The notes beneath the pieces were generated by a model. That model worked only from the letters and a program-made list of their open reading frames with translations, was not told the origin of the DNA and did not search any database. The translations under genes and the position numbers were made by a program. A DNA stretch of 64,000 nucleotides from Halostella salina. GTDB taxonomy: Archaea; Halobacteriota; Halobacteria; Halobacteriales; Natronoarchaeaceae. The stretch's first letter is position 1. Each line of letters opens with the position of its first letter. This document shows, piece by piece, positions 1 through 64,000 of this stretch. The stretch is from contig NZ_RCIH01000002.1 in assembly GCF_003675855.1 (NCBI RefSeq), forward strand, positions 1 to 64,000, in the 5' to 3' direction.

Positions 1-135
1 CCGTTTGAGTGTCTCAATGCCCTCGGTAACGTCGTCGTGAAACTCGCGCGACGACTGTACAGTCACGACTAGGGTTGATTCGGATCGAAGCTGTTCGCGC
101 TCCAGTGGATGCAGTGGCGGCGTGGTATCGTTCAT
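1..135 (-). CDS. TumA-like HTH antitoxin, N-terminal part (runs off the window)
   Basis: Only 45 codons are visible, from an ATG at 135 leftwards to the window edge. The sequence begins MNDTTPPLHPLEREQLRSES and continues into a charged segment ending IETLKR. It lies 24 bases downstream of a TumE-like toxin gene on the same strand. That is the toxin-then-regulator order also seen at 10837-10015, where the second gene is a winged-helix DNA-binding protein. By this synteny I infer the antitoxin/autorepressor of the pair. The DNA-binding domain itself is outside the window, so the call rests on position and the general N-terminal look. Confidence 0.55.
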   Translation of the reverse strand, partial: MNDTTPPLHPLEREQLRSESTLVVTVQSSREFHDDVTEGIETLKR

Positions 136-159
136 GGGTGTCACCGTGGTGTGATGGTC

Positions 160-498
160 TCACTTGACCTCGAACGCGGATTTCGGGATCTCGCTCCAGA
201 ACCGTTCCCAGAGTTCGATCATGCCGGGAAACGTGATACTGTCTGGGTTGGGGTCCGGTGCAACATGCAGTTCGTGTCCTTTCGTGTCCTCGTGTGAATT
301 ATCGTATCGGCGAATTGTCCCATCGTCAAGCGTGTGGGGAGGGTTCGGCTCCGTTGCACCGTAATGGAGTTTGTAGGCCCACCCAGACGGATACGCATCA
401 CGGTCAGTCCGCATGCAGAACACGCGGACGACGGTCCCGTCAGGGTACTTCTCCCCTTCGCTTATGCCATCGAGGTCGTCGTCGGTCAGCGATCCCAT
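160..498 (-). CDS. TumE/DUF6516-like toxin
   Basis: A 112-residue acidic protein. It resembles the gene at 10537-10836: both carry a YPDG(T/I) stretch, a KYRFQY/YKLHYG core strand, an R(F/Y)DN motif followed by a histidine-containing segment, and an aromatic C-terminal helix (ELWERFWSEI here, HAQRFYNEM there). These features fit the DUF6516 family, now called TumE, the toxin half of TumE-TumA modules. It is followed by a regulator gene beginning at 135. Upstream sit two TTGG...CCAA palindromes around a possible TATA element, giving an almost leaderless transcript. The biochemical activity cannot be read from the sequence. Confidence 0.6.
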   Translation of the reverse strand: MGSLTDDDLDGISEGEKYPDGTVVRVFCMRTDRDAYPSGWAYKLHYGATEPNPPHTLDDGTIRRYDNSHEDTKGHELHVAPDPNPDSITFPGMIELWERFWSEIPKSAFEVK

Positions 499-507
499 CC
501 TCGCTTA

Positions 508-552
508 TTGGTACAGAGGCCAACGCAATAACTCTATTGGTTCCAAAACCAA
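508..552 (-). promoter_or_regulatory. Promoter with paired TTGG-N8-CCAA operators
   Basis: Two palindromic boxes lie at 508-523 and 537-552. The second is the core of a larger inverted repeat (11-base arms, 532-557). An AT-rich element at 524-531 between them sits about 26-33 bases before the toxin ATG at 498, where a TATA box is expected. The same double-box layout precedes the second TumE-like gene at 10836, which suggests autoregulation by the cognate TumA-like protein. This is inferred, with no binding data. Confidence 0.55.
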
Positions 553-557
553 TAGAG

Positions 558-895
558 ACGATCCACAACGTGCAAGATATCATGGAATCGGAGTTAACAA
601 GCACAGGGAGAGTGGGTTCGGAGTGAAAAGGCCGGGAACTAGTTAGCATCTACCCCCACTGTTTCCTACCGGGCAAATGCTCTTGTTTAAGGGTAGTAAC
701 ATATGCAGCAGGCCGCTGAGGAATAGACACACACCACTATTTCAGTTGGCAGAGTTCAGATAGATCCCCATACCAACGCGTTTAGTAAGGATTTGAAAGT
801 ATACGGGCTGGTGAACCTGCGGTTCGAAGGGGAAACCGCATTGAATAGTGGGCACGTACTACTAGTTGGAGCCAAACGCAGAGAGGGAACACAAT
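558..895. other. Intergenic region without a recognisable gene
   Basis: This stretch of about 340 bases lies between the divergent TumE-like gene and the SHOCT gene. I see no conserved reading frame, tRNA or repeat in it. The last 60 bases should hold the promoter of the SHOCT gene, but no strong TATA box stands out. Confidence 0.5.
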
Positions 896-1267
896 ATGGC
901 TACAAATACAGACGATACACGGCTGATCACGATCCTCCTCATACTTCTCGGTGCGTTCGTCGTCCTCCCGATGGTCTTCATGGGCTTCGGGTTGATCGGA
1001 TTCGGGCCGATGATGGGTGGGATGGGGGGCGGTGGAATGTGGGGCAGCGGAACGATGTCAGGGTGGATGTTCATCGTCGGCATCGTGATGCAGCTCCTGT
1101 TCCTCGCTGCCCTCATCGGTGGTGGGTACCTGCTCTACCGAGCGGCCACAGGGGGTGAGAGTCACACGGACCAGGCGATCGAAGAACTTCGGCTCGCCTA
1201 CGCTCGTGGCGAGTTGAGCGACGAGGAATACGAACAGCGACGCGAGGCGCTCGAACGGGACACCTAA
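896..1267 (+). CDS. SHOCT-domain membrane protein
   Basis: A 123-residue protein when started at the ATG at 896; an earlier in-frame ATG at 866 is possible but adds an unconserved tail. There are two hydrophobic helices: residues about 10-35, then a methionine/glycine-rich turn (MMGGMGGGGMWG), then about 58-82. After them comes a short C-terminal SHOCT motif (AIEELRLAYARGELSDEEYEQR). SHOCT is a small helical oligomerisation/localisation module common on haloarchaeal membrane proteins; its role here is unknown. The next gene follows 23 bases later on the same strand. The Met-rich loop and the copper ATPase 2 kb downstream invite a metal link, but that is only a guess. Confidence 0.75.
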   Translation: MATNTDDTRLITILLILLGAFVVLPMVFMGFGLIGFGPMMGGMGGGGMWGSGTMSGWMFIVGIVMQLLFLAALIGGGYLLYRAATGGESHTDQAIEELRLAYARGELSDEEYEQRREALERDT

Positions 1268-1290
1268 TCGCGAACCAACGAATCCAAGGA

Positions 1291-1926
1291 ATGACGAAGA
1301 CGTCCGACCACTACACGACGGCGCGTTCGTCCCTCCCGACTTGGCTTGACCGATACACAACGCTCGGACTGTACGGACTCCTCATCGGAACAGTCCTTTG
1401 TCTCGTTTCTCTGTTCACGAATCCCGTTCCGGACCCGTCGTTCTCCTGGGCAACACTCCCGCAATCACTGCGACTTCCACTCCAGCAACCGAGAATCGAA
1501 CACTGGCCGGTCACCTACACCGTCGGCATCTGGCTGTGGGTCCTTTGCTTTCCCGCCCTGTTCCTCGCCGGCTATCGACGATACGGCGACTCGGAGCGTG
1601 GGAAAGCGGTGTGGTTCGTTGCGTTGCCGACGGTTGCGATGCTTGGCTGGACCACGTACTGCCGGTTCTTCTGGCCGAAGCTCCAGCCACCGACCTGGAA
1701 CGCTCCGGCCTACACGTTCGTTTGCTGGCTGTACTGTTCGACCTACGACGCCATCTGGAGCAACGCAGCGTTCGTGATCGCGCTTCTCGGCGGCGTCGCG
1801 ACAGTCCTCATGTTCCAGCAAACACGTAGAAACGAGTACGTACTCATCGGATTCGGCATACTGGCCCTCCCGCTCGGACTGCCGGCTCTTTACGAGGGGT
1901 CCCGTCGAGTCGGAAGTGAGCGTTGA
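1291..1926 (+). CDS. Hypothetical integral membrane protein
   Basis: A 211-residue protein that I cannot assign to a named family. It has about five hydrophobic segments: residues 24-43, 74-96, 106-122, 155-174 and 182-200. The loop between the third and fourth is rich in Trp, Cys and Tyr (YCRFFWPKLQPPTW). It is probably co-transcribed with the upstream SHOCT gene, 23 bases away. The codon usage looks normal for the window. It ends just before a tnpB remnant on the opposite strand. Confidence 0.65.
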   Translation: MTKTSDHYTTARSSLPTWLDRYTTLGLYGLLIGTVLCLVSLFTNPVPDPSFSWATLPQSLRLPLQQPRIEHWPVTYTVGIWLWVLCFPALFLAGYRRYGDSERGKAVWFVALPTVAMLGWTTYCRFFWPKLQPPTWNAPAYTFVCWLYCSTYDAIWSNAAFVIALLGGVATVLMFQQTRRNEYVLIGFGILALPLGLPALYEGSRRVGSER

Positions 1927-2180
1927 GCGACCCAGCGTTAAAGCGGTGGAAGTCAGCGTAGACTCCCGTCTGGCCGAAATAGAGGCAGGTGACTCACAGT
2001 CACCGCTCGCGTTTAGCGCCCGATTGCTCAATCGCACACCCAGGGTTGCGTTTCCGTCAACCCCACATTGGTTGGGACGGAGATACCGCAATCCGATGCT
2101 CTCCGCCTCGTGGAAAGTACCGCCGAAGAAGTCTATCCAGCGAATTGCCAGAGACGACTTTCCGTCTTGAAGACGAACCC
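1927..2180 (-). pseudogene. Decayed 3' end of a tnpB gene
   Basis: On the minus strand the frame contains SIGLRYLRPNQCGVDGNAT, then LGVRLSNRALNASGD and a serine/threonine-rich tail. This matches the C-terminal end of haloarchaeal IS1341-type TnpB, downstream of the AKNIG motif (compare AKNIGMRYVRRGQ in the intact gene at 11044-12297). The RuvC motifs and the zinc finger are missing. It is a fragment left by an old insertion, not a gene. Confidence 0.55.
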
Positions 2181-2290
2181 TAAGGCGTGAGTGGTCAGCA
2201 TTCGCGCCGGCCCGACCTTGCAAGTTTTTCCGGTGAGTCCACCGTTAGTGTCTGCCAGTGTACTGGTTGCAGCTTCCAAAGGCAGGTAAC

Positions 2291-3292
2291 ATGAATCCGG
2301 TCCCCCTCGCTGTCGGCGCACTCTTACTTGTGCTGGCCATCATCGACATCCTCTGGACGACGCTTTGGGTCGAGGGCGGTGCCGGTCCTCTTACGTCCCT
2401 GGTGATGTCCAGCACCTGGAAGACGCTGAAGACCGTGTCCGGAGAGCGCCCCCGTGTGCTCTCGCTTTCCGGACCGCTGATCCTCGTCCTTGGACTCATC
2501 ATGTGGATCGCACTCCTCTGGGCCGGGTGGACGTTCCTGTTCGCAGGCAGTGAGGGGAGTCTCATCGATACGCGGAGCACTGGCCCGATTTCCTGGACAG
2601 AACGGTTCTACTTCGTCGGATACACGGTGTTCACGATGGGGAACGGGGATTTCACACCGAACGGCGGGATCTGGCAGGTCGCGACCGCACTCATGACGGC
2701 CAGCGGGATGCTCTTTGTCACGCTCAGTGTCACGTATGTCCTCAATGTCCTCAGTGCCGTCACCCAGAAACGCTCACTCGCAAGCGGCATCAACGGACTC
2801 GGTGCACATCCCTCGGAGATACTCGAAACGAGTTGGAACGGCGACGGGTTTCAGGGGTTAGAGCTGCCGTTAAACACGATCGCAAGCCAGCTCGACACAC
2901 TCACGGCAAATCACAAAGCCTACCCGATCCTCCACTACTTCTTCACGCCCCAGACGTCACAGGCACCGACGACGAACATCACTATCTTGGACGAGACGCT
3001 GACCGTCCTTCAGTTTGGCGTCGCTCCAGAACACCGCCCGGGTGAACCAGCGATCAGGCAAGCTCGGTCGAGTGTCCAGAACTATCTTGATACGCTCGGA
3101 CAGGCGTTCGTCGAACCAGCGTCACGGCCACCACCGGCCCCGGATCTCGAACACCTACGCAACGATGGGATCCCGACCGTTCCGGATGAAACCTTTACTG
3201 CCTCGCTGCAGGAGATAGACGCTCGCCGACGCCATCTGTTAGGTCTCGTCGAGTCGGACGCACGACGCTGGCCGGGTGCCGACAATCACTAA
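2291..3292 (+). CDS. Potassium-channel-family (ion_trans_2) protein
   Basis: A 333-residue protein when started at the ATG at 2291. TM segments are at residues 5-28 and 60-86. A pore helix and a selectivity-filter-like TMGNGDFTP lie at 115-123, and a final TM at 127-155. The remaining 180 residues are a soluble domain with no clear RCK signature. The filter replaces the classical TVGYGD with TMGNGD, a form found in distant members of the family, so potassium selectivity should not be assumed. It stands alone on the plus strand ahead of the copper ATPase. Ion-channel identity is fairly safe; the physiological ion is not. Confidence 0.75.
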   Translation: MNPVPLAVGALLLVLAIIDILWTTLWVEGGAGPLTSLVMSSTWKTLKTVSGERPRVLSLSGPLILVLGLIMWIALLWAGWTFLFAGSEGSLIDTRSTGPISWTERFYFVGYTVFTMGNGDFTPNGGIWQVATALMTASGMLFVTLSVTYVLNVLSAVTQKRSLASGINGLGAHPSEILETSWNGDGFQGLELPLNTIASQLDTLTANHKAYPILHYFFTPQTSQAPTTNITILDETLTVLQFGVAPEHRPGEPAIRQARSSVQNYLDTLGQAFVEPASRPPPAPDLEHLRNDGIPTVPDETFTASLQEIDARRRHLLGLVESDARRWPGADNH

Positions 3293-3357
3293 GGAACCTC
3301 CCCGAAAGCCCCCAAACCCATCAATCTCGGCCCTGTACTCTTGCCCACTGACCACCG

Positions 3358-5625
3358 ATGGATGACCACGACCGTTCGTCCGATGAGGCGGGGGCATCTG
3401 ACGAACACCCTCATGACGGACACCGAAAGACAGCAGACGACGAGAGCGCCGATGGGGCGGACGAATCACGGGTTGAGCAATCGATGCTTGCGGACGAGGC
3501 AGAAGACGCCGGCGACGCCGAACAGGCAATTGCGGAGGAACACGAACACCACGTAGGCCACGGGGTTGGAGACCACGAACACGGCGGGGATCATGACGGC
3601 AACGGTGGCATGCACGAGGGTCACGAGCGGATGTTTCGCCGTCGGTTCTTCGTCTCGACGCTTCTGTCGATCCCGGTACTCCTCTATAGCGACGCGCTTC
3701 AGGACTGGCTGAACTTCTCGGTCCCGGCGTTCCCCGGTAGTGAGTGGATCAATCCCGTCTTCGCCGTCATCGTGTTCGCCTACGGTGGGGTCCCGTTCCT
3801 CCGGATGGCCGTCCCGGAACTGAAAGACCGGGAACCGGGGATGATGACACTCATCTCGATGGCTATCTCGGTGGCGTTCGTCTATAGCCTCGCGAGCGTC
3901 ATCTTCCCGACCACGTCGGCGTTCTTCTGGGAACTCGTGACGCTGATCGACATCATGCTGTTGGGCCACTGGATCGAGATGCGGTCGGTCCGGCGGGCCT
4001 CCAGCGCGCTTGACGAACTGGCGAAGCTCATGCCGGACACCGCCGAGCGAATCACCGAAGAGGGGGGCACGGAGGAAGTACCGGTAGACGAGCTCTCGGA
4101 GGGAGACCGCATCCTCGTCCGGCCGGGTGCGAGCGTGCCCGCCGACGGCGTCGTCGAGGAGGGGGATTCCAGCGTCAACGAGTCGATGATCACCGGCGAG
4201 TCGAAACCCGTCGACAAGGAGCCCGGTGACGAGGTGATCGGGGGGACCGTCAACGGCGATGGAAGTCTTCGAGTCCGAATCGATGCCATCGGCGATGACA
4301 CGACCCTCGCGGGGATCATGCGTCTCGTCGAGGAGGCCCAGTCAAGCAAATCACGGACGCAGGCACTCGCCGACCGCGCTGCCGGCTGGCTGTTCTACGT
4401 CGCACTCGGGGCAGCTATCGTGACAGGCATTGCGTGGACGGTCGCGACGACGTTCGATGCGACGGTCGTCGAACGTGTCGTCACGGTCCTGGTCATCGCG
4501 TGTCCGCACGCTCTCGGGCTCGCCATTCCGCTCGTCGTCGCGATCAACACGTCGCTCGCCGCTCGCAACGGGATGCTCATCCGCGACCGCATCGCGATGG
4601 AGGAAGCGCGGAACCTGGACTCGATCATCTTCGACAAGACCGGGACGCTCACCGAAGGTGAACACGGAGTCGTCGGGATAGCCACCGTCGATCGCGTCGA
4701 CGAGGGCGAGGCACTCGAACTAGCTGCCGCCGTCGAATCCGACTCCGAACATATGATCGCCCGGGCAATCCGGGAAGCGGCTAGCGAGCACGGGATCGAT
4801 GCGCCAGCCGCCAGCAATTTCGAGGCGATCAAAGGCCGGGGCGTTCGGGCCACTGTCGATGGAGAGGAGATCTACGTCGGCGGGCCGAACCTCCTTTCCC
4901 ATCTCGATGTCGACGTCCCGCCGGAGCTGGAGACGTTCGCCGACGAAGCAGGCGAGAATGCACAGACGGTCGTGTACCTCGTCCGGGATGGAGAGCTGAT
5001 CGCAGCCTTCGCCATGGCGGACGTGATCCGCGAGGAAAGCTACGCCGTCGTCGACGCGCTCCACGATCTGGACATCGAGGTGGCGATGTTGACCGGCGAT
5101 TCTGAGGACGTGGCCAATGCGGTCGCCGCCGAACTCGGTATCGACACCGTCTTCGCGGAGGTGTTGCCCGAGGATAAGGACAAGAACGTACAGGAACTGC
5201 AGGATCAGGGAAAGCTCGTCGGAATGGTCGGCGACGGGGTCAACGACGCGCCTGCACTAACCCGAGCGGACGTCGGGATCGCTATCGGCAGCGGGACGGA
5301 CGTCGCCGTTCAATCGGCGGATGTCATCCTCGTCCAGAACAACCCGATGGACGTCGTCCGGCTGGTGAAGCTCAGCCGGACGAGTTACCGGAAGATGCAG
5401 GAGAATATCGTCTGGGCAGCGGGGTACAACGTGTTTGCGCTCCCGCTCGCAGCGGGCGTTCTCGCACCGATCGGGATCCTTCTCTCACCGGCTGTCGGCG
5501 CTCTATTAATGTCGCTCAGTACGGTGATAGTGGCGATCAACGCACAACTCCTCCGACGAGTTGATCTTTCAGTGCCAAGTCTACCGGGAATGTCACCATC
5601 CGGGCAAACACAACCTGCGGACTGA
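3358..5625 (+). CDS. copB: CPH-type (P1B-3, CopB-like) heavy-metal P-type ATPase
   Basis: A 755-residue ATP-driven metal exporter of the cytoplasmic membrane, probably for copper. It has a histidine-rich N-terminal tail (residues 16-90, with HEHHVGHG and DHEHGGDH) instead of a ferredoxin-like metal domain. The TGES actuator motif is at 279-282, and the intramembrane CPH site, which marks the P1B-3 group, at 382-384. The phosphorylation motif DKTGT is at 426-430, and [10 protein letters not shown] follows near 620. The conserved HP dipeptide of the nucleotide domain (usually SEHP) reads SEHM at 463-466. The length fits CopB. No CopY- or CopZ-like partner is adjacent. Confidence 0.9.
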
Positions 5626-5703
5626 AACCCGGAGTGTCAGTAACTGCTACTGAAGGAGCATTCCGCTACTCCCATTCAAGCGTTATAGAAAGTGCGAGGC
5701 GAC

Positions 5704-5727
5704 AACCCACGGCTTTAGCCGTGGGTT
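5704..5727. terminator. Perfect hairpin, terminator or IS end
   Basis: A 10-base perfect inverted repeat (AACCCACGGC / GCCGTGGGTT) with a TTTA loop, followed by GACC. It lies 80 bases after the copper ATPase. Hairpins of this kind are often found at the ends of haloarchaeal IS200/IS605 elements. A tnpB tail on the same strand lies 1 kb further on (6725-6863), so it may mark an old element end rather than a simple terminator. Confidence 0.45.
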
Positions 5728-5775
5728 GACCTCCTCCCACAGCGTTTTGTCAGTGACGTGTGAGACTGCGCACGA

Positions 5776-6732
5776 ATGACGCGGGACGTAACTCGACGGA
5801 CGGCGCTCGCGCTCACGGCGGCCGTCACCCCGCTCGTCGCCGGCTGCCAAGATGCCGAACCGTCGTCCGATGGCGAGGATTCATCGGCGGCGACCGACAC
5901 GACGGACCCCACGCGACGGGCCACCGGGACCGAGACAGTATCGGAGCCGCGGGGCGACGGCCCGGACATCGCCGCGACCTACCAGCTCGGACACGGGCAG
6001 TGGGGCGACTGCATGGCCGGCAGTCCGAACGGCGGCCGATACGAGCAGGTCGTCGACGACGTTGCCACGCGCCACCGCGCCGCCTTCCGGGCGGCGAGGG
6101 TCGGGCGCGTCAGAACGCAGTTTCCGGCCGCGGAGGGCGGCCGGCGGCGGCTCGCTGCCTTCCTCGACCGGACCGAGCTGGACGTCGACCTCGTGGCGGA
6201 TGTCGTGCGGGCAGCGGGGGCGGGCGACCATCGGGCGTTCGTCCCCGACCTCGCCGACGTGAGCGCAGGCGGCGAGGCGGTAGCCGGAGTGGTCGTGCCG
6301 GTTCGCTCGCTCCGAGGGGAGCGCGCAGGGGATGTCCGGGACCGGCTCCGCGACGATTACGGGTCGCTGCCGGCGTTCGCCGACTGGCTGCGGTCGGCGC
6401 TGTCGGACCGGCGGATCGTCGCGCAGGTCGGGATGCCGGGCGTCAGGTCGCTCCCCGGACAGCCCGTGTGGTACCGGGAGACGGTCGGCCGGTTCGACGC
6501 CGTGACGAACGCCGCCTGGCCGCCGCGGGCGTCCGACTCGCCCGGGGGGACGTTCGCGGCGTCGCTCCGCGATACGTTCCAGGCGCTCCGCGAGTTCGCG
6601 CGCCACGCCGACAGCGAGTTCGAGCCGACGGTCGCGTCGGGACTGCCGACGGGCGTCGACGCGTGCACGGACGGCGGCCCGCGGGCGGTCCCGCGCGACC
6701 CCGTATTCTGTCTCGCGGCCTCGAACAGGTAG
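5776..6732 (+). CDS. Putative Tat-exported lipoprotein of unknown function
   Basis: A 318-residue protein whose N-terminus reads MTRDVTRRTALALTAAVTPL followed by VAGC. This is a twin-arginine-like signal with a lipobox cysteine near residue 24, typical of haloarchaeal lipoproteins. A Ser/Thr/Asp linker follows (residues 25-65), then an Arg- and Ala-rich globular domain that I do not recognise. It would be anchored on the outer face of the membrane. The gene is more GC-rich than its neighbours and lies between an IS-end-like hairpin (5704) and a tnpB tail (6725). Its last codons abut or overlap that remnant, so the C-terminus may have been altered by insertion. Confidence 0.6.
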   Translation: MTRDVTRRTALALTAAVTPLVAGCQDAEPSSDGEDSSAATDTTDPTRRATGTETVSEPRGDGPDIAATYQLGHGQWGDCMAGSPNGGRYEQVVDDVATRHRAAFRAARVGRVRTQFPAAEGGRRRLAAFLDRTELDVDLVADVVRAAGAGDHRAFVPDLADVSAGGEAVAGVVVPVRSLRGERAGDVRDRLRDDYGSLPAFADWLRSALSDRRIVAQVGMPGVRSLPGQPVWYRETVGRFDAVTNAAWPPRASDSPGGTFAASLRDTFQALREFARHADSEFEPTVASGLPTGVDACTDGGPRAVPRDPVFCLAASNR

Positions 6733-6873
6733 GGACGGGCTGTCCCGAATCAACGCCTGTGGAGACTGTGCTCCCTACGGACACCGATTCGGTGTCTGCA
6801 AAGCGCGTCGTGGAAACAGGAAGCCCCACCTCAAGGAGCGAACCGCATTAGCGGTGAGCGAGTAGGGGGGAGG
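6725..6873 (+). pseudogene. tnpB C-terminal remnant with structured 3' end
   Basis: The frame reads STPVETVLPTDTDSV then SAKRVVETGSP and, after a one-base shift near 6830, LKERTALAVSE and a stop. This is the classical C-terminal tail of IS1341-type TnpB. Bases 6824-6873 carry the C-rich/CTCAAGGAGCGA...GAGCGAGTAGG motif seen at four other places in the window, with a perfect inner stem ACCGC-ATTA-GCGGT (6842-6855). The rest of tnpB is absent. Confidence 0.6.
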
Positions 6874-6908
6874 AAGCCACTAAGTAGCACGGGCCCGAAT
6901 GTATCCGC

Positions 6909-7157
6909 ATGAGTAGTATCGATCTTCCGCCCGGAGTGCTGGATGCGATTTCGGCACCGCCGGAGGATCGTGAGCCGATCGTTCGGCAGGAACTCGCCGT
7001 GTCGTTGTACCGGGAGGGATACCTGTCCTTCGGTAAGGCGCGAGAACTGGCCGGTCTCTCGAAGGCGGAGTTCCATCGGCTTCTCGGCGAGCGCAAGGTT
7101 GAACGTCACTACACTGAAGAAGACTTGGCCCTCGATGTCGAGTACGCGCTGGAATAA
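6909..7157 (+). CDS. UPF0175 family antitoxin
   Basis: An 82-residue helical protein containing the UPF0175 pattern: AVSLYREGYLSFGKARELAG, then SKAEFHRLLGER and a C-terminal strand VERHYTEEDLALD. UPF0175 proteins are small DNA-binding antitoxins usually encoded just before a DUF3368 PIN-like toxin. That arrangement is present here. The stop codon TAA at 7155 is followed directly, in the same frame, by the toxin coding sequence. The start at 6909 (ATG) lies shortly after an IS remnant, so the promoter is probably within 6870-6905. Confidence 0.8.
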   Translation: MSSIDLPPGVLDAISAPPEDREPIVRQELAVSLYREGYLSFGKARELAGLSKAEFHRLLGERKVERHYTEEDLALDVEYALE

Positions 7158-7181
7158 CTCGTTTCGAACACGTCACCGCTG

Positions 7182-7631
7182 TTGAATCTCGCTCTCGTCG
7201 AGCGGCTTCATCTGATCGAATCCCAGTTCGGAGAGGTGGTCGTTCCGACAGCTGTCTGGACTGAACTCACCGCGGGATCCGACGGCCGTGACCGTATCGA
7301 GGCGCTTCGTGACCGGGGCGGAATGCGGGTCGTATCGCTGGAGCCGACCGATCTCCGAACCGAGTTCGAACGGGAACTCGATAGCGGGGAGGCCGCGGCC
7401 ATCGCGTATGCCATCGACATCGACGCGGACCGGGTACTCATCGACGAGCGTGAAGGCCGTGCGACAGCCACGCGACACGACGTACCAGTGACCGGGGCCG
7501 TGGGAATGCTCCTCCGCGCGTCCGACCGAGGAGAAGTTGACCTCGAAACGGAACTCGACGCGCTCCGCGAGGCAGGCTTTTGGATCTCGGACACACTGTA
7601 CGAACGCGCACTCGAAACGGACGCTGAGTAG
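7182..7631 (+). CDS. DUF3368 PIN-like toxin lacking a normal start codon
   Basis: The protein has the DUF3368 pattern: VVVPTAVWTEL, DSGEAAAIAYAI, RVLIDEREGR and a C-terminal WISDTLYERAL. These carry the acidic residues of the PIN-like RNase fold. Homology clearly begins before the TTG at 7182. The codons right after the antitoxin stop (from 7158) read LVSNTSPLLNLA, the usual first strand of this family, but they contain no ATG or GTG. Translation must start at TTG (losing that strand), use a non-standard codon, or read through the antitoxin stop in the same frame. The toxin may be inactivated. Coordinates given are those of the TTG-initiated frame. Confidence 0.65.
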   Translation: MNLALVERLHLIESQFGEVVVPTAVWTELTAGSDGRDRIEALRDRGGMRVVSLEPTDLRTEFERELDSGEAAAIAYAIDIDADRVLIDEREGRATATRHDVPVTGAVGMLLRASDRGEVDLETELDALREAGFWISDTLYERALETDAE

Positions 7632-7833
7632 AAGACTTCGCTCACGGAGAGGTCGATTCGCCAGCGAAGACGTGGAGATCCTCGTCGTTGTCCACGACTC
7701 GACGTTTGATTTGCGGCTGAGATGGCGGTAGCAACGACAATATAGTGGCCGTCATCGCCTTGACGGACGTGATACTAAATTTTTCACAGTACTTACGGCA
7801 AAAGGTGTATGCTGCTCTGCCGGGGAGACCCCC

Positions 7834-7850
7834 CCCCACGTCCGCATAAT
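7834..7850 (-). repeat. ORB-like repeat 1
   Basis: CCCCACGTCCGCATAAT, preceded by further C residues. Read on the minus strand it gives ATTATGCGGAC followed by a G run, the shape of a haloarchaeal origin recognition box. It is a direct copy of repeat 2. Confidence 0.6.
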
Positions 7851-7940
7851 TACTCCCATAGGGTACCCTCACTCTGTATTCCTCTAAATGGATGAGAAGA
7901 TCGTTACGGAGTAAGATGAGTGAAACACCTCTACGGCCCA

Positions 7941-7960
7941 CCCCACCATGTCCGCATAAT
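7941..7960 (-). repeat. ORB-like repeat 2
   Basis: CCCCACCATGTCCGCATAAT, in the same orientation as repeat 1, 107 bases away from it. It shares the exact core GTCCGCATAAT. Confidence 0.6.
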
Positions 7961-8024
7961 TCATAGAGAAAGAGATCGGGTTGTGTTGTAAAGAGCCTCT
8001 TACGTCGTGTGTATTCAGTAGTGT

Positions 8025-8044
8025 ATTATGCGGACAGAGTGGGG
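8025..8044 (+). repeat. ORB-like repeat 3, inverted
   Basis: ATTATGCGGACAGAGTGGGG, the same element in opposite orientation to repeats 1 and 2. It lies 77 bases before the Orc1/Cdc6 start and so faces repeat 2 across an AT-rich segment. Confidence 0.6.
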
Positions 8045-8090
8045 TAGTTATTCTGCTCTCTCAGAATGAAGACGCTCCGGACACGATGGT

Positions 8091-8097
8091 TTTATAA
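8091..8097 (+). promoter_or_regulatory. TATA box of orc1/cdc6
   Basis: TTTATAA centred 27 bases before the ATG at 8121, the distance expected for a leaderless haloarchaeal transcript. It supports the ATG at 8121 over the earlier in-frame ATG at 8103. Confidence 0.6.
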
Positions 8098-8120
8098 GCA
8101 GGGTGCACAATTACGTTCGT

Positions 8121-9314
8121 ATGTCGCGGTCGTTCACAGACCAAACAGACATTTTCGCTGACGAGACGGTTCTCTACGACTCTTGGACACCTGAGGAACT
8201 TCCGGAGCGTGAAACGGAGCTAGATGATCTCCACGATGCCCTTGCGCCCGTGGCGAGAGGTGCTTCCCCACACAACACGTTCGTCTACGGGAAGACTGGT
8301 CAGGGAAAAACCGTCGGTGTCACCTACAAATTAGAAGACCTGCGCGCGTTCGCCGACAATAACGATATCGACCTCTCTATCGTTCGGTATTCGTGCGCCA
8401 AGGACAATACGAGCTATCAGGTCGCCTCAAACCTGGTTGCAGAGCTGTCAGGCGAGAAGCCACGAGGGTACGATAAGAAGACGGTCTTCGACCGTCTTTA
8501 CGAGAACCTGCAAGCGCTTGGTGGAACCGTGATTATCGTCTTGGATGAGATCGATTCGATTGGCACAGACGATGACATTCTATACGAGTTGCCACGGGCT
8601 CGCGCCAACGACCATCTGGAGGACATGTGGGTATCCGTCATCGGGATTTCGAACGACTTCGAGTTCCGGGACAATCTGAGCCCGAAAGTCAAGGACACCC
8701 TCTGTGACGAGGAAATCCACTTTGCTCCCTACGATGCGAGTGAACTTCGATCGATCCTTATCAGGCGTGCGGAGAAGGCGTTCAAGGACGGTATTTTGTC
8801 GGATGACGTAATTCCGCTCTGTGCGGCGATGGCAGCGCAGGACAAGGGTTCAGCGCGGCAGGCGATTCGGTATCTGTACAAGGCGGGTGAACTGGCGTCG
8901 AACGGCGGCGACGAAACCGTGACAGAATCACACGTTCGGGAAGCTGAGGCAGTCATCGAGCGCAAGAGCATCGAGCGAGGCATTCGGGATTTGACCACAC
9001 AGGATCACCTCGCGTTGACCGCGGTCGTTTCGCTGGAAGTGGATGGGGAGACGCCGGCACGCACGAAACAGGTGTACGCGAAGTACACGGACATCACCAC
9101 GCAGATTGGTGCTGAATCGATCGCGATGCGGCGCGTTCGTGACCATCTCCAAGACCTCAATCTAGCAGGTGTCGTGAACGCAATGGAACGAAACAAGGGC
9201 ATACAGGGGGGGCAGCACTATCTGTGGGAACTCGGTGCTGATCTCGGTACGACCATCGACGTCCTTCGGGAGAACGAGCGGCTGGGTGCTGTGATGGAGC
9301 GCATCACTGCGTAG
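8121..9314 (+). CDS. cdc6: Orc1/Cdc6 replication initiator
   Basis: A 397-residue AAA+ origin-binding ATPase. Walker A GKTGQGKT is at residues 57-64, Walker B IIVLDEID at 138-145, and a sensor-1-like ISND near 176. A C-terminal winged-helix region follows (about 290-390). Proteins of this family bind ORB elements and recruit the MCM helicase. Four ORB-like repeats flank the gene, three before and one just after its stop. The start at 8121 fits a TATA box 27 bases upstream. The gene sits in a region rich in toxin-antitoxin and IS genes, so this may be an accessory or integrated-replicon origin rather than the main chromosomal one. Confidence 0.9.
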   Translation: MSRSFTDQTDIFADETVLYDSWTPEELPERETELDDLHDALAPVARGASPHNTFVYGKTGQGKTVGVTYKLEDLRAFADNNDIDLSIVRYSCAKDNTSYQVASNLVAELSGEKPRGYDKKTVFDRLYENLQALGGTVIIVLDEIDSIGTDDDILYELPRARANDHLEDMWVSVIGISNDFEFRDNLSPKVKDTLCDEEIHFAPYDASELRSILIRRAEKAFKDGILSDDVIPLCAAMAAQDKGSARQAIRYLYKAGELASNGGDETVTESHVREAEAVIERKSIERGIRDLTTQDHLALTAVVSLEVDGETPARTKQVYAKYTDITTQIGAESIAMRRVRDHLQDLNLAGVVNAMERNKGIQGGQHYLWELGADLGTTIDVLRENERLGAVMERITA

Positions 9315-9317
9315 GGG

Positions 9318-9337
9318 ATTATGTGGACGCAGGGGGG
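9318..9337 (+). repeat. ORB-like repeat 4, downstream of cdc6
   Basis: ATTATGTGGACGCAGGGGGG lies 4 bases after the cdc6 stop codon, in the same orientation as repeat 3. It has one change in the core (ATTATGYGGAC). Its presence on the far side of the gene suggests the initiator also binds there. Confidence 0.55.
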
Positions 9338-9518
9338 TCCCTCCGGTTAAGAATGATATTCGAAAGGCGGTGCTCAATCGGTTCAAGCAGTTCGTGGGTG
9401 GAACGACGCCCCACCTGAAACTACGCTATCGAGAGTTTCGGCGAGCGTGTCGACGGTCGTTTTGGTGAGAAAGTCGGCGTCGTCGATAACTTCGTCCACC
9501 GCCTCGCCTCCGCAACGG

Positions 9519-9941
9519 TCAGGCCGACGCTCCCGTGGGCGACACGGACGATCGAGGGAAGCGAAAGGAGAACTCGATCTCCTCCGTGCCAGCACGGAGA
9601 ATCGGCCGCTTCCGCTGTCCCGTCTCCTCGAACTCGACGACGCCTAACTCCTCGAGTTCTCGAAGGTTTCGGTGGACCTCCCGATAATCGCGTTCGACTT
9701 CCTCAGCCACGTCTCGGATGCTCGCCGGGCGTTCCGTCACGATCGTTTCGATAATCCCGAGCGTCGACGGACGCATGAGCCGCTCGATGTCCTCGTAGGT
9801 CTCAAAGTTCAGAACGAATCGAACGTCCTGTTCGATCGTCTCGTCTACTTCGCCCGCCTCGGCACGACGTAGTCGCTCCCGCGCCGCTTGTTTTATCTCC
9901 TCTTCTTCACCGAACGTGATGCGTAGCGTGTTTTCGGTCAT
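9519..9941 (-). CDS. Winged-helix transcriptional regulator (TumA-like)
   Basis: A 140-residue protein with a predicted N-terminal beta/helical segment (TLRITFGEEEE), a conserved FVLNFETYEDIERLM linker and a winged-helix domain (residues 62-120: RPASIRDVAEEVERDYREVH, RNLRELEELGVVEFEETGQR). It aligns in layout with the regulator at 10015-10530 (VVNFENPSDLRALL, then the HTH). It starts inside a short reading frame that looks like the tail of a lost toxin. No partner gene follows it; 9338-9518 holds nothing convincing. It is probably an orphan antitoxin or autonomous repressor. Confidence 0.7.
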   Translation of the reverse strand: MTENTLRITFGEEEEIKQAARERLRRAEAGEVDETIEQDVRFVLNFETYEDIERLMRPSTLGIIETIVTERPASIRDVAEEVERDYREVHRNLRELEELGVVEFEETGQRKRPILRAGTEEIEFSFRFPRSSVSPTGASA

Positions 9942-10014
9942 GGAACTTCTTTGCGCCCGGCATCCGGTCGCGTATGTCCGTCAACTCCTCGAACGTTATC
10001 TCGGAGTGGCGCCC
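9907..10014 (-). pseudogene. Possible toxin C-terminal remnant
   Basis: Directly after the stop of the regulator at 10015, and in the same frame, 35 codons read RHSEITFEELTDIRDRMPGA and so on. They end in a stop that overlaps the start of the regulator at 9941. A toxin tail overlapping its antitoxin start is a common layout, so this may be what is left of a toxin partner after recombination between two toxin-antitoxin loci. Function and family are uncertain. Confidence 0.3.
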
Positions 10015-10530
10015 CTAAGCTGGCGCCGCGTCGTCAGCCGGGTCCGACATCGATATTTCGAGGCAGACCTCGATCGAGTCGTACGGAACGAACGGTCGCT
10101 TCGCTCGACCCGCTTGCTCGAAATGAACGATGTCGTACTCGGCGAGGACCTGAAGGTCGTTATGGACAGTCTTGACATCACGGTTGAGTCGGTCGGCCAG
10201 CTGACGGATACTGTCCGGCTGTTCAGACATCACGCTCCGAAGGAGCTCGATACGGCGGTCGGTGAGTAGCGCCCGGAGATCACTGGGATTCTCGAAGTTG
10301 ACGACGTGTGGAACCTCCTCATTGTTTTCCCAGCGTTCGAGTCGGTCCAACGAGCCTTGTCGGTGAGCCTCCTCGGACTCGGACGTGAGCCGCAACACGT
10401 TGGGGTAGTCCTTCGAGTCGAGGTTTTCGAGGAAGCTTGCCTCGGCTTCGACATCGTCCATCACGATCGCTTCCTCGTCGGCGCTATTTCCGTCGGTATC
10501 ATCGGACGCGTTGTTGGGTTTGTCTGGCAT
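10015..10530 (-). CDS. TumA-like winged-helix antitoxin
   Basis: A 171-residue protein. An acidic N-terminal 40 residues is followed by a region ending VVNFENPSDLRALLTDRR and a winged-helix domain (SEQPDSIRQLADRLNRDVK, then HNDLQVLAEYDIVHFEQ). It starts 6 bases after the TumE-like gene, so the two are certainly co-transcribed. Proteins of this type neutralise TumE and are expected to repress their own promoter. The two TTGG-N9-CCAA boxes at 10851-10902 are the obvious candidate operators. The same architecture recurs at 9519-9941 and probably at 1-135. Confidence 0.75.
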   Translation of the reverse strand: MPDKPNNASDDTDGNSADEEAIVMDDVEAEASFLENLDSKDYPNVLRLTSESEEAHRQGSLDRLERWENNEEVPHVVNFENPSDLRALLTDRRIELLRSVMSEQPDSIRQLADRLNRDVKTVHNDLQVLAEYDIVHFEQAGRAKRPFVPYDSIEVCLEISMSDPADDAAPA

Positions 10531-10536
10531 GGTGGG

Positions 10537-10836
10537 TCACTGCTCGCGACGATCGTCCATCTCGTTGTAGAACCTCTGGGCGTGGTCTTGGAGGCCGGTG
10601 TATTCGATGTCGTCGTACACGCCATCTGTCATGTGATAGTGATGTCGGTCAACGTCAGGGTGGTCTGGAAAGTTGTCGAACCGCAGGAGGGTTCGACCGT
10701 CACCGGCCATATACTGGAATCGGTACTTGATCCCGTCTGGGTAGTCATCACTTTTCGGGACAGCGGTCGCAATCATCTCGTATCGGGTCCCGTCATCGAA
10801 CGTCCCCTGGTCTTCGTACACAACCGTCGTCCCCAT
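10537..10836 (-). CDS. TumE/DUF6516 family toxin
   Basis: A 99-residue protein with the DUF6516 pattern: an N-terminal beta hairpin, YPDGIKYRFQYMAGDGRTLL, RFDNFPDHPDVDRHHYH, and a C-terminal helix DHAQRFYNEM. It is the first gene of a two-gene operon with the HTH regulator 6 bases downstream. The start at 10836 lies about 35-43 bases from a TATA-like TTATTAA on the minus strand (10871-10879), with palindromic operators on both sides of that box. It is a relative of the gene at 160-498 but not a recent duplicate. The toxic mechanism is not visible in the sequence. Confidence 0.75.
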   Translation of the reverse strand: MGTTVVYEDQGTFDDGTRYEMIATAVPKSDDYPDGIKYRFQYMAGDGRTLLRFDNFPDHPDVDRHHYHMTDGVYDDIEYTGLQDHAQRFYNEMDDRREQ

Positions 10837-10850
10837 CTATGCTACCTATG

Positions 10851-10902
10851 TTGGTGTACAGTACCAACAATTAATAAGGCTTCTGTTGGTGTACATGGCC
10901 AA
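10851..10902 (-). promoter_or_regulatory. Toxin-antitoxin promoter with two TTGG-N9-CCAA operators
   Basis: The boxes TTGGTGTACAGTACCAA (10851-10867) and TTGGTGTACATGGCCAA (10886-10902) share the left half TTGGTGTACA. They flank a TATA-like element at 10871-10879. The layout matches that at 508-552, but the spacer inside the palindrome is one base longer. Binding of the TumA-like protein to both would block the TATA box. Confidence 0.6.
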
Positions 10903-10979
10903 CACTACGGCTTCAACTGAAGCGGTAGCGCGGAGTCCCCTTCCTCAAGGAGCGACCAAAGGGAGCGAGTAGGGAGGGG
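10903..10979 (+). pseudogene. tnpB tail with omega-RNA-like motif
   Basis: A short open frame (TASTEAVARSPLPQGATKGSE, then a stop at 10969-10971) equals the last codons of IS1341-type tnpB genes. Bases 10937-10979 contain CCTCAAGGAGCGA...GGGAGCGAGTAGG, with an outer stem CCCCTTCCT/AGGGAGGGG holding one mismatch. It sits just upstream of the intact tnpB at 11044 and is the scar of a different copy. Confidence 0.5.
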
Positions 10980-11043
10980 AGGAGCGCGTTCGCATCGGTT
11001 ACAAACACTTTCCTATAAGTACCTACAACTCTACATTGAAACT

Positions 11044-12297
11044 GTGGCAGACGACTACGTGCGTCGGACGGCAATCACTCGTCTCGAAGTTACGGACGAG
11101 CAACGCGACCTCCTCGAAGAGACTATTACTGAGTGGAAGCGTGGGTGCCAGATTGCCACGGACATGGCGTGGGGCGAGTGCAACGCCAAAAGCGACGTAC
11201 AGCCCCTCGCCTACGATACCGTGCGCGAACACACCGACCTCGGTAGTCAGCACGCGATTCTCGCCACTCATCAAGCCGCACAAGCCATCACCGGCTGTCT
11301 CAAACGTCGGTCAAAAGGCAAGAAGGTGAGCAAACCCACCTTCACCGCACCGACCGTAAAATACGACACTCGGACACTGACACTGTTTGACGATGATACG
11401 GTGTCCCTCTCCACCACGGAGAGTCGCATCCGATGTGACCTTGCTCTGCCTGACGCCGACGATGGCTACCAACGACAGTACCTTGACGCCGACGAATGGA
11501 GCGTTACGGAAAGCACCCTCACCGCCCGTGACGGCGACTACTTCTTGCATATTGGATTCCGCCGCCACAAGACTGATGCTGAGCGGAACACCGCCGAGGA
11601 CGGAACGGTCCTCGGGGTTGACCTCGGTATCGAAAACCTCGCCGTCACCAGTACGGCGTACTTCTTCAGCGGGCGAGAGCTAGCTCACGACCTCCGTGAG
11701 TTCGAGAAGGTGCGTGCCGGACTCCAACAGACCGGGACGCGAAGCGCCCATCGGACGCTCGAACGGTCGAGTGGCCGTGAATTTCGCTACGTCCGTGACG
11801 TACTCCACCAAGCGTCCAACGCTATCGTAGACGAAGCACTCCGATACGACTGTGACATAATTGCGTTCGAGGACTTGACTTACATCCGCGACCGAACGGG
11901 TGCGTCGTGGGGGCACACATGGGCGTTCAGAACGCTCTACGAACAAGTGGAGTACAAAGCCGAGGCGGTTGGAGTGTCGGTAAAGCAAGTGGGTTCGGCA
12001 TACACGTCGAAGCGGTGTACCGAGTGTGGCTTTACGGCCGACGAGAATCGCCCGACTCGTAATCACTTCTGCTGTCAGAAGTGCGAGTCGGAAGCGAACG
12101 CGGATTACAACGCGGCGAAGAATATTGGGATGCGGTACGTCCGTCGAGGCCAACAGTCGTCTCGCCGGACGGGCGACAGTCAACTTGCCCTGAAGTCTGG
12201 AACAGTGACGCCGAGCGACGGATTCACCGCCCACCCGGAAGGGTTCGAGGCCGAGTTCACGGACAAGCCCCATCCTCAAAGCGCCGAAGGCGCTTAG
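11044..12297 (+). CDS. tnpB: IS1341-type TnpB RNA-guided nuclease
   Basis: A 417-residue TnpB with the RuvC-like motifs present: GVDLGIENLAV (first Asp), IAFEDL (Glu) and NADYNAAKNIG (last Asp), plus a zinc finger CTECG...CQKC. TnpB proteins are RNA-guided DNA nucleases that use an RNA from the 3' end of the element. The likely start is the GTG at 11044, since no ATG lies nearby. No tnpA is adjacent, so it is a solo element that cannot move on its own. The 3' end (12268-12312) folds into the stem motif shared with other loci. It appears full length and potentially active. Confidence 0.88.
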   Translation: MADDYVRRTAITRLEVTDEQRDLLEETITEWKRGCQIATDMAWGECNAKSDVQPLAYDTVREHTDLGSQHAILATHQAAQAITGCLKRRSKGKKVSKPTFTAPTVKYDTRTLTLFDDDTVSLSTTESRIRCDLALPDADDGYQRQYLDADEWSVTESTLTARDGDYFLHIGFRRHKTDAERNTAEDGTVLGVDLGIENLAVTSTAYFFSGRELAHDLREFEKVRAGLQQTGTRSAHRTLERSSGREFRYVRDVLHQASNAIVDEALRYDCDIIAFEDLTYIRDRTGASWGHTWAFRTLYEQVEYKAEAVGVSVKQVGSAYTSKRCTECGFTADENRPTRNHFCCQKCESEANADYNAAKNIGMRYVRRGQQSSRRTGDSQLALKSGTVTPSDGFTAHPEGFEAEFTDKPHPQSAEGA

Positions 12298-12312
12298 GGT
12301 GGGATAGTTGAC
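12268..12312 (+). ncRNA. Right end and omega-RNA-like structure of the tnpB element
   Basis: The last codons of tnpB and the following bases form an outer stem CCCATCCT/AGGGTGGG (one mismatch) and a perfect inner stem AGCGCC-GAA-GGCGCT (12280-12294). They end in TAGTTGAC at 12305-12312. The same order of elements, with different bases in the stems, recurs at 55729-55785 (ending TAGTTTAC). The guide of the RNA would begin at about 12313. The RNA is inferred from structure and from how TnpB elements work. Confidence 0.5.
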
Positions 12313-12610
12313 TACGGGTCGGTTGTCAAGCACGACTGCGAAGACGTTCGCTCTGCGTAGCTTTTTCCGTCTTCACCACTCGCCGACGGCGCGCCGGAAG
12401 GCTCGCTCGGCCCCGTCAGCGACCCCGTCCCAGTCGCACCGCGGTGCGCGTTCGACTGGCTCGGTCGATGGTCTGTCACCGGGAGTGCGGCAGAGAGCGT
12501 CTTCGAGCGGGCGTCGACGGGCAAGTCCACGAGGAAGCACGGCGTCTCGACCGTTGGATGAACCGCATCGAACGGAACGTGACGAGGACGGTGTCGGGCC
12601 TGAACCCAAC
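12313..12610. other. Intergenic region with a possible coding remnant
   Basis: About 300 bases lie between the tnpB element and the stress-protein gene. On the minus strand one frame ends PRCDWDGVADGAERAFRRAV before a stop at about 12375. This looks like the C-terminus of a once longer protein, but it has no start or recognisable domain. Confidence 0.3.
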
Positions 12611-13045
12611 TCAGTCTCCGGTCTCGCCGTGTATCACCAGAACCGGGACGGTATCCGCCCGCAAGAGAGCCTCGGTCGTACTGCCGAGCAGTATCGTCTT
12701 GAACGCAGAGCGACCCTTCGCACCGACGACGACGAGGTCGACCTTCTGTTCTTCTGCGTAGGTAAGCAATTCGTCGTGTGGAACGCCTTCTCGAATCACT
12801 GTCGTAACCGAAACCTCGGCATCAGGGGACGCTTCGATGGCAGAAAGCGCTGCTTCCCCTTCTTCGCGGAGATTTTGCCGAACGACTTCCGGATCAACGA
12901 TTGCGTTGTCGTACCCCGTCCGGGTTTCGATGACGTACAGGGCGTGGAGTTCGGCGTCGTGCTGTCGAGCGAGTTCGAGGGCGTGACGCGTAGCGCGTCC
13001 TGCGTTCTCGCTTCCATCCGTCGCGACAAGGATCCGGTCGTACAT
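12611..13045 (-). CDS. Universal stress protein (UspA family)
   Basis: A 144-residue cytoplasmic protein with the Usp pattern: an N-terminal MYDRILVATDGSENA strand and loop, LHALYVIE, a DLVVVGAKGRS segment and C-terminal VPVLVIHG. The ATP-binding motif GxxGxx(9)GS/T is present as GAKGRSAFKTILLGST (from about residue 108). The length is that of a single-domain Usp. It is a single gene with no operon partner. The role is usually stress tolerance, and no specific ligand can be assigned. Confidence 0.88.
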   Translation of the reverse strand: MYDRILVATDGSENAGRATRHALELARQHDAELHALYVIETRTGYDNAIVDPEVVRQNLREEGEAALSAIEASPDAEVSVTTVIREGVPHDELLTYAEEQKVDLVVVGAKGRSAFKTILLGSTTEALLRADTVPVLVIHGETGD

Positions 13046-13662
13046 CCTGTACCACTACGCGGCGAGACCGGTTCAATCCAGCGAGAACGTCTGATTCACT
13101 GCTTGCAAGGCGACGCCGAGGAATTCGAGAGTGGCTCAAGGTCAGCGAACATGGGGTAGAGTGGATCCGAAGCACGAAGGCCGGGAATTCGGTAGCGCCC
13201 ACTCCCCACTTTTTCATACCAATCGGAAGGACCCGTTTGAATGCACGACAGCTGATCTGGTATGAAAAAGTGGGGTGGGGTGTGTGTTACTCGGCTATCG
13301 TACTGTCGGCCGGGCTCGGTCGAAACTCCAACGAGAACGAGTCGAGGAGGGAATACGGGAACTGACCAGACACGAACGGCTCACCCGCAGAACACCGTGT
13401 GTGCACTCGCGCTGCTGTTCGAGATCAGGTGGCGCAGGTGAACGGGCCGACCCGACCACTCCACACTGTAGTCTCAGTATTTGAGTCGCCTGAACTACCT
13501 GCGGTCCCGGTCGTTGATTCGGCCCTGCACCCCGCTTCCAGCAAATGTTCTATCAGGCAGTAGTGTTTTATACTTGATTGCCACTTCACAGGGTGTAGAG
13601 TTCCTTGACATGACAAATCGACTGCAATCGGGGCAGGCGTTCGGGGACCGAGTGGGAATCGG
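13046..13662. other. Long intergenic region with a perfect inverted repeat
   Basis: About 620 bases contain no convincing gene; the open frames here are short and of random composition. The main feature is the 18-base inverted repeat at 13204-13275. The final 60 bases before 13663 should carry the promoter of the four-gene operon. Confidence 0.45.
13204..13275. repeat. Perfect 18-base inverted repeat
   Basis: CCCCACTTTTTCATACCA at 13204-13221 is matched exactly by its reverse complement at 13258-13275, separated by 36 bases. The second arm is followed by TGGGGTG. The arms share a TATG...GTGGGG outline with the ORB-like repeats near cdc6 but lack the CGGAC core. It may be a protein-binding site pair, the ends of a tiny mobile element, or a strong hairpin. 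Confidence 0.6.
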
Positions 13663-14649
13663 GTGGCAACCGACGCGGAAGCGGGCAAAACCAAACTAAC
13701 CGTGTACTTCACGATCAAAATCATCCGACTCGTTCTGAAGGTCGTCCTGTTTCCGTTTCGGTTACTCCTCCGACTCCCGAGGCTCGTCACGAATATCGGG
13801 GGCAGCGATCAGTCGGGGTACGAAGAAGCGTACGGGTACGAAGAGCAACCGCCGTCGGAGGCCGGAGCGAACGGGCAGGTGACAGAGCAGCACCGACCGT
13901 CGGGCCAGCCGGTCGACAGTGGTCGCGGGGAGTACAAGCAACAACAGGAGCCGTATCGGGAGGACGCCGCTCCGACACGAGGCTCCGAGCCGCACGCCGA
14001 GCCGGCCCAATCGACGGCGCCGCCTGAGCAGTATGGCCAACAGGCGGGGCCACAGGCACAGGCGCAAGCACCGGCAGCACAACCGGCCGCAGGGACCGGA
14101 GGCGGCACCGGCGCGGAACCGGCCCAGCGGGCTTCCGAACAGGCGGCCGCAGGCACAGGGGAACACGCGGCGGCCAACGACGCGGGACAAGCACCGGCGG
14201 ACTCGACAGCACCGGATGCGACAGCGACCACGACCGCCGTGTCGGATGAAGCCAGCCGGGACGGGACCGGCGCTCAAGACGAGGGAGACAGTCAGGACTC
14301 CGAAGACGAAGCCGCCGACGAGGAGGACGAAGCGGCCGACGAGGACGACCTCGAGGCGCGCAAGGCCGAGTACGCGTCGGCCCTGTCGGCATCGGACCCG
14401 GCGACGAGGGAGGACGGCGTTCGGCAGGTTTCGGCGGCCGTCGAATCGGGTGACCTCCCACCGACAGCGGCGATGGACCTTCTTCAAGAGCCCCTCGGAG
14501 ATGACGATCCGGGCGTCAGGGCGGCGGTTTGCGAGGCGCTCGCAACGATCGGAACCGATGCGGCCCGAGACGCGCTCAGAGACCTCCGCCTCGACCCGGA
14601 CTCGCAAGTGAGCCGCGCAGCGACGCAAGCCTATCGAACCCTCGACTAA
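13663..14649 (+). CDS. Membrane-associated HEAT-repeat protein, first gene of a novel operon
   Basis: A 328-residue protein in three parts. Residues 13-45 form a hydrophobic/arginine-rich helix (IIRLVLKVVLFPFRLLLRLP) likely to lie in or on the membrane. Residues 50-225 are a disordered linker rich in Gln, Pro, Ala and Glu, ending in an acidic block (DEAADEEDEAADEDD). Residues 235-328 contain HEAT-like repeats (GDDDPGVRAAVCEALATIG, DPDSQVSRAATQAYRTL). GTG at 13663 is the most upstream start; GTG at 13702 is possible. It is followed at 71 bases by a membrane/coiled-coil gene and two further coupled genes. A scaffold or partner-binding role is likely. Confidence 0.65.
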   Translation: MATDAEAGKTKLTVYFTIKIIRLVLKVVLFPFRLLLRLPRLVTNIGGSDQSGYEEAYGYEEQPPSEAGANGQVTEQHRPSGQPVDSGRGEYKQQQEPYREDAAPTRGSEPHAEPAQSTAPPEQYGQQAGPQAQAQAPAAQPAAGTGGGTGAEPAQRASEQAAAGTGEHAAANDAGQAPADSTAPDATATTTAVSDEASRDGTGAQDEGDSQDSEDEAADEEDEAADEDDLEARKAEYASALSASDPATREDGVRQVSAAVESGDLPPTAAMDLLQEPLGDDDPGVRAAVCEALATIGTDAARDALRDLRLDPDSQVSRAATQAYRTLD

Positions 14650-14720
14650 CTCATGCTAGCACACACGCAGCCAGCGACGACGAACCGTTCTCGAACCACC
14701 GACCACGCGGGGGCCACGCC

Positions 14721-16394
14721 ATGCGCGTGACCGACGTCTGTTACGAACAGGGGGAGGGCGTCGAAGAGGAGCGGGCCCGTGCCTTCGCCGTCAACGAGGT
14801 GTTACGAGGGCCGCTGAGCGAGTTCCTCGAATCACAGGAAGCCCAGGCCAAGCGGGCGGCAGCCGTCGGGGCGATCGGTATCGTCCTCGGTGGCGCACTG
14901 CTGATCGGCGGGAGCCAGGGGACGCTGGGAGCAGGGCTGATCGTCGTCGGCGCCGTCATCGGCGGTGGCGGGCTGTACTACGTCCGCTCGCAGGATCCCG
15001 ACGTGACCGTCACCGGGGTCCGGAAGGGGTACTGGACGAGCTACTGCGTCCCGGAGGGCGACGGTGCTGTCCTCTACGACGCGACCGACTCGCGCCAGCG
15101 GACGACCTTCAACCTCGAACTGCTTGACGACCGCGACCGGATCGCCCGGGCAAGGGAACAGCTGCAGGACGTCGAGGAGTTCCCCGTCGTCATGCCAGCG
15201 GACGAAAACGTCGAGGAAACCGTCGCCGAGACGCTCGAATCCGTCTCCGAGGAACTGGATTCGGCGAGGGAACGGACCGTCTCCGCACCGGTTATCGGAC
15301 GGACCGAACCGGCCGCGGACGCCGTCGACTTCCTGGCCGACCGGGCAGTCGCCGACCCCATCCCCACCGAGACGGCGATCGACCCGGGACAGGCACGGGA
15401 CGACGTTAGCGCGCTTGCCGACCTCAAATCGATGGCGGCGACCGCTGACGGCGACGCGGAACTCGAAGCGGTCAGCGAGAGCAGCCGCACCATCGCCTCC
15501 GATCTGTCTGGCCATCAGGAGACGGCGATCGGCGTGCTAAACGACCACATCGAAACTGCAGCCGACGCGTTCGGCATCGTCAGTTACCACTTCTACTGTC
15601 CGGACTGTCTGACCGACGACGTGGAGACACGCCTCGAACTCGTGGACCCGGACGACGGGACGTGGGTGTGTGAGACCTGCCGGAACCACCACGAGACCGC
15701 CGAAACCGTCCCGCGCCACCGGATCGAGGACGACATCGTCAATCCCGTCTGGGACCAGCTCTGGACCGAGAAGGACGACGAGCGCCGGCGGATCTACGAG
15801 GAGATCGAGGACCAGAAGGCGGATCTGACCGAGCGCGAGTTCGAACAGCGCCAGGAGGAGATCCGGTCTGCGACCGACCGGATCCGCGACCTGCGCTCGC
15901 GGGTGCGCGACCTCGAAACGCAGGCCAAAGCCGCCGAGGGGACCGTCGACGAGATCGGCGAGCTGATGGTCAAGTACGAACACCTCCACCAGGAGCGCAA
16001 GGCGGAGTTCCAGACGGAGGTCAGCGAGGCGTTCGCCGAGATCGACGCGAAAACCGAGCAGATCCTGGCGGAGACGCGAAACGAGGAGCAGGAACGCATC
16101 GAAGCCGCCGAGCAGGCGGCACAGGAGAAAGCCGAGCTCATGCGCGAAGAGAAGCAAAAGCGCGAGCGCGCGAAGTTCATGGCCCGCCAGCAGATGGAGA
16201 ACAAACGCACGAAAGCGAGCATGCAGAACGAACGCGCCACGACGGCGGCGAAACTCTCCCAGTCGGCCAAACAGCACAAGCAGGACGTCCTGCTCGATAC
16301 GCACGGCAGCCTCAGCTCCTCGAAGCACATTAACAACGCCCGGAAGTGGAAAGTCGACAACCTCGGCGCCTCGAAGAACGGGGGTGGGACCTGA
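14721..16394 (+). CDS. Two-TM, zinc-ribbon, coiled-coil protein
   Basis: A 557-residue protein starting at the ATG at 14721. Two glycine-rich TM helices (residues 48-62 and 68-88) are followed by a beta-rich segment (95-135). A linker comes next, then a zinc ribbon with C293, C296, C317 and C320 and nearby histidines (H323, H324). A long charged coiled coil spans about 350-515, and the C-terminus is basic (HINNARKWKVDN). I do not recognise the family. Its stop overlaps the next start (ATGA at 16393-16396), so the two are translationally coupled. The zinc ribbon and coiled coil should face the cytoplasm. It probably assembles with the proteins encoded next to it. Confidence 0.65.
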   Translation: MRVTDVCYEQGEGVEEERARAFAVNEVLRGPLSEFLESQEAQAKRAAAVGAIGIVLGGALLIGGSQGTLGAGLIVVGAVIGGGGLYYVRSQDPDVTVTGVRKGYWTSYCVPEGDGAVLYDATDSRQRTTFNLELLDDRDRIARAREQLQDVEEFPVVMPADENVEETVAETLESVSEELDSARERTVSAPVIGRTEPAADAVDFLADRAVADPIPTETAIDPGQARDDVSALADLKSMAATADGDAELEAVSESSRTIASDLSGHQETAIGVLNDHIETAADAFGIVSYHFYCPDCLTDDVETRLELVDPDDGTWVCETCRNHHETAETVPRHRIEDDIVNPVWDQLWTEKDDERRRIYEEIEDQKADLTEREFEQRQEEIRSATDRIRDLRSRVRDLETQAKAAEGTVDEIGELMVKYEHLHQERKAEFQTEVSEAFAEIDAKTEQILAETRNEEQERIEAAEQAAQEKAELMREEKQKRERAKFMARQQMENKRTKASMQNERATTAAKLSQSAKQHKQDVLLDTHGSLSSSKHINNARKWKVDNLGASKNGGGT

Positions 16395-17347
16395 TGTCCG
16401 CCGGCAACGACGACCTCCATCCCATCCTGAAGCGGATCAACGAGACCCTCGCGAACGTCCGAACCGAAGTCCAGCGCGTGCAGGGCGAACTGGAGAAGGT
16501 CCGGACGGCCATCACCGACGGCGTCGAAACCATCCGTGACGCTATTCAGGAGAGCATCCAGGCCCAGGCCGAGCTGAAGCTGATGGAGCACGTGATGGAG
16601 GCCAAAGCGGTCAAGCCCCAGATCGAGGCCGAACACGACCAGATAGAGACGGAGCGCGAGGAACTAGACGAGCGGATCGCCACCATCAACGAGCGGTACG
16701 AACGAAAACACGAGGAACTCGACCGGAAGGCAAACAGACGGGTCCGTGATGTCGGCTCGCACATCTTCGACGTGCAGGAAGACCAGTTTGAGGAGGGCAT
16801 CGAGGGGCCGTTTGTCGACCAGGTGACGACGACGTGGGAAACGCTGCAGTCCCACAACGACGAGGTCAAGCAGGACCGGGGCGAGCGCGTCCGCGGCAGC
16901 GTCGGCGACGCCGTCCAGACGATCCACGACTTCATCGACCGGCAGTCCAAGCTCATCGACGACATCGACGCCCACCGCTTCGACGACGGGCGGCTCCCGG
17001 GACGCCCCGGCCAGTTCCGGCAGTTCCAGGTGCCCTACTACGTCGTCGAGTACGAGGAAGACGGCGTCGCGCATAGCCAGCTCGTCGTCCCCTCGCACGT
17101 CGATGCCGCGCCGGAATCGGAGTGGTCGACCGTCTCGCTCTCGCCGGTCTCGGGCGCGACGGACCTGCTCGGCGACGTGCCGACGCCGCGGGACGGTCAT
17201 TCTGACCCGACGCCAAGCACCGCGATCGCCGACCATCTCTCGGCGTACGGCGAGGGGAGTTCGCTCGGCTCCTCCTACGGTGACGCCGTCGAGTCGGCGC
17301 TGCCCGACGAGCAGCTGTCGGTCACTGTCGAGGGAGGGGACCGCTGA
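16394..17347 (+). CDS. Soluble coiled-coil protein, partner in the four-gene operon
   Basis: A 317-residue cytoplasmic protein. Residues 1-135 form an almost continuous alpha-helical coiled coil (INETLANVRTEVQRVQGEL, IEAEHDQIETEREELDERI). A mixed alpha/beta middle (140-250) contains FRQFQVPYYVVEYEEDGVAH, a strand-rich motif that may be a small binding domain. The C-terminal 60 residues are low-complexity Ser/Asp. There is no TM segment. Start and stop both overlap its neighbours (ATGA at each junction), so all three proteins are made together. No family assignment. Confidence 0.65.
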   Translation: MSAGNDDLHPILKRINETLANVRTEVQRVQGELEKVRTAITDGVETIRDAIQESIQAQAELKLMEHVMEAKAVKPQIEAEHDQIETEREELDERIATINERYERKHEELDRKANRRVRDVGSHIFDVQEDQFEEGIEGPFVDQVTTTWETLQSHNDEVKQDRGERVRGSVGDAVQTIHDFIDRQSKLIDDIDAHRFDDGRLPGRPGQFRQFQVPYYVVEYEEDGVAHSQLVVPSHVDAAPESEWSTVSLSPVSGATDLLGDVPTPRDGHSDPTPSTAIADHLSAYGEGSSLGSSYGDAVESALPDEQLSVTVEGGDR

Positions 17348-18144
17348 TGGCTCACGTCGAACGCACGCGGGCAGTCGTCGAAGCGGGCGAGACGTACGAC
17401 GGGCGGATCTTCCCGACCGTGCAGGCGGAACTGGGACGGCAGGTTCGTCTGCGGGAAGGGTCGACCGTCCTCGGCAGCGTGTACGGCGGCACCGTCGAAC
17501 TGGGGCCCGACGCGTCGGTCGAGGGGTCCGTGATGGCCGAGGACGGCGTCGAACTCGAGGGGGGCCACGTCCAGGGCGAACTCGGGACGCCCGGGAAAGT
17601 GGTCGCGAAAGATACCCACGCCGAGGGGACCGTGACTGGCACTCGGGTTCGGTTGCAGGACTGCGTGGTCCGCGGGAACGTAGTCGGCACCGAAGTTATC
17701 CTAGAGAACTGCATCGTCCTCGGCATCGTGACGGCCGAACGATCGCTCACCGCCGAGGAGACGCTTTGCTACACGTTCCGCTCGCACGGCGAGACGACGC
17801 TCTCGGAGACAACAGTCGTGTTACCCCAGGCGGTCGCCGACGGCCCGCTCTCGCTTGAGACGCCCGTTGCGGTGGCCGGGCTTGGCGAACTCGACTTCGA
17901 GGGTGAGGAGGACGTTCTGCCCGAGATGACTGCCGACGACGTGTACGAGCAGGACGGGACGACGTTCCTCACGCTCGCCCCGCGGATCCTGAACATCGAG
18001 GCGGCGAAGGCAACGCTAGAGGAACTGGAGTCGGGGATCATGGCTGCCGTCGACGATACGAGCGACGAGGAAGGGGCCACGATGGATGTCGAAGCGGTAC
18101 TTGCGGGACTGGGGGTTGACCACGAGAAGATCATGGGTGAGTAA
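17347..18144 (+). CDS. Bactofilin-like polymer-forming protein
   Basis: A 265-residue protein. Residues 10-140 are a run of short beta-strand repeats (STVLGSVYGG, VELGPDASVEGSVMAEDGVE, GEVTG-type turns), the pattern of a right-handed beta-helix as in bactofilins and other 'polymer-forming cytoskeletal' proteins. The rest (150-265) is an acidic helical domain not found in plain bactofilins. Bactofilins form filaments on the membrane; haloarchaeal relatives (halofilins) affect cell shape. As the last gene of an operon with HEAT, TM and coiled-coil partners, it is likely the structural element of a membrane-bound assembly. The start at 17347 overlaps the previous stop. Confidence 0.65.
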   Translation: MAHVERTRAVVEAGETYDGRIFPTVQAELGRQVRLREGSTVLGSVYGGTVELGPDASVEGSVMAEDGVELEGGHVQGELGTPGKVVAKDTHAEGTVTGTRVRLQDCVVRGNVVGTEVILENCIVLGIVTAERSLTAEETLCYTFRSHGETTLSETTVVLPQAVADGPLSLETPVAVAGLGELDFEGEEDVLPEMTADDVYEQDGTTFLTLAPRILNIEAAKATLEELESGIMAAVDDTSDEEGATMDVEAVLAGLGVDHEKIMGE

Positions 18145-18257
18145 GTGATGTGGGAAGGGTCGTCGATTCTGTTCCGAATTACGTCGGTGGGAGAGGAACC
18201 GGTCGGGGGCAAATTAGTAGACAGAGTCGTAGAGATAGGACTCGGCTATCGCGGGTC

Positions 18258-19562
18258 TCACCACGTCAGTCCTTCGTAGACGATCCCATCTCGACGGTCG
18301 ATCGCCCGGCGACCGTCTATGACAACAGGTGTCGCCATCGAATCAAATTCATCGTCAAGAGCCGTGATTTCCGGCCAGTCAGTGACGACGAGTGCTGCGG
18401 TTGATCCGTCTAGAGCGGTCGCGGGACTCGACGCGTAGCTCACGTCGGGGAACCGCTCACGCATGTTCTCGGTCGCGACAGGGTCGTACGCGACGATATC
18501 AGCGCCGCGTTTCTGAAGCCCTTTGATGACGGGAATCGCCCGTGAGTTCCTGATGTCGTCGGTCCCGGGTTTGAACGCGAGGCCGAGCACCGCGACGCGT
18601 TCATCGTGTACGTCGACGTGGTCGTCCATGAGCGACAGCAGGCGATCGGGCTGGCGGTCGTTCACCTCGGTTGCGGCGTCCAGCATGAGCGGCTCGTAGT
18701 CCTGCTGTCGTGCCGCCGCTCTGATCGCCGCGGTATCCTTCGGGAAGCAACTCCCGCCCCAGCCGATGCCGCTTCGGAGGAACTGCTCGCTGATGCGGTC
18801 GTCCAGCCCGATAGCATCGGCGACCTCGTAGGCGTCGATGTCGAACTCCTTGCAGATGTTCCCGATGTCGTTGATGAGACTGACTTTCGCGGCGAGGAAG
18901 CCGTTGTTGGCGTACTTGATCATCTCCGCGGTTCGGGTGTTCGTCTCGATGACCGGAGCGTCGGCGTTCGCAACGAGTGGGTTGAAGACATCGGCCATGT
19001 CGGCAAGCGCGCGGTCGTCGTCCGCGCCAAGGACGACTTTGTCCGGGTTGCGGAAGTCCTGGACGGCGCTCCCTTCCCGGAGGAACTCCGGGTTCATGCC
19101 GACGCCGAACGCCTCGCCAGCGCTCTTGCCGCTTTCCGCTTCGAGGATCGGCGTGATAGCGTCTTCCGTCGACCCCGGAATGACGGTGCTTTTCACGACG
19201 ACCGTATGCCAGTCGTCTTTTCCCGCAAGGGTTGCGCCGAGTTGCGACGCACCGGCTTCCATGATGGAGAGGTCGATGCTTCCGTCGTCGTTCTGTGGCG
19301 TCGGGAGACAGAGGAAGGTCACCTCGGTATCGAGGATAGCGTCGTAGTTCGTCGTCGCGCGGAGTCGACCAGTACCAGTCTCGCCCGCGTGCTTTTCGAT
19401 CAGATTCTGGAGACCGTCCTCGTGGATGGGGGCGGTACCGTCGTTGATCGAGCCGACGATATCCTGGTCGATGTCGACGTTGACGACATGGTGGCCGAGA
19501 TCCGCGAAACAGGCTGCGATCGTGGTTCCAACGTAGCCGCTTCCGATGACGGAGAGATGCAT
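18258..19562 (-). CDS. aglM: UDP-glucose 6-dehydrogenase (AglM)
   Basis: A 434-residue enzyme that oxidises UDP-glucose to UDP-glucuronate with NAD. The Rossmann motif GSGYVG is at residues 7-12. The middle domain has [11 protein letters not shown], and the catalytic cysteine is C272 in [10 protein letters not shown]. The C-terminal UDP-binding domain carries [16 protein letters not shown]. The ATG at 19562 gives the standard N-terminus [12 protein letters not shown]; the upstream extension is unconserved. It is divergent from the pyrophosphorylase gene at 19699, which makes its substrate, and followed in the pathway by the decarboxylase at 20562. In Haloferax AglM supplies hexuronic acids for N-glycans. 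Confidence 0.92.
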
Positions 19563-19698
19563 ACCGGGTATATCTGAACGGTATCTACATGAAGGGACGG
19601 GTTGAGCCGTCACCTGATGTCCAACGGCGGAGAATCGGCCGGGGTTCTACTCAATAACAAAAGGTATTTATCTAGAATATAGATCCTACTAACGAGTT

Positions 19699-20565
19699 AT
19701 GGAGGTTACAAAAGCAGTTATTCCTGCTGCGGGATTTGGTACGCGATTCCTCCCAGTAACGAAGGCCCAACCGAAGGAGATGATGCCCGTTCTCGACAAA
19801 CCGACGATCCAGTACGTCGTCGAGGAAGCGGTCGAGGCGGGAATCGAAGACATTCTCATCATAACGGGCCGCGGGAAACAGGCGATCGAACGTCATTTCG
19901 ACAAGTCGTACGAACTCGAAGAGGAACTCGAGGCGGCTGGCAAGACAGACCGACTCGACCGCGTGCAACGGATCTCTGACCTCGCAGATATCCACTTCGT
20001 TCGGCAGAAGGAACGTAACGGGCTCGGTGACGCAGTACGATACGCTCAGAAGCACGTCGGCGACGAACCCTTCGCGCTTCTGCTCGGTGACACGGTTATC
20101 GAGAGTACCACCCCGTGTACCGAGTCCCTCATCAGGTACGCCGAAGAGTACGAAACCTCTGTGTTATCCCTCGAACGGGTTCCGTGGGCGGATGTCCCGA
20201 AGTACGGGATCGCCGACCTCGGCGACGCGTCGGAGGAGCAGGCCTGCTTCCCAGTGGAGGATTTCATCGAGAAACCCCCACGGGACGAAGCTCCGTCAAA
20301 TCTCGCGATCACTGGGCGTTATGTATTTACCTCGGAAATCTTCGATCGACTCGAACAAACCGAAGTCGGTGTCGGTGGCGAACTCCAGCTGACGGACGCT
20401 ATCCAGAAGCTGGATCACGTTCGGGGGGTCGAACTCACGGGTGATCGCTACGATATCGGGAACATCCCCAGCTGGTTGCAGGCCAACATCGAGATGGCGC
20501 TCCAGCACAACGAAGGCGAAATGAATACCGCCGTGGAAGCACTGATCGAGGAGTATTCCCAATGA
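19699..20565 (+). CDS. aglF: UTP-glucose-1-phosphate uridylyltransferase (AglF/GalU type)
   Basis: A 288-residue nucleotidyltransferase forming UDP-glucose. The signature AAGFGTRFLPVTKAQPKEM lies at residues 10-28. PTIQYVVEEAVEAGI and the metal site region LLLGDTVI (near 135) are also typical of GalU. A TATA-like region (TATTTATC, about 19664) precedes the ATG at 19699. The stop overlaps the next gene by 4 bases (ATGA). With AglM opposite and the decarboxylase downstream, it makes the first step of a UDP-glucuronate/UDP-xylose route. Substrate could in principle be another sugar-1-phosphate; the context favours glucose. Confidence 0.9.
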   Translation: MEVTKAVIPAAGFGTRFLPVTKAQPKEMMPVLDKPTIQYVVEEAVEAGIEDILIITGRGKQAIERHFDKSYELEEELEAAGKTDRLDRVQRISDLADIHFVRQKERNGLGDAVRYAQKHVGDEPFALLLGDTVIESTTPCTESLIRYAEEYETSVLSLERVPWADVPKYGIADLGDASEEQACFPVEDFIEKPPRDEAPSNLAITGRYVFTSEIFDRLEQTEVGVGGELQLTDAIQKLDHVRGVELTGDRYDIGNIPSWLQANIEMALQHNEGEMNTAVEALIEEYSQ

Positions 20566-21494
20566 GTCGGGTTCTCGTCACCGGTGCCGCAGGCTTCCTC
20601 GGTAGTTATCTCTGTGATTCGCTGCTTTCGGACGGCTACGAAGTAATCGGGATGGATAACCGAGTGAGCGGGCGAACCGAGAACCTCGATAACGCCTTCG
20701 GTCACGATCGGTTCACGTTCTACGAGCACGACGTGACCGAGTTCATCCACGTGAATGGCGAGTTGGACGCCGTGCTCCATCTCGCGAGTCTCGCGTCTCC
20801 CGTGTTCTATCGCGAGCATCCGATAAAGACGCTGAAGGTCGGTGCTCTCGGAACCCACAAGACGCTTGGACTTGCAAAGGAGAAAGACGCCACGTACCTC
20901 TTTACGTCGACCAGTGAGGTGTACGGCGATCCCGAGGTCAACCCCCAGCCGGAGGACTACCGCGGGAACGTCGATCCCTACGGTCCGCGGTCGTGTTACG
21001 ACGAATCGAAGCGCTACGGAGAGTCACTCGTGCGGGCGTACCGCGACCAGCACGACCTGGATGTGCGGGTCGCTCGAATCTTCAACACGTACGGTCCGCG
21101 AATGCGTATCGACGACGGACGAGTCATTCCGAACTTCATGCGTCAGGCCCTTACTGGGGAGGACCTGACCGTGTACGGGGACGGCGAGCAGACGCGGAGC
21201 TTCTGCTACGTTTCGGACATGATTGACGGACTACTAGCGCTGCTCGAATCCGAGGTTCAGGACCCCGTGAATATTGGCAACCCTGACGAGCGAACGATCA
21301 ACGAGCTGGCGGAGGTCGTGTTAGAGGTCACCGGGAGCGAGAGCGGAATCACCTATGAGGAATTACCGCCACAGGATCCGAAGGTGCGCCGGCCCGATAT
21401 AAAGAAGGCGCGGGCAGAACTGGGATGGGAGCCCGGGACCACCTTACGGGAAGGACTACAGAGATCGATCGAGTACTTCGAAGAACAGGTGTGA
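20562..21494 (+). CDS. UDP-glucuronate decarboxylase-like SDR (UDP-xylose synthase)
   Basis: A 310-residue extended short-chain dehydrogenase. The NAD motif TGAAGFLG is at residues 7-14, a catalytic Ser/Thr in FTSTSEVYG near 118, and YDESK (Y146, K150). Motifs that separate the UXS branch from epimerases are present: HLASLASPVFYREHPIKTLK, GTHKTLGLAK, and FNTYGPRMRIDDGRVIPNF. The expected reaction is UDP-glucuronate to UDP-xylose plus CO2. Translation is coupled to the pyrophosphorylase upstream. The set UDP-glucose synthase, dehydrogenase and decarboxylase is complete within 3.3 kb. Confidence 0.85.
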   Translation: MSRVLVTGAAGFLGSYLCDSLLSDGYEVIGMDNRVSGRTENLDNAFGHDRFTFYEHDVTEFIHVNGELDAVLHLASLASPVFYREHPIKTLKVGALGTHKTLGLAKEKDATYLFTSTSEVYGDPEVNPQPEDYRGNVDPYGPRSCYDESKRYGESLVRAYRDQHDLDVRVARIFNTYGPRMRIDDGRVIPNFMRQALTGEDLTVYGDGEQTRSFCYVSDMIDGLLALLESEVQDPVNIGNPDERTINELAEVVLEVTGSESGITYEELPPQDPKVRRPDIKKARAELGWEPGTTLREGLQRSIEYFEEQV

Positions 21495-21572
21495 CCCGTC
21501 GCACTGGAACCGACGACAATGGTGAACTTATATGGCTGCCAAGACCATCCGGTATCGTGTTGACCGCTCGCT

Positions 21573-23381
21573 ATGTCTGAGATAGATTCGGCGTCTGTTT
21601 CGCGGCGCGAGAAGATCGCTGCCCTCCGGAAAGTCGCTCGGTTCGATCCAAAACTGACGGCGCTCATCGTCGTGTTCGGTGTGACCGCGGCTAGCCTGGA
21701 GGCTGTTGGCCTGGGGTTCATCCTCCCAGTCATCGAACTCGTACAGTCCAGCGGCGATCCAGCTGCCAACGCAGACGGTGTCATGGAACTGTTCGTGGCG
21801 GCGTACCAACTATTGAACGTCCCGTTTACGCTCGGAACCGTGGTCGTCGGAGTCGCAGCGGTGATGCTCGTCCGGTACACGTCGAGTTTCATGGGTGCGT
21901 GGTTCAGAGCCGCCATTCAGACGTACTACGTTCGTCATCTCCAGACGGAGGCGTTCGACCATGCACTCGATGCACGCATTTCGTACTTCGATCAGGAGGG
22001 GTCCGACGACATCCTGAACGCGATCATCACGCAGACGAACTTCGCGGGGCGAGTGATCAGGAACGCCGTTCGGTTTCTTCAGGTCGCGTTGCTCTCACTC
22101 GTGTATCTGCTGGTGGCCTTCGTCATCTCACCCGAACTCACGATCTTCGCCGTCGTCTTCCTCGGTGGGCTCACGTACGCCGTGCAGAACGTCGTTGAAT
22201 CCGGATACGAGCTCGGAGACGAAGTCGCGGAGGCAAACGAGAAACGACAGGCAGCCGCACAGGCAGGCACTCAAGGCGTTCGCGATATCCGGATCTTCGG
22301 CATCGCCGACGAGCTCCGAGAGAAGTTCTCCGAAGCGGTGGACCGGTACACCGATTCACAGATCACGCTCCGCCGGAACGAGGCCGCGGTTCGGAACTTC
22401 TACAATCTGATCGTCGCCGTTTCCGTGTTCATCCTCATCTTCCTCGCGTTGCGGTTCGCGGATCTCTCACTGGGGGCACTGGGCGTGTTTCTGTTCGCGA
22501 TGTTCAGGCTCGGCCCACAGGCAAGCAGCATGAACCAGATGTTCTACAAGGTCACGAACGACCTCCCGCATCTCGTTCGGACACAGGAGTTCGTCGACAA
22601 ACTCGCTCGCTACGAGGAACCGGACGACGCTACCCGTCCAGTTCCAGACTCAGTCACGGACGTCGAGTTCGATGACGTCCGGTTCTCGTACGACCAGGAG
22701 GAGGACGTCCTTCAGGGAATCACCTTCGAGGCACACCAGGGCGAGTTCATCGCGTTCGTCGGACAGTCCGGGGCCGGCAAGTCGACGATCGCCGCGTTAC
22801 TCGCGCGGATGTACGAACCGGACGACGGCGAGATACGGGCGAACGGAGAGCCGGTCGCCGAGATGGACATCGACGAGTGGCGGGACCATCTCGCCGTCGT
22901 CCGACAGAACCCATACATCTTCGACGACACGTTGCGATACAATCTGACGCTCGCCAACCGTGACGCGTCACGGGCCGAAATCGAGCGAGTGTGCGAGATC
23001 GCGAAAGTCGACGAGTTCTTCGACGACCTCCCGAACGGTTACGATACGCTATTGGGGGATGACGGCGTCCGGCTCTCCGGAGGGCAGAAACAGCGGGTCG
23101 CGCTCGCCCGGGCCCTGTTGGCCGATGCCGACGTGTTGATTCTGGACGAGGCGACGAGCGACCTCGACACGAACCTGGAAGAAGAGGTACAACAGGCGAT
23201 CGAGGGGATGGGTCGCGAGTACATCATCATCACGATCGCACACCGGCTCTCGACAGTGAAGAACGCAGAACGGATTTATACGGTCGAAGACGGGCGGATA
23301 TCGGAGTGCGGTCAACACAACGAACTGCTCGCTCAACAAGGGAAGTACGCGGAGCTGTACGCGACACAAGCACAGGGATAA
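21573..23381 (+). CDS. ABC transporter, fused TM and ATPase (lipid-linked glycan flippase type)
   Basis: A 602-residue exporter half-molecule. Six TM helices (residues 30-320) precede an ATPase with Walker A GQSGAGKST near 397, a Q-loop VVRQNPYIF, the signature LSGGQKQR near 501, Walker B VLILDEATSDLD and a switch histidine in AHRLST. It is of the MsbA/PglK type, which moves lipids or lipid-linked oligosaccharides. Its place in a glycan cluster points to flipping the assembled glycan-lipid to the outer face. It works as a homodimer. The 78-base gap after the decarboxylase is consistent with an operon. Confidence 0.85.
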   Translation: MSEIDSASVSRREKIAALRKVARFDPKLTALIVVFGVTAASLEAVGLGFILPVIELVQSSGDPAANADGVMELFVAAYQLLNVPFTLGTVVVGVAAVMLVRYTSSFMGAWFRAAIQTYYVRHLQTEAFDHALDARISYFDQEGSDDILNAIITQTNFAGRVIRNAVRFLQVALLSLVYLLVAFVISPELTIFAVVFLGGLTYAVQNVVESGYELGDEVAEANEKRQAAAQAGTQGVRDIRIFGIADELREKFSEAVDRYTDSQITLRRNEAAVRNFYNLIVAVSVFILIFLALRFADLSLGALGVFLFAMFRLGPQASSMNQMFYKVTNDLPHLVRTQEFVDKLARYEEPDDATRPVPDSVTDVEFDDVRFSYDQEEDVLQGITFEAHQGEFIAFVGQSGAGKSTIAALLARMYEPDDGEIRANGEPVAEMDIDEWRDHLAVVRQNPYIFDDTLRYNLTLANRDASRAEIERVCEIAKVDEFFDDLPNGYDTLLGDDGVRLSGGQKQRVALARALLADADVLILDEATSDLDTNLEEEVQQAIEGMGREYIIITIAHRLSTVKNAERIYTVEDGRISECGQHNELLAQQGKYAELYATQAQG

Positions 23382-23824
23382 CAAATCCGCCATCATATAT
23401 TCGGCAGAGTGACGAAATGAAAAGACGATCTCGCCGATTAGATCGTTGTCTCCATACAGCAAGGTCTGCAAGGTGGTTTACCGGTTAGCTGACCCGGGTG
23501 GGCTGAAAATGACGAAGGACGAGCTGATTGCCACTGACAGCATCCGCTGCGATCCGAACCAAATCCGGCCCTGAAGCCTTCGTACACGGAGTCACTACGT
23601 CCTTCAACTAGTGGAAGGTGCTGTTCAACGGGATCGCCTCTTTTTGTTACGACTTTGGTTCCATGTCGCTGGGTTCGTCCTCCTTGATCTCCACGTGGAT
23701 CCTGAAGAAGCGCCGCTTGTCGCCGCAGTCGAACAGGTAGCAGATCCAGTCGCGTTCTTCCAAATTCAGTTGGGGGATCCGACTGGCAACTAATTTATAC
23801 TCTGGTTTAGTTCTATTTGGTGTA
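23382..23824. other. Intergenic region, no gene seen
   Basis: The 440 bases between the ABC transporter and the first AlkP-type gene contain only short random frames. A possible TATA element (AATTTATAC, about 23791-23799) lies some 30 bases before the ATG at 23825. The composition shifts to higher AT near the right end. Confidence 0.45.
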
Positions 23825-24760
23825 ATGTCACTTCCAGGGATCCCTATCCGGACCCTATATCCCGCCATAGCAGCGGTACTACAGTCCAGGATTCGTTTTG
23901 GCCACAATATTTACTCAGAAGATTGGGACGCCCTCATTATTCTTGATGCTTGTCGTGTTGACGCGTTACGGGAAGTCCAGCACGAATATGATTTTTTGAC
24001 AGACATAGAAACACGGTGGTCACGGGGGAGTACGTCAAAAGAGTGGCTGGAAAACACGTTTATCGAGCCCTATAGGGATGAGATCGAATCAACCACGTAT
24101 ATTACTTCTAATTATTATTCTACTGAGCTGAGGGAGGAGAATATGAACCGGCTCGGGTATCCAATGGCGGAGGATGAACCTGTTGGGGAACGGGTGTTCA
24201 AGACGTTGCTTCAAGACGATGTCCTCTACGCGTCTGAGTTTGGGGAGTTCATCTCCCTGTTTGATAGGGCGGTGTACGAAGACGGGAAGCAACTTCATCC
24301 TGAGATGGTCACCGATTGTGCGATCACCGTCGGCCGGGAGAGTGACTGGGATCGGCTCATCATCCATTATATGCAGCCACACCATCCATTCATTCAACGC
24401 GATGATCCGCCGAGATCTCATCGAGAGCCGTTCGCATACCTGAACGACGGTGGCCATTTTGAGGAGGTGTGGGAGGGATATCTCGGCAATCTCAGGCTCG
24501 CCTTAGATGCTGTCGAACTCCTATTAGAGAATCTCGATGCTGAAAAGACAGTCATCACAGCAGACCACGGTGAGTTGTTCGGGGAACTAGGACAGACCGG
24601 TCACGGCGTTGGGATTCCGCATCCGAACCTGCGAAAAGTCCCGTGGGTAGAAACGACGGCGTCCGACACCGGGTCGTACGAACCAGAGTATGAACGGACT
24701 GAGGAACGTGCCGCAGAGGACGAACTTCAGGAGCGGTTAGAAGCACTCGGTTACCGATAA
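23825..24760 (+). CDS. Alkaline-phosphatase-superfamily enzyme, paralog 1
   Basis: A 311-residue protein of a haloarchaeal AlkP/sulfatase-like family. It has DWDALIILDACRVDAL (metal ligand D41), a conserved Ser (S71) in the SKEW motif at the usual nucleophile region, IIHYMQPHHPF, and VITADHGELFGE near 245 (metal-binding Asp/His). There is no signal peptide or TM segment. It lacks the Cys/Ser-x-Pro-x-Arg motif of true sulfatases. It is likely to transfer or remove a phosphate- or sulfate-type group on glycans. It ends in a RLEALGYR tail shared with other members here. Its last 100 bases are nearly identical to those of the gene at 25054. Confidence 0.7.
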   Translation: MSLPGIPIRTLYPAIAAVLQSRIRFGHNIYSEDWDALIILDACRVDALREVQHEYDFLTDIETRWSRGSTSKEWLENTFIEPYRDEIESTTYITSNYYSTELREENMNRLGYPMAEDEPVGERVFKTLLQDDVLYASEFGEFISLFDRAVYEDGKQLHPEMVTDCAITVGRESDWDRLIIHYMQPHHPFIQRDDPPRSHREPFAYLNDGGHFEEVWEGYLGNLRLALDAVELLLENLDAEKTVITADHGELFGELGQTGHGVGIPHPNLRKVPWVETTASDTGSYEPEYERTEERAAEDELQERLEALGYR

Positions 24761-25053
24761 ACCGATTTTCAATCTTGCTGGGGTCTTAGGTTCACATTCT
24801 TGACTATGGAGGTAGGTCCACCGACACAGAATCGACGAAGAAATCTATAAAGTCTCCACGCTAAACTGGAGGTCTATCCACTCGGATGAGAAATACCCAT
24901 GTTTTCAGGTAGTGGATCCGATTGTAGTCCTTGAAATCCAACCGCTCATTCATCGGTTTGGTCATTGTCCCACCATAGGTTCTAACATCGTGGTCTGGAA
25001 AGTGACTAGCGCCCTATAGAAACGTTAATAATTTACTGGAAAAGTTCAACTGT
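24761..25053. other. Intergenic region between two AlkP paralogs
   Basis: About 290 AT-rich bases separate the paralogs. No gene is seen. A weak TATA-like AATAATTTA (about 25028) lies 25 bases before the ATG at 25054. Confidence 0.4.
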
Positions 25054-25992
25054 ATGGGTCGAATCGCTACAGAATTAGTCGGAGCATATATATCAACCGT
25101 CTCTATTGTTCAGTCGTATTTCCGGTTGGGGACAAACATCTATGAAGACGATTGGGACGGACTCATCGTTCTTGATGCTTGCCGTGTTGATGCATTACGC
25201 GAGGTACAGGACGAATATGAATTTCTGACAGGTATCGAATCACAGTGGTCGAGAGGGAGTAACTCAAAGGAATGGTTAGAAAATACGTTTACTGCCGAAT
25301 ATCTGAACAGGATCGATTCAACGGCGTATATAACCGCAAACCCATTTGTGAACGAATTAGATGGTTCCCCACCTGATCCATCGGGATATCCACCGGGTCG
25401 AGATTCGGCAATCTGTAATAATCGACTGACCTCAGGACTTATTCGGGACGATGTCGTCTCGGCAGAAGATTTTGGTGATATAATCGAACTGTGGGACCTG
25501 GCTACGGGAGAAGACGACCCTCAGACCCACCCCAGTCCGGTAACTGATTGTGCAATAACCACCGCTCGAAAGACGGATTATGAACGATATATAATTCATT
25601 ATATGCAACCGCACCACCCATTTTACGGAGATGCGGGGGACAAGCCATGGAATAAAGAGCCGTTTAGGTATCTGAAAAACGGTGGCGATTATGAGGCAGT
25701 GAGGGATGCTTACATTGACAACCTTCGGCTTGTACTAGATCATGTCGAACTCCTGTTGGAAAACTTTGACGCAGAGAGCGTCGTGATCACAGCTGATCAC
25801 GGAGAACTATTCGGAGAGTGGGGATTGTATTCGCATATGGTTGGAGTTCCGCATCCGAATCTGCGAAAAGTCCCGTGGGTAGAAACGACGGCGTCCGACA
25901 CCGGGTCGTACGAACCAGAGTATGAACGTTCTGATGAGCGAGTTTCGGAAGATGAACTTCAGGAGCGGCTAAAGGCACTCGGTTACCGATGA
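25054..25992 (+). CDS. Alkaline-phosphatase-superfamily enzyme, paralog 2
   Basis: A 312-residue tandem paralog of the preceding gene with the same landmarks: D41 in LDACRVDAL, S71 in SKEW, YIIHYMQPHHPF, and VITADHGELFGEWG. It diverges in the middle (residues 100-150) but is almost identical at the 3' end: a block of about 75 bases from 25850 matches 24619 onward with one difference. This suggests gene conversion or recombination. The C-terminal tail is RLKALGYR. Substrate unknown. The different middle segment implies a different acceptor from paralog 1. Confidence 0.7.
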   Translation: MGRIATELVGAYISTVSIVQSYFRLGTNIYEDDWDGLIVLDACRVDALREVQDEYEFLTGIESQWSRGSNSKEWLENTFTAEYLNRIDSTAYITANPFVNELDGSPPDPSGYPPGRDSAICNNRLTSGLIRDDVVSAEDFGDIIELWDLATGEDDPQTHPSPVTDCAITTARKTDYERYIIHYMQPHHPFYGDAGDKPWNKEPFRYLKNGGDYEAVRDAYIDNLRLVLDHVELLLENFDAESVVITADHGELFGEWGLYSHMVGVPHPNLRKVPWVETTASDTGSYEPEYERSDERVSEDELQERLKALGYR

Positions 25993-26071
25993 CACGCTCA
26001 CATTTTTACGACGATACGTATGATACTTCAGAACCTTTGTATGTTGACACACATCAAGAATATAGAAGGTG

Positions 26072-27316
26072 ATGACAGTCCAGTCTCCTCTCCGGAAAGC
26101 TCTGCGATACTATCGAGAAAACGGTGCTTTCACGCTCGCCCAGTCGACGTTCAATTATCTCGGGTTTGCGGGTTGGCCCGTCGTGGGGAGGGCTATCGAC
26201 GCAGTGTATCCGAGATTCATTGTCCCCTCGGAGGAGCTCAAATCGGAGTACTGCTCCCAATATTGGGAGTTAGAGGACGATCTTGATGGACTCCACTACG
26301 GCCTCAACGAGAAGATCGCACCACTCCAAGACGATCCCTTACTCTCCTATAACTACTATCCGCGATTTGCGTTCAAACAGCCGTTCGTTGCTGAGGTGCC
26401 GAACATCTCCGTCGCCGGTCCCTACGCGAGCGCATTCACGGATGACGGGAAGGTCCTCCTCGACCCGCACAATTCGTTCACGCCGGGGGCTGGCTGGCGC
26501 ACGGGTGGTGCGATCAAGACGGCCATCTCGGACGTACCACTTACCGTCGGAACCGCATTGCTTCGTGGGCATGCCCCGGAACCGACACGGACGGTCCCTA
26601 TCGCGGCGCTCGTCCACGACTATTGGGGCAACTTCTATCACTGGACGCTCGAAGAATTGCTCAAGCTCCGGGGTGTCCAGCAGTACGAACAGACAACGGG
26701 CCGCGAGGTCCCGATTATTATTCCGTCGGACCCGAAACCGTACATCACTGAATCGCTCAGGTTGCTCGGCTACGACGAAGACGACTACATCGAGTGGGAC
26801 GGAGAGCCGTTAGGCGTCAAGCAACTGGTCGTGCCGTCGTTCCCGGATCCCACGCCACGCGCGATCGAGTGGCTACGGAACGAGATCACCAGCGGAATTG
26901 ATCTATCGGACGAGACCAGTCCTGACTGGGTGTACGTCTCCAGACAGAACGCAAGTAAGAGGCGCGTGGTCAACTATGAGGAGGTACTGCCGGTGCTGGA
27001 GCAGTACGGTGTGCAGCCAGTAGAATGTGAGACGCTCTCGTTGGAGAAGCAGATTCGGTTGTTCAGTGGTGTAGACGGAATCATCGGCCCACATGGGGCA
27101 GGATTGACTGGGATGATTTGGGGGTCGGATATCCGCGTTGTCGAGGTGTTCAACAACGTTGTGAAGGGTCCATATTACGTATTGGCACACGTCCTCGGAC
27201 ACGACTATACGGCACTTTCAGCGGATCCTGTCGGAGATGCACACAGTGAGCGAGAAAGAGATGTACATATTGAACCAAACAAATTAGCCGAGACGCTTGA
27301 TCGGCGTACAAATTGA
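26072..27316 (+). CDS. GT61 family glycosyltransferase
   Basis: A 414-residue enzyme with the DUF563/GT61 pattern: HDYWGNFYHWTLEELLKLRG near residue 195, VPIIIPSDPKPYITESLRLL, WVYVSRQNASKRRVVNYEEV, and GPHGAGLTGMIW near 345. The GTG at 26069 directly precedes the chosen ATG at 26072. GT61 includes beta-1,2-xylosyltransferases of plants and animals. A UDP-xylose synthase lies 5 kb upstream, so xylose transfer is a reasonable idea but not proven. The codon composition is GC-rich, in contrast to the AT-rich genes that follow. Probably cytoplasmic, membrane-associated. Confidence 0.8.
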   Translation: MTVQSPLRKALRYYRENGAFTLAQSTFNYLGFAGWPVVGRAIDAVYPRFIVPSEELKSEYCSQYWELEDDLDGLHYGLNEKIAPLQDDPLLSYNYYPRFAFKQPFVAEVPNISVAGPYASAFTDDGKVLLDPHNSFTPGAGWRTGGAIKTAISDVPLTVGTALLRGHAPEPTRTVPIAALVHDYWGNFYHWTLEELLKLRGVQQYEQTTGREVPIIIPSDPKPYITESLRLLGYDEDDYIEWDGEPLGVKQLVVPSFPDPTPRAIEWLRNEITSGIDLSDETSPDWVYVSRQNASKRRVVNYEEVLPVLEQYGVQPVECETLSLEKQIRLFSGVDGIIGPHGAGLTGMIWGSDIRVVEVFNNVVKGPYYVLAHVLGHDYTALSADPVGDAHSERERDVHIEPNKLAETLDRRTN

Positions 27317-27410
27317 TTCAGTACTTTGTTTAGATAACCATATTTAGATTATGTAGAATTGGGACTCGCTATAGACCGGTCGAAGATATTCATATCCCTG
27401 AATCCATAAT

Positions 27411-27644
27411 GTGAAGAAAAGTATTATCGTTATGATAGAAGGTGGCTCTATGGTCAGTTCCGAATTATATCTTGATTACCTCCCATCTCAGGTTGTCCGG
27501 GTAGATGAGATCACTGATGTTGGTAGTGGTATGTCTCCTTGTTATCATATACAAAGGGAGTCAGATGTTTGGACTTCAACATCTGCAGAAAGTCTTATTA
27601 ATAAAATAGTGGAACTAAAACAGAACTCTGGGTTGAACAGCTAA
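27411..27644 (+). CDS. Small hypothetical protein
   Basis: A 77-residue frame starting at GTG 27411. It is AT-rich (KKSIIVMIEGGSMVSSELYL ... SLINKIVELKQNSGLNS), with alternating strands and a C-terminal helix that look protein-like. No family recognised. It lies between the GT61 gene and a convergent GT8-like gene, with no obvious operon partner. It may be the remnant of a larger AT-rich gene brought in with the neighbouring island. Confidence 0.4.
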   Translation: MKKSIIVMIEGGSMVSSELYLDYLPSQVVRVDEITDVGSGMSPCYHIQRESDVWTSTSAESLINKIVELKQNSGLNS

Positions 27645-27677
27645 TCCCACTCAATCTTTATGTTTTTAATTCTTCTC

Positions 27678-28535
27678 TTACTCTAACATCCGCTTACCAG
27701 CTATTATCATTTGACCGACCCCCTCTTCTTTTCGTTTTTCATTGGCTCGTTTTAATAGATCTATTGTTCCAGATACACCAGTATCACGTATCTTGTACCA
27801 CATCGATTTTTTATTCGTTACAACTCGAAACGGGTATCTGTCAAATGTAATCACACGTCGCCCGGTGTTTCGATTAAGTCTCCGACTGAAGTCGTCGAGT
27901 TCCTTTTTCGAATACCCTTGATGATGGATGATTTTTACCTTCCCAGATGCATAGGATACATTCTTATTCATGAAATTGTATTCCGGAGTTAGAGTTAGAA
28001 TTTCAATTTCTGAGTTGTATAATGCCGATCGTAAGGCTGGTTGGTTATATTTGTAATTGAGTGACTCGTATGTTTCCTGCCAATGTTTGAAAAGTCCTCT
28101 GACTGACGGTGAATCATTAAATGCGATTACACCGCTATTATACTCTGGGAATGAATCAGGAATACTCAACCCATGTTCTTTATAAACATCCTCATTCCAC
28201 CAGTGGCGGGCATTATTATGTGCCATCGCCAGATCTCCACGATCAAGTAGATCAAATATTTCAGATATATTGCCACATATGTAGGTGTCTGCGTCCAAAT
28301 ATAGGTTCTTATCGTGTTTTATATGATCTTCAGTTAAAATACTATCACCAGCAACAGAGACTTCGCTATCTATATTTATTACGTTATCAAACACACCCTT
28401 TTCAATATCTTCGTCCGTATAGATTGTTATTGAGACATTAGGATTGTATTTCTTTAGACTTTTAGCAGAAACACGTGCGTGGCGAATGAAGGCATCGCCA
28501 GATGCGATATAAAACGCCCCTCTTGACATATCCAT
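27678..28535 (-). CDS. GT8-like glycosyltransferase
   Basis: A 285-residue (from 28535) GT-A fold enzyme: an N-terminal RGAFYIASGDAFIRHARVSA strand-helix, YTDEDIEKG, the DxD metal/nucleotide site in KNLYLDADTYICG, EYNSGVIAFNDSP, a Gln-Pro-Ala-Leu motif and the late histidine of IHHQGYSKKEL. It is strongly AT-rich (codons such as ATA and TTA), unlike the flanking aglM-aglF block. That marks it as recently acquired. ATG at 28529 is an alternative start. The donor and acceptor sugars cannot be predicted. It is convergent with the small gene at 27411 and divergent from the AlkP gene at 28598. Confidence 0.7.
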   Translation of the reverse strand: MDMSRGAFYIASGDAFIRHARVSAKSLKKYNPNVSITIYTDEDIEKGVFDNVINIDSEVSVAGDSILTEDHIKHDKNLYLDADTYICGNISEIFDLLDRGDLAMAHNNARHWWNEDVYKEHGLSIPDSFPEYNSGVIAFNDSPSVRGLFKHWQETYESLNYKYNQPALRSALYNSEIEILTLTPEYNFMNKNVSYASGKVKIIHHQGYSKKELDDFSRRLNRNTGRRVITFDRYPFRVVTNKKSMWYKIRDTGVSGTIDLLKRANEKRKEEGVGQMIIAGKRMLE

Positions 28536-28597
28536 ATATTTTCTGTCACACAGCAAAAAGCTTTCTGTGTTTAAGAATAGTATCTCTGCTAACCGAT

Positions 28598-29581
28598 ATG
28601 GTTTCAGGACGAATACATCGTGGACTAGAGGTGCTTCAAGAAGGAGGACTACTAAGCCTAAAGAGAGCTGTATTCAATAATCTCGCCCCTCGATACATTG
28701 GGAAAGTCCTCTCTTGTAACGGTCTGTATGGGGAAAACGTCTTTTCGAGGGACTGGGATGTTCTAATTCTACTGGATACCTGTCGTGTGGATGCGTTACA
28801 AGCAGTTGCTAACGAATATGAGTTCATAGCTGACGTGAATAGCATTCGCTCAGTTGGAGGTACATCAGCTGAATGGATGGCAAATACATTCACACAGAAA
28901 CATACAGAGACGATAAATGAGACAGCATATATAGCGAATAATGCTTTCGCTTCTAAGCTATTTAGCGAATCCGGATATTCTCTACCCGAGCTTCCATTTT
29001 GTAGCTGGAAGACAGTAGAAGAAAACGACTTCGGAAAGCTTGAGCATATTTGGAAATATGAACCCAAAGGAGAGGGAGGTGAGCTTGGACACTTAATGGG
29101 CCATACTCCACCACGCCCGGTAACAGATCGTGCTATATCTGTCATGAGAAACTCAGATTACGAGCGTGTTATCCTTCATTACAACCAGCCTCATAAGCCG
29201 TATACAGCAGACGCACTTGATGAAAACCGAGAACTGCAAGAGCACGAACATTTCCCATTTGACTATTTAAGAAGGGGAGGGAGTAAAGATACGGTATTCA
29301 ATTCCTATCTGAACAATCTTCGATATGTATTAGATGACGTAAAGCTACTGCTACAGAACATTGATGCGAATCGTGTCGCGATTAGTGCTGATCACGGGGA
29401 AGCGTTTGGTGAGTACTGTACGTATGAACATCCGTTTGGAAGTCTCAACCCAGTTGTACGCCTTGTTCCCTGGGTGATTACATCAGGAGAAGACGATAAA
29501 ACATATATACCCGAATTTGATCCCATTGAAAATACGGATAGAGATGTTGATGTACTACTTAACGCACTAGGATATACATGA
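28598..29581 (+). CDS. Alkaline-phosphatase-superfamily enzyme, paralog 3 (AT-rich)
   Basis: A 327-residue member of the same family: DWDVLILLDTCRVDAL (D60; Thr replaces the Ala before Cys-Arg), S90 in TSAEW, VILHYNQPHKPY, and VAISADHGEAFGEY. The N-terminal 50 residues carry an extra helix not present in paralogs 1 and 2. ATG at 28598 is preferred over the earlier in-frame start. AT-rich codon use shows that it belongs to the imported segment rather than arising by local duplication of the GC-richer copies. It ends in LLNALGYT, the shared tail. Confidence 0.7.
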   Translation: MVSGRIHRGLEVLQEGGLLSLKRAVFNNLAPRYIGKVLSCNGLYGENVFSRDWDVLILLDTCRVDALQAVANEYEFIADVNSIRSVGGTSAEWMANTFTQKHTETINETAYIANNAFASKLFSESGYSLPELPFCSWKTVEENDFGKLEHIWKYEPKGEGGELGHLMGHTPPRPVTDRAISVMRNSDYERVILHYNQPHKPYTADALDENRELQEHEHFPFDYLRRGGSKDTVFNSYLNNLRYVLDDVKLLLQNIDANRVAISADHGEAFGEYCTYEHPFGSLNPVVRLVPWVITSGEDDKTYIPEFDPIENTDRDVDVLLNALGYT

Positions 29582-29593
29582 TATAGGATGACG

Positions 29594-30388
29594 TCATTTG
29601 CTCATGTTTAAGGCGATCCTCCCTAAGTCAGAATAGTCATGTATTTCATAGGATATACCATTTAGTCGTTTATCAAATTCAGCTACTTGTGACTGATTAA
29701 GATGAATATCCTCAATATTTATTATATTTGGGCATATTTCATCTTCAAGAAAAGAATAGACGACCTTATCGTCCATACCTTCAGTATCAACTTGCAATAG
29801 ATCTACGTCATCAATAATGTCTGATTCGCTTATAATTCTAGAAGGTCGGTAAGTTTCCACTCTTACACCCTCTATTATTGACTCTGGTTTTGAATTTGAG
29901 TCGATATTATTTGATGCCCAACTAAGCAATTTATTTTTATCTGAAGTAGTAACACCAGTAGGGATTCTATAGTCCGGCCATTCATGCCCATACGATGCGT
30001 CGACATCAGACCAGTACTCTTCTTTGATCCTGTATAGTTTTATATAATCTTCATCTGAAAGTGTAACAGCTTTATTTAATATCTCGACAGACGGGTGGGA
30101 TTTGTAATTTTCTTTTAGATATGGAATGAGTTTTTCTTGAGGTTCGATTAGAATGACATTTATATTGTCTTTATTGTTTTTCACAAAATCAAATATGGGG
30201 TCGCCATATTTCCCATCATTAGCACCTACTTGAATTATATTTAAACTTCCTTTAACTGCCAGTCCTCCCCTTAGTATATTCATATAGAACTCAATGTTTT
30301 CATCATAACTATGGCCTAATCCAACCATTCTCAAGACACTCCTTGCTGTAGACTTTGACAGAGACAACACAGAACCAGATAGTTTCAT
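29594..30388 (-). CDS. FkbM family methyltransferase
   Basis: A 264-residue SAM-dependent methyltransferase. Motif I is IIQVGANDGKYGDPIF (residues 51-66), followed by VILIEPQEKLIPYLKENY, EILNKAVTLSD, and DLLQVDTEGMDDKVV with the acidic SAM-contact region. FkbM proteins O-methylate sugars and are common in surface glycan clusters. The gene is strongly AT-rich. It is convergent with the AlkP paralog 3, with 12 bases between stops. Acceptor unknown. Confidence 0.85.
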   Translation of the reverse strand: MKLSGSVLSLSKSTARSVLRMVGLGHSYDENIEFYMNILRGGLAVKGSLNIIQVGANDGKYGDPIFDFVKNNKDNINVILIEPQEKLIPYLKENYKSHPSVEILNKAVTLSDEDYIKLYRIKEEYWSDVDASYGHEWPDYRIPTGVTTSDKNKLLSWASNNIDSNSKPESIIEGVRVETYRPSRIISESDIIDDVDLLQVDTEGMDDKVVYSFLEDEICPNIINIEDIHLNQSQVAEFDKRLNGISYEIHDYSDLGRIALNMSK

Positions 30389-31441
30389 ACGAGACAGATT
30401 CTTAGTGGAACGACTAATATACTGTGATAGGTTGAATCCCCTAATCAGTATAGTTCAGTTAATTATATCTTTTCCAGTAATAATATTATCTAAGGCTTGG
30501 CCGGTCATGGTTGCCGCTCCAAATTCTATCAATAAGTTCGTGAAATAATACAGTACGTTAGGAGGAACGGGACCCACTGGCCACTATTCAATTAGATCAT
30601 TTATATTCGATAATATATACTGTCGCCAGTCTATGAGCAAAAACACACCAACGAATATCATCTCATCTGCACCATCGGTACCGGGATCGATTTCCTCGGG
30701 TAAGCAGTCGAGACACCACGTTTGTCGGGACGTCCACACACCCCCGTCGTACCACATCGCTTACATTCCTGTCGTGTCATCGTACTTAATACTCCGGTTA
30801 TACGAAGCGCAGGTTCGGCCTGTCTCGACACCGTTGAGCACCGCCGCCGGATCAGGCTTTGCCATCGATACTCACCTCCCGCCACTCATCGAGGTCAGTC
30901 CTCATGAGTGTCCATCCGGATTCGGAAGCTGGGTCATATCGCCTGTCGAGGGGTCCCCCTCGACCCGGACTCTACACTCCTCACCGACGGATACGGCTGA
31001 GCCACAGTGACCTCAACAGACGGTCTGTTCGACCGTTGTGACCCCGCAAATCCGGCCTTTCGCCACTAATGTGATCTTATCGGTAGCTACACATCTCCAG
31101 AAGATCACAGTTCAGGTTCTCACCGTAGTATTCGTTGACAAACTGCCGAGGGATTCGAAGGGTCTTGTATTCGTACCGGACCAAGACGCCACCGTTGAAC
31201 ACGAGGACTCGATGCGCTTGTAAATAATGGCTGGATTCCCCTTTGTCCCGTGGTTCTAATAGGCGATATCACGTCTGATAGAGGTGTTTCGATACTCTTG
31301 GCGGGTATCGCTGGGGGGTCTTCAAGAAGTACGATTTCCTCTTCACGGATCATCTCCTAGAGCTCGTCCTCAAACACACCCTCGTCAACAGAATATAATC
31401 GATATCAAGCGGGATATGGTAGCTTCTGGTGCCGTGAGGGA
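30389..31441. other. Gene-poor region of about 1 kb with coding debris
   Basis: No intact gene is visible. Bases 30389-30610 are AT-rich spacer. On the minus strand around 30650-30960 there are patches such as MTRQECKRCGTTGVCGRPDK, which look like a cysteine-rich fragment. Another patch is at 31077-31280. The frames are interrupted, so this is probably the junction where the AT-rich island was joined to older DNA. Confidence 0.4.
31077..31280 (-). pseudogene. C-terminal fragment of an unknown protein
   Basis: A minus-strand frame without a start codon reads RVLVFNGGVLVRYEYKTLRI, continues RQFVNEYYGENL and ends LLEMCSYR before a TAA at 31077. The amphipathic, hydrophobic pattern is that of real protein, but the 5' part is missing and the family is unknown. 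Confidence 0.3.
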
Positions 31442-32359
31442 CTAGAAATAACCCAGCGCTTCTAGTTTCTCTTCCCTGTCCACTCTTTCGCTCGCAGTGT
31501 CGTAATTGCTGGCAGTATACGTGTTCCTATCGGTAGCCGTCGTCTCCCACCACGGCACCTCTCGGACTGCCGGATGGATGTGATCCCGTGGATGCCCCCA
31601 GCGCCCCTTTTCACCCAGATAGTTGCCGTGGTCGGCCGTGATCACGACCTTCGATGCGTCGATGTTGTCAAGCAGTATCTCGAGATCGTCGAGCACCGGG
31701 GCGAGGTTCTCGCGATATGCCTCTCGTGCGGTGTCTGGGTCTATAGCGCCGGATTTCACCGCTGCCCACTCGGCCTCTTCTCGCTCTTCTCCGGGCTCGC
31801 CCTCCTGTGGACTGAATCCCGTGAATCGGCCAGCGTGTTTCCCGACCGGCGGCAGGTGTGGCTGCATGTAGTGAACGACGTACCGGTCGAACTCCCCGGT
31901 CCTGATTGCAGCTATCGCGCGGTCGGTCACCGGCCTCGGAGGGACGGTTTCGAGCTCTTCGTCCCACGCGTACTGCCAGACCCGATCCACGTCCCCCAGC
32001 GCGGATTTCGGGAGCTCGTTCGTGAAGACGTTGGCCGTGATGTACGCCGTCTCCGCGAGTGTCTCCTCCGGTGCAGACCCGAAGGTCCGCCGGATCCAAT
32101 CGGGCGACCACGAGCTCACACTCGTCGCTTTCTCGGGGTCCCCCAACCGGATCGAGTGGGAGGCGATCCGCTCGGCGGCGAGGTCGTACCGACACGCATC
32201 CAAGATGACGGCGACGTCCCAGTCTTCCTCGAATAGATATCTCGCCTTCCGCGGCGTGAAAACGAACTCGTCATACACTCCCTGAACGCGAAAATAGAGC
32301 CAGGTCGGGATCTGTGTGGGGTTTCGAACCCCTTTCGAAATGAGCCTTCCCGGGTCCAT
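31442..32359 (-). CDS. Alkaline-phosphatase-superfamily enzyme, paralog 4
   Basis: A 305-residue member: DWDVAVILDACRYDLA (D54), S85 in WSPDW, RYVVHYMQPHLPP, VVITADHGNYLGEKG and a KLEALGYF tail. The ATG at 32359 is preferred over a GTG at 32380, because the TATA box ATATATA at 32382-32388 is then about 26 bases upstream, as in leaderless haloarchaeal genes. It is GC-rich and divergent from the GT2 gene at 32445, with which it shares an 85-base promoter region. It is the most distant of the four paralogs. Confidence 0.7.
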   Translation of the reverse strand: MDPGRLISKGVRNPTQIPTWLYFRVQGVYDEFVFTPRKARYLFEEDWDVAVILDACRYDLAAERIASHSIRLGDPEKATSVSSWSPDWIRRTFGSAPEETLAETAYITANVFTNELPKSALGDVDRVWQYAWDEELETVPPRPVTDRAIAAIRTGEFDRYVVHYMQPHLPPVGKHAGRFTGFSPQEGEPGEEREEAEWAAVKSGAIDPDTAREAYRENLAPVLDDLEILLDNIDASKVVITADHGNYLGEKGRWGHPRDHIHPAVREVPWWETTATDRNTYTASNYDTASERVDREEKLEALGYF

Positions 32360-32444
32360 CACCTCGTTCTCATCTGTCACGATATATATGTGCTGTGGGA
32401 TACGGCTCTGTAGAATTTATAACCCAGGAAAGATATATCCGCGT

Positions 32445-33131
32445 ATGGAAATCGAACGCTGGCAGTCGGGGCCAAACCCCTCTATCTCTGTGGTTATCCC
32501 GACTGTTCCGTCTACGGACCATTCCGATGTCGTGGAGGAGCTGAAGGAACAGTCGTTCACGGAGGAATGGGAAATCCTAATAATCGTCGATGATGAGCCG
32601 ACAGACCGACGTTGTGAAGCGCGAAATACTGGACTCCGCGAATCGACAGCGGACATTGTTGCGCATACGGACGATGATGTTTCACCGCCTAGTGATTGGT
32701 TAGATAATATTCATACAGCGTTTGAAGCGGATGTCATTTGTGTTGAGGGACCTGTGCGAGGGGGGATGAACTACACGGGAACTGGTCTCTATCGTGGATG
32801 TAACATGGCGGTCCGTCGAAGTGAAGCACTAAGGGTAGGTGGATGGGATGAAGAATTCGCTGGGTGGCGTGACGATACAGAGTTCGGATGGCGTCTTGAG
32901 CGAGAAGGGGAGGGAAAATGTATATATGTGGACTCTCTCTTGATGCACCATCCGCCCAAACCAAGAACTGAACCAAGAATTGATCAAGAAATAATGCTCT
33001 ACAACCGATTCTCCAATAGATACCGGGATCGAGTACCCGGAAGTGCAAAAAAACATGCATTCATGTTCTTAGTGGAACGGCGTTTGGGGAGATATATATT
33101 GAATATTTTAAATAAAAATGGCATAAATTGA
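32445..33131 (+). CDS. GT2 family glycosyltransferase
   Basis: A 228-residue GT-A enzyme: ISVVIPTVPSTDHSDVVEEL, ILIIVDDEPTDRRCEARN, the DxD site in VAHTDDDVSPPSDW, GCNMAVRRSEALRVGGWDEEF, and a DDTEFGWRL acceptor/catalytic motif. A TATA box (TTTATAA, 32416-32422) lies 26 bases before the ATG at 32445. There is no TM segment, so it acts at the cytoplasmic face on a lipid-linked sugar. The end of the gene is more AT-rich than the start. Confidence 0.8.
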   Translation: MEIERWQSGPNPSISVVIPTVPSTDHSDVVEELKEQSFTEEWEILIIVDDEPTDRRCEARNTGLRESTADIVAHTDDDVSPPSDWLDNIHTAFEADVICVEGPVRGGMNYTGTGLYRGCNMAVRRSEALRVGGWDEEFAGWRDDTEFGWRLEREGEGKCIYVDSLLMHHPPKPRTEPRIDQEIMLYNRFSNRYRDRVPGSAKKHAFMFLVERRLGRYILNILNKNGIN

Positions 33132-33133
33132 TC

Positions 33134-35026
33134 TTATTTAGATACGAATGCTGTTGTTTCCCCATTCGAATAAACCCGGTCATGCATTGGTTGATATGGG
33201 GTTCCAACAAATACAAACTGCCGGCCACCTAACGAAAGACCATCTGCTGAGATCATGCCAGTTCGATTTGCAAGCTGAGAGTAGACGATCAAATCCCCTT
33301 GGTTTACGTCTGTCAGGTTGGCTTTTCCGGTATGCGGTCCAGTTCGTTCAATTGGGATCGATGTGGAAGGTTGAGTCAGTTGTATTAGGCTGACACCGTA
33401 GGTTTGGGCCCACCGATCTCCTTGTTCTCTCTGTTGCGTGTCGAATTGCCGAGAATGCGGTAAATCCTCGCTGACAGGTGATGTTGCCTTATCGGCGATT
33501 GGGGAGACCAGACTGGCCGTGGCGAAGGCAGTCACAAGAATGACGATAGCGATGCGTCCGCCGTTGATGGTAATGGTCCCCCCATTGAACACACCACGAC
33601 TGTCGATCACGTAGAATAGTGCTCCAACACAGATATTGAATCCGAAGAGTACGAGTAACCCGTAGAAACGTTGTGGTGCAGTATCTACCGAATTCGTCAG
33701 TAGACTCACAACCAGCAGAAGAGATATAGCACCGATCCAGGTGATGACGAAGTCATACTCCCATTCGCTCCGTTGGAACAACCAAACCGCACCGAGGATT
33801 GACAGTGTGAAGAGAATCGTCTGAGCAGCCGTACTGGCGATCAGTACATTGATTGCGAGTTCCGAATATCGTCCCGGTCCACCCGTGGCTGTCCCCGTTT
33901 CTGAGGATTGGACGACAGACAAAAGAAGTCCAGTAAACCGTCCCACTAGTGGTCCCTGGTGAATCGGATTGCCCATCACACTGAGGAGATACACAATGAC
34001 GAACAGAAGAGCATCTCTGGCAGATGTCATTGAAGCGTACTCTCGGGGTGTGATCTGGCTTGAAACAAATGTGAACGCACCGAGAACAATGAGAAGAATC
34101 ATCGCTGCTCCGGCACTAAACTGATGGCCGAATACGAGTGCAGGTATAATGAGGATGCCAATTATAACCCTTCTAATTGGTGGATTCGACAGATTCAACG
34201 ACTGATACAGTAGTACCCCAGTGCTACCCAAAAGCATAATCAGTACATAAAAGAAGTTCAGCTTGTTCGGATGCATACCACGACCAAGCATCCAGCTAGA
34301 TGTCACAAAGATGAGCGTGGCATAGAGCGCCATTCGCTGCGGTATTGAGGGGAAAAAGCGATCGAATAATGAGATCACCAAAACAGTACATACGAGTAAT
34401 AGTGTTGCGAGAAGAAAATATCCGAGTTGGGGCGACAATCCGGTAATGTGGGCAAATATCGCAGTATGAGCGAGGTGACCTGCGTAGATTGTCTGTCCAG
34501 TTAGGATGTTCCCCGTTGAGAGGATATGTGCTACACTTGGGATGTAAGCTCGTAACGTATCAGGACCGGCCATTCCAGCCGGAAATAAGAACTGACTGCT
34601 CCAATAAGTGAAAAATGATAACGATGCTATCTGCGGGACGATACTGTGCACCGACATTCCTCTAGCTATTTGATACGCAATAAGTCCAGAATAGCCTCCG
34701 AAGAGCACGTACAGGAGAGTGGGCCGCTGATACGTGTAGAATCGGAAGAGAATGATTATTGCGGTGGCATACAGACAAGCAAGGATTATTGGAATACGTC
34801 CATCTAACGGATCGTTTTCTGGTTTGATGGGTATCTCCGAGGGGAGGTAAAACCATTTCAGTAATAATCCGACAACACCGAGGAAACTGCCGATCGCTAA
34901 CCCGAGAACCGGACCAACAACTGACCAGAACTCTAAGGAAATAAAAATGTACAGCAACGACAACCCAACCACTAAGAGAAGAACTGTTGCGTATTTCCGA
35001 AGCCAGTGGATGACGTGATTAATCAT
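33134..35026 (-). CDS. Polytopic membrane protein, GT-C/polymerase-like
   Basis: A 630-residue protein with about 13-14 TM helices over the first 500 residues (for example 13-33, 40-57, 80-95, 100-120), then a C-terminal soluble domain (about 505-630) expected outside. The loop FLFPAGMAGPDTLRAYIPSV between early helices contains an acidic residue, as in GT-C enzymes, but I cannot match it to a named family. It could be a polyprenyl-phosphate-sugar-dependent glycosyltransferase or a polymerase. Its start overlaps the end of the GT4 gene by 8 bases, so the two are coupled. It is more AT-rich than the GT4 gene. Confidence 0.6.
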   Translation of the reverse strand: MINHVIHWLRKYATVLLLVVGLSLLYIFISLEFWSVVGPVLGLAIGSFLGVVGLLLKWFYLPSEIPIKPENDPLDGRIPIILACLYATAIIILFRFYTYQRPTLLYVLFGGYSGLIAYQIARGMSVHSIVPQIASLSFFTYWSSQFLFPAGMAGPDTLRAYIPSVAHILSTGNILTGQTIYAGHLAHTAIFAHITGLSPQLGYFLLATLLLVCTVLVISLFDRFFPSIPQRMALYATLIFVTSSWMLGRGMHPNKLNFFYVLIMLLGSTGVLLYQSLNLSNPPIRRVIIGILIIPALVFGHQFSAGAAMILLIVLGAFTFVSSQITPREYASMTSARDALLFVIVYLLSVMGNPIHQGPLVGRFTGLLLSVVQSSETGTATGGPGRYSELAINVLIASTAAQTILFTLSILGAVWLFQRSEWEYDFVITWIGAISLLLVVSLLTNSVDTAPQRFYGLLVLFGFNICVGALFYVIDSRGVFNGGTITINGGRIAIVILVTAFATASLVSPIADKATSPVSEDLPHSRQFDTQQREQGDRWAQTYGVSLIQLTQPSTSIPIERTGPHTGKANLTDVNQGDLIVYSQLANRTGMISADGLSLGGRQFVFVGTPYQPMHDRVYSNGETTAFVSK

Positions 35027-36215
35027 TATTTAGGCGTTCAGTATGATCCTTTTGGATAGAACGATACACATCGTCCACACGCGCCGCAATGGAAGTCCAG
35101 TCGTGTTCCATTGCCCAACTTCGGGCGTTATCCGATAGTTGAGCGGATTGCTTCGAATTACTCAATACTTTCCCTATCCGTTCAGCTAACCCTTTAATGT
35201 CATTCCGTCCAATGAGAAACCCCGTTTCCCCGTCGTCAACCGCCGTCGGGATCCCTCCCACTGAAGTACCAACAACGGGCGTTCCACAGGCCATCGCCTC
35301 CATGAACACGATACCGAACCCCTCGTACTCCGATGGCAACACGAACAGGTCCACCGAGGAGTACAGCGACGGGAGTTCCTCGTCAGGGACGAACCCGAGG
35401 AAACGAACGCTATCACGGACACCTAGCTCCGCAGCCAGTTCTTTCAACGACGGTTCCAATCGTCCCGTCCCGCCGATGAGTAACTCCGCGTCGTCGTACT
35501 CCAGTTGCGCGAAGGCGCGGATCGCCTTGTCGATGCCTTTCCGCGGGTCGAGTCGGCTCAACACCAGAACCGACCGCTTCGAATCATCCACGGCAGGATG
35601 CACAGCGTCCGTCGGACTGAACCGCTCCGTATCGATGCCGGGCGGCACAGTCGTGAGTTTCGCCTCGTCGAATCGGTACAGGTCCCGCAACTGCTCACGC
35701 GTGTGGTCGCTCACTGCGATGATGTGGTCCGCGGACCGCCCGCTCACCAGGTCCAGAAGGACGTTCACCGGGTGGAAGAAGTACTTGAATAGGTAATCGA
35801 CGAACCCCCGAGGATCGACGGACCGCGCTTCGTCGTAGGACGTGCCGTGACTCGTCAACACCAGCGGCGCATCCAGCCCGCGCAGGAACAGCGGTCCGAA
35901 CGCGACCGTGGATGCGGGCATCAGCGTGCCGTGAATCACGTCGTACTGCTCGAAGTCGATCCGGAGCCGACACGCGATGCTGAAGTACAGCGTCGAGAAC
36001 ACCACGAGCGGACGCGCCTTCGTGATGCGCGTCACGGTCACGTTGGGATGCGTCGGCACATCGTTGTCCTCGCCGGGCACCGCCTGCGTGTAGACGTCCA
36101 CTTCGTGCCCGAGCTCCCCCAGCGCGTTCGCGAGTTCGTACGCGTACGTCGCGCCGCCACCCGTACGCGGTGGATACATCTTCGTGACGAAACACACCTT
36201 CAGGCCGTCAGTCAT
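35019..36215 (-). CDS. GT4 family glycosyltransferase
   Basis: A 398-residue GT-B enzyme. The N-terminal domain is VCFVTKMYPPRTGGGATYAY, followed by TSHGTSYDEAR and IIAVSDHTREQL, then VPPGIDTERF, VLSRLDPRKGIDKAI, and the donor site LPSEYEGFGIVFMEAMACGT with the paired Glu residues. The ATG at 36215 overlaps the stop of the sulfatase-like gene upstream (ATGA), and the 3' end overlaps the membrane protein gene. It forms a four-gene minus-strand operon from 37728 to 33134. The sugar specificity is unknown. Confidence 0.85.
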   Translation of the reverse strand: MTDGLKVCFVTKMYPPRTGGGATYAYELANALGELGHEVDVYTQAVPGEDNDVPTHPNVTVTRITKARPLVVFSTLYFSIACRLRIDFEQYDVIHGTLMPASTVAFGPLFLRGLDAPLVLTSHGTSYDEARSVDPRGFVDYLFKYFFHPVNVLLDLVSGRSADHIIAVSDHTREQLRDLYRFDEAKLTTVPPGIDTERFSPTDAVHPAVDDSKRSVLVLSRLDPRKGIDKAIRAFAQLEYDDAELLIGGTGRLEPSLKELAAELGVRDSVRFLGFVPDEELPSLYSSVDLFVLPSEYEGFGIVFMEAMACGTPVVGTSVGGIPTAVDDGETGFLIGRNDIKGLAERIGKVLSNSKQSAQLSDNARSWAMEHDWTSIAARVDDVYRSIQKDHTERLNND

Positions 36216-37519
36216 AGTGGCGTCCCGCCGGCGGTTAGTTCGTTCGCCGCCGTTTCGACGCGTTCCTTCTCGGTCTGCGTCGTTCTGTGTCGGTCGGCGA
36301 GGTCCGCCAGCGACGACGCGACCTCGGGATGCGTGGTGCTCGCATCGGTCGACTCCTTGGGGTCCGATCCGAGGTCGTACAGCTGTGTGTCTTCTTCGGC
36401 GGTGACGAACTTCCATCGAGGCGTTCGGATGGACAGCACCTGATTGTTCTCGGTCTTCGACACTACGAACGGCTGTGTGTGGGCCTGTGGGTCGAACTCC
36501 CTCCCGCTAGCCAGCGCGGCGAACAGTTCCGGCAGCGACTGAAGAGACACCTGCTCGCTCACGCGTTCGGCCGACCCGGCATTGTGTACGAACAGCGGTA
36601 CGCGAAGGTTCTCCTCGTACAGTGTCTGCTCGTGGCCGAAGTTCCCGTGTTCGCCGAGCGCTTCGCCGTGGTCCGAGTGGAACACCGTCACGGGGTCGTA
36701 GCCACTAACGGCCTCGGTGAGTGCGTCAACGAAGCCGTCTACGGACCGGACTGCATCCCGGTACGCCTGTCCGATCAGTTCCTCAGCACGGTCGGAGAGT
36801 TCCTCGTCCGAGGACTGTCCGTGCCAGTATCGCAAGATGGAGTAGTACATCTCCCATGCCGCGGACTCCTCGCGGTGCCGTCTCGGGGTGATGTATGGCT
36901 GATGAGAATCGAGAATGAACACCCAGACAAAAAACGGTTCGGAGAGGTCAGCCAGTTTCTCCTGAATAATGTCGAAGTAGCCCGTCCACTGTGAGAACCA
37001 CTCCTTCTTGGAACTCCACCCGAAGATATCCCCGGGTAGTGCCTCGAACCCGCTGTCGGCGAGTGTGAACAGCGTCGAATCCGAGAGCTTCGACGAGTCA
37101 ATGTCCGGGCTATCGGCGCTGATTTCGGTGAAGTCGTCGAACCCGTAGTCGAAGTTGCTCTCCCGGGTCGTCCACGGGTTCGCGGTGAACGCTACGGTCT
37201 CGTAGCCCCGACGCTGCAACCGTTCGCTCAAGTGCTGAAACCGGGTCATGTGTTCGCCGATTCGTTGCTGGCGGCCCTGCCAGTTTGCCATCGTCCAGTT
37301 CTCGTCATCGGACATGAACTCGCCCGTGAACATCACGGGTACGCTCGACGGCGTCCGCGGCCCGGGAGCGATGGCCTGAGTGTACGAGATCCCCTCGTCA
37401 GCGAGCCGGTCGATGGTCGGCGTCAACCCGGAATCCGGGTTGATGAATCCGCAGTGATCGGCCCGAAGACTATCTACGCTCACCAGCACGAGGTTACGCT
37501 TCGAGTCCGTCACAGTCAC
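36212..37519 (-). CDS. Sulfatase-fold protein with Thr at the nucleophile position
   Basis: A 435-residue AlkP-superfamily enzyme: LVLVSVDSLRADHCG (metal ligand D16), a nucleophile region PGPRTPSSVPVMFTG, FILDSHQPY, VFHSDHGEALGEHG, and LYDLGSDPKE at the C-terminus, as in sulfatases. Counting back nine residues from the TG pair, where sulfatases have the formylglycine Cys or Ser, gives T56. A threonine nucleophile is typical of phospho-transferases such as LTA synthase and EptA. It starts at GTG 37519, overlapping the stop of a small gene (GTGA). No signal peptide, so it is probably cytoplasmic. Confidence 0.75.
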   Translation of the reverse strand: MTVTDSKRNLVLVSVDSLRADHCGFINPDSGLTPTIDRLADEGISYTQAIAPGPRTPSSVPVMFTGEFMSDDENWTMANWQGRQQRIGEHMTRFQHLSERLQRRGYETVAFTANPWTTRESNFDYGFDDFTEISADSPDIDSSKLSDSTLFTLADSGFEALPGDIFGWSSKKEWFSQWTGYFDIIQEKLADLSEPFFVWVFILDSHQPYITPRRHREESAAWEMYYSILRYWHGQSSDEELSDRAEELIGQAYRDAVRSVDGFVDALTEAVSGYDPVTVFHSDHGEALGEHGNFGHEQTLYEENLRVPLFVHNAGSAERVSEQVSLQSLPELFAALASGREFDPQAHTQPFVVSKTENNQVLSIRTPRWKFVTAEEDTQLYDLGSDPKESTDASTTHPEVASSLADLADRHRTTQTEKERVETAANELTAGGTPL

Positions 37520-37728
37520 TCCTCCAGGTAGCCCAGAGACTGAAGACGGTTCTGGACCTCTTCGCCCGACATCGTCGATTCACGCGACTCGTCCCCCTCA
37601 CGTTCGGCGCGGGTCACGACCTCCGAAAGCACGAACTCGGCGTAGTCATCCACGCTCTCAAAGTCCGTGTACTGAATGCGATCCTCGATTCGCTCGGCGA
37701 CATCATCCGAAACAGTAATATCCATCAT
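37516..37728 (-). CDS. Small protein coupled to the sulfatase-like gene
   Basis: A 70-residue protein. Residues 2-35 (DITVSDDVAERIEDRI, ESVDDYAEFVLSEVV) look like a ribbon-helix-helix or short helical dimer. The C-terminus RLQSLGYLEE matches the tail carried by the AlkP-type enzymes of this region (RLEALGYR, RLNALGYTE). The downstream enzyme (36212-37519) lacks this tail, so the small protein may supply it in trans. Stop and next start overlap (GTGA). It may also regulate the operon. No experimental counterpart known to me. Confidence 0.55.
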   Translation of the reverse strand: MMDITVSDDVAERIEDRIQYTDFESVDDYAEFVLSEVVTRAEREGDESRESTMSGEEVQNRLQSLGYLEE

Positions 37729-37827
37729 TGCTGAAACGCGCGTTCAAATAAATGAGTTCGTTGTAATGTCATGTATCTTGTTCCGGCTCTCACAGATCGA
37801 TCGTTCCAATCCACACTCTTTACCCAA

Positions 37828-39102
37828 TCACTCGGTGTACCCAAGCGCATTCAGCCGCCGTTCGATCTCCTCGTCAACGTCCTCCTCGCCGTTGATGTCG
37901 CCCCCATTCTCGACACGCACGCGCTGCTCGACGTGTGCTTTTAGCTCCGACCGTAACGACCGGTCGGACACCGCCGTGAACTCGATCGATCCGCTCTCCC
38001 GATCGCGTTCACAGAAACATGCTTCCTCACGAGTCCGTACCGCATACCGACGAAGGTGACTGTCATCGTCCTCACCGCGCGCCTGCGAGAACACGCGCCG
38101 GTCCTCGGCAACGTCCTCCAGCAGCGAGACGCCGTCCTCATTCCCGATAGCCCGCTCGATAGTTGTACCGACATCCAGCGTGCTTACGGGCGAATCCACG
38201 GTCCCGGTCGCACCGCCGGGGGGCCGCACGAACAGCGGCACGTGCGTGATCTCGTCGTGCAGGTAGCGCGGATGTTCGTAGTAGCCGTGCTCCCCGAACG
38301 CGTCGCCGTGGTCCGCAGTCACGATCACCAGCGACTCCTCCAGCAGTTCGCGCTTCCGGAGCGCGTTCAGAAACTTGCCGATCTGTTCGTCGTTATACCG
38401 AATTTCGGCATCGTACAAGTCGATGAGCAACTGCCGCTCCGCTTCGGTAATCGACTCTGGATCGTCGATCGCGCGCTGGTACAGCGATTGTGCGTCCCGA
38501 CCGCTGAGTTCCTTGTCCGCGTACAGCGTCGCGTACTCGGCGGGCGGCTCGTACGGTCCGTGGGTGTCCATGTAGTGATTCCATACGAAGAACGACTGCC
38601 GGCTCTCCAGCGAATCGATCCACGACAGCGAGCGCTCGTTGATCTCCATGGCCCGCGCGTAGTGTCGGTTTCGCACTTTGTCGAGCGCTCGCTGGGCGAG
38701 CGCGATCAACTTGTGTTGTCCCAGATGAAGGTCGTCATCGAAGTGATCGAACCCCCTGTCGAATCCATACGCCCGCGAGACGAACGGATTCGAGTGGAAG
38801 CCGGCAGTCGCGAACCCTTCGTCGGAGAGCGTCGACGCAATGGTATCAGCGGCCAGGTGGTACTTGGCGTCGGTTGCCACGTCGGGATATGCCCCAGTCA
38901 GGAGGGCAGGAACCGCTTCACGCGTGTGGGAACTTGCACTGTACGCGTTCGTAAATCGGATGCTTTCCGCCGCGAATTCGTCGAGTGCGGGCGACGTTTC
39001 GCGATGGTAACCGTAACAGGAGAGATGATCTGCACGGAGCGCGTCGGCAGAAAGCAAGATGACGTTCTCCCAACGTTCGCTCATTGAGTTGGTCCAATCC
39101 AT
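37828..39102 (-). CDS. Sulfatase-fold protein 2 with Thr at the nucleophile position
   Basis: A 424-residue relative of the previous enzyme: VILLSADALRADHLSCYGYH (D20), AYSASSHTREAVPALLTGAYP with T60 at the Cys position of sulfatases, FVWNHYMDTHGPYEPP, VIVTADHGDAFGEHGYYEHP, and the tail RRLNALGYTE. MSERWEN at 39084 is an alternative start. No signal peptide is visible. It is expected to act on a cytoplasmic, lipid-linked glycan or headgroup, with phosphate transfer more likely than sulfate hydrolysis. It is separated by 99 bases from the operon below it and is divergent from a GT4 gene. Confidence 0.75.
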   Translation of the reverse strand: MDWTNSMSERWENVILLSADALRADHLSCYGYHRETSPALDEFAAESIRFTNAYSASSHTREAVPALLTGAYPDVATDAKYHLAADTIASTLSDEGFATAGFHSNPFVSRAYGFDRGFDHFDDDLHLGQHKLIALAQRALDKVRNRHYARAMEINERSLSWIDSLESRQSFFVWNHYMDTHGPYEPPAEYATLYADKELSGRDAQSLYQRAIDDPESITEAERQLLIDLYDAEIRYNDEQIGKFLNALRKRELLEESLVIVTADHGDAFGEHGYYEHPRYLHDEITHVPLFVRPPGGATGTVDSPVSTLDVGTTIERAIGNEDGVSLLEDVAEDRRVFSQARGEDDDSHLRRYAVRTREEACFCERDRESGSIEFTAVSDRSLRSELKAHVEQRVRVENGGDINGEEDVDEEIERRLNALGYTE

Positions 39103-39225
39103 GGAACAGTATAGGTGTTACGTGAACGACATCGAGCTAGAATCGTAAATAGATATCAGGATACGATCTTCATTGTTGGTCAATACACCGAAAAGACATT
39201 ATTCGAAGTCTCCGCATAGCCGATA

Positions 39226-40365
39226 ATGCGCCTGGCGTTCGTGAGTAACGTCGTGTATCCTTTCGTGACTGGCGGTGCCGAAAAGCGCATTCACGAGATC
39301 GGCACCCGCCTTGCCGACGAGGGCCATGACATCACAGTCTACGGCCGGCATTTCTGGGACGGTCCCGAGGAAATAACTCACGAGGGGATGACACTGCGAG
39401 CGGTCGCCCCCGAGGCGGAACTCTACGAGGACGACCGCCGCTCCATCACGGAGGCACTGGACTTTGCGGCGCGAGCCCTCCCCTCACTCCGCAGGCGTCT
39501 CCGATGCGATGAACACGACATCGTCGTCGCGAGCGTCTTTCCGTATTTCCCCGTGCTCGCCACGAAACTCGCGAGCCTCCGTTCGGACACGCCGGTCGTC
39601 ACGACCTGGCACGAGGTTTGGGGGAACTACTGGGAGGAGTATCTCGGCTACCTCGCACCGTTTGGGAAGTTCACCGAGCACATCACCGCCCGCACGCCCC
39701 AACATCCAATAGCGATCTCCGGGGTCACGGCTGACCGTCTCGCGACCATCGGTCCCGACCGCCAGAACATTGAGATCGTTCCCAATGGGATCGACACCGA
39801 ACAAGTCAGAAATGCGCGACGGCCTGACGGTGGCTACGAGATCCTCTTCGTTGGCCGCCTCATCGAACACAAGAACGTGGATGTGCTCCTTGACGCCTTT
39901 GACGCAGTTGCCAGCGATCACGACGCCAGGCTGGGAATCGTCGGCGATGGCCCCGAACGCGAACGTCTCGAAGCAAAACGGGACTCTCTGTCCCACGCGG
40001 ATCGCGTTGAGTTCCTCGGTTTTCTTGACGACTACGATGATGTTCTCGGACACATGCGCGCCGCCGGTGTCTTCACCTCCCCCAGCACAAGGGAGGGGTT
40101 TGGTATCACGTTCGTGGAAGCGATGGCCGCCGACTGTACTGTCATCGCTGCTGACCACCCGGGTTCGGCTGCGGACGAGGTTATCGGAGATGCTGGCTTC
40201 CTCGTCGATCCCACAGTCGAATCCTTGACGCGGACACTCGACGAAGCATTGCACGGTAAACGGCCACTGGCGGACCCCGTCGAACGCGCTCGCCAGTACG
40301 ACTGGGATTCGGTTGCTAGCCGCGCTGAAACAGCATATTTGCGTGCCGTAGACGGTACTTGGTAA
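39226..40365 (+). CDS. GT4 family glycosyltransferase 2
   Basis: A 379-residue GT-B enzyme: LAFVSNVVYPFVTGGAEKRI at the N-terminus, VVTTWHEVWGNYW, VPNGIDTEQV, ILFVGRLIEHKNVDVLLDAF, and SPSTREGFGITFVEAMAADC with the donor-binding Glu pair. It lacks a membrane anchor. Spacing suggests a single-gene unit between divergent and convergent genes. GC-rich, so it belongs to the older part of the cluster. The donor sugar is not predictable. Confidence 0.87.
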   Translation: MRLAFVSNVVYPFVTGGAEKRIHEIGTRLADEGHDITVYGRHFWDGPEEITHEGMTLRAVAPEAELYEDDRRSITEALDFAARALPSLRRRLRCDEHDIVVASVFPYFPVLATKLASLRSDTPVVTTWHEVWGNYWEEYLGYLAPFGKFTEHITARTPQHPIAISGVTADRLATIGPDRQNIEIVPNGIDTEQVRNARRPDGGYEILFVGRLIEHKNVDVLLDAFDAVASDHDARLGIVGDGPERERLEAKRDSLSHADRVEFLGFLDDYDDVLGHMRAAGVFTSPSTREGFGITFVEAMAADCTVIAADHPGSAADEVIGDAGFLVDPTVESLTRTLDEALHGKRPLADPVERARQYDWDSVASRAETAYLRAVDGTW

Positions 40366-40459
40366 CTCACTGAGCTAAGTTGAGCAGATATCCCCACCGA
40401 ATTGAGAATCGATCCCACAGCGCCCATTTCAATGTCCCACCAAATCGTACAAAGACTCT

Positions 40460-41716
40460 CTATCCTTCCGCAACGGCACTCATGAAGAACGACGAAAACG
40501 TCATCTGTAGGCCCAATACGATCGCCGTGAACGCCGCGATGTCGGCAGTCAGGGTCGGGAGTGCAGCGTACCCGGAGGTCACCCACTCCAGAAGCAGCGA
40601 CGCCGCATAGAGGCCACCGGCAGCAAACATTACTACCCCAACTGTCGCCCCCCACTCTAACGTCAGATTCTCCGCCATCCAGTTCGTCACCGGATCCGTC
40701 GGCTTCCGAATCGGGTCACCAGCGACCGTCGCGAACACCCCCAGACACACGACCTCGAACCCGACGATCGTGAGCAAACTCCCGACGATCATCGAGCGCG
40801 GGCCGAACGACGCACTCCCGAGCTCGACGCCGGAAAACGCCACCCCCATCACGGCCAGCCCGAACACGGTCAGCAAAAGCCCCGGCACCGAGAACAGGTA
40901 GCCGGGCGCGTTCACGAGCATGAACTTCACGTGCCGCCACCCGTCACGGAAGCTATCGAGCGTCGCCTCCCCCTCGCGCTCGTGGTACGTGATAGGGACC
41001 TCCTCGATCGTCAGGTCACGCGCGCCGGCCTCCATGATCATCTCGCTCGCGAACTCCATACCGTCGGTCTCCAGGTCCAGCTCCGCCAGCTTCTCGCGCT
41101 CGATGACGCGAAAACCGCTGTGGGCGTCGCTCACGCCGGCCCCGTAGAACACGTTCAGGAACTTCGTCAGCAGGGGATTCCCGATGTACTGGTGTAACGG
41201 TGGCATCGCACCGTCTTTGATTTCGCCTTCCAGGCGGCTCCCCATCACGATGTCGGCGTCGCCGTTGACGACGCCGTCAAGCAGCTTCGGGAGCTCCTCG
41301 AAGTCGTACGTCGTGTCGGCATCGCCAATGGCAATGTACTCCCCGCGGGCGTGGTCGAACGCGTAGCGGTAGGCGTACCCATAGCCTGGTTTGTCGGGGA
41401 CGACGACTCGCGCACCCATCTCCCGGGCAATCTCGGGTGTCCGGTCGTCCGAGCTATCGCTGACGATGATCTCGCCGCGGATACCAGCGGCGGCGAGCGC
41501 GTTCTGAATCCGCTCAATGCACTCGGCGATCCCGTCCTCCTCGTTCAGCGTCGGCATGACGACGCTCAGGGCTGGTACCTGTGTGCTGTCCTCGTCGACG
41601 AGCAACTCGTCGGCATCTTTTGAGACCTGGTGGTGTCCGACTGGGTCAGCGTCTGTATCTACGTTCGGATCCCGCTGACTTGGCTGGTCCGGCTGTTTGT
41701 CCGCCTCAGTTGACAT
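40460..41716 (-). CDS. GT2 polyprenyl-phosphate glycosyltransferase with C-terminal TM domain
   Basis: A 418-residue protein. A GT2 domain (residues 50-270) carries LSVVMPTLNEEDGIAECIER, IIVSDSSDDRTPEIAREMGA and the DxD site IAIGDADTTYDF. Four TM helices follow (about 280-300, 315-335, 360-385, 390-415). This plan is that of dolichol-phosphate glucose/mannose synthases and AglJ-like proteins that start lipid-linked glycans or provide the lipid-bound donor. The first 50 residues are a polar tail. A small zinc-ribbon gene lies 3 bases upstream on the same strand, so the two are co-transcribed. Confidence 0.85.
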   Translation of the reverse strand: MSTEADKQPDQPSQRDPNVDTDADPVGHHQVSKDADELLVDEDSTQVPALSVVMPTLNEEDGIAECIERIQNALAAAGIRGEIIVSDSSDDRTPEIAREMGARVVVPDKPGYGYAYRYAFDHARGEYIAIGDADTTYDFEELPKLLDGVVNGDADIVMGSRLEGEIKDGAMPPLHQYIGNPLLTKFLNVFYGAGVSDAHSGFRVIEREKLAELDLETDGMEFASEMIMEAGARDLTIEEVPITYHEREGEATLDSFRDGWRHVKFMLVNAPGYLFSVPGLLLTVFGLAVMGVAFSGVELGSASFGPRSMIVGSLLTIVGFEVVCLGVFATVAGDPIRKPTDPVTNWMAENLTLEWGATVGVVMFAAGGLYAASLLLEWVTSGYAALPTLTADIAAFTAIVLGLQMTFSSFFMSAVAEG

Positions 41717-41719
41717 TGT

Positions 41720-41860
41720 TCATAGGTTGTCCTTCCGAGTGACCGGCGGCGACCCACATTCAACGCAAACATATCGACCGTCGACCGTCTCAGCAGCTGG
41801 CGCGTTGCAGTCAACGCACTTCACACCAGCGGCCCTGACCATCCGTGGATAGCGGCCCAT
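41720..41860 (-). CDS. Small zinc-ribbon protein
   Basis: A 46-residue protein from the ATG at 41860, with two CxxC pairs (VKCVDCNAP and VCVECGSPP). They form a minimal zinc ribbon like the many small zinc finger proteins of haloarchaea. The TATA-like TTTTATTA (about 41893-41900 on the minus strand) fits this start. It sits 3 bases before the GT2/TM gene and is probably co-expressed. Function unknown. Confidence 0.6.
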   Translation of the reverse strand: MGRYPRMVRAAGVKCVDCNAPAAETVDGRYVCVECGSPPVTRKDNL

Positions 41861-42183
41861 GTATCTGTAGTATACACTGTACTTGTTAGTAATAAAACTA
41901 TTCAAGCGTACTGACCGGAATAGTCATCATGAACGATCCGATACGGTCACAGACAGATCAGGCCGTTCCGTGAAACAGGTGTTTTCTATACCCGTAATGC
42001 GTTTTATCGGTATTCAGAATTGATAAATTACTGCAGGTTTGTAAACATTAACCCATAATACGACAACAATCCTATCTGATACATAATCAATACAATATAT
42101 AATGTAACAGTATAATATATGTGGCCCGGGTGGTATTGACCAACATCAAACCTTTTCAATCTAGTTGGTGTTCTGATACATAT

Positions 42184-43101
42184 ATGCAGGACAAGCGCGT
42201 TCTCGTCACCGGCGGCGCAGGTTTCATCGGCTCCAACCTCGCAAACACGCTCGCGACCGACAACGATGTGGTCGTCGTCGACGACGAGTACCTGGGCACG
42301 CCCGAGAACGTTGATGAGTCGGTCGAGTACCACGACGTGAGCGTCCTCGCCGACGACCTTCCCACGGATGTCGACGTCGTGTTCCACCTCGCCGCGCTCT
42401 CCTCGTACGCGATGCACGAGGACGATCCGCAGCGTGGCGCGCGGGTCAACGTCGAGGGGTTCGTCAACGTCGTCGAGCAGGCGCGCCAGGACGGCTGTGA
42501 CACCGTCGTGTACGCCTCAACGTCCTCCATCTACGGCAGTCGCACTGAGCCCTCACCGGAGGACATGCCCATCGAAGCGAACACGGGCTACGAGGCCTCG
42601 AAGCTCGCCCGCGAGCGCTACGCCGAGTACTTCTCGAACCATTACGACCTCACCTGTGCAGGCATGCGCTTTTTCTCCGTCTACCAAGGCTACGGCGGCG
42701 CGGAGGAACACAAGGGCGAGTACGCCAACGTGATCGCGCAGTTCGCGGCGGACATCGCCGAGGGAACCCCGCCCAAACTCTACGGCGACGGCGAGCAGAC
42801 ACGGGACTTCACCCACGTCGACGACATCGTCCGCGCACTCGAAACGGCCGCGGACCACGAACTCGACGGCATCTACAACGTCGGCACCGGCGAGCCCTAC
42901 AGTTTCAACCGCGTCGTCGAACTGCTCAACGCCGAACTCGGGACCGACGTCGACCCGGAGTACGTCGAGAATCCCATCCCCGAGGACGTGTACGTCCACG
43001 ACACCTGTGCGGACGCGTCGAAACTGCAGGCTGAAACCGACTGGGAACCGCAGGTCGACTTCGAAGACGGTATCGCGCAGGTCTGCGAGCCCTACAAGTA
43101 A
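42184..43101 (+). CDS. NAD-dependent epimerase/dehydratase (UDP-glucose 4-epimerase-like)
   Basis: A 305-residue extended SDR: TGGAGFIGSNL at residues 8-18, HLAALSSYAMHEDDP, a catalytic ASTSSIYG and GYEASK (Tyr-Lys pair), then FFSVYQGYGG and GDGEQTRDFTHVDDIV, a signature of sugar-nucleotide epimerases. The ATG at 42184 begins the Rossmann strand correctly; the upstream in-frame extension is AT-rich promoter sequence. It would supply a UDP-galactose- or UDP-galacturonate-type sugar to the cluster. The exact substrate is not resolved. Confidence 0.85.
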   Translation: MQDKRVLVTGGAGFIGSNLANTLATDNDVVVVDDEYLGTPENVDESVEYHDVSVLADDLPTDVDVVFHLAALSSYAMHEDDPQRGARVNVEGFVNVVEQARQDGCDTVVYASTSSIYGSRTEPSPEDMPIEANTGYEASKLARERYAEYFSNHYDLTCAGMRFFSVYQGYGGAEEHKGEYANVIAQFAADIAEGTPPKLYGDGEQTRDFTHVDDIVRALETAADHELDGIYNVGTGEPYSFNRVVELLNAELGTDVDPEYVENPIPEDVYVHDTCADASKLQAETDWEPQVDFEDGIAQVCEPYK

Positions 43102-43135
43102 CTCCTTGACGGGGTGGAGGCCATCCCTGACGCAC

Positions 43136-44335
43136 CTACGGGCGATACCGAGAAACAGGGATGCTCATAGTCCCTGCAACCGCAACTGCAACGGAGCGAT
43201 CGCTCACTGAGGCCCCCGAAACATCACCAACGGCAGTCTCGGAGCGAGAAACCGCCGCAGTCCCGTTCGCCTCGGAGACATTCACCCAGAGGTGCAACTC
43301 CCGATAGGCGTTCTCGGGCGTCGGCTCGGCGGGCACGTCCCCACGATATAGCATGTACGTCAGCCGCAGGCGCTCGCCGGTCATCGTCGGCGTGACGTTG
43401 TGTGTACGGAGCCAGGTTTCGTTGTCCGCGACCTCGCCGGTCGAGAACTGGGAGAGATCTTCGCGTTCAACGATCCGGGTCGAGTTGTTCACCATCTCGA
43501 CCCGGTGCATCTCGACCACCACCTGATACGTCTCGGGCTGGTGTTCGTGATTCCCAACGCCGACGACGATCTCCGCGCTCTCGCCCTGCGTGAACTCCGT
43601 TGGATACCCGTCGGCCACGAGGTCGCCGGTTTCGTTCTCGGTGAGCACGTAGAACTCCGAGAACGACTCGCCCTGTTTTGGGACGGCGACCGCGTAGCCC
43701 ACGCTGCCGACCGCAAGCAACAGGCTGAGCACGAGCAGGACGTTCAACGCGGCGTCGGCCCTCGTATCCGGCTCGAACAGTTCTGCACGCGCCGTGGCAA
43801 CCCACTCGCGATACGGAACCCGAAACCGCTCGTCCGCGGGCAGCTCCCAGCGCCGATGCGCCGCGACAGCAGTCGAAATGAGCGTGAACCCGCTGACACC
43901 CACGAGGATCGGCAGCAGTCGGATCCCCCACGGCGTGAAGTTCAACACCAGTCCGATGAGCGGGACGACGGCGATGCTGAGCCCGAACGACAGCGCTACC
44001 CGCTCGATACCGTCGATCCCACGGTCACGGGCCGTCGCGAGGCGGCCGTCGTCAGAATCGACTCCCGAGCCTGCGTCCTCCGCTCCAGTCTCTGCATCGG
44101 CCTCTTCGACCGGAGATGCCCCGGCCTCCGGGAACAGGGCCGCGATGAACGCGTAGCCGGGGACGAACAGGACGAACGGTAAGCCGAGAACCACCCGAAG
44201 CGGCGACTCCCGGACGAGGGGTGCAAGCACCACGAGGTTCGTGAGACAGACGAGCGCGACGACTCCAGCGAGATCGGCCGGCAGTCGCCGAACGGGAGCT
44301 GGCAGCAGCAACCGCCACTCCGCCTCCTCAGCCAT
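43136..44335 (-). CDS. DUF1616 membrane protein
   Basis: A 399-residue protein with the DUF1616 signature LPFVLFVPGYAFIAALFPE (residues 52-70). There are four TM helices in the first 165 residues, one more at about 195-215 (VLLVLSLLLAVGSVGYAVA), and a C-terminal extracellular beta domain beginning GESFSEFYVLTENETGDLVA, with N-glycosylation sequons. DUF1616 proteins occur in archaeal glycosylation and surface-protein clusters; their function is not settled. It follows the secreted protein gene at 44377 with 41 bases between them, so they are probably one operon. Confidence 0.85.
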   Translation of the reverse strand: MAEEAEWRLLLPAPVRRLPADLAGVVALVCLTNLVVLAPLVRESPLRVVLGLPFVLFVPGYAFIAALFPEAGASPVEEADAETGAEDAGSGVDSDDGRLATARDRGIDGIERVALSFGLSIAVVPLIGLVLNFTPWGIRLLPILVGVSGFTLISTAVAAHRRWELPADERFRVPYREWVATARAELFEPDTRADAALNVLLVLSLLLAVGSVGYAVAVPKQGESFSEFYVLTENETGDLVADGYPTEFTQGESAEIVVGVGNHEHQPETYQVVVEMHRVEMVNNSTRIVEREDLSQFSTGEVADNETWLRTHNVTPTMTGERLRLTYMLYRGDVPAEPTPENAYRELHLWVNVSEANGTAAVSRSETAVGDVSGASVSDRSVAVAVAGTMSIPVSRYRP

Positions 44336-44376
44336 ACACTCGTCGTTAGTGAGGGGGCCCTAAAAAGCGTCCATTG

Positions 44377-45546
44377 TCACTCGCAACTCCGGCGGACAGC
44401 AAGCACCACCAGTGCAACGACCCCCAGGGCCGCGCCGGAGAGCCCCGGACCGGGCTGACCGCTCGTGTCGCTCTCGTCGGTGGACGTGGTCGACCCACCG
44501 GGCGTCAACACACCGTCGTCGCCTGTCGTCGAGTCGGTGGTCGTCGTGTTGTCGGTCGGAGCGTCAGTACTCGTCACAGTAGTCCGGGAGACCGTCGACT
44601 CTGTTCCGTTCGCCGTAGAGGTCAACGTCGCAGCGGTCGTCGAAGTCGTGGTCGTCGGTGTCGTCCCATCAGGACCCGAGTCTGTCGTCGTGGTCGCGGG
44701 GCGGGTTGTCTCTGATCCCCCGCCAGGAGACGAACCGCCGCCGCCATCACTCGGCGTCGTCGTCGAAGACGGTGTCGTCGTGCGGGCTTCTTCGACGGTA
44801 ATCGTCGACGAGCCGCTCACGCCGACGAGCGCCCGCTCGCCGAAGGCGGTTTCGTCGATGCGAACGCCCGCATACAATGCGTACTCGCCGGTGGAGAGGT
44901 CACTGGCCGCGACGGTCACGACGTACCCGCTTTCGGTCTCCTGTGTCGCCGTCACGCGTGTTTCGCCCTCGCTGTCCGCGATGACCGCCTCGACGGAGTC
45001 GGGGGCTGGCACATCGCTCATCTCGGTTACCTCGACGGTCGCGTTGAAGCGCTCGCCCTCGGTGACCGTCGACGGTGCGGAGACCGACACGTCGTACCCC
45101 CGAACCACGAGCGGGTGGACCGTCTGATAGTTCCCGTCGTGATACACCGTGAGCACGTACGAGCCGGGCTCGTAGTCGGAGAGGTCGAACGTGAACGACC
45201 CGTCACCCGTGCCGCGCTTCGAGGCCTCGATCTGCTCCTCGCCGTTGTAGAGGTACACCCGGTACACCTCGTCCGGACCGGTCACTTCGACGCTTACAGA
45301 TCCTCCGGGATCAGCCACCGAGACACCCGAAACGTCGAACGTCTGGCCCTCGAACGTGACCGTCCGGGACGGCGTCTCGATGCTGTCGGAGACGGACATC
45401 TCCCACGTCGCAGTGTCGGTCGCTGCCCCGGAATCGGCCACCCCCGAGGAGAGTGCCGGGCTGACCACTGCAACGAGAAGCACCGCACAGAACACGGCCG
45501 GGAGGGCGGCTCGATGCACGTCCCCAAACAGGCTCAATTCGCGCAT
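44377..45546 (-). CDS. Secreted cell-surface protein with Thr-rich stalk and C-terminal anchor
   Basis: A 389-residue protein: signal peptide (residues 1-35), two beta-sandwich-like domains (40-150 and 150-255), a Thr/Ser-rich stalk (260-360) likely to be O-glycosylated, and a C-terminal PGPGLSGAALGVVALVVLAV helix followed by RRSCE. This resembles the PGF-CTERM archaeosortase signal (motif, helix, Arg cluster), but the PGF reads PGP. It is therefore either a variant substrate or a plain membrane anchor. It is co-directional with the DUF1616 gene. Its start abuts the truncated IS element. Confidence 0.75.
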   Translation of the reverse strand: MRELSLFGDVHRAALPAVFCAVLLVAVVSPALSSGVADSGAATDTATWEMSVSDSIETPSRTVTFEGQTFDVSGVSVADPGGSVSVEVTGPDEVYRVYLYNGEEQIEASKRGTGDGSFTFDLSDYEPGSYVLTVYHDGNYQTVHPLVVRGYDVSVSAPSTVTEGERFNATVEVTEMSDVPAPDSVEAVIADSEGETRVTATQETESGYVVTVAASDLSTGEYALYAGVRIDETAFGERALVGVSGSSTITVEEARTTTPSSTTTPSDGGGGSSPGGGSETTRPATTTTDSGPDGTTPTTTTSTTAATLTSTANGTESTVSRTTVTSTDAPTDNTTTTDSTTGDDGVLTPGGSTTSTDESDTSGQPGPGLSGAALGVVALVVLAVRRSCE

Positions 45547-45633
45547 AAGGTTTGTGGATCGAAGGATTTCAGTCTGGCAGGACGGTCTCGGTGACCCGAC
45601 TTGTTCGGGCGACGCTCGTGGCTGTCCCTGGCT

Positions 45634-45897
45634 CTACATCTCCCGCGCCGTGATGCTCTTGACCGTCCGCACAATCTCGCCCGGCGCGTGCTTCGGATGG
45701 GCGGAGAGGAACAAATGTACGTGGTCGGGTGAGATGTGAAGCGACAGTATCTCGTAGCCATACTCGTTGCACACGTTGCAGAAACTCGCTTCCAGCGAAT
45801 CCTCGATTGGTTCGAGGATGGCGTGGCGGTACTTCGGACACCACACGAAATGGTAGTTGACGTTGTACACCGTGTGATTCGACCGCTTCTCACCCAT
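45634..45897 (-). pseudogene. tnpA: Truncated IS200/IS605 transposase TnpA
   Basis: The 87 residues match the N-terminal two-thirds of TnpA (Y1 HUH transposase): VNYHFVWCPKYRHAILEPIE and the HUH motif DHVHLF. The frame stops at VKSITAREM, before the helix that bears the catalytic tyrosine. The usual length is about 130-150 residues. The enzyme should be inactive, so this element can only move with help. It is divergent from the DUF2080/tnpB genes, the IS605 arrangement. Confidence 0.75.
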
Positions 45898-45950
45898 ATC
45901 GAACCCACTCCACCAACATAGTTGAGTATATCTAAAGGATATACGAAGGT

Positions 45951-46106
45951 ATGGTGAATCGCTTTGAAATCGACGGCGAGGAAGTTCTCGACGGCGAGGT
46001 CAAACCGTTCGGGAACAGCGCCCACGTCACCGTCCCTAAACGATGGCGTGGAGCCGACGTGAAAGTCGTCCGAACCTCAGAACCCACCGAACAAGACGAA
46101 GAATGA
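45951..46106 (+). CDS. DUF2080 family transposase-associated protein
   Basis: A 51-residue protein reading MVNRFEIDGEEVLDGEVKPF, then GNSAHVTVPKRWRGADV and a polar tail. This is the AbrB/SpoVT-like small protein (DUF2080) that accompanies tnpB in haloarchaeal IS605-type elements. Its TGA overlaps the tnpB ATG (ATGA, 46103-46106), so they are translationally coupled. A role as a regulator of the element is assumed, not shown. Confidence 0.8.
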   Translation: MVNRFEIDGEEVLDGEVKPFGNSAHVTVPKRWRGADVKVVRTSEPTEQDEE

Positions 46107-47377
46107 CCAACTCACAGGCCCTCGTCAAGACGCTGGACTTCCAACTCGACATACAGAGTGACAACGAGGGTCTGCTGTACGACGCCACACTCGAAGCCCG
46201 CTCGGTGTACAACGAAACCATCCAGCTCGCCAAAGACGGCGTGGACTGGGACGCCATCCCCGACCGCGTGGCCGACGATACCAACCTCGTGAAGAACACG
46301 ACTCAGCGCGTCGTCGCCAAGGCTCTCGGCGCGATGGAGAACTACTACGAGTACGACGACTTCGGACTCCCGAGTCACACCAAAGACGGTGCGTACCCGC
46401 TTCGAGCGAACTACGAGGAGGGGTACAACCTGTCGCTCACCGACGACGGTGACGTGGAGTTCCGTATCAGCGCGAAGCCGTACAAACACGTCAAGGGATT
46501 CCTCAAAGGGAGTGACGCCCATCTCGATATTCTCAAAACCGCACTCGAAAACGACGAGTGGAAGATTGGGACCGCGGAAGCCCTGTTCCACAACGACAAC
46601 GCTGAGTTGCACGTCAATGTCACCAACACCGAGCAGACTGTTCGAGACAAGCAGGACTCCCGGACTGTCGTGGGTGTGGATGTGAACGAGGACAATGTAG
46701 CCCTCACCGCTCTGTCCGAAGACGGGGTTGAGGACTCGTTGGTTATCGACTTTCCCGAGATCAAGTTCGAGCGTCACCGCTACTTCACGATGCGGAAGCG
46801 CGTCCAGAACGCGGGGAAGGACAGCATCCACGACACGCTGGAAGGGCGTGAGGAACGGTTCGTCCGCGACAGACTCCACAAGGTGTCTCGGCATATCGTG
46901 GAGTGGAGCCAGCAGTTCGAGAAGCCGTGTATCGTCTTTGAAGACCTCAAAGAGATGCGCGACAGTATCGACTACGGCACACGGATGAACCGACGCTTGC
47001 ACCACCTCCCGTTCCGCGCCCTCCAGTTCTATACGTCGTACAAAGCGTCGTTCGAGGGCATCCCAACGGTGTGGATTAATCCCGAGTACACCAGCCAACG
47101 ATGTCCGATATGTGGGCATGCGGAGCGTGCGAACCGCAACAAGAAGCGGTTCAAGTGTCGGTTGTGTTCCCACCAAGACCACAGCGACCGTAGTGCAAGC
47201 GTCAACATCGCCGTGAAAGGCGTGAAGAAACTCGATTGGAATGTGCCTGCTCTCAACAGCCTTCCCCAAGTGCGGAAGGTGCGACGGCAGGCATCGGGGG
47301 CTGTGGACGCCCCGACCGTGACCCACCCGACCGTCCGAGGCTATCAGGCCGATGGTCGCGTGGGAGTGTCCGACTAA
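46103..47377 (+). CDS. tnpB: TnpB RNA-guided nuclease of an IS605-type element
   Basis: A 424-residue TnpB with RuvC motifs VVGVDVNEDNVAL (Asp), IVFEDLKEMRDS (Glu) and a late DRSASVNIA (Asp), plus a zinc finger CPICG...CRLC. It is of a different subgroup from the solo TnpB at 11044, having a shorter helical insertion and a different third motif context. Translation is coupled to the DUF2080 gene. The paired tnpA is truncated. The open frame is intact, so nuclease activity may be kept. The right end hairpin lies at 47388-47410. Confidence 0.88.
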   Translation: MTNSQALVKTLDFQLDIQSDNEGLLYDATLEARSVYNETIQLAKDGVDWDAIPDRVADDTNLVKNTTQRVVAKALGAMENYYEYDDFGLPSHTKDGAYPLRANYEEGYNLSLTDDGDVEFRISAKPYKHVKGFLKGSDAHLDILKTALENDEWKIGTAEALFHNDNAELHVNVTNTEQTVRDKQDSRTVVGVDVNEDNVALTALSEDGVEDSLVIDFPEIKFERHRYFTMRKRVQNAGKDSIHDTLEGREERFVRDRLHKVSRHIVEWSQQFEKPCIVFEDLKEMRDSIDYGTRMNRRLHHLPFRALQFYTSYKASFEGIPTVWINPEYTSQRCPICGHAERANRNKKRFKCRLCSHQDHSDRSASVNIAVKGVKKLDWNVPALNSLPQVRKVRRQASGAVDAPTVTHPTVRGYQADGRVGVSD

Positions 47378-47387
47378 CCCACGGGAA

Positions 47388-47417
47388 GCCTCGGGGCTTG
47401 ACCCCGAGGCGGTTCAC
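47388..47417 (+). mobile_element. Right end of the IS605-type element
   Basis: A perfect 9-base stem (GCCTCGGGG / CCCCGAGGC, loop CTTGA) lies at 47388-47410 and is followed by GGTTCAC. Ends reading TTxAC also close the structures at 12312 and 55785. The element therefore spans about 45600-47417. The left end is not clear because tnpA is truncated. Confidence 0.5.
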
Positions 47418-47620
47418 AGGTATCAGTTCGTTGTGTGCTGTACGAGGGTAGAGTAAACATTATGGGACCACAGTATGATTTGTCCATTATGATAACATAT
47501 CTCGTCACGGTGGGGTCTGACTTGGGACAGGGCCCACCGAGCGACCGGAGTAGATCGACCGGCAGTGGTCGCCGGAACCCCGACGCCAGTACCGGTATTT
47601 CAGCGGTGGGGGGATAACTA

Positions 47621-50600
47621 ATGGGTCGGTTTCGGACCGCCACGGTCCTGCTGTTCGCGACCGTGATGACGCTCTCGATGATGACGGGGGCGGGGTTCGC
47701 CGAGACAGCAGGCACCACGGCACCTGTCGACCAGAACGCATCGAACACGTCGTACGCAGTCATCCAGGGCGACACCTGTGTCGACGTCGCGGCGTTCGGC
47801 GACGGAACGGAGTCCGTCGAGGAGTTCTACGACTACACGGTCGAGGAGGACACGGACGGTGACGGGGACGACGAGGGCGTCTACAGTTCGCTCGGGACGC
47901 AGGCGCTCCAGAAGTCCCAGACGAGCCAGGTCCTGCTGTACGAGGGCACCGACGGCGTTAGCCTCGTCACAGTCCACGACGAGTACGGTGACGACGGCGA
48001 AGGAGCCCGCGTCTCGTACAACGTCTCCGCGTTCGACGAGTCGGGCTCCCTCATCAAGTCCAACTGGACCGTCAGGGATGACTTCTACAACGGTGCCCCA
48101 TCCGAGGACTACGACGTGTTCGTCAACGGAAGCGGGAACTACGCCGCCTGGTTCTGGCTCGACAACCGAACCGACGGCGGCGCGCTGACGCCCGAGAACG
48201 AGGACGACACTGCCGGGTTCGCTATCCAGCCGGGGTTCAACGACGATATCCACTACCCCGACGAGCTAGACGACCTCGACGACAACGGCGACAAGCACCC
48301 CGACCCCGATTACGAGGGGGGCCAGATAGAGCAGTGGAACGTTCTCTCGAACGACGGCACCGATGACGGTGTCGCCACCGAGCTGAACATGTCCCAGAAC
48401 GTGACGATCGTCGAGCAGAGCTGTGAGAACGTTCGGCGGGCTGCGCTACGGGACAAGATCGACGTCTGGGACCGCTCGATCCTGCCGCTGCGCGCGGACA
48501 CGTCGAACGCCGCGACGCGGATCCCGAACGCCGACTGGCGTATTCAGAGCCCGGGCGGCGACGAGACCTCCCTGAACAAGCCGTGGATCGGCGTGTTCAA
48601 CGAGAGCGAAACGATCACCGTCGAGTACGACCACAGCGTCACGCAACGAGCCTCCGACGAGTTCGAGGGCGAGTCCGTGACACTCGTCGCTGGGAGACTC
48701 GAACCCACCCAGGGCCGCAACCAGATCATGAACATGAACCTGGGGTCGCTGTCGCTGATGAGCGGGAGCGTCTCGGACATCAACGAGAACGTGACGTTCA
48801 GCGAGGTCGACGAGAAAACCCTGGACGCCGGCACGGCCGACGCGGCGTTCGACTTCGATCCCTCACAGTCCGGCCAGTACATGCTGCTGATGGCGAACGC
48901 CTCCGACGGCGAGGGGCTCGTCGTCGATAACGGCGACCTCTCCATCGACGGCAACATCACGGTGCTCGGGGTCGAGCAGGTGGCCGTCCAGAAGGAACCC
49001 TCCTCGGTCGACCCGACGACGATCGAGAGTCAGAACAACGTGACCCCGGGCACGAACCTCACGTTCGACGTCGACGCGGGCAGTTCCGGTGACCCCGTCG
49101 CCCACGCGGTCGCCGTCTACGACGAGGACACCGGCTTCGTCGACCAGTCCTTCGTGATCGACGTTGAGGAGCGCCCCTCGCTCGATTTCAACGCGACCGA
49201 AGACCTCCGGATCGAGCACTCGGTCAACGAGACCAACGGCGTGCTCCGCACGGAGGGCGACGTCTCCTTCGACGGCCGGGATTTCTCCGACGAGCGACGG
49301 ACGGAGCCGATGAACATTCCGGAGCTGATAGCAAACAACGGGCCGCCGTCGACCAACCCCGAAACCGAGTACGTGCCCGCCGTGGGCGGGGAGCGGCTCG
49401 ACGCCTCGATGACGGTCGTCAACGGCTCCGCCACCGAGACGATCACCGTCGAGACCCTCGGTAACTGGACGACGAACACCGAGTACCGCTGGGTCCACGT
49501 CGCCGTCGAGGAGGACGGGTCGACGATGTACACGAACACCGACGAGTTCCAGCTGTCGGAACCCGACGAGGCTGAACCGCCGGACGACGGAAACGAAACC
49601 GACCCCGACGAGGGTGACGGCGGTGGGGGTGGCGGCGCGCCGCCAGGCGACCTGCCCGACCCGATCCAGCAAGTCGAAACGGAGGTCACCGTGACTGACG
49701 GCAAGGCAAACGTCCAGATCATGCACGCCAAAGGGTTCGAGCCCGTCGAGATCGACCTCTCCTCGGCGTTCGCGGACCGCGAGGGCGTCCGGCTCGAAGG
49801 GATGTCCGTCGAGTTCGCCCGGGACACGGACTTCAACATGACCGTCGACCAGGGCCCCGAGGACGTGCCCTCGGTCCACGCGGGACAGTCCGACATGGAG
49901 TACTTCAACGTCTCCTATGCGGACGCACCCGAAACCCGGGAAGTGCAGTTCACGTTCACCGTCGACCAGTCGACGCTGGACGAGCAGGGCATCGAGTGGA
50001 GCGACGTGGCGCTGTACCGCTACAGCGACGGCGAGTGGCAGCAGGTCGAGACGGGAGTCATCGGGCCGACCGACAACGGTTACCGCTACCAAGCAACGTC
50101 GCCCGGCCTCTCGGTGTTCGCCGTCTCGACGGAAGAGCCCCAGGTAGCGCCGCCGAGCGCGTTCAGCGTCTCGGACGCGTCGCTCGACAGTGAGGAGATC
50201 ACGGTCGGCGAGGAGGCGACCGTCAGCGCCACCGTCCGGAACGCGGCAGGCGTCGAGGGGAACTACACGGTGAACCTGACCGTCGACGGCGAGGTCGTCG
50301 ACGAACGGACGGTTTCGGTCGGTCCCGGCGAGTCCACCGAGGTGAGCTTCACCCGGCAGTTCGACGAAGTGGGGCAGTTCCAGATCGGGATCGGCGGCAT
50401 GAATGCCGGCGAACTCGCGGTCGTCGAGAGTCAGGAGACCACGACTACGACGACCACGACGGCCGGGCCGGGTGACGGAGACGGCGGTGCCGGTGACGGC
50501 GATGGCGGTGCCGGTGACGGCGATGGCGGCGGTGGTCTCGGCGGCCTGTTCATCGCGTTGTTCCTGATCGTGTTGCTGGTCGCCGCCATCGGCTACTACC

Positions 50601-51268
50601 TCGCACAGCGGGAGGACATCGACTTCTCCCCCGCGGACTTCACGGGGCGTCTCGAGGACGACGAAGACGACGTGCTCGACGACGGGTCGTCGTCCGCAGG
50701 GTCCGCGAGCGCCACCAGTGCCGCTGACGACGAAGACACGGACGACGACGAGAGTGGCGGAGACGACGACGGTGAAGACGGAAGTGATGGCGACGACGAC
50801 AGCGACGGCGGTGACGGTGGGGACGGAGATGCTGGTGACGACGGCGGTGACGATGGAGGCGATGATGGCGGTGACGACGATGATAGTGATGGCGGCGACG
50901 ACGGTGGCGGCGATGACGGCGGTGGCGACGACGGCCACAGTGGGTCCGAGATCGCGAGTCACGGAGAGAGCCGAGAATCCGCCCCTGACGGTTCCGAGAG
51001 CGACGAGGCCACGGCCGACGAGGGCGAGAACGCGTCGTCCGACACCGGCGAGTCGACGGGGACGGACACGCCAACCGACACCACGGCGTCGGAGCTGTTC
51101 GCCGCCGAGGACGGGAGCGACGACGAGGACGACGAGTCCGAGGCGGAGCGCTCGCCGGTCGAGGTCGCGACCGACATGTTCGACGAGCCGGAAGACGAGG
51201 ACGAATCGGGCGGCGAGGAACTCGACGCGAGCGACATTCTGAGCGACTCGGACGACGGGGAGTCGTAA
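47621..51268 (+). CDS. Giant surface protein with PGF-pre-PGF domain and acidic cytoplasmic tail
   Basis: A 1215-residue protein: signal peptide (1-27), large N-glycosylatable extracellular region with many N-x-S/T sites (30-650), and a Gly/Asp linker. A PGF-pre-PGF domain follows (about 685-836; QIMHAKGFEPVEIDL ... VALYRYSDGEWQQVETG), then a CARDB-like beta-sandwich (842-936), a Thr/Gly/Asp stalk, and one TM helix (about 974-996; GGLFIALFLIVLLVAAIGYY). A C-terminal tail of about 215 residues is almost only Asp, Glu, Gly and Ser. PGF-pre-PGF normally precedes an archaeosortase signal; here a TM and acidic tail replace it. The ABC exporter genes follow 38 bases later. Confidence 0.8.
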   Translation: MGRFRTATVLLFATVMTLSMMTGAGFAETAGTTAPVDQNASNTSYAVIQGDTCVDVAAFGDGTESVEEFYDYTVEEDTDGDGDDEGVYSSLGTQALQKSQTSQVLLYEGTDGVSLVTVHDEYGDDGEGARVSYNVSAFDESGSLIKSNWTVRDDFYNGAPSEDYDVFVNGSGNYAAWFWLDNRTDGGALTPENEDDTAGFAIQPGFNDDIHYPDELDDLDDNGDKHPDPDYEGGQIEQWNVLSNDGTDDGVATELNMSQNVTIVEQSCENVRRAALRDKIDVWDRSILPLRADTSNAATRIPNADWRIQSPGGDETSLNKPWIGVFNESETITVEYDHSVTQRASDEFEGESVTLVAGRLEPTQGRNQIMNMNLGSLSLMSGSVSDINENVTFSEVDEKTLDAGTADAAFDFDPSQSGQYMLLMANASDGEGLVVDNGDLSIDGNITVLGVEQVAVQKEPSSVDPTTIESQNNVTPGTNLTFDVDAGSSGDPVAHAVAVYDEDTGFVDQSFVIDVEERPSLDFNATEDLRIEHSVNETNGVLRTEGDVSFDGRDFSDERRTEPMNIPELIANNGPPSTNPETEYVPAVGGERLDASMTVVNGSATETITVETLGNWTTNTEYRWVHVAVEEDGSTMYTNTDEFQLSEPDEAEPPDDGNETDPDEGDGGGGGGAPPGDLPDPIQQVETEVTVTDGKANVQIMHAKGFEPVEIDLSSAFADREGVRLEGMSVEFARDTDFNMTVDQGPEDVPSVHAGQSDMEYFNVSYADAPETREVQFTFTVDQSTLDEQGIEWSDVALYRYSDGEWQQVETGVIGPTDNGYRYQATSPGLSVFAVSTEEPQVAPPSAFSVSDASLDSEEITVGEEATVSATVRNAAGVEGNYTVNLTVDGEVVDERTVSVGPGESTEVSFTRQFDEVGQFQIGIGGMNAGELAVVESQETTTTTTTTAGPGDGDGGAGDGDGGAGDGDGGGGLGGLFIALFLIVLLVAAIGYYLAQREDIDFSPADFTGRLEDDEDDVLDDGSSSAGSASATSAADDEDTDDDESGGDDDGEDGSDGDDDSDGGDGGDGDAGDDGGDDGGDDGGDDDDSDGGDDGGGDDGGGDDGHSGSEIASHGESRESAPDGSESDEATADEGENASSDTGESTGTDTPTDTTASELFAAEDGSDDEDDESEAERSPVEVATDMFDEPEDEDESGGEELDASDILSDSDDGES

Positions 51269-51306
51269 GGGGGACCCTTATCATCGTTCGGAGTTCTTGC
51301 GTATCT

Positions 51307-52035
51307 ATGGAACCGGGGTCGGGTACGGAGCCGATCGTGTCGTGTGAGTCCCTGGGTCGGGAGTACACCCGTTCGTCCGGTCGGTGGCTCGACCGCTTTC
51401 GGTCGGTCGACCGGCCAACGGTGACGGCGCTCTCCGATGTGACCCTCGCGGTCGACAGCGACGAAGTCGTCGGGATCGCCGGCCCGAGCGGGAGCGGGAA
51501 GTCGACCCTGCTGCACCTGCTTGCGGCCCTCGACGTGCCGAGCGAGGGCACGGTCGAGGTCGCGGGGACCGACGTGACCGGGCTGTCCGAACGGAAGCGA
51601 ACACGGCTCCGGCTCGACCACGTCGGGATCGTCTTCCAGCGGTTCTACCTGCTACCGTCGCTCTCGGCGCGCGGGAACGTCGCGCTGCCGCTGGTCCAGC
51701 GCGGGGTCTCGAAGCGAAATCGCCGGGAGCGCGCGACGGCGCTGCTGGAGCGGGTCGGGCTCGGCGAGCGCGTGACACACCGTCCGGACGAGCTGAGCGG
51801 CGGCGAACAGCAACGGGTCGCGATAGCGCGCGCACTCGCCACCGACCCGGCGGTCGTGCTGGCCGACGAGCCGACGGGCGAACTCGACTCGGCCACGAGC
51901 GAACGGGTGCTCGACCTCCTGACCGATGTCGCGGACGAGCGGGCGGTGATACTGGCCTCGCACGACGACCAGGCGCTCGACCGAACCGACCGGGTCGTCC
52001 GACTGCGCGACGGTCGCGTGGTGCGCGATGCCTGA
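51307..52035 (+). CDS. ABC transporter ATPase (MacB/LolD type)
   Basis: A 242-residue ATPase: Walker A GPSGSGKST (near residue 62), Q-loop IVFQRFYLLPSLSARGNVALP, signature LSGGEQQRVAIARAL, Walker B VVLADEPTGELDS and switch His in ASHDD. The insertion after the Q-loop is typical of the MacB/LolD/FtsE group, which drives mechanotransmission rather than classical transport. The stop overlaps the start of the first permease by 8 bases. With the two permeases it forms one complex, probably acting on surface proteins or lipids. Confidence 0.88.
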   Translation: MEPGSGTEPIVSCESLGREYTRSSGRWLDRFRSVDRPTVTALSDVTLAVDSDEVVGIAGPSGSGKSTLLHLLAALDVPSEGTVEVAGTDVTGLSERKRTRLRLDHVGIVFQRFYLLPSLSARGNVALPLVQRGVSKRNRRERATALLERVGLGERVTHRPDELSGGEQQRVAIARALATDPAVVLADEPTGELDSATSERVLDLLTDVADERAVILASHDDQALDRTDRVVRLRDGRVVRDA

Positions 52036-53278
52036 GGGACCCCAATCCTCGCGACTCCGCCGGGTTACGGGGCTGTTCGGGCTCGGCTTCCGCGGGGCGC
52101 TCGCCAGGCTCCGGGGCGGCGACTCGCGCCGAGTGCTCGTGACGGTCGTCGGCGTCGGGATCGCGGTCGGCTTTACGCTGACCGTCACCGGAGTCGCAGT
52201 GGGCCTCGCCGGACAGTCGACGGTCGCCTCCGACGACGTCGACTACTGGGTCGTTCCGGAGCAGGGCTCCTCGCCGCTGACGGTCGCCTCCGGCGGCGTC
52301 CGGCTCGGCGACTCCCACGCGACGGCGCGGTCGATCGCGGACGACCAGCGGGTTCGGGGCGCGACGCCCGTATTGCTGGAGTTCGTCGCCCTGGAGAACC
52401 CGACGGATGACACCCGGGAGTACGTGTTAGTGGCCGGCGTCGTTCCCGCGGACGACACGTTCGAGGTGTTCGGCGTCTCGACGGCCGGGCTCGCGCCCGG
52501 CGACCCCCACTACGCGAACGGCACGTACGACGGGGAGCGGACGGACGAGGTCGTTCTGAGCGACGGCGCGGCCGAACTCCTGAACGCCACGGACGGCGGC
52601 GCAGTCGAGTTGCAGGTGCGCGGCGCGGAGCCGCGGCGACTGCAGGTAGTCAACGTTTCCGTGGCGGAGTCGCGGGGGACGGGCACCTTTCCCGTCGCCG
52701 TGATGCACCTGAGCGAACTCCAGTCGATCACCGGCGCGGCCGACGGCGACCAGGCGAACCAGATCCTCGTCCGGACGAACGACCGCTCGGTCCGCGAGGA
52801 GCTGGACGGCGTCTACCCCGAGACGACCGTGATCGCCCGCAACGACGTCGGGCTCGACCGCGGCGGGGCCGACGACCTGCCGCTTGCGATCGCGGCCGCG
52901 GCGTTCGTCACCGCGCTCTCCGTCGGCACGCTCGCCGTGGCGACGACGATGGGACTCGAGGTGACCGGCGACCGCCAGCGGCTCGCACTCCTCGCTGCCG
53001 TGGGGTTCTCCCGGCGCTCCCGGGCGGTCGTGGTCCTGGCGGAGGTGCTCACCGTCGCCGTCGTCGGCGGGATCGCCGGCATCGGCGTCGGCGTCGCCGG
53101 CGTAGAAATCACGAACCGGGTTGCTGCAGAATACGTCGCCGACGCGTCGGCCGCGACCTTCCACCCGCTGTTCGTGCCGTACGGGATCGGGCTCGCCGTC
53201 GTCATCGGGCTGGTCGCGTCGCTGTATCCCGTCTACCTGAGCTACCGGTCCCGGCCGCTGGAGGTGATCGACCGATGA
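52028..53278 (+). CDS. ABC transporter permease 1 (FtsX/MacB type)
   Basis: A 416-residue permease: an N-terminal TM (about 38-60), a large extracellular domain (65-280) of the MacB periplasmic core type, and three C-terminal TMs (about 285-310, 335-360, 380-405). It overlaps the ATPase gene upstream and permease 2 downstream (ATGA at 53275). It shares motifs with permease 2 (DPHYANGTYDG / DVHYANGSYDG; FPVAVMHLSELQSITGA / PTVTMHLSELQEVSG), showing that the pair arose by duplication. Confidence 0.82.
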   Translation: MPEGPQSSRLRRVTGLFGLGFRGALARLRGGDSRRVLVTVVGVGIAVGFTLTVTGVAVGLAGQSTVASDDVDYWVVPEQGSSPLTVASGGVRLGDSHATARSIADDQRVRGATPVLLEFVALENPTDDTREYVLVAGVVPADDTFEVFGVSTAGLAPGDPHYANGTYDGERTDEVVLSDGAAELLNATDGGAVELQVRGAEPRRLQVVNVSVAESRGTGTFPVAVMHLSELQSITGAADGDQANQILVRTNDRSVREELDGVYPETTVIARNDVGLDRGGADDLPLAIAAAAFVTALSVGTLAVATTMGLEVTGDRQRLALLAAVGFSRRSRAVVVLAEVLTVAVVGGIAGIGVGVAGVEITNRVAAEYVADASAATFHPLFVPYGIGLAVVIGLVASLYPVYLSYRSRPLEVIDR

Positions 53279-54507
53279 GCCGCCTGCGGCGGATCCGCGC
53301 GATACTGGGCGTCGCAGGGTCGCAGTTCCGATACGACCCGGGTCGGACCGCCCTCGCAGTCGTGGGAATCGCCGTCGCCGTCCTGGCGACCACCGTCCTG
53401 GCCGGCGTCGGCGTCGGCGTCCTCGCCACGGGCGAGGCCCAGTTCGACGCCGCCGACCGCGACCTGTGGGTCACCGGCGGGCCGGTCCAGTTCCAGCCGG
53501 GGACGGTCGGCGGTATCGAGAACACGCTGGTCGACGCCCACACGGTCGCCGCCGAACTCAACGAGCGTGACGACGTCCAGACGGCGGTCCCGATGGCGTT
53601 CCAGTCGGTGTACGTCAGCCCGGACGGCGAAGATTTCGAGACGTACGTCGGGGCGGGCGCGCCGGCGAGGGGCCCCTCGGTCACGATCACCGAAGGTCAG
53701 GAGTTCAGCTCCGAAGACGTCCACTACGCCAACGGGAGCTACGACGGGCCGATGACCCACGAGATGGTGATCGACCGGCAGACTGCGAACCGGTTCAACG
53801 TCTCCGTGGGCGACACGCTGTACGCCGGGGGGACGATCGCGACCGCCAGGCAACACGAGTTCCGGATCGTCGGGATCTCGCCGACGTACTCGCGGTTCCT
53901 CGGGACGCCGACCGTGACGATGCATCTGAGCGAACTGCAGGAGGTCTCGGGGACGACCGCGGCCGACCGCGCGACGTTCATCACCGTCGACCTGCAGGAC
54001 GGCGCGAACCCCGAAGCGGTCAAAGCCGAACTCGAGGCCGAGTACCCCGACTACGAGGTCCGCACCAACGACGAGCAGATCCGGGCGATCCTCGGCGATC
54101 AGGCGGTCGTCATCGCGAGCGCCGTGAGCCTGCTCGTGCTGTCGGTCGCCGGCGGGCTGGCGCTGACGCTGAACGTCCTGCTCTCGGTCATCTATCAGCA
54201 GCGCCGCGAGTTCGCCGTGCTCAGGGCGATCGGGTGGTCGCCATGGACCGTCGTCGGGACGACAACCGCCTGGGCGTCGCTTCTGGGGCTGACCGGGAGC
54301 GTGCTCGGCGTCGCAGCGGCGATCCCGGTGACCGCAGGACTGAACCACCTGATCACGGCCGTCGTCGGGTTCGACGGGCTGGTGCGGGCGACGCCGGAGG
54401 TGCTGGCCGGCGGGTTCGCGCTCGGCGTCGTCGTCAGCCTCGTCGGCGCGCTCGGGATCAGCGTCCTCGTCGCCCGGTACTCGTCGACGTCCGTTCCCGG
54501 GCGGTGA
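53275..54507 (+). CDS. ABC transporter permease 2 (FtsX/MacB type)
   Basis: A 410-residue permease with the same plan: TM at about 22-45, extracellular core (50-275), then TMs at about 282-305, 325-350 and 370-400. The cytoplasmic coupling segment is FAVLRAIGWSPWTVVG. It is probably the heterodimer partner of permease 1. The 3' end overlaps the convergent Nudix gene by 50 bases, which is unusual; the last codons (YSSTSVPGR) may be less constrained. Confidence 0.82.
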   Translation: MSRLRRIRAILGVAGSQFRYDPGRTALAVVGIAVAVLATTVLAGVGVGVLATGEAQFDAADRDLWVTGGPVQFQPGTVGGIENTLVDAHTVAAELNERDDVQTAVPMAFQSVYVSPDGEDFETYVGAGAPARGPSVTITEGQEFSSEDVHYANGSYDGPMTHEMVIDRQTANRFNVSVGDTLYAGGTIATARQHEFRIVGISPTYSRFLGTPTVTMHLSELQEVSGTTAADRATFITVDLQDGANPEAVKAELEAEYPDYEVRTNDEQIRAILGDQAVVIASAVSLLVLSVAGGLALTLNVLLSVIYQQRREFAVLRAIGWSPWTVVGTTTAWASLLGLTGSVLGVAAAIPVTAGLNHLITAVVGFDGLVRATPEVLAGGFALGVVVSLVGALGISVLVARYSSTSVPGR

Positions 54508-54976
54508 CGTCCGACTGTTCACCGTTTGACGACGACCGATCCGCGTCCTCCGAGGCGAGAAGATGGACGTAGTCGTCGAGGTCGAACGCGAACTCGCGGG
54601 CGGGCGGGAGGTCCACCCACGAAAACGCAAACTCCAGGCCTTCCTCGTCGCCGTCGCCGGTCACGGTGTGTGTCCAGCGGTCGCGGGGCTCATCGACGGT
54701 GGCGTGGAAAAAGTGCCGCACGTACCGCTTTGGCGGCGATCGGCGACGCGTCCAGACATCGCGTGCGAGGCAGGTGACCTCAGTGTCGAGCCGCAACCCG
54801 CTTTCCTCTTCGACCTCGCGGAACAGCGCCGCAACCGGCGTCTCGTCCGGTTCGACCGTTCCTTTCGGGACCTGCAACCCGTCGTATTCCGGGCCCTCGA
54901 ACACCAGGAGTTCGCCCCCGCCACGCGTGAGATAGGCACATACCTTTGGGACGTGGCGAACACGGGCGGAATACAT
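54458..54976 (-). CDS. Nudix hydrolase
   Basis: A 172-residue protein starting at the ATG at 54976. The Nudix box runs from residue 38: GTVEPDETPVAALFREVEEE followed by SGL (GX5EX7REUXEEXGU). The N-terminal strand is RHVPKVCAYLTRGGGELLVF. It hydrolyses a nucleoside diphosphate derivative, and the substrate is not known. The C-terminal 25 residues are Ser/Arg-rich and overlap the convergent permease gene; they may not be part of the fold. Confidence 0.85.
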   Translation of the reverse strand: MYSARVRHVPKVCAYLTRGGGELLVFEGPEYDGLQVPKGTVEPDETPVAALFREVEEESGLRLDTEVTCLARDVWTRRRSPPKRYVRHFFHATVDEPRDRWTHTVTGDGDEEGLEFAFSWVDLPPAREFAFDLDDYVHLLASEDADRSSSNGEQSDVTARERTSTSTGRRGR

Positions 54977-55046
54977 AGCTAGTTGACAATAACGCGGACG
55001 ACAAAAACGTTCTGGCAGCCCCTGAACACGGACAGTCACTCACTAT

Positions 55047-55205
55047 TCACCGGTTTCCGAGCGTGTACTCGGCGACTTCCTCGGAGTCGCAGTTCGGACA
55101 GCCGGCTTCGTCGTCCGACAGCGTCGTCCCACACTGTCGGCATTCGCGGATCGTCACCGCGTCGTCGCCGAAGAGCCCGGAGACGAGACCGGTGAGATCG
55201 ACCAT
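55047..55205 (-). CDS. Small zinc-ribbon protein 2
   Basis: A 52-residue protein reading MVDLTGLVSGLFGDDAVTIR, then ECRQCGTTLSDDEAGCPNCD and SEEVAEYTLGNR. The two CxxC pairs form a zinc ribbon (DUF35/zinc-ribbon type). Small proteins of this kind are frequent in haloarchaea, usually of unknown role. It is on the same strand as the Nudix gene, which begins 70 bases downstream, and may share its transcript. Confidence 0.7.
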   Translation of the reverse strand: MVDLTGLVSGLFGDDAVTIRECRQCGTTLSDDEAGCPNCDSEEVAEYTLGNR

Positions 55206-55278
55206 GGGGGAATCCACCCGTGACCAACACAGGTCAAATAAATAACTATTATGGCCTCCGCGTAATGCAAGGTGGAGC

Positions 55279-55331
55279 CTCCGGCCTCAAGGAGCGACCG
55301 AAGCGTAGCGAAGGGAGCGAGTAGGCCGGAG
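55279..55331 (+). ncRNA. Orphan omega-RNA-like motif
   Basis: A perfect 9-base outer stem (CTCCGGCCT, 55279-55287 / AGGCCGGAG, 55323-55331) encloses CAAGGAGCGA...GGGAGCGAGT and an inner GCGTAGCG loop. The short frame ending [13 protein letters not shown] equals a tnpB tail. The same motif with other bases in the stem recurs at 6824, 10937, 12268 and 55729. There is no tnpB here besides the decayed one after it. Confidence 0.5.
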
Positions 55332-55410
55332 AGGAAACCGACACGGTACGACGCAACCGGTATGCTTCGACCGACCGACACCCAATCGTATAAGTACCCC
55401 CGCCCTTCTC

Positions 55411-55652
55411 TGGACTGTGGGTTCACGCACGACGACAACCGTCACGGCGAACAGTTCGAGTGCCAGAAGTGCGGGTACGAGGTGAACGCCGATTACAACG
55501 GCGCGAAGAACATCGGGCTACGGTACGCTCGAAAGCGAACACACAGACTCCGGTCCTCGCCCAAGTCGGGGAGCGGAGACGCAGCAGTAGACCTGCGTAT
55601 AAATGGTGGGACGTTGAACGGCAAGAGCACCCGGCATATTGCCGGAGACTGA
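55411..55652 (+). pseudogene. tnpB C-terminal fragment
   Basis: The frame holds the second half of the TnpB zinc finger and the last RuvC motif ([20 protein letters not shown], then [20 protein letters not shown]), followed by the variable tail [19 protein letters not shown]. The N-terminal 300 residues are missing, so no protein function remains. The 3' structured region immediately after is intact. Confidence 0.75.
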
Positions 55653-55785
55653 TTGCCGGGAGTCCACATCAAAGCCACCGAAAGGCGAAGCCTTTCGAGG
55701 CCTCGATAGAGCGAAGCTCTATCGGTGGCCCCACCCTCAAGGACCGAGGCGCAGAGCGCCGAGGGAGTAGGGTGAGGTAGTTTAC
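55630..55785 (+). ncRNA. Well-formed omega-RNA-like structure of a decayed tnpB element
   Basis: The structure has four parts. (1) A hairpin CCGGC/GCCGG at 55631-55645. (2) A three-way junction at 55674-55729 closed by GCCACC/GGTGGC, with two GAA-looped hairpins of 7 base pairs (55680-55696) and 9 base pairs (55704-55724). (3) The stem motif CACCCT...AGGGTG with inner hairpin GGCGC-AGA-GCGCC (55748-55760). (4) The end TAGTTTAC at 55778-55785. This dense, error-free pairing is what a TnpB guide-RNA scaffold should show. A guide would start at 55786. Expression is not proven. Confidence 0.55.
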
Positions 55786-56345
55786 AGGTCGGTGACTGCC
55801 GCCCGACCAGCGTCGACCGCTGCCCGCAGTTCGGCGATCCCGGGCAAGCCATCACGGACCCAGGCGACGAGTGCAACGGCCGAAAGGAGGATCTGCAACA
55901 AAAACAGTGGCGTGGGCTCAATGCCGAGGAAGTGTGCTGTGAAGCTCTGTTGGGTCTCGTACTCGACTGGCGGGAGGAGCGGCCATGCCAGAAACGCAAG
56001 GTCCGCATAGTGCCCGGCGACCACCGTCGGGAGCGCGTCCGTCGCGAGGTGGACACCGTAGCCCACGCCGAAGGCAGCACCGAGCAGGGGACGGTCACGC
56101 CCGTTACAGACAAGCACGACGACGGCGACAACCACTCCGGCGACGAGCGCCGAGTGTGTGAGCGACCGGCCGTTCGGGAGGACGCCGAACGTCCAGGCCA
56201 GTGGCTTGTCAACGAGGTCAGGGAACTGTGTTCCAACGGCGAGCAGGATCGCTTCCGAACCGGTCGGTGGCTGCCCCCGACGATCGCGTGCCAACTGACT
56301 CCAGAGCAGATAGCCGACGGCGAGATGTCCCCAGGGCCACATCAA
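55782..56345 (-). CDS. YdjM/DUF457-like membrane-bound metal-dependent hydrolase
   Basis: A 187-residue membrane protein: WPWGHLAVGYLLW (first His), TQFPDLVDKPLAW (Asp), GRSLTHSALVAG (His) and GYGVHLATDALPT (His, Asp). These are the metal-binding pattern of the YdjM/LexA-binding family. There are four to five TM segments. The second ATG at 56342 is an equally likely start. The stop codon coincides with the right end of the tnpB remnant at 55785, suggesting that the element inserted at or just beyond the gene's 3' end. Confidence 0.8.
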   Translation of the reverse strand: MMWPWGHLAVGYLLWSQLARDRRGQPPTGSEAILLAVGTQFPDLVDKPLAWTFGVLPNGRSLTHSALVAGVVVAVVVLVCNGRDRPLLGAAFGVGYGVHLATDALPTVVAGHYADLAFLAWPLLPPVEYETQQSFTAHFLGIEPTPLFLLQILLSAVALVAWVRDGLPGIAELRAAVDAGRAAVTDL

Positions 56346-56459
56346 ACGCTCGTTGGAGCAGCAAACGGAAACGGACTTCGGTTGGGATCCCCCGACAGCG
56401 GTGTGCCCGACACAGGAACGAGTCGGGTTTTAAGATGTGCGGGCAGTTACGGCATGATA

Positions 56460-56738
56460 ATGGCGACCCGACGGCGCTGGCAGTTCATCCACGGACAGGT
56501 AGCCTGGATGCTCGCGACGATCCTCTGTTTAGCCCTGCTCGGGTCGCTCACGCTCGAACTGTTCTTCGTCGTCTCGCTCATCGGCTTCCTCGTCGTGATG
56601 GAACTCACCGCACCGTTCACCGTTACGCCGGCGTGGCGCGCGCGGCTGAAGTGGATCGTCGGTCTCGGCCTCGTTGTGTTCGCGTATATCGTCGTGCGGC
56701 GCATCCTCGCCATCCTCCCACCGGAGGTGTTTGGATGA
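56460..56738 (+). CDS. Small two/three-TM membrane protein
   Basis: A 92-residue protein from the ATG at 56460 (ATG at 56454 also possible), with hydrophobic helices at about 14-46 and 65-88 and an Arg-rich start (MATRRRWQF). A TATA-like TTTTAAG (56428-56434) precedes it by about 26 bases. The stop overlaps the start of the DUF4350 gene (ATGA at 56735). It is thus the first gene of a three-gene operon with DUF4350 and MoxR. Function unknown. Confidence 0.7.
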   Translation: MATRRRWQFIHGQVAWMLATILCLALLGSLTLELFFVVSLIGFLVVMELTAPFTVTPAWRARLKWIVGLGLVVFAYIVVRRILAILPPEVFG

Positions 56739-57811
56739 GGTCACTTTCGGCGCTCACGTACCCACAGGTACTCCTCGCAGCACTGCTCGTTGCGACGGTT
56801 GCCGGCGTCGGCGTCGCGGCGAGCACGTCCAGCGCCGGGTTTGGCGCATACAACCCCGCCTGGGACGGGGCGTCTGACCTCCGAACCATCGCCGACGAGC
56901 AGGGTACGGAGAGCCAGATCGTCAGGGACACCGCGGCGTACGACACCCTCGGGCCGAACGAGACCGTCGCAGTCGTCCTTTCACCGGACGAACCGTACGA
57001 CGCGAACGACACCGAACGGGTACGCACCTTCGTCGAGAACGGCGGAACAGTCGTAGTTGCGGCTGACTTCGGCGCGAACGGGAACGACCTCCTCGCCGGC
57101 CTCGGAGCGGATGCCCGGGTCGACGGCGCGCCGCTCCGCGACGAGCGTCACTACTACCGCGCCCCCGCGCTCCCCGTGGCGACGAACGTCTCGAACCACT
57201 CGCTGACCAGTGGCGTCCGACGCGTCACGCTGAACCACGGCAGCGCAGTCAACGCCAGCGGGGCGACAGTATTGATTGCCTCCTCGTCGTACGGCTATCT
57301 CGACCGGAACGGGAACGACACCATCGACGACAACGAAACGTTGGCGTCGTATCCCGTCGCGACGGTCGAACGTGCCGGTGACGGGCGCGTGATTGCCGTG
57401 AGCGACCCGAGTATCCTGATCAACGCGATGCTCGAACGCACGGACAATCGCGCGTTCGCGGGCAACCTGCTCGGGTCGGCCGACACCGTCGTGCTCGATT
57501 ACTCCCACTCCGAAGAGCTCCCACCGCTCGTCGCGTTACAACTGACGGTCCAGCGCTCGGCCGTGCTACAGGTTCTCCTCGGTGTACTCGGCGTACTCGG
57601 GGTCGGCGCGTGGGCGCGCCGTCCGTCGGTGTCGGTGCCGATACCGATACCGTGGAGCGACGACAGCCCGGACAACGCTGGCCCGTTCCTGTCGACCGAA
57701 GAGGTCGCTGAGACGGTTCGCAGGCGACACCCGGACTGGCAGGCGGACCGTGTCGAACGCGTGACGGAAGGGATTATGCGTCGTCGTTCCGAACGAACTG
57801 ACGATGACTGA
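56735..57811 (+). CDS. DUF4350 domain membrane protein
   Basis: A 358-residue protein: signal/anchor helix (7-29), an extracellular alpha/beta domain (40-260) with the DUF4350 features ETVAVVLSPDEPYD, FVENGGTVVVAADFG and GNDLLAGLGADARVDG, a TM helix (about 275-297), then a cytoplasmic tail with TVRRRHPDWQADRV. DUF4350 genes regularly travel with MoxR ATPases and DUF58 proteins. Eight bases overlap with the MoxR gene. Several N-x-S/T sites lie in the outer domain. Confidence 0.82.
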   Translation: MRSLSALTYPQVLLAALLVATVAGVGVAASTSSAGFGAYNPAWDGASDLRTIADEQGTESQIVRDTAAYDTLGPNETVAVVLSPDEPYDANDTERVRTFVENGGTVVVAADFGANGNDLLAGLGADARVDGAPLRDERHYYRAPALPVATNVSNHSLTSGVRRVTLNHGSAVNASGATVLIASSSYGYLDRNGNDTIDDNETLASYPVATVERAGDGRVIAVSDPSILINAMLERTDNRAFAGNLLGSADTVVLDYSHSEELPPLVALQLTVQRSAVLQVLLGVLGVLGVGAWARRPSVSVPIPIPWSDDSPDNAGPFLSTEEVAETVRRRHPDWQADRVERVTEGIMRRRSERTDDD

Positions 57812-58799
57812 CCCGGCGACGTTGTACGAGGATATCCGCGACGAGATATCGACGGTACTCATCGGGAACGAACACGTCCTCGAACGCATCACGATATCGC
57901 TTCTGACGCGCGGCCACGTCCTGCTGGAGGGCGTTCCGGGGACCGCCAAGACGACCATGGCGAACCTCTTTGCGACGGCCACCGGCCTGGAGTACGCCCG
58001 GATCCAGATGACGCCCGACATCCTCCCGGCCGACATCACCGGGACGCAGATGTACCGCGAGTACACGGGGGAGTTCGAACTACAGCGCGGCCCCGTGTTC
58101 GCGAACGTCGTCGTCGCCGACGAGATAAACCGCGCGACGCCGAAGACCCAGAGCGCGCTGCTCGAAGCCATGGAGGAACGGCAGGTCACCATCGAGGGGA
58201 CGCCGCTCGAACTGCCCGAGCCGTTCATCGTCGTCGCGACGCAGAACCCGATCGAGATGGAGGGTACCTTCGAACTGCCCGAGGCCCAGCGGGACCGCTT
58301 CCAGTTCAAGGTGAACGTCGACCTGCCGCCGCGCGACGAGGAGGCGGAGATGCTCGACCGGTTCGACGAGGACCCGCTGCTGGACGCGGGGAGCATCAGT
58401 CAGGTCGTCTCAGAGTCCGACATCTCCGCGGCCCGACAAACCGTCGAGGACACGTACATCGACGAGCGGGTCCGGGACTACGCTCTCGACATCGTCGAGG
58501 CGTCACGGACCCATCCCGAGGTGGAACACGGCGGGTCGCCGCGTGCGTCGCTTGCGTTCCTGAACGCGTCGAAGGCACGGGCACGGATCGAGGGCCGCGA
58601 GTACGTCATCCCCGGCGACGTGAAGGCGCTCGCCGAGTCGATACTCGCCCACCGGCTGGTGCTCACGGCGGACGCGGAGTTCGGCGACGTCTCCCCGCGG
58701 GACATCGTCACGGAACTCTTCGAGGACGTCGAACCGCCGAGCGAAATACGTCCCGAACCGGAGCCGACGCCGGACGGCGGCCGCTCCGAAGGGGAGTGA
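57804..58799 (+). CDS. MoxR-type AAA+ ATPase
   Basis: A 331-residue ATPase: Walker A EGVPGTAKTTMANL (near residue 39), RIQMTPDILPADITGTQMY, Walker B NVVVADEINRATPKTQSALL, sensor 1 VVATQNPIEMEGTF, LPEAQRDRFQFKV (Arg finger) and the C-terminal AAA lid. MoxR proteins act as chaperone-like ATPases with VWA or DUF58 partners; a DUF58 gene lies 1.4 kb away on the other strand. It is the last gene of the plus-strand operon and convergent with the DUF7982-like gene, one base between stops. Confidence 0.92.
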   Translation: MTDPATLYEDIRDEISTVLIGNEHVLERITISLLTRGHVLLEGVPGTAKTTMANLFATATGLEYARIQMTPDILPADITGTQMYREYTGEFELQRGPVFANVVVADEINRATPKTQSALLEAMEERQVTIEGTPLELPEPFIVVATQNPIEMEGTFELPEAQRDRFQFKVNVDLPPRDEEAEMLDRFDEDPLLDAGSISQVVSESDISAARQTVEDTYIDERVRDYALDIVEASRTHPEVEHGGSPRASLAFLNASKARARIEGREYVIPGDVKALAESILAHRLVLTADAEFGDVSPRDIVTELFEDVEPPSEIRPEPEPTPDGGRSEGE

Positions 58800-58800
58800 G

Positions 58801-59673
58801 CTACGCCGCCTCGTCCCAGCGGAGCGTCACGAGGTAGTCCGCCCGTTCGTTTTCCGCACGCGTCGTCTCCCCAGTGACGGGCGTATCGAGCGCCTGCGCC
58901 AGCCCGACGGCGAGAACGGACTGGACCGGATGGTCGAACCGGTCGAGGGAGCCGAAGGCGCTCGCCCGGACGGCCACTGTTGCCCGCGCGTCTTCGGAGT
59001 CAACGTCGACCCGCAGATCCTCGGCGAGTTCGAACTGCTCGCCGACCGCGTCCGCCAGCCCCTCGACGACGGCTGCCGGCTCCGCCCCCGGGTCGCCCGA
59101 GCGTGCCCGCTCGACTTCGCGGACGAGGGGGTCGCCCGTCGGCCGAAAGGAAGCGCCACGCTCCGCGGGGTCGTCGCCGACGACGAGCGGGGCCGTCAGC
59201 GCATCCGCGTCGGGGAGCGTGTAGTCGACGTGCTGGGGCACGTACAGCCAGGCCAGCGGGTCCGAGGCGTCCGTGGGGACGTACACGGTCCGGTCGGTCA
59301 GCCCGAGGTCCTCGACCAGCGCCGCCTCGGTCTCGGCCATCGCGCCGTACACCGACGACCCGACATCCGCGGCGATGAACCGCTCCGGCGTGAGGTAGTA
59401 CGTCAGTATCGCAGCGAACAGGCCGGTACCGCCGAGCGCCAGTAGTACATCCCTGGTGGCCGGGAACAGCACCGCCCCCGCGAGGGCGACGGCACCGACG
59501 CCAGCCAGCCCGAGCGCGCTGCGTCGGTAGCTGGTGCGGCGAGCCACGGCGTACGAGCGCCGGAGCCGTTCGTTCTCCTCGCGGAGCAGTTCGAGCCGGA
59601 GCTGGAGGTCGTCCTCGCCCTCCTCGGCCGGCGATCCATCCGTCACCGTCGTCGGTTGCTGGCGTTCACTCAT
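58801..59673 (-). CDS. Hypothetical membrane protein (DUF7982-like)
   Basis: A 290-residue protein. An N-terminal coiled coil (DLQLRLELLREENERLRRSY) is followed by two TM helices (about 52-70 and 75-93), a large soluble domain with YYLTPERFIAADVGSSVYGA, TVYVPTDASDPLAWL and VVGDDPAERGASFRPTG, and a C-terminal alpha/beta half. The haloarchaeal family occurs beside MoxR/DUF58 genes; its function is unknown. It is the last gene of the minus-strand unit 61607-58801. Confidence 0.7.
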   Translation of the reverse strand: MSERQQPTTVTDGSPAEEGEDDLQLRLELLREENERLRRSYAVARRTSYRRSALGLAGVGAVALAGAVLFPATRDVLLALGGTGLFAAILTYYLTPERFIAADVGSSVYGAMAETEAALVEDLGLTDRTVYVPTDASDPLAWLYVPQHVDYTLPDADALTAPLVVGDDPAERGASFRPTGDPLVREVERARSGDPGAEPAAVVEGLADAVGEQFELAEDLRVDVDSEDARATVAVRASAFGSLDRFDHPVQSVLAVGLAQALDTPVTGETTRAENERADYLVTLRWDEAA

Positions 59674-59697
59674 CGGAATCCTCCGCGAATCCGTTCG

Positions 59698-60156
59698 TCA
59701 TCCGTCCGCCTCCACGAGGTCGAACAGCACCAGTTCGTAGCGGTGGAGGCCGTACGCGCCGAGCGCGACGAGGGTCGCGAGGACAAGGGCAGTGATGCCC
59801 AGGGAACTCCCCCGCCCCAGCGCGAGCAGTACGATCCCTACCGCACCGCCGATACAGAGCAGCGTCGTGACGGCGTCGCCGAGCGACCGAGACCCGGCTC
59901 CCCCGCCGGTCACGAGCGCGACAAGCAGGGCCGCCTCGACCGCGACGAGGACGCCGAGCCCGACCGCGGGGGAGAGCGCGGCGAGCAGGACGTGACCGAT
60001 GGCGACGGCGTACGGCACCGGCAGCGCGGCCGCGAGGGCGAGCAGCACCCCCCCGACGATCCCGGCCGGGCCAGCGGCGGCTCCCATCACCCCGGCAGCC
60101 AGGATGACACAGGCGAGGCTCGCAAAACCTCGTTCGGGGCGGCTCGCGACGCTCAC
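59698..60156 (-). CDS. Small polytopic membrane protein (DUF7519-like)
   Basis: A 152-residue protein that is almost entirely membrane-embedded, with five hydrophobic segments (about 10-30, 31-50, 55-80, 92-110, 118-138). It starts at GTG 60156, overlapping the stop of the DUF58 gene (ATGA-type overlap on the minus strand). Family naming is tentative. Its fixed place between the DUF58 gene and the DUF7982-like gene suggests a subunit of the same membrane complex. Confidence 0.65.
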   Translation of the reverse strand: MSVASRPERGFASLACVILAAGVMGAAAGPAGIVGGVLLALAAALPVPYAVAIGHVLLAALSPAVGLGVLVAVEAALLVALVTGGGAGSRSLGDAVTTLLCIGGAVGIVLLALGRGSSLGITALVLATLVALGAYGLHRYELVLFDLVEADG

Positions 60157-61607
60157 GTCGACTCACCCCTGCGTGCCACACGGCTGCGTGACTCCGGCCG
60201 CGCGTCGGCAACGGCCGAGAGCTTGCTCCCGGGACCGACCTCGAACGCCGAAACGCGCTCTAAACCGCCGAGCGAGCGGCGGAACGACTCGAATTCCGCG
60301 TAAGCGTCGTACGCGGCGTCGAGGTCCGCCAGCCGGCCCGGCTCGAACAGCACGGTCGGCGTGAGAAACACCATGACGTTACCACCGCCCTGGCGCGCGG
60401 CCATGACTGCCTCGCGCACTTCGCTCGGGTGACTGTCGTCCGTGACGATAACCGCCCACAGCGAGTCGCTCAACCGGGGTGAATCCCGGCGAACCGTCGC
60501 GAGGAAGGGCGCGTCGTCGGTCCGTCGTGCGCTGACCGTCCTCGCGTCGAAGAAGGGGCGAAGCGACGCTCCGAACTCGGAGTGATCGTCCGCGAGGACC
60601 GCGGCGGCGCGGCGGGTCTCGTCGGGCTCCCGGCGGTCGTACCGCGTTCGCCATGCGGTGGTGCGCTCCCCTGACGGGGCGAGGTTCCGCAGCGTACGGC
60701 GCACCGTCACGTACTGATCCGTTCCGCCGTGGGGCGGGTACCGCGTGGTCGGTCCCTCGTCGCCGACTGCCGTGAGGCCGAGTCGGCTGTTCAGCGACCG
60801 GGCGCTGTTGACGAACGCGAGCGCAACCTCCCGGGCATAGTCGAGTTTCGTCTCGCCGGCAGGGCCGGTCGCCATCGACGCACGGTGGTCGACGTACAGC
60901 ATCGTCGCCGGGTCGGACTGCGCCTCGAACTCCCGGACGTGCGTGTGGTTCAGCCGCGCCGTCGCGTTCCAGTCGATCCGGCGGACCTCGTCGCCGGGGA
61001 CGTACTGACGAACCGTCGCGGGTTCGAGGCCCGAGCCGCGCCGCTCCGACGTTCGGGTCCCGATGCCGCTCGCGATCCGGTCGCCGCCCTCCCCCACGTG
61101 CATGTCCCTCGGGGCGCGCGGCTCGACCGTGACCCGCTCCGTGTCACCGACTGGCACCTGCGAGCGGAGCAGGCCGAGCGGGTCGGTCGCGGTGAGTACC
61201 GGACGGCCGAACTCGAACTCGCCGGCGACGGGGAACGACAGTTCGAACGTCGTGCTTGCGTCCTCGCTGTCGAACCGAACCGTGCGAGCGTCCGTAGCGC
61301 CACCCGTCGAGCCGACCGGGGGTGACGCGGTGACGGAGAGGTCGACCGGCGTCGGCGGCCGAGTCGCGGCGAGTGATACCGTCACCGCGTCGTCGGTTGT
61401 GACGGTGCCCCGCGAGAGATATCGGTCGACTTCGATGTTTTCGACCGCATCTCGGAGTCCACGAAGGTAGCGGTACTGCCGAGACAGGAGCCACCCGCAG
61501 ATGACGGCCGCGCCGACGAGCAGCGTCGGCAGGTCGAGCGTGACCGCACCAACGGCCAGAAACCCGGCGAGACAGAGCATTGCCCAGTACCGCCGTGTCG
61601 GCTGCAT
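60153..61607 (-). CDS. DUF58 domain protein
   Basis: A 484-residue protein: two TM helices at the N-terminus (about 8-42), a beta-rich domain (50-170), and the DUF58 motif GDEVRRIDWNATARLNHTHV followed by REFEAQSDPATMLYVDHRAS. The latter leads into a VWA-like fold with a degenerate metal site (DHRAS). DUF58 proteins work with MoxR ATPases, encoded here on the opposite strand at 57804. It is the first gene of a three-gene minus-strand operon, divergent from the large DUF4129-like protein with 115 bases between starts. Confidence 0.88.
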   Translation of the reverse strand: MQPTRRYWAMLCLAGFLAVGAVTLDLPTLLVGAAVICGWLLSRQYRYLRGLRDAVENIEVDRYLSRGTVTTDDAVTVSLAATRPPTPVDLSVTASPPVGSTGGATDARTVRFDSEDASTTFELSFPVAGEFEFGRPVLTATDPLGLLRSQVPVGDTERVTVEPRAPRDMHVGEGGDRIASGIGTRTSERRGSGLEPATVRQYVPGDEVRRIDWNATARLNHTHVREFEAQSDPATMLYVDHRASMATGPAGETKLDYAREVALAFVNSARSLNSRLGLTAVGDEGPTTRYPPHGGTDQYVTVRRTLRNLAPSGERTTAWRTRYDRREPDETRRAAAVLADDHSEFGASLRPFFDARTVSARRTDDAPFLATVRRDSPRLSDSLWAVIVTDDSHPSEVREAVMAARQGGGNVMVFLTPTVLFEPGRLADLDAAYDAYAEFESFRRSLGGLERVSAFEVGPGSKLSAVADARPESRSRVARRGEST

Positions 61608-61722
61608 CGTCCCGACAGTGCGGCCGCTGCCAATTGAAGATGTTGGTCGGCGCGGGCGACTGCCCGGGGACGGAAAGACGGAAGCCCTTTTGTCGGTTCC
61701 CCGGTTGCAGTACGAACGTTAC

Positions 61723-63843
61723 ATGGCCTCGTCCCGCGCGGTCGCAGCTGTCGTCTGTGGCCTTCTCGTCTGTGGAGCAGTGGTCCCGCTCTCGGGCGCA
61801 GCGGCGTCCGTCACGCCCGCCGAGGGGGATCGGGCCGTACCGGTCGGCGGCGACACCGTCGTCGCCGTCGCACAGGAGAACAACACCACGACACAGCACG
61901 AGAACCCCGCGTCCGCGGGCGAGGACGGGGACCTGGAGAACGTCAACGGCTGGCTGGTAAACCGGCTCTCCGAACGGCTCGGCGACAGCACGCTCCAGTT
62001 GAGCCAGGGGGAGTACGACGCCGCCCGCGAGGTCGTCGGTGATGACTACTCCGACCGACTCGGGCAGCTCGTCGACGTGGCAGGCGAGACCAGCGGCGGT
62101 GGGGGCGACGGGGGTGATGGGGGCGGTGGCGGCGACGATAACCAGAACGACAGCGCCTCGTTCGACCGCGCACAGGAGGAGCAAGCGGAGTACGTCTCCG
62201 AGGTACAGGAGTACCGCGAGACGCGGGACCGATACGAGGCGGCCAAGGAGCGTGGTAACGAGACGGAGGCGCGGCGGGCCGCACGTCGGCTGGACCGGAT
62301 CGCACAGAACGTGACGGCCACCGGTTCCGAGCTGACCGACGAGTACGAAGCGATCACGAACCGGACCGACGCCGATCTCACGGCGGAGATCCGGACCGTC
62401 GGGAACATCAGCGCGAACGTCAGCCGGACACAGTCGGCGATCCGGACAGCGGAGTTCATCGAGACGCGGCTAACGATCACTGCCCGGACGAGCGAGATCA
62501 CGTTCCTGAACCCGCTCGAAGTGACCGGTCGACTGACCGACGCCAACGGGTCGGCGCTGGCGAATCGGACGGTCGCAGTTCGGCTGGGGAGCCGGACGCA
62601 ACTGACGACGACGAACGCGACCGGGTACGTCACCGCGTCGTTCAGACCGACGGTCCAGCCGCTCGGCGAGGGGAACGCCACCGTTCGGTACGTTCCGGAG
62701 CCGGACTCGATCTATCTCGGCGACGCCACGTCGGTCCCCGTCGAGGTCGACCAGGTCACGCCGACGGTGACGCTCGACGAAACGCCGTCGACGACCGCCT
62801 ACGACGAGCAGATCACCGTCTCCGGGTCGGTGGCGGCCGAGTCGGTGCCCGCGGCCGGCGTCCCAGTCGCTATCAGGCTCGGTGATACCCGACTCGGAAC
62901 GGTTCGCACGGACGGTGACGGGGAGTTCACCTTCAGCGCGCGGACTCCGGCAGCAATTCCGACAGGAACGGCAGCACTCAACGCCTCGATACCGGTTCGG
63001 AACCGGGCACTCGCAGCCACGGGCACCGGGACGGAAGTGACAGTCGAGGAGACGGACGCATCGCTGACGGTCGCAGCCTCACAGGACGGAGCGGACGCCG
63101 TTCGGGCGACTGGCAGACTCACCGCGAACGGAACGCCCGTTTCGAACCAGCGCATCGAACTCCGCGTCAACGGGACTGTTGTAGAGACGGTACAGACGGA
63201 CGCTAACGGGCAGTACAATGCATCACTGGCGGTACCAGCGTCGATAGCAGACACGGGTGGAGCCGTCGAGGTCACTGCAGTCTACGCTACTGAGCGGACG
63301 AACCTCGACGATGCGAGTGCTCGGACAGCCATTGTGCTTCCGACTCCCGCCGAGGTGGCGGACGAGCAGCCGCTGTGGCAGGACTGGCGGGTCCGTGGCG
63401 GTATTGGCGTTGTTGGACTGCTCGTCCTCAGCGGCGCGGCGTACTGGTGGCGACGGCGTCGGCAAGAATCGGTCCCCGAGGAGGACGGGTCGTCGCAGTC
63501 GGATAGCGCTCCCGGCGATACCGACATCCCGGAGGACGAGGGTGACGAAGCGTTCCCGACAGATGTAATCACGAGCGACGTGCTTGAGAACGGACAGCCT
63601 GATCGTGCGGTCGAACTGGCCTACAGCGATGTTCGCCGGCGGATCTCGGACGCCCTCGATGTGCCGTCCGTCCGAACGCACTGGGAGTTCTATCAGGCCT
63701 GTCGGGATGCAGGACTCGATACGGAAGGAGTCAAAGCACTCGAACGGCTGACTGAAGCGTACGAACAAGCGGCGTACGCACCCGAAGAACTCTCGATCGC
63801 AGAAGCCGACGAGGCGCTTGAAGCCGTTGATGCAGTCAGGTGA
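61723..63843 (+). CDS. Large secreted/membrane protein with DUF4129-like C-terminal domain
   Basis: A 706-residue protein: signal peptide (1-28), helical coiled region (145-245; QEEQAEYVSEVQEYRETRDR), three Ig-like or carboxypeptidase-regulatory-type beta domains (250-530), a TM helix (about 558-575) followed by a WWRRRRQE stop-transfer, and a cytoplasmic DUF4129-like helical domain (620-706; LAYSDVRRRISDALDVPSV, ALERLTEAYEQAAYAP). DUF4129 domains are usual partners in MoxR/DUF58 systems. The start at ATG 61723 gives a proper signal peptide. It faces the DUF58 operon, with which it shares the promoter region. Confidence 0.78.
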   Translation: MASSRAVAAVVCGLLVCGAVVPLSGAAASVTPAEGDRAVPVGGDTVVAVAQENNTTTQHENPASAGEDGDLENVNGWLVNRLSERLGDSTLQLSQGEYDAAREVVGDDYSDRLGQLVDVAGETSGGGGDGGDGGGGGDDNQNDSASFDRAQEEQAEYVSEVQEYRETRDRYEAAKERGNETEARRAARRLDRIAQNVTATGSELTDEYEAITNRTDADLTAEIRTVGNISANVSRTQSAIRTAEFIETRLTITARTSEITFLNPLEVTGRLTDANGSALANRTVAVRLGSRTQLTTTNATGYVTASFRPTVQPLGEGNATVRYVPEPDSIYLGDATSVPVEVDQVTPTVTLDETPSTTAYDEQITVSGSVAAESVPAAGVPVAIRLGDTRLGTVRTDGDGEFTFSARTPAAIPTGTAALNASIPVRNRALAATGTGTEVTVEETDASLTVAASQDGADAVRATGRLTANGTPVSNQRIELRVNGTVVETVQTDANGQYNASLAVPASIADTGGAVEVTAVYATERTNLDDASARTAIVLPTPAEVADEQPLWQDWRVRGGIGVVGLLVLSGAAYWWRRRRQESVPEEDGSSQSDSAPGDTDIPEDEGDEAFPTDVITSDVLENGQPDRAVELAYSDVRRRISDALDVPSVRTHWEFYQACRDAGLDTEGVKALERLTEAYEQAAYAPEELSIAEADEALEAVDAVR

Positions 63844-63891
63844 GAGATAACTGATTGCGGCGGGGTGTTCAGGTGTTTTGGACTGGACCGA

Positions 63892-64000
63892 TCAGTCAGC
63901 TGAAGCAGGCTGCTGGGACGGAGACGGCTTGACGTGAGACGTTCCGTCACCGTGGACGACCACCTGATACCCCATGTATCTGAATTCGATCCTCACCGAA
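63892..64000 (-). CDS. C-terminal part of a HalOD1-like protein (runs off the window)
   Basis: Thirty-five codons end at the TGA at 63892-63894. The frame holds VRIEFRYMGYQVVVHGDGTS and a short polar tail. The strand pattern F-x-Y-x-G-Y-x-V-x-V-x-G-D-G is that of the C-terminus of HalOD1, a small haloarchaeal signalling output domain. The rest lies outside the window. Confidence 0.45.
   Translation of the reverse strand, partial: SVRIEFRYMGYQVVVHGDGTSHVKPSPSQQPASAD

Follow-up and report, generated by a model that had tools for sequence, protein, structure and literature searches.

Within the 64,000-nucleotide stretch of Halostella salina DNA analysed here (the window), we found that three consecutive genes of a four-gene operon, called B, C and D below, form a unit that stays together in the same order at 18 of 18 loci, and that the fourth gene, A, is a common partner of this unit and no fixed subunit. 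On balance, we lean towards the reading that B-C-D forms the central part of a cytoplasmic scaffold anchored in the membrane, which A joins as a common membrane-bound partner and which is paired with an ESCRT system in some archaea and ESCRT-free in others. The linkage to ESCRT, Vps4 and kinase genes in relatives had been missed by the earlier note on this DNA, and it likely changes the function to be expected of the operon.

In the open reading frames of the window, all four genes lie on the plus strand: A at 13663-14649 (GTG start, 328 aa), B at 14721-16394 (ATG start, 557 aa), C at 16394-17347 (317 aa), and D at 17347-18144 (265 aa), with the protein features that the earlier note had listed for them. 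A and B are separated by a spacer of 71 bases, with no overlap, and the B/C and C/D junctions each overlap by 1 base (TGATG). It had been claimed that the last three genes are joined by 4-base ATGA or 1-base overlaps; the 1-base overlap is there at both junctions, but the window holds no 4-base ATGA, and a 4-base C/D overlap was found in one relative (L063). Overlapping junctions by themselves do not tell whether the stoichiometry is fixed, as had been thought likely. About 90 bases 5' of gene A, on the plus strand at 13566-13576, inspection of the sequence shows a TATA-like stretch, TTTTATACTTG, a possible archaeal promoter for this gene. A TnpB-like transposon gene (11044-12297) lies upstream of the operon, and elsewhere in the window there are an Orc1/Cdc6 replication-initiator-like reading frame, recognised by eye (8103-9314), and a low-G+C region (24001-36000, 0.40-0.52) that may be an acquired island, with genes of paralogous look at 23825-24760, 25054-25992, and 31442-32380.

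The 18 loci come from 15 genomes of the order, together with Halorarius halobius (L016), Halorientalis marina (L021), and one genome of another class (G409). Among the 392 genomes of the order, the set that carries B and the set that carries D are one and the same, namely these 15. Between the three genes, the spacing at the haloarchaeal loci measured runs from a 4-base overlap to a 3-base gap, and the genes flanking them otherwise vary from locus to locus. Since B, C and D are adjacent everywhere and overlap or nearly do so, their belonging to one assembly is supported. The earlier note had proposed to check whether the four genes stay together in other genomes, and had held the lack of a conserved neighbourhood against its own proposal; the neighbourhood of B-C-D is in fact conserved at all 18 loci, but a relative of A adjoins it at only 11 of them, 5' of B in some and 3' of D in others, and it is for this reason that we take B-C-D to be the core. 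At one locus (L022), A-like genes stand on both sides, upstream of B and downstream of D, at three others (L018, L019, L056) an 81-aa membrane protein follows D in the place of A, and four loci (L011, L012, L063, L107) have neither. As for the extent of sampling, a scan of 84,980 genomes with two patterns gave 7 loci, all haloarchaeal, and misses carriers found by other means, and the search for more carriers in the class of G409 covered three genomes.

The A protein was described previously as a HEAT-repeat protein associated with the membrane by its N-terminus, and this description holds: it has a single hydrophobic helix at residues 12-30 and a C-terminal HEAT domain at residues 253-324 (PF13646; score 42.1 bits, cut-off 27.7), with a long acidic, Gln-Ala-Pro-rich linker between the two. 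Its relatives carry several additional hydrophobic segments in the middle of the protein, which the A protein of the window lacks.

The earlier description of the B protein, with two transmembrane segments, a zinc ribbon and a long coiled coil, likewise agrees with the predictions. A pair of neighbouring hydrophobic segments (46-64 and 67-85) is predicted to form a membrane hairpin, and it is followed by a small beta domain at about 107-134, by the zinc ribbon, whose four cysteines (C293, C296, C317 and C320) are invariant in all 16 of the haloarchaeal sequences as well as in the distant copy of the other class (L107, about 31% identity), and by a predicted helix of 183 residues (340-522), in which the residues EK.D..R..YE.IEDQK are invariant down to that same other-class relative. 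The structural model of B is poor as a whole (pLDDT 64, pTM 0.22); with moderate to low confidence, it shows the N-terminal hydrophobic helices and the 183-residue helix, and between them the small beta domain and the ribbon region. C is a soluble coiled-coil protein with a conserved helical core and a conserved C-terminal region, and its coiled coil is as conserved as that of B. No curated Pfam or NCBIfam family matches B, and C falls in no known family, its coiled-coil matches being unspecific. The matches to PDB sequences, a designed repeat protein and 14-3-3 for B, and a designed protein and a myosin fusion for C, were judged spurious.

For D, AlphaFold2 predicts a beta-helix at about residues 30-176, where pLDDT is mostly 90-98 (mean pLDDT of the whole protein 82.6, pTM 0.80, from a 17-row alignment), followed by a separate, acidic and partly helical C-terminal region at about 190-265, the extra acidic domain that had been noticed before. 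It is the bactofilin-like character claimed for this beta-helix that stands only in part: the fold is confidently predicted and 16 of 17 D relatives match the bactofilin HMM PF04519 at E <= 0.1, but the D protein of the window scores 20.1 bits against a cut-off of 27.9, and the D protein of L022 is the only one above this cut-off among the matches listed (29.0 vs. 27.9). D aligns weakly with the other PF04519 polymer-forming proteins of its host and of related genomes, a set that contains no protein named as a halofilin, and a Foldseek search of D against the PDB returned weak beta-helix resemblances and no significant match (best E 0.12), with no bactofilin in the best 50 listed. Judged by sequence, D thus stands at best on the margin of the bactofilin family. 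It shares with bactofilins and the haloarchaeal halofilins a predicted beta-helix of comparable kind and a recognisable HMM similarity, and it differs from them in its marginal score, its additional C-terminal region, and its constant tie to B and C. From this weak bactofilin similarity we infer that D may form filaments.

The distribution of B-C-D is patchy. In a tree of concatenated B, C and D proteins, the branching is discordant with the families of the carriers, those of one family (f4) falling in several places and those of another (f1) in two. One genome (G055) has a frameshifted B gene, either a decaying copy or a sequence error, and at a second locus of the same genome (L108) a 45-residue N-terminal remnant of B. 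In another (G048), the 3' end of D alone remains (L014:10008-10217, corresponding to G048 C3:114008-114217), with a TnpB-like gene in the same region, and in a third (G005) the 3' end of D is duplicated elsewhere in the genome, over 323 bases at 97.8% identity (L015:5093-5415 and L012:9081-9403). The family-discordant distribution, together with the remnants and the frameshift, fits horizontal transfer and frequent loss of the module. No relatives of B were found in the viral contigs of IMG/VR or the plasmids of PLSDB, nor relatives of D in phage records.

ESCRT is a membrane-cutting machinery common to archaea and eukaryotic cells; haloarchaea are thought to divide with FtsZ, and we know of no role assigned to ESCRT in them. 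In two closely related haloarchaeal genomes (G270, locus L053; G108, locus L054), genes for an ESCRT-III-like protein, for a single-domain AAA ATPase with a MIT-like N-terminus (recognised by eye), and for a kinase lie 5' of B within a few kb, and the Ser/Thr kinase gene, together with that of an FHA-like protein called by eye without Pfam support, stands before B. By their layout, two further genes of L053 resemble those of arCOG08177 and arCOG09748 proteins, names that we assigned from the descriptions in PMC10936438 and not from a database match; that paper describes these two as signatures of the archaeal ESCRT "Main" systems (Makarova et al. 2024). In the genome of another class (G409, L117/L107), the locus begins with Vps4-like, ESCRT-III-like and small membrane protein genes, continues divergently with arCOG08177-like, arCOG09748-like, second ESCRT-III-like and second Vps4-like genes and one for a long helical-repeat (HEAT) protein, and ends with a kinase gene on the opposite strand, a membrane coiled-coil protein gene, and B-C-D itself. 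A third case is the truncated B of G055, which lies behind the kinase of an ESCRT-type locus (L108, G055 C1:1487001-1507000); a transposase-like gene flanked by similar short sequences lies between this kinase and the B remnant, at about 7965-9372. Ser/Thr kinase genes are found 5' of B in three haloarchaea in all, namely at L053, at L054 and at L022 (7402-8601), where a second A-like gene lies on the other strand between kinase and B. ESCRT-type loci without B-C-D were also seen (L119 of G354, L120 of G121, and L121 of G366), with several kinases carrying long extra domains.

At these ESCRT-type loci, the assignments to the kinase, AAA and PP2C families are secure, and the ESCRT-III-like calls rest on gene order beside a Vps4-like gene and on sequence character, Pfam giving no Snf7 match for these proteins. 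With a profile made for them, 10 strong matches were found in the 392 genomes, distributed over 4 of the 15 carriers of B-C-D versus 6 of the 377 other genomes (Fisher p = 2.6e-4, with phylogeny ignored), and the chance of two independent linked loci by position alone is, as a rough estimate, about 3e-4. Given that G270 and G108 are close relatives, we count about two independent linkages, or three with the B remnant. The ESCRT link is therefore real but partial, marking a single branch of the family and an outgroup, and it may be ancestral with later loss or may have been gained twice. Among the cultivable carriers, Halorubellus salinus has no linked ESCRT genes, and in Halonotius aquaticus the ESCRT-III-like genes lie at other places of the genome. 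The remaining 11 of the 15 carriers of the order, the window genome included, have no ESCRT-III-like gene and no strong arCOG09748-like match by profile search, and the search of the window genome for Vps4 gave 13 AAA matches, several of which lie in reading frames of the two-domain Cdc48/VCP-like kind, with two further regions lacking an ESCRT-type neighbourhood. That the window genome shows no such ESCRT system means that the module can exist without it.

We also compared the module with the components of the known archaeal ESCRT systems. In G270, G108 and G409, B-C-D adjoins ESCRT-III-like, MIT-like-AAA and Ser/Thr kinase genes, much as described for the "Main" and Halo_FHA systems in the available part of PMC10936438, in which B, C, D and bactofilins are not mentioned. 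In contrast, when A, B, C and D were compared by hhalign with seven sets of ESCRT components, no convincing match emerged (top probability 8.7%), and most genomes with B-C-D do not have this ESCRT system. With the SPFH, zinc-ribbon and coiled-coil proteins of ESCRT loci, B shares a membrane segment, a small beta domain, a zinc ribbon and a coiled coil, but it has no profile match to the SPFH-like protein, so that the resemblance would be a functional analogy at most. The hhalign result was accordingly our reason to set aside a kinship of B and C with ESCRT parts or with the SPFH-zinc-ribbon protein.

These same observations bear on what else the operon could be. It could be a self-contained cytoskeleton of the halofilin or bactofilin kind for cell shape or curvature, with B as the membrane anchor and C and A as adaptors, its proximity to ESCRT in a few genomes being mere co-location in gene-rich accessory islands without joint function. 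The bactofilin-like character of D speaks for it, as do the majority of carriers without this ESCRT system and the influence of halofilins on cell shape in Haloferax volcanii (reviewed in PMC12186497); we nevertheless consider it rather unlikely, since the link to ESCRT-type and kinase genes is seen again in the genome of the other class, at about 31% identity, and beside a decayed B in a third haloarchaeon, the host already has other polymer-forming proteins that align weakly with D, and one would expect genes for cell shape to be spread less patchily than 4%. An accessory cassette, frequently lost, with the task of strengthening or mending the membrane upon infection or envelope damage, in a role like PspA/ESCRT-III repair, would suit the patchy, horizontally spread and decaying distribution, and the ESCRT-type machinery and kinases physically linked to it in some genomes. 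Such an anti-virus or membrane-stress module is improbable in our view, because PADLOC gave only unspecific, partial coiled-coil-type matches on A-D, because the neighbours showed no enrichment in defence genes (four families matched among 81 neighbour proteins, two of them Cas12-like, as TnpB would give), and because, in the searches mentioned above, B was found neither in viral contigs nor in plasmids, and D was not found in phages. A known defence system was rejected as well, with PADLOC returning nothing specific on A-D and these 81 neighbours.

Very improbable, finally, is the reading of D as a beta-helix enzyme or ligand-binding protein of the hexapeptide type, monomeric or trimeric, within a metabolic or sugar-modifying complex. 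D does show weak hexapeptide/LbH and eIF2B-type matches, and UDP-sugar genes (dehydrogenase, nucleotidyltransferase and epimerase-like, 18258-21494) adjoin the operon in the window; against this, no catalytic residue pattern was recognised in D, bactofilin is the family most widely matched by its members, and the sugar genes are not conserved beside B-C-D elsewhere.

Returning to the membrane-anchored scaffold that we favour, it may be pictured as follows. B would be held in the membrane by its hairpin, with the zinc ribbon and the long coiled-coil rod projecting into the cytoplasm, where C would bundle with the rod, and C and/or B would bind the C-terminal region of D, the beta-helices of which would stack into a patch or filament of the bactofilin type beneath the membrane. 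The ESCRT loci described in PMC10936438 suggest, by analogy, that the kinase-linked versions are probably under phosphorylation control. Such a scaffold would cooperate with Vps4/ESCRT-III-like membrane remodelling in some archaea and would act without an ESCRT-type system in others, among them the organism of the window. A more specific proposal, which we put forward tentatively and with more doubt than conviction, is that B-C-D, with or without A, belongs to archaeal ESCRT systems as an accessory module so far unrecognised. It would be a bactofilin-like scaffold, anchored in the membrane and controlled by a kinase, which gives the membrane its shape or position for ESCRT-III and Vps4 and which also occurs as a stand-alone cassette.

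In the titles and abstract openings of the openly licensed literature searched, no paper joins bactofilin and ESCRT in such a system. The strictly linked unit consists of B and C, two conserved families that have no curated name, and of D with its divergent bactofilin-like sequence, and the named genes, together with natural carriers with and without ESCRT, make a direct test possible. If the reading as an accessory module is true, a beta-helix cytoskeleton and ESCRT would be directly linked, and if the ESCRT linkage is functional, it would join two membrane-shaping machineries that have so far been unconnected in the titles and abstract openings of that literature.
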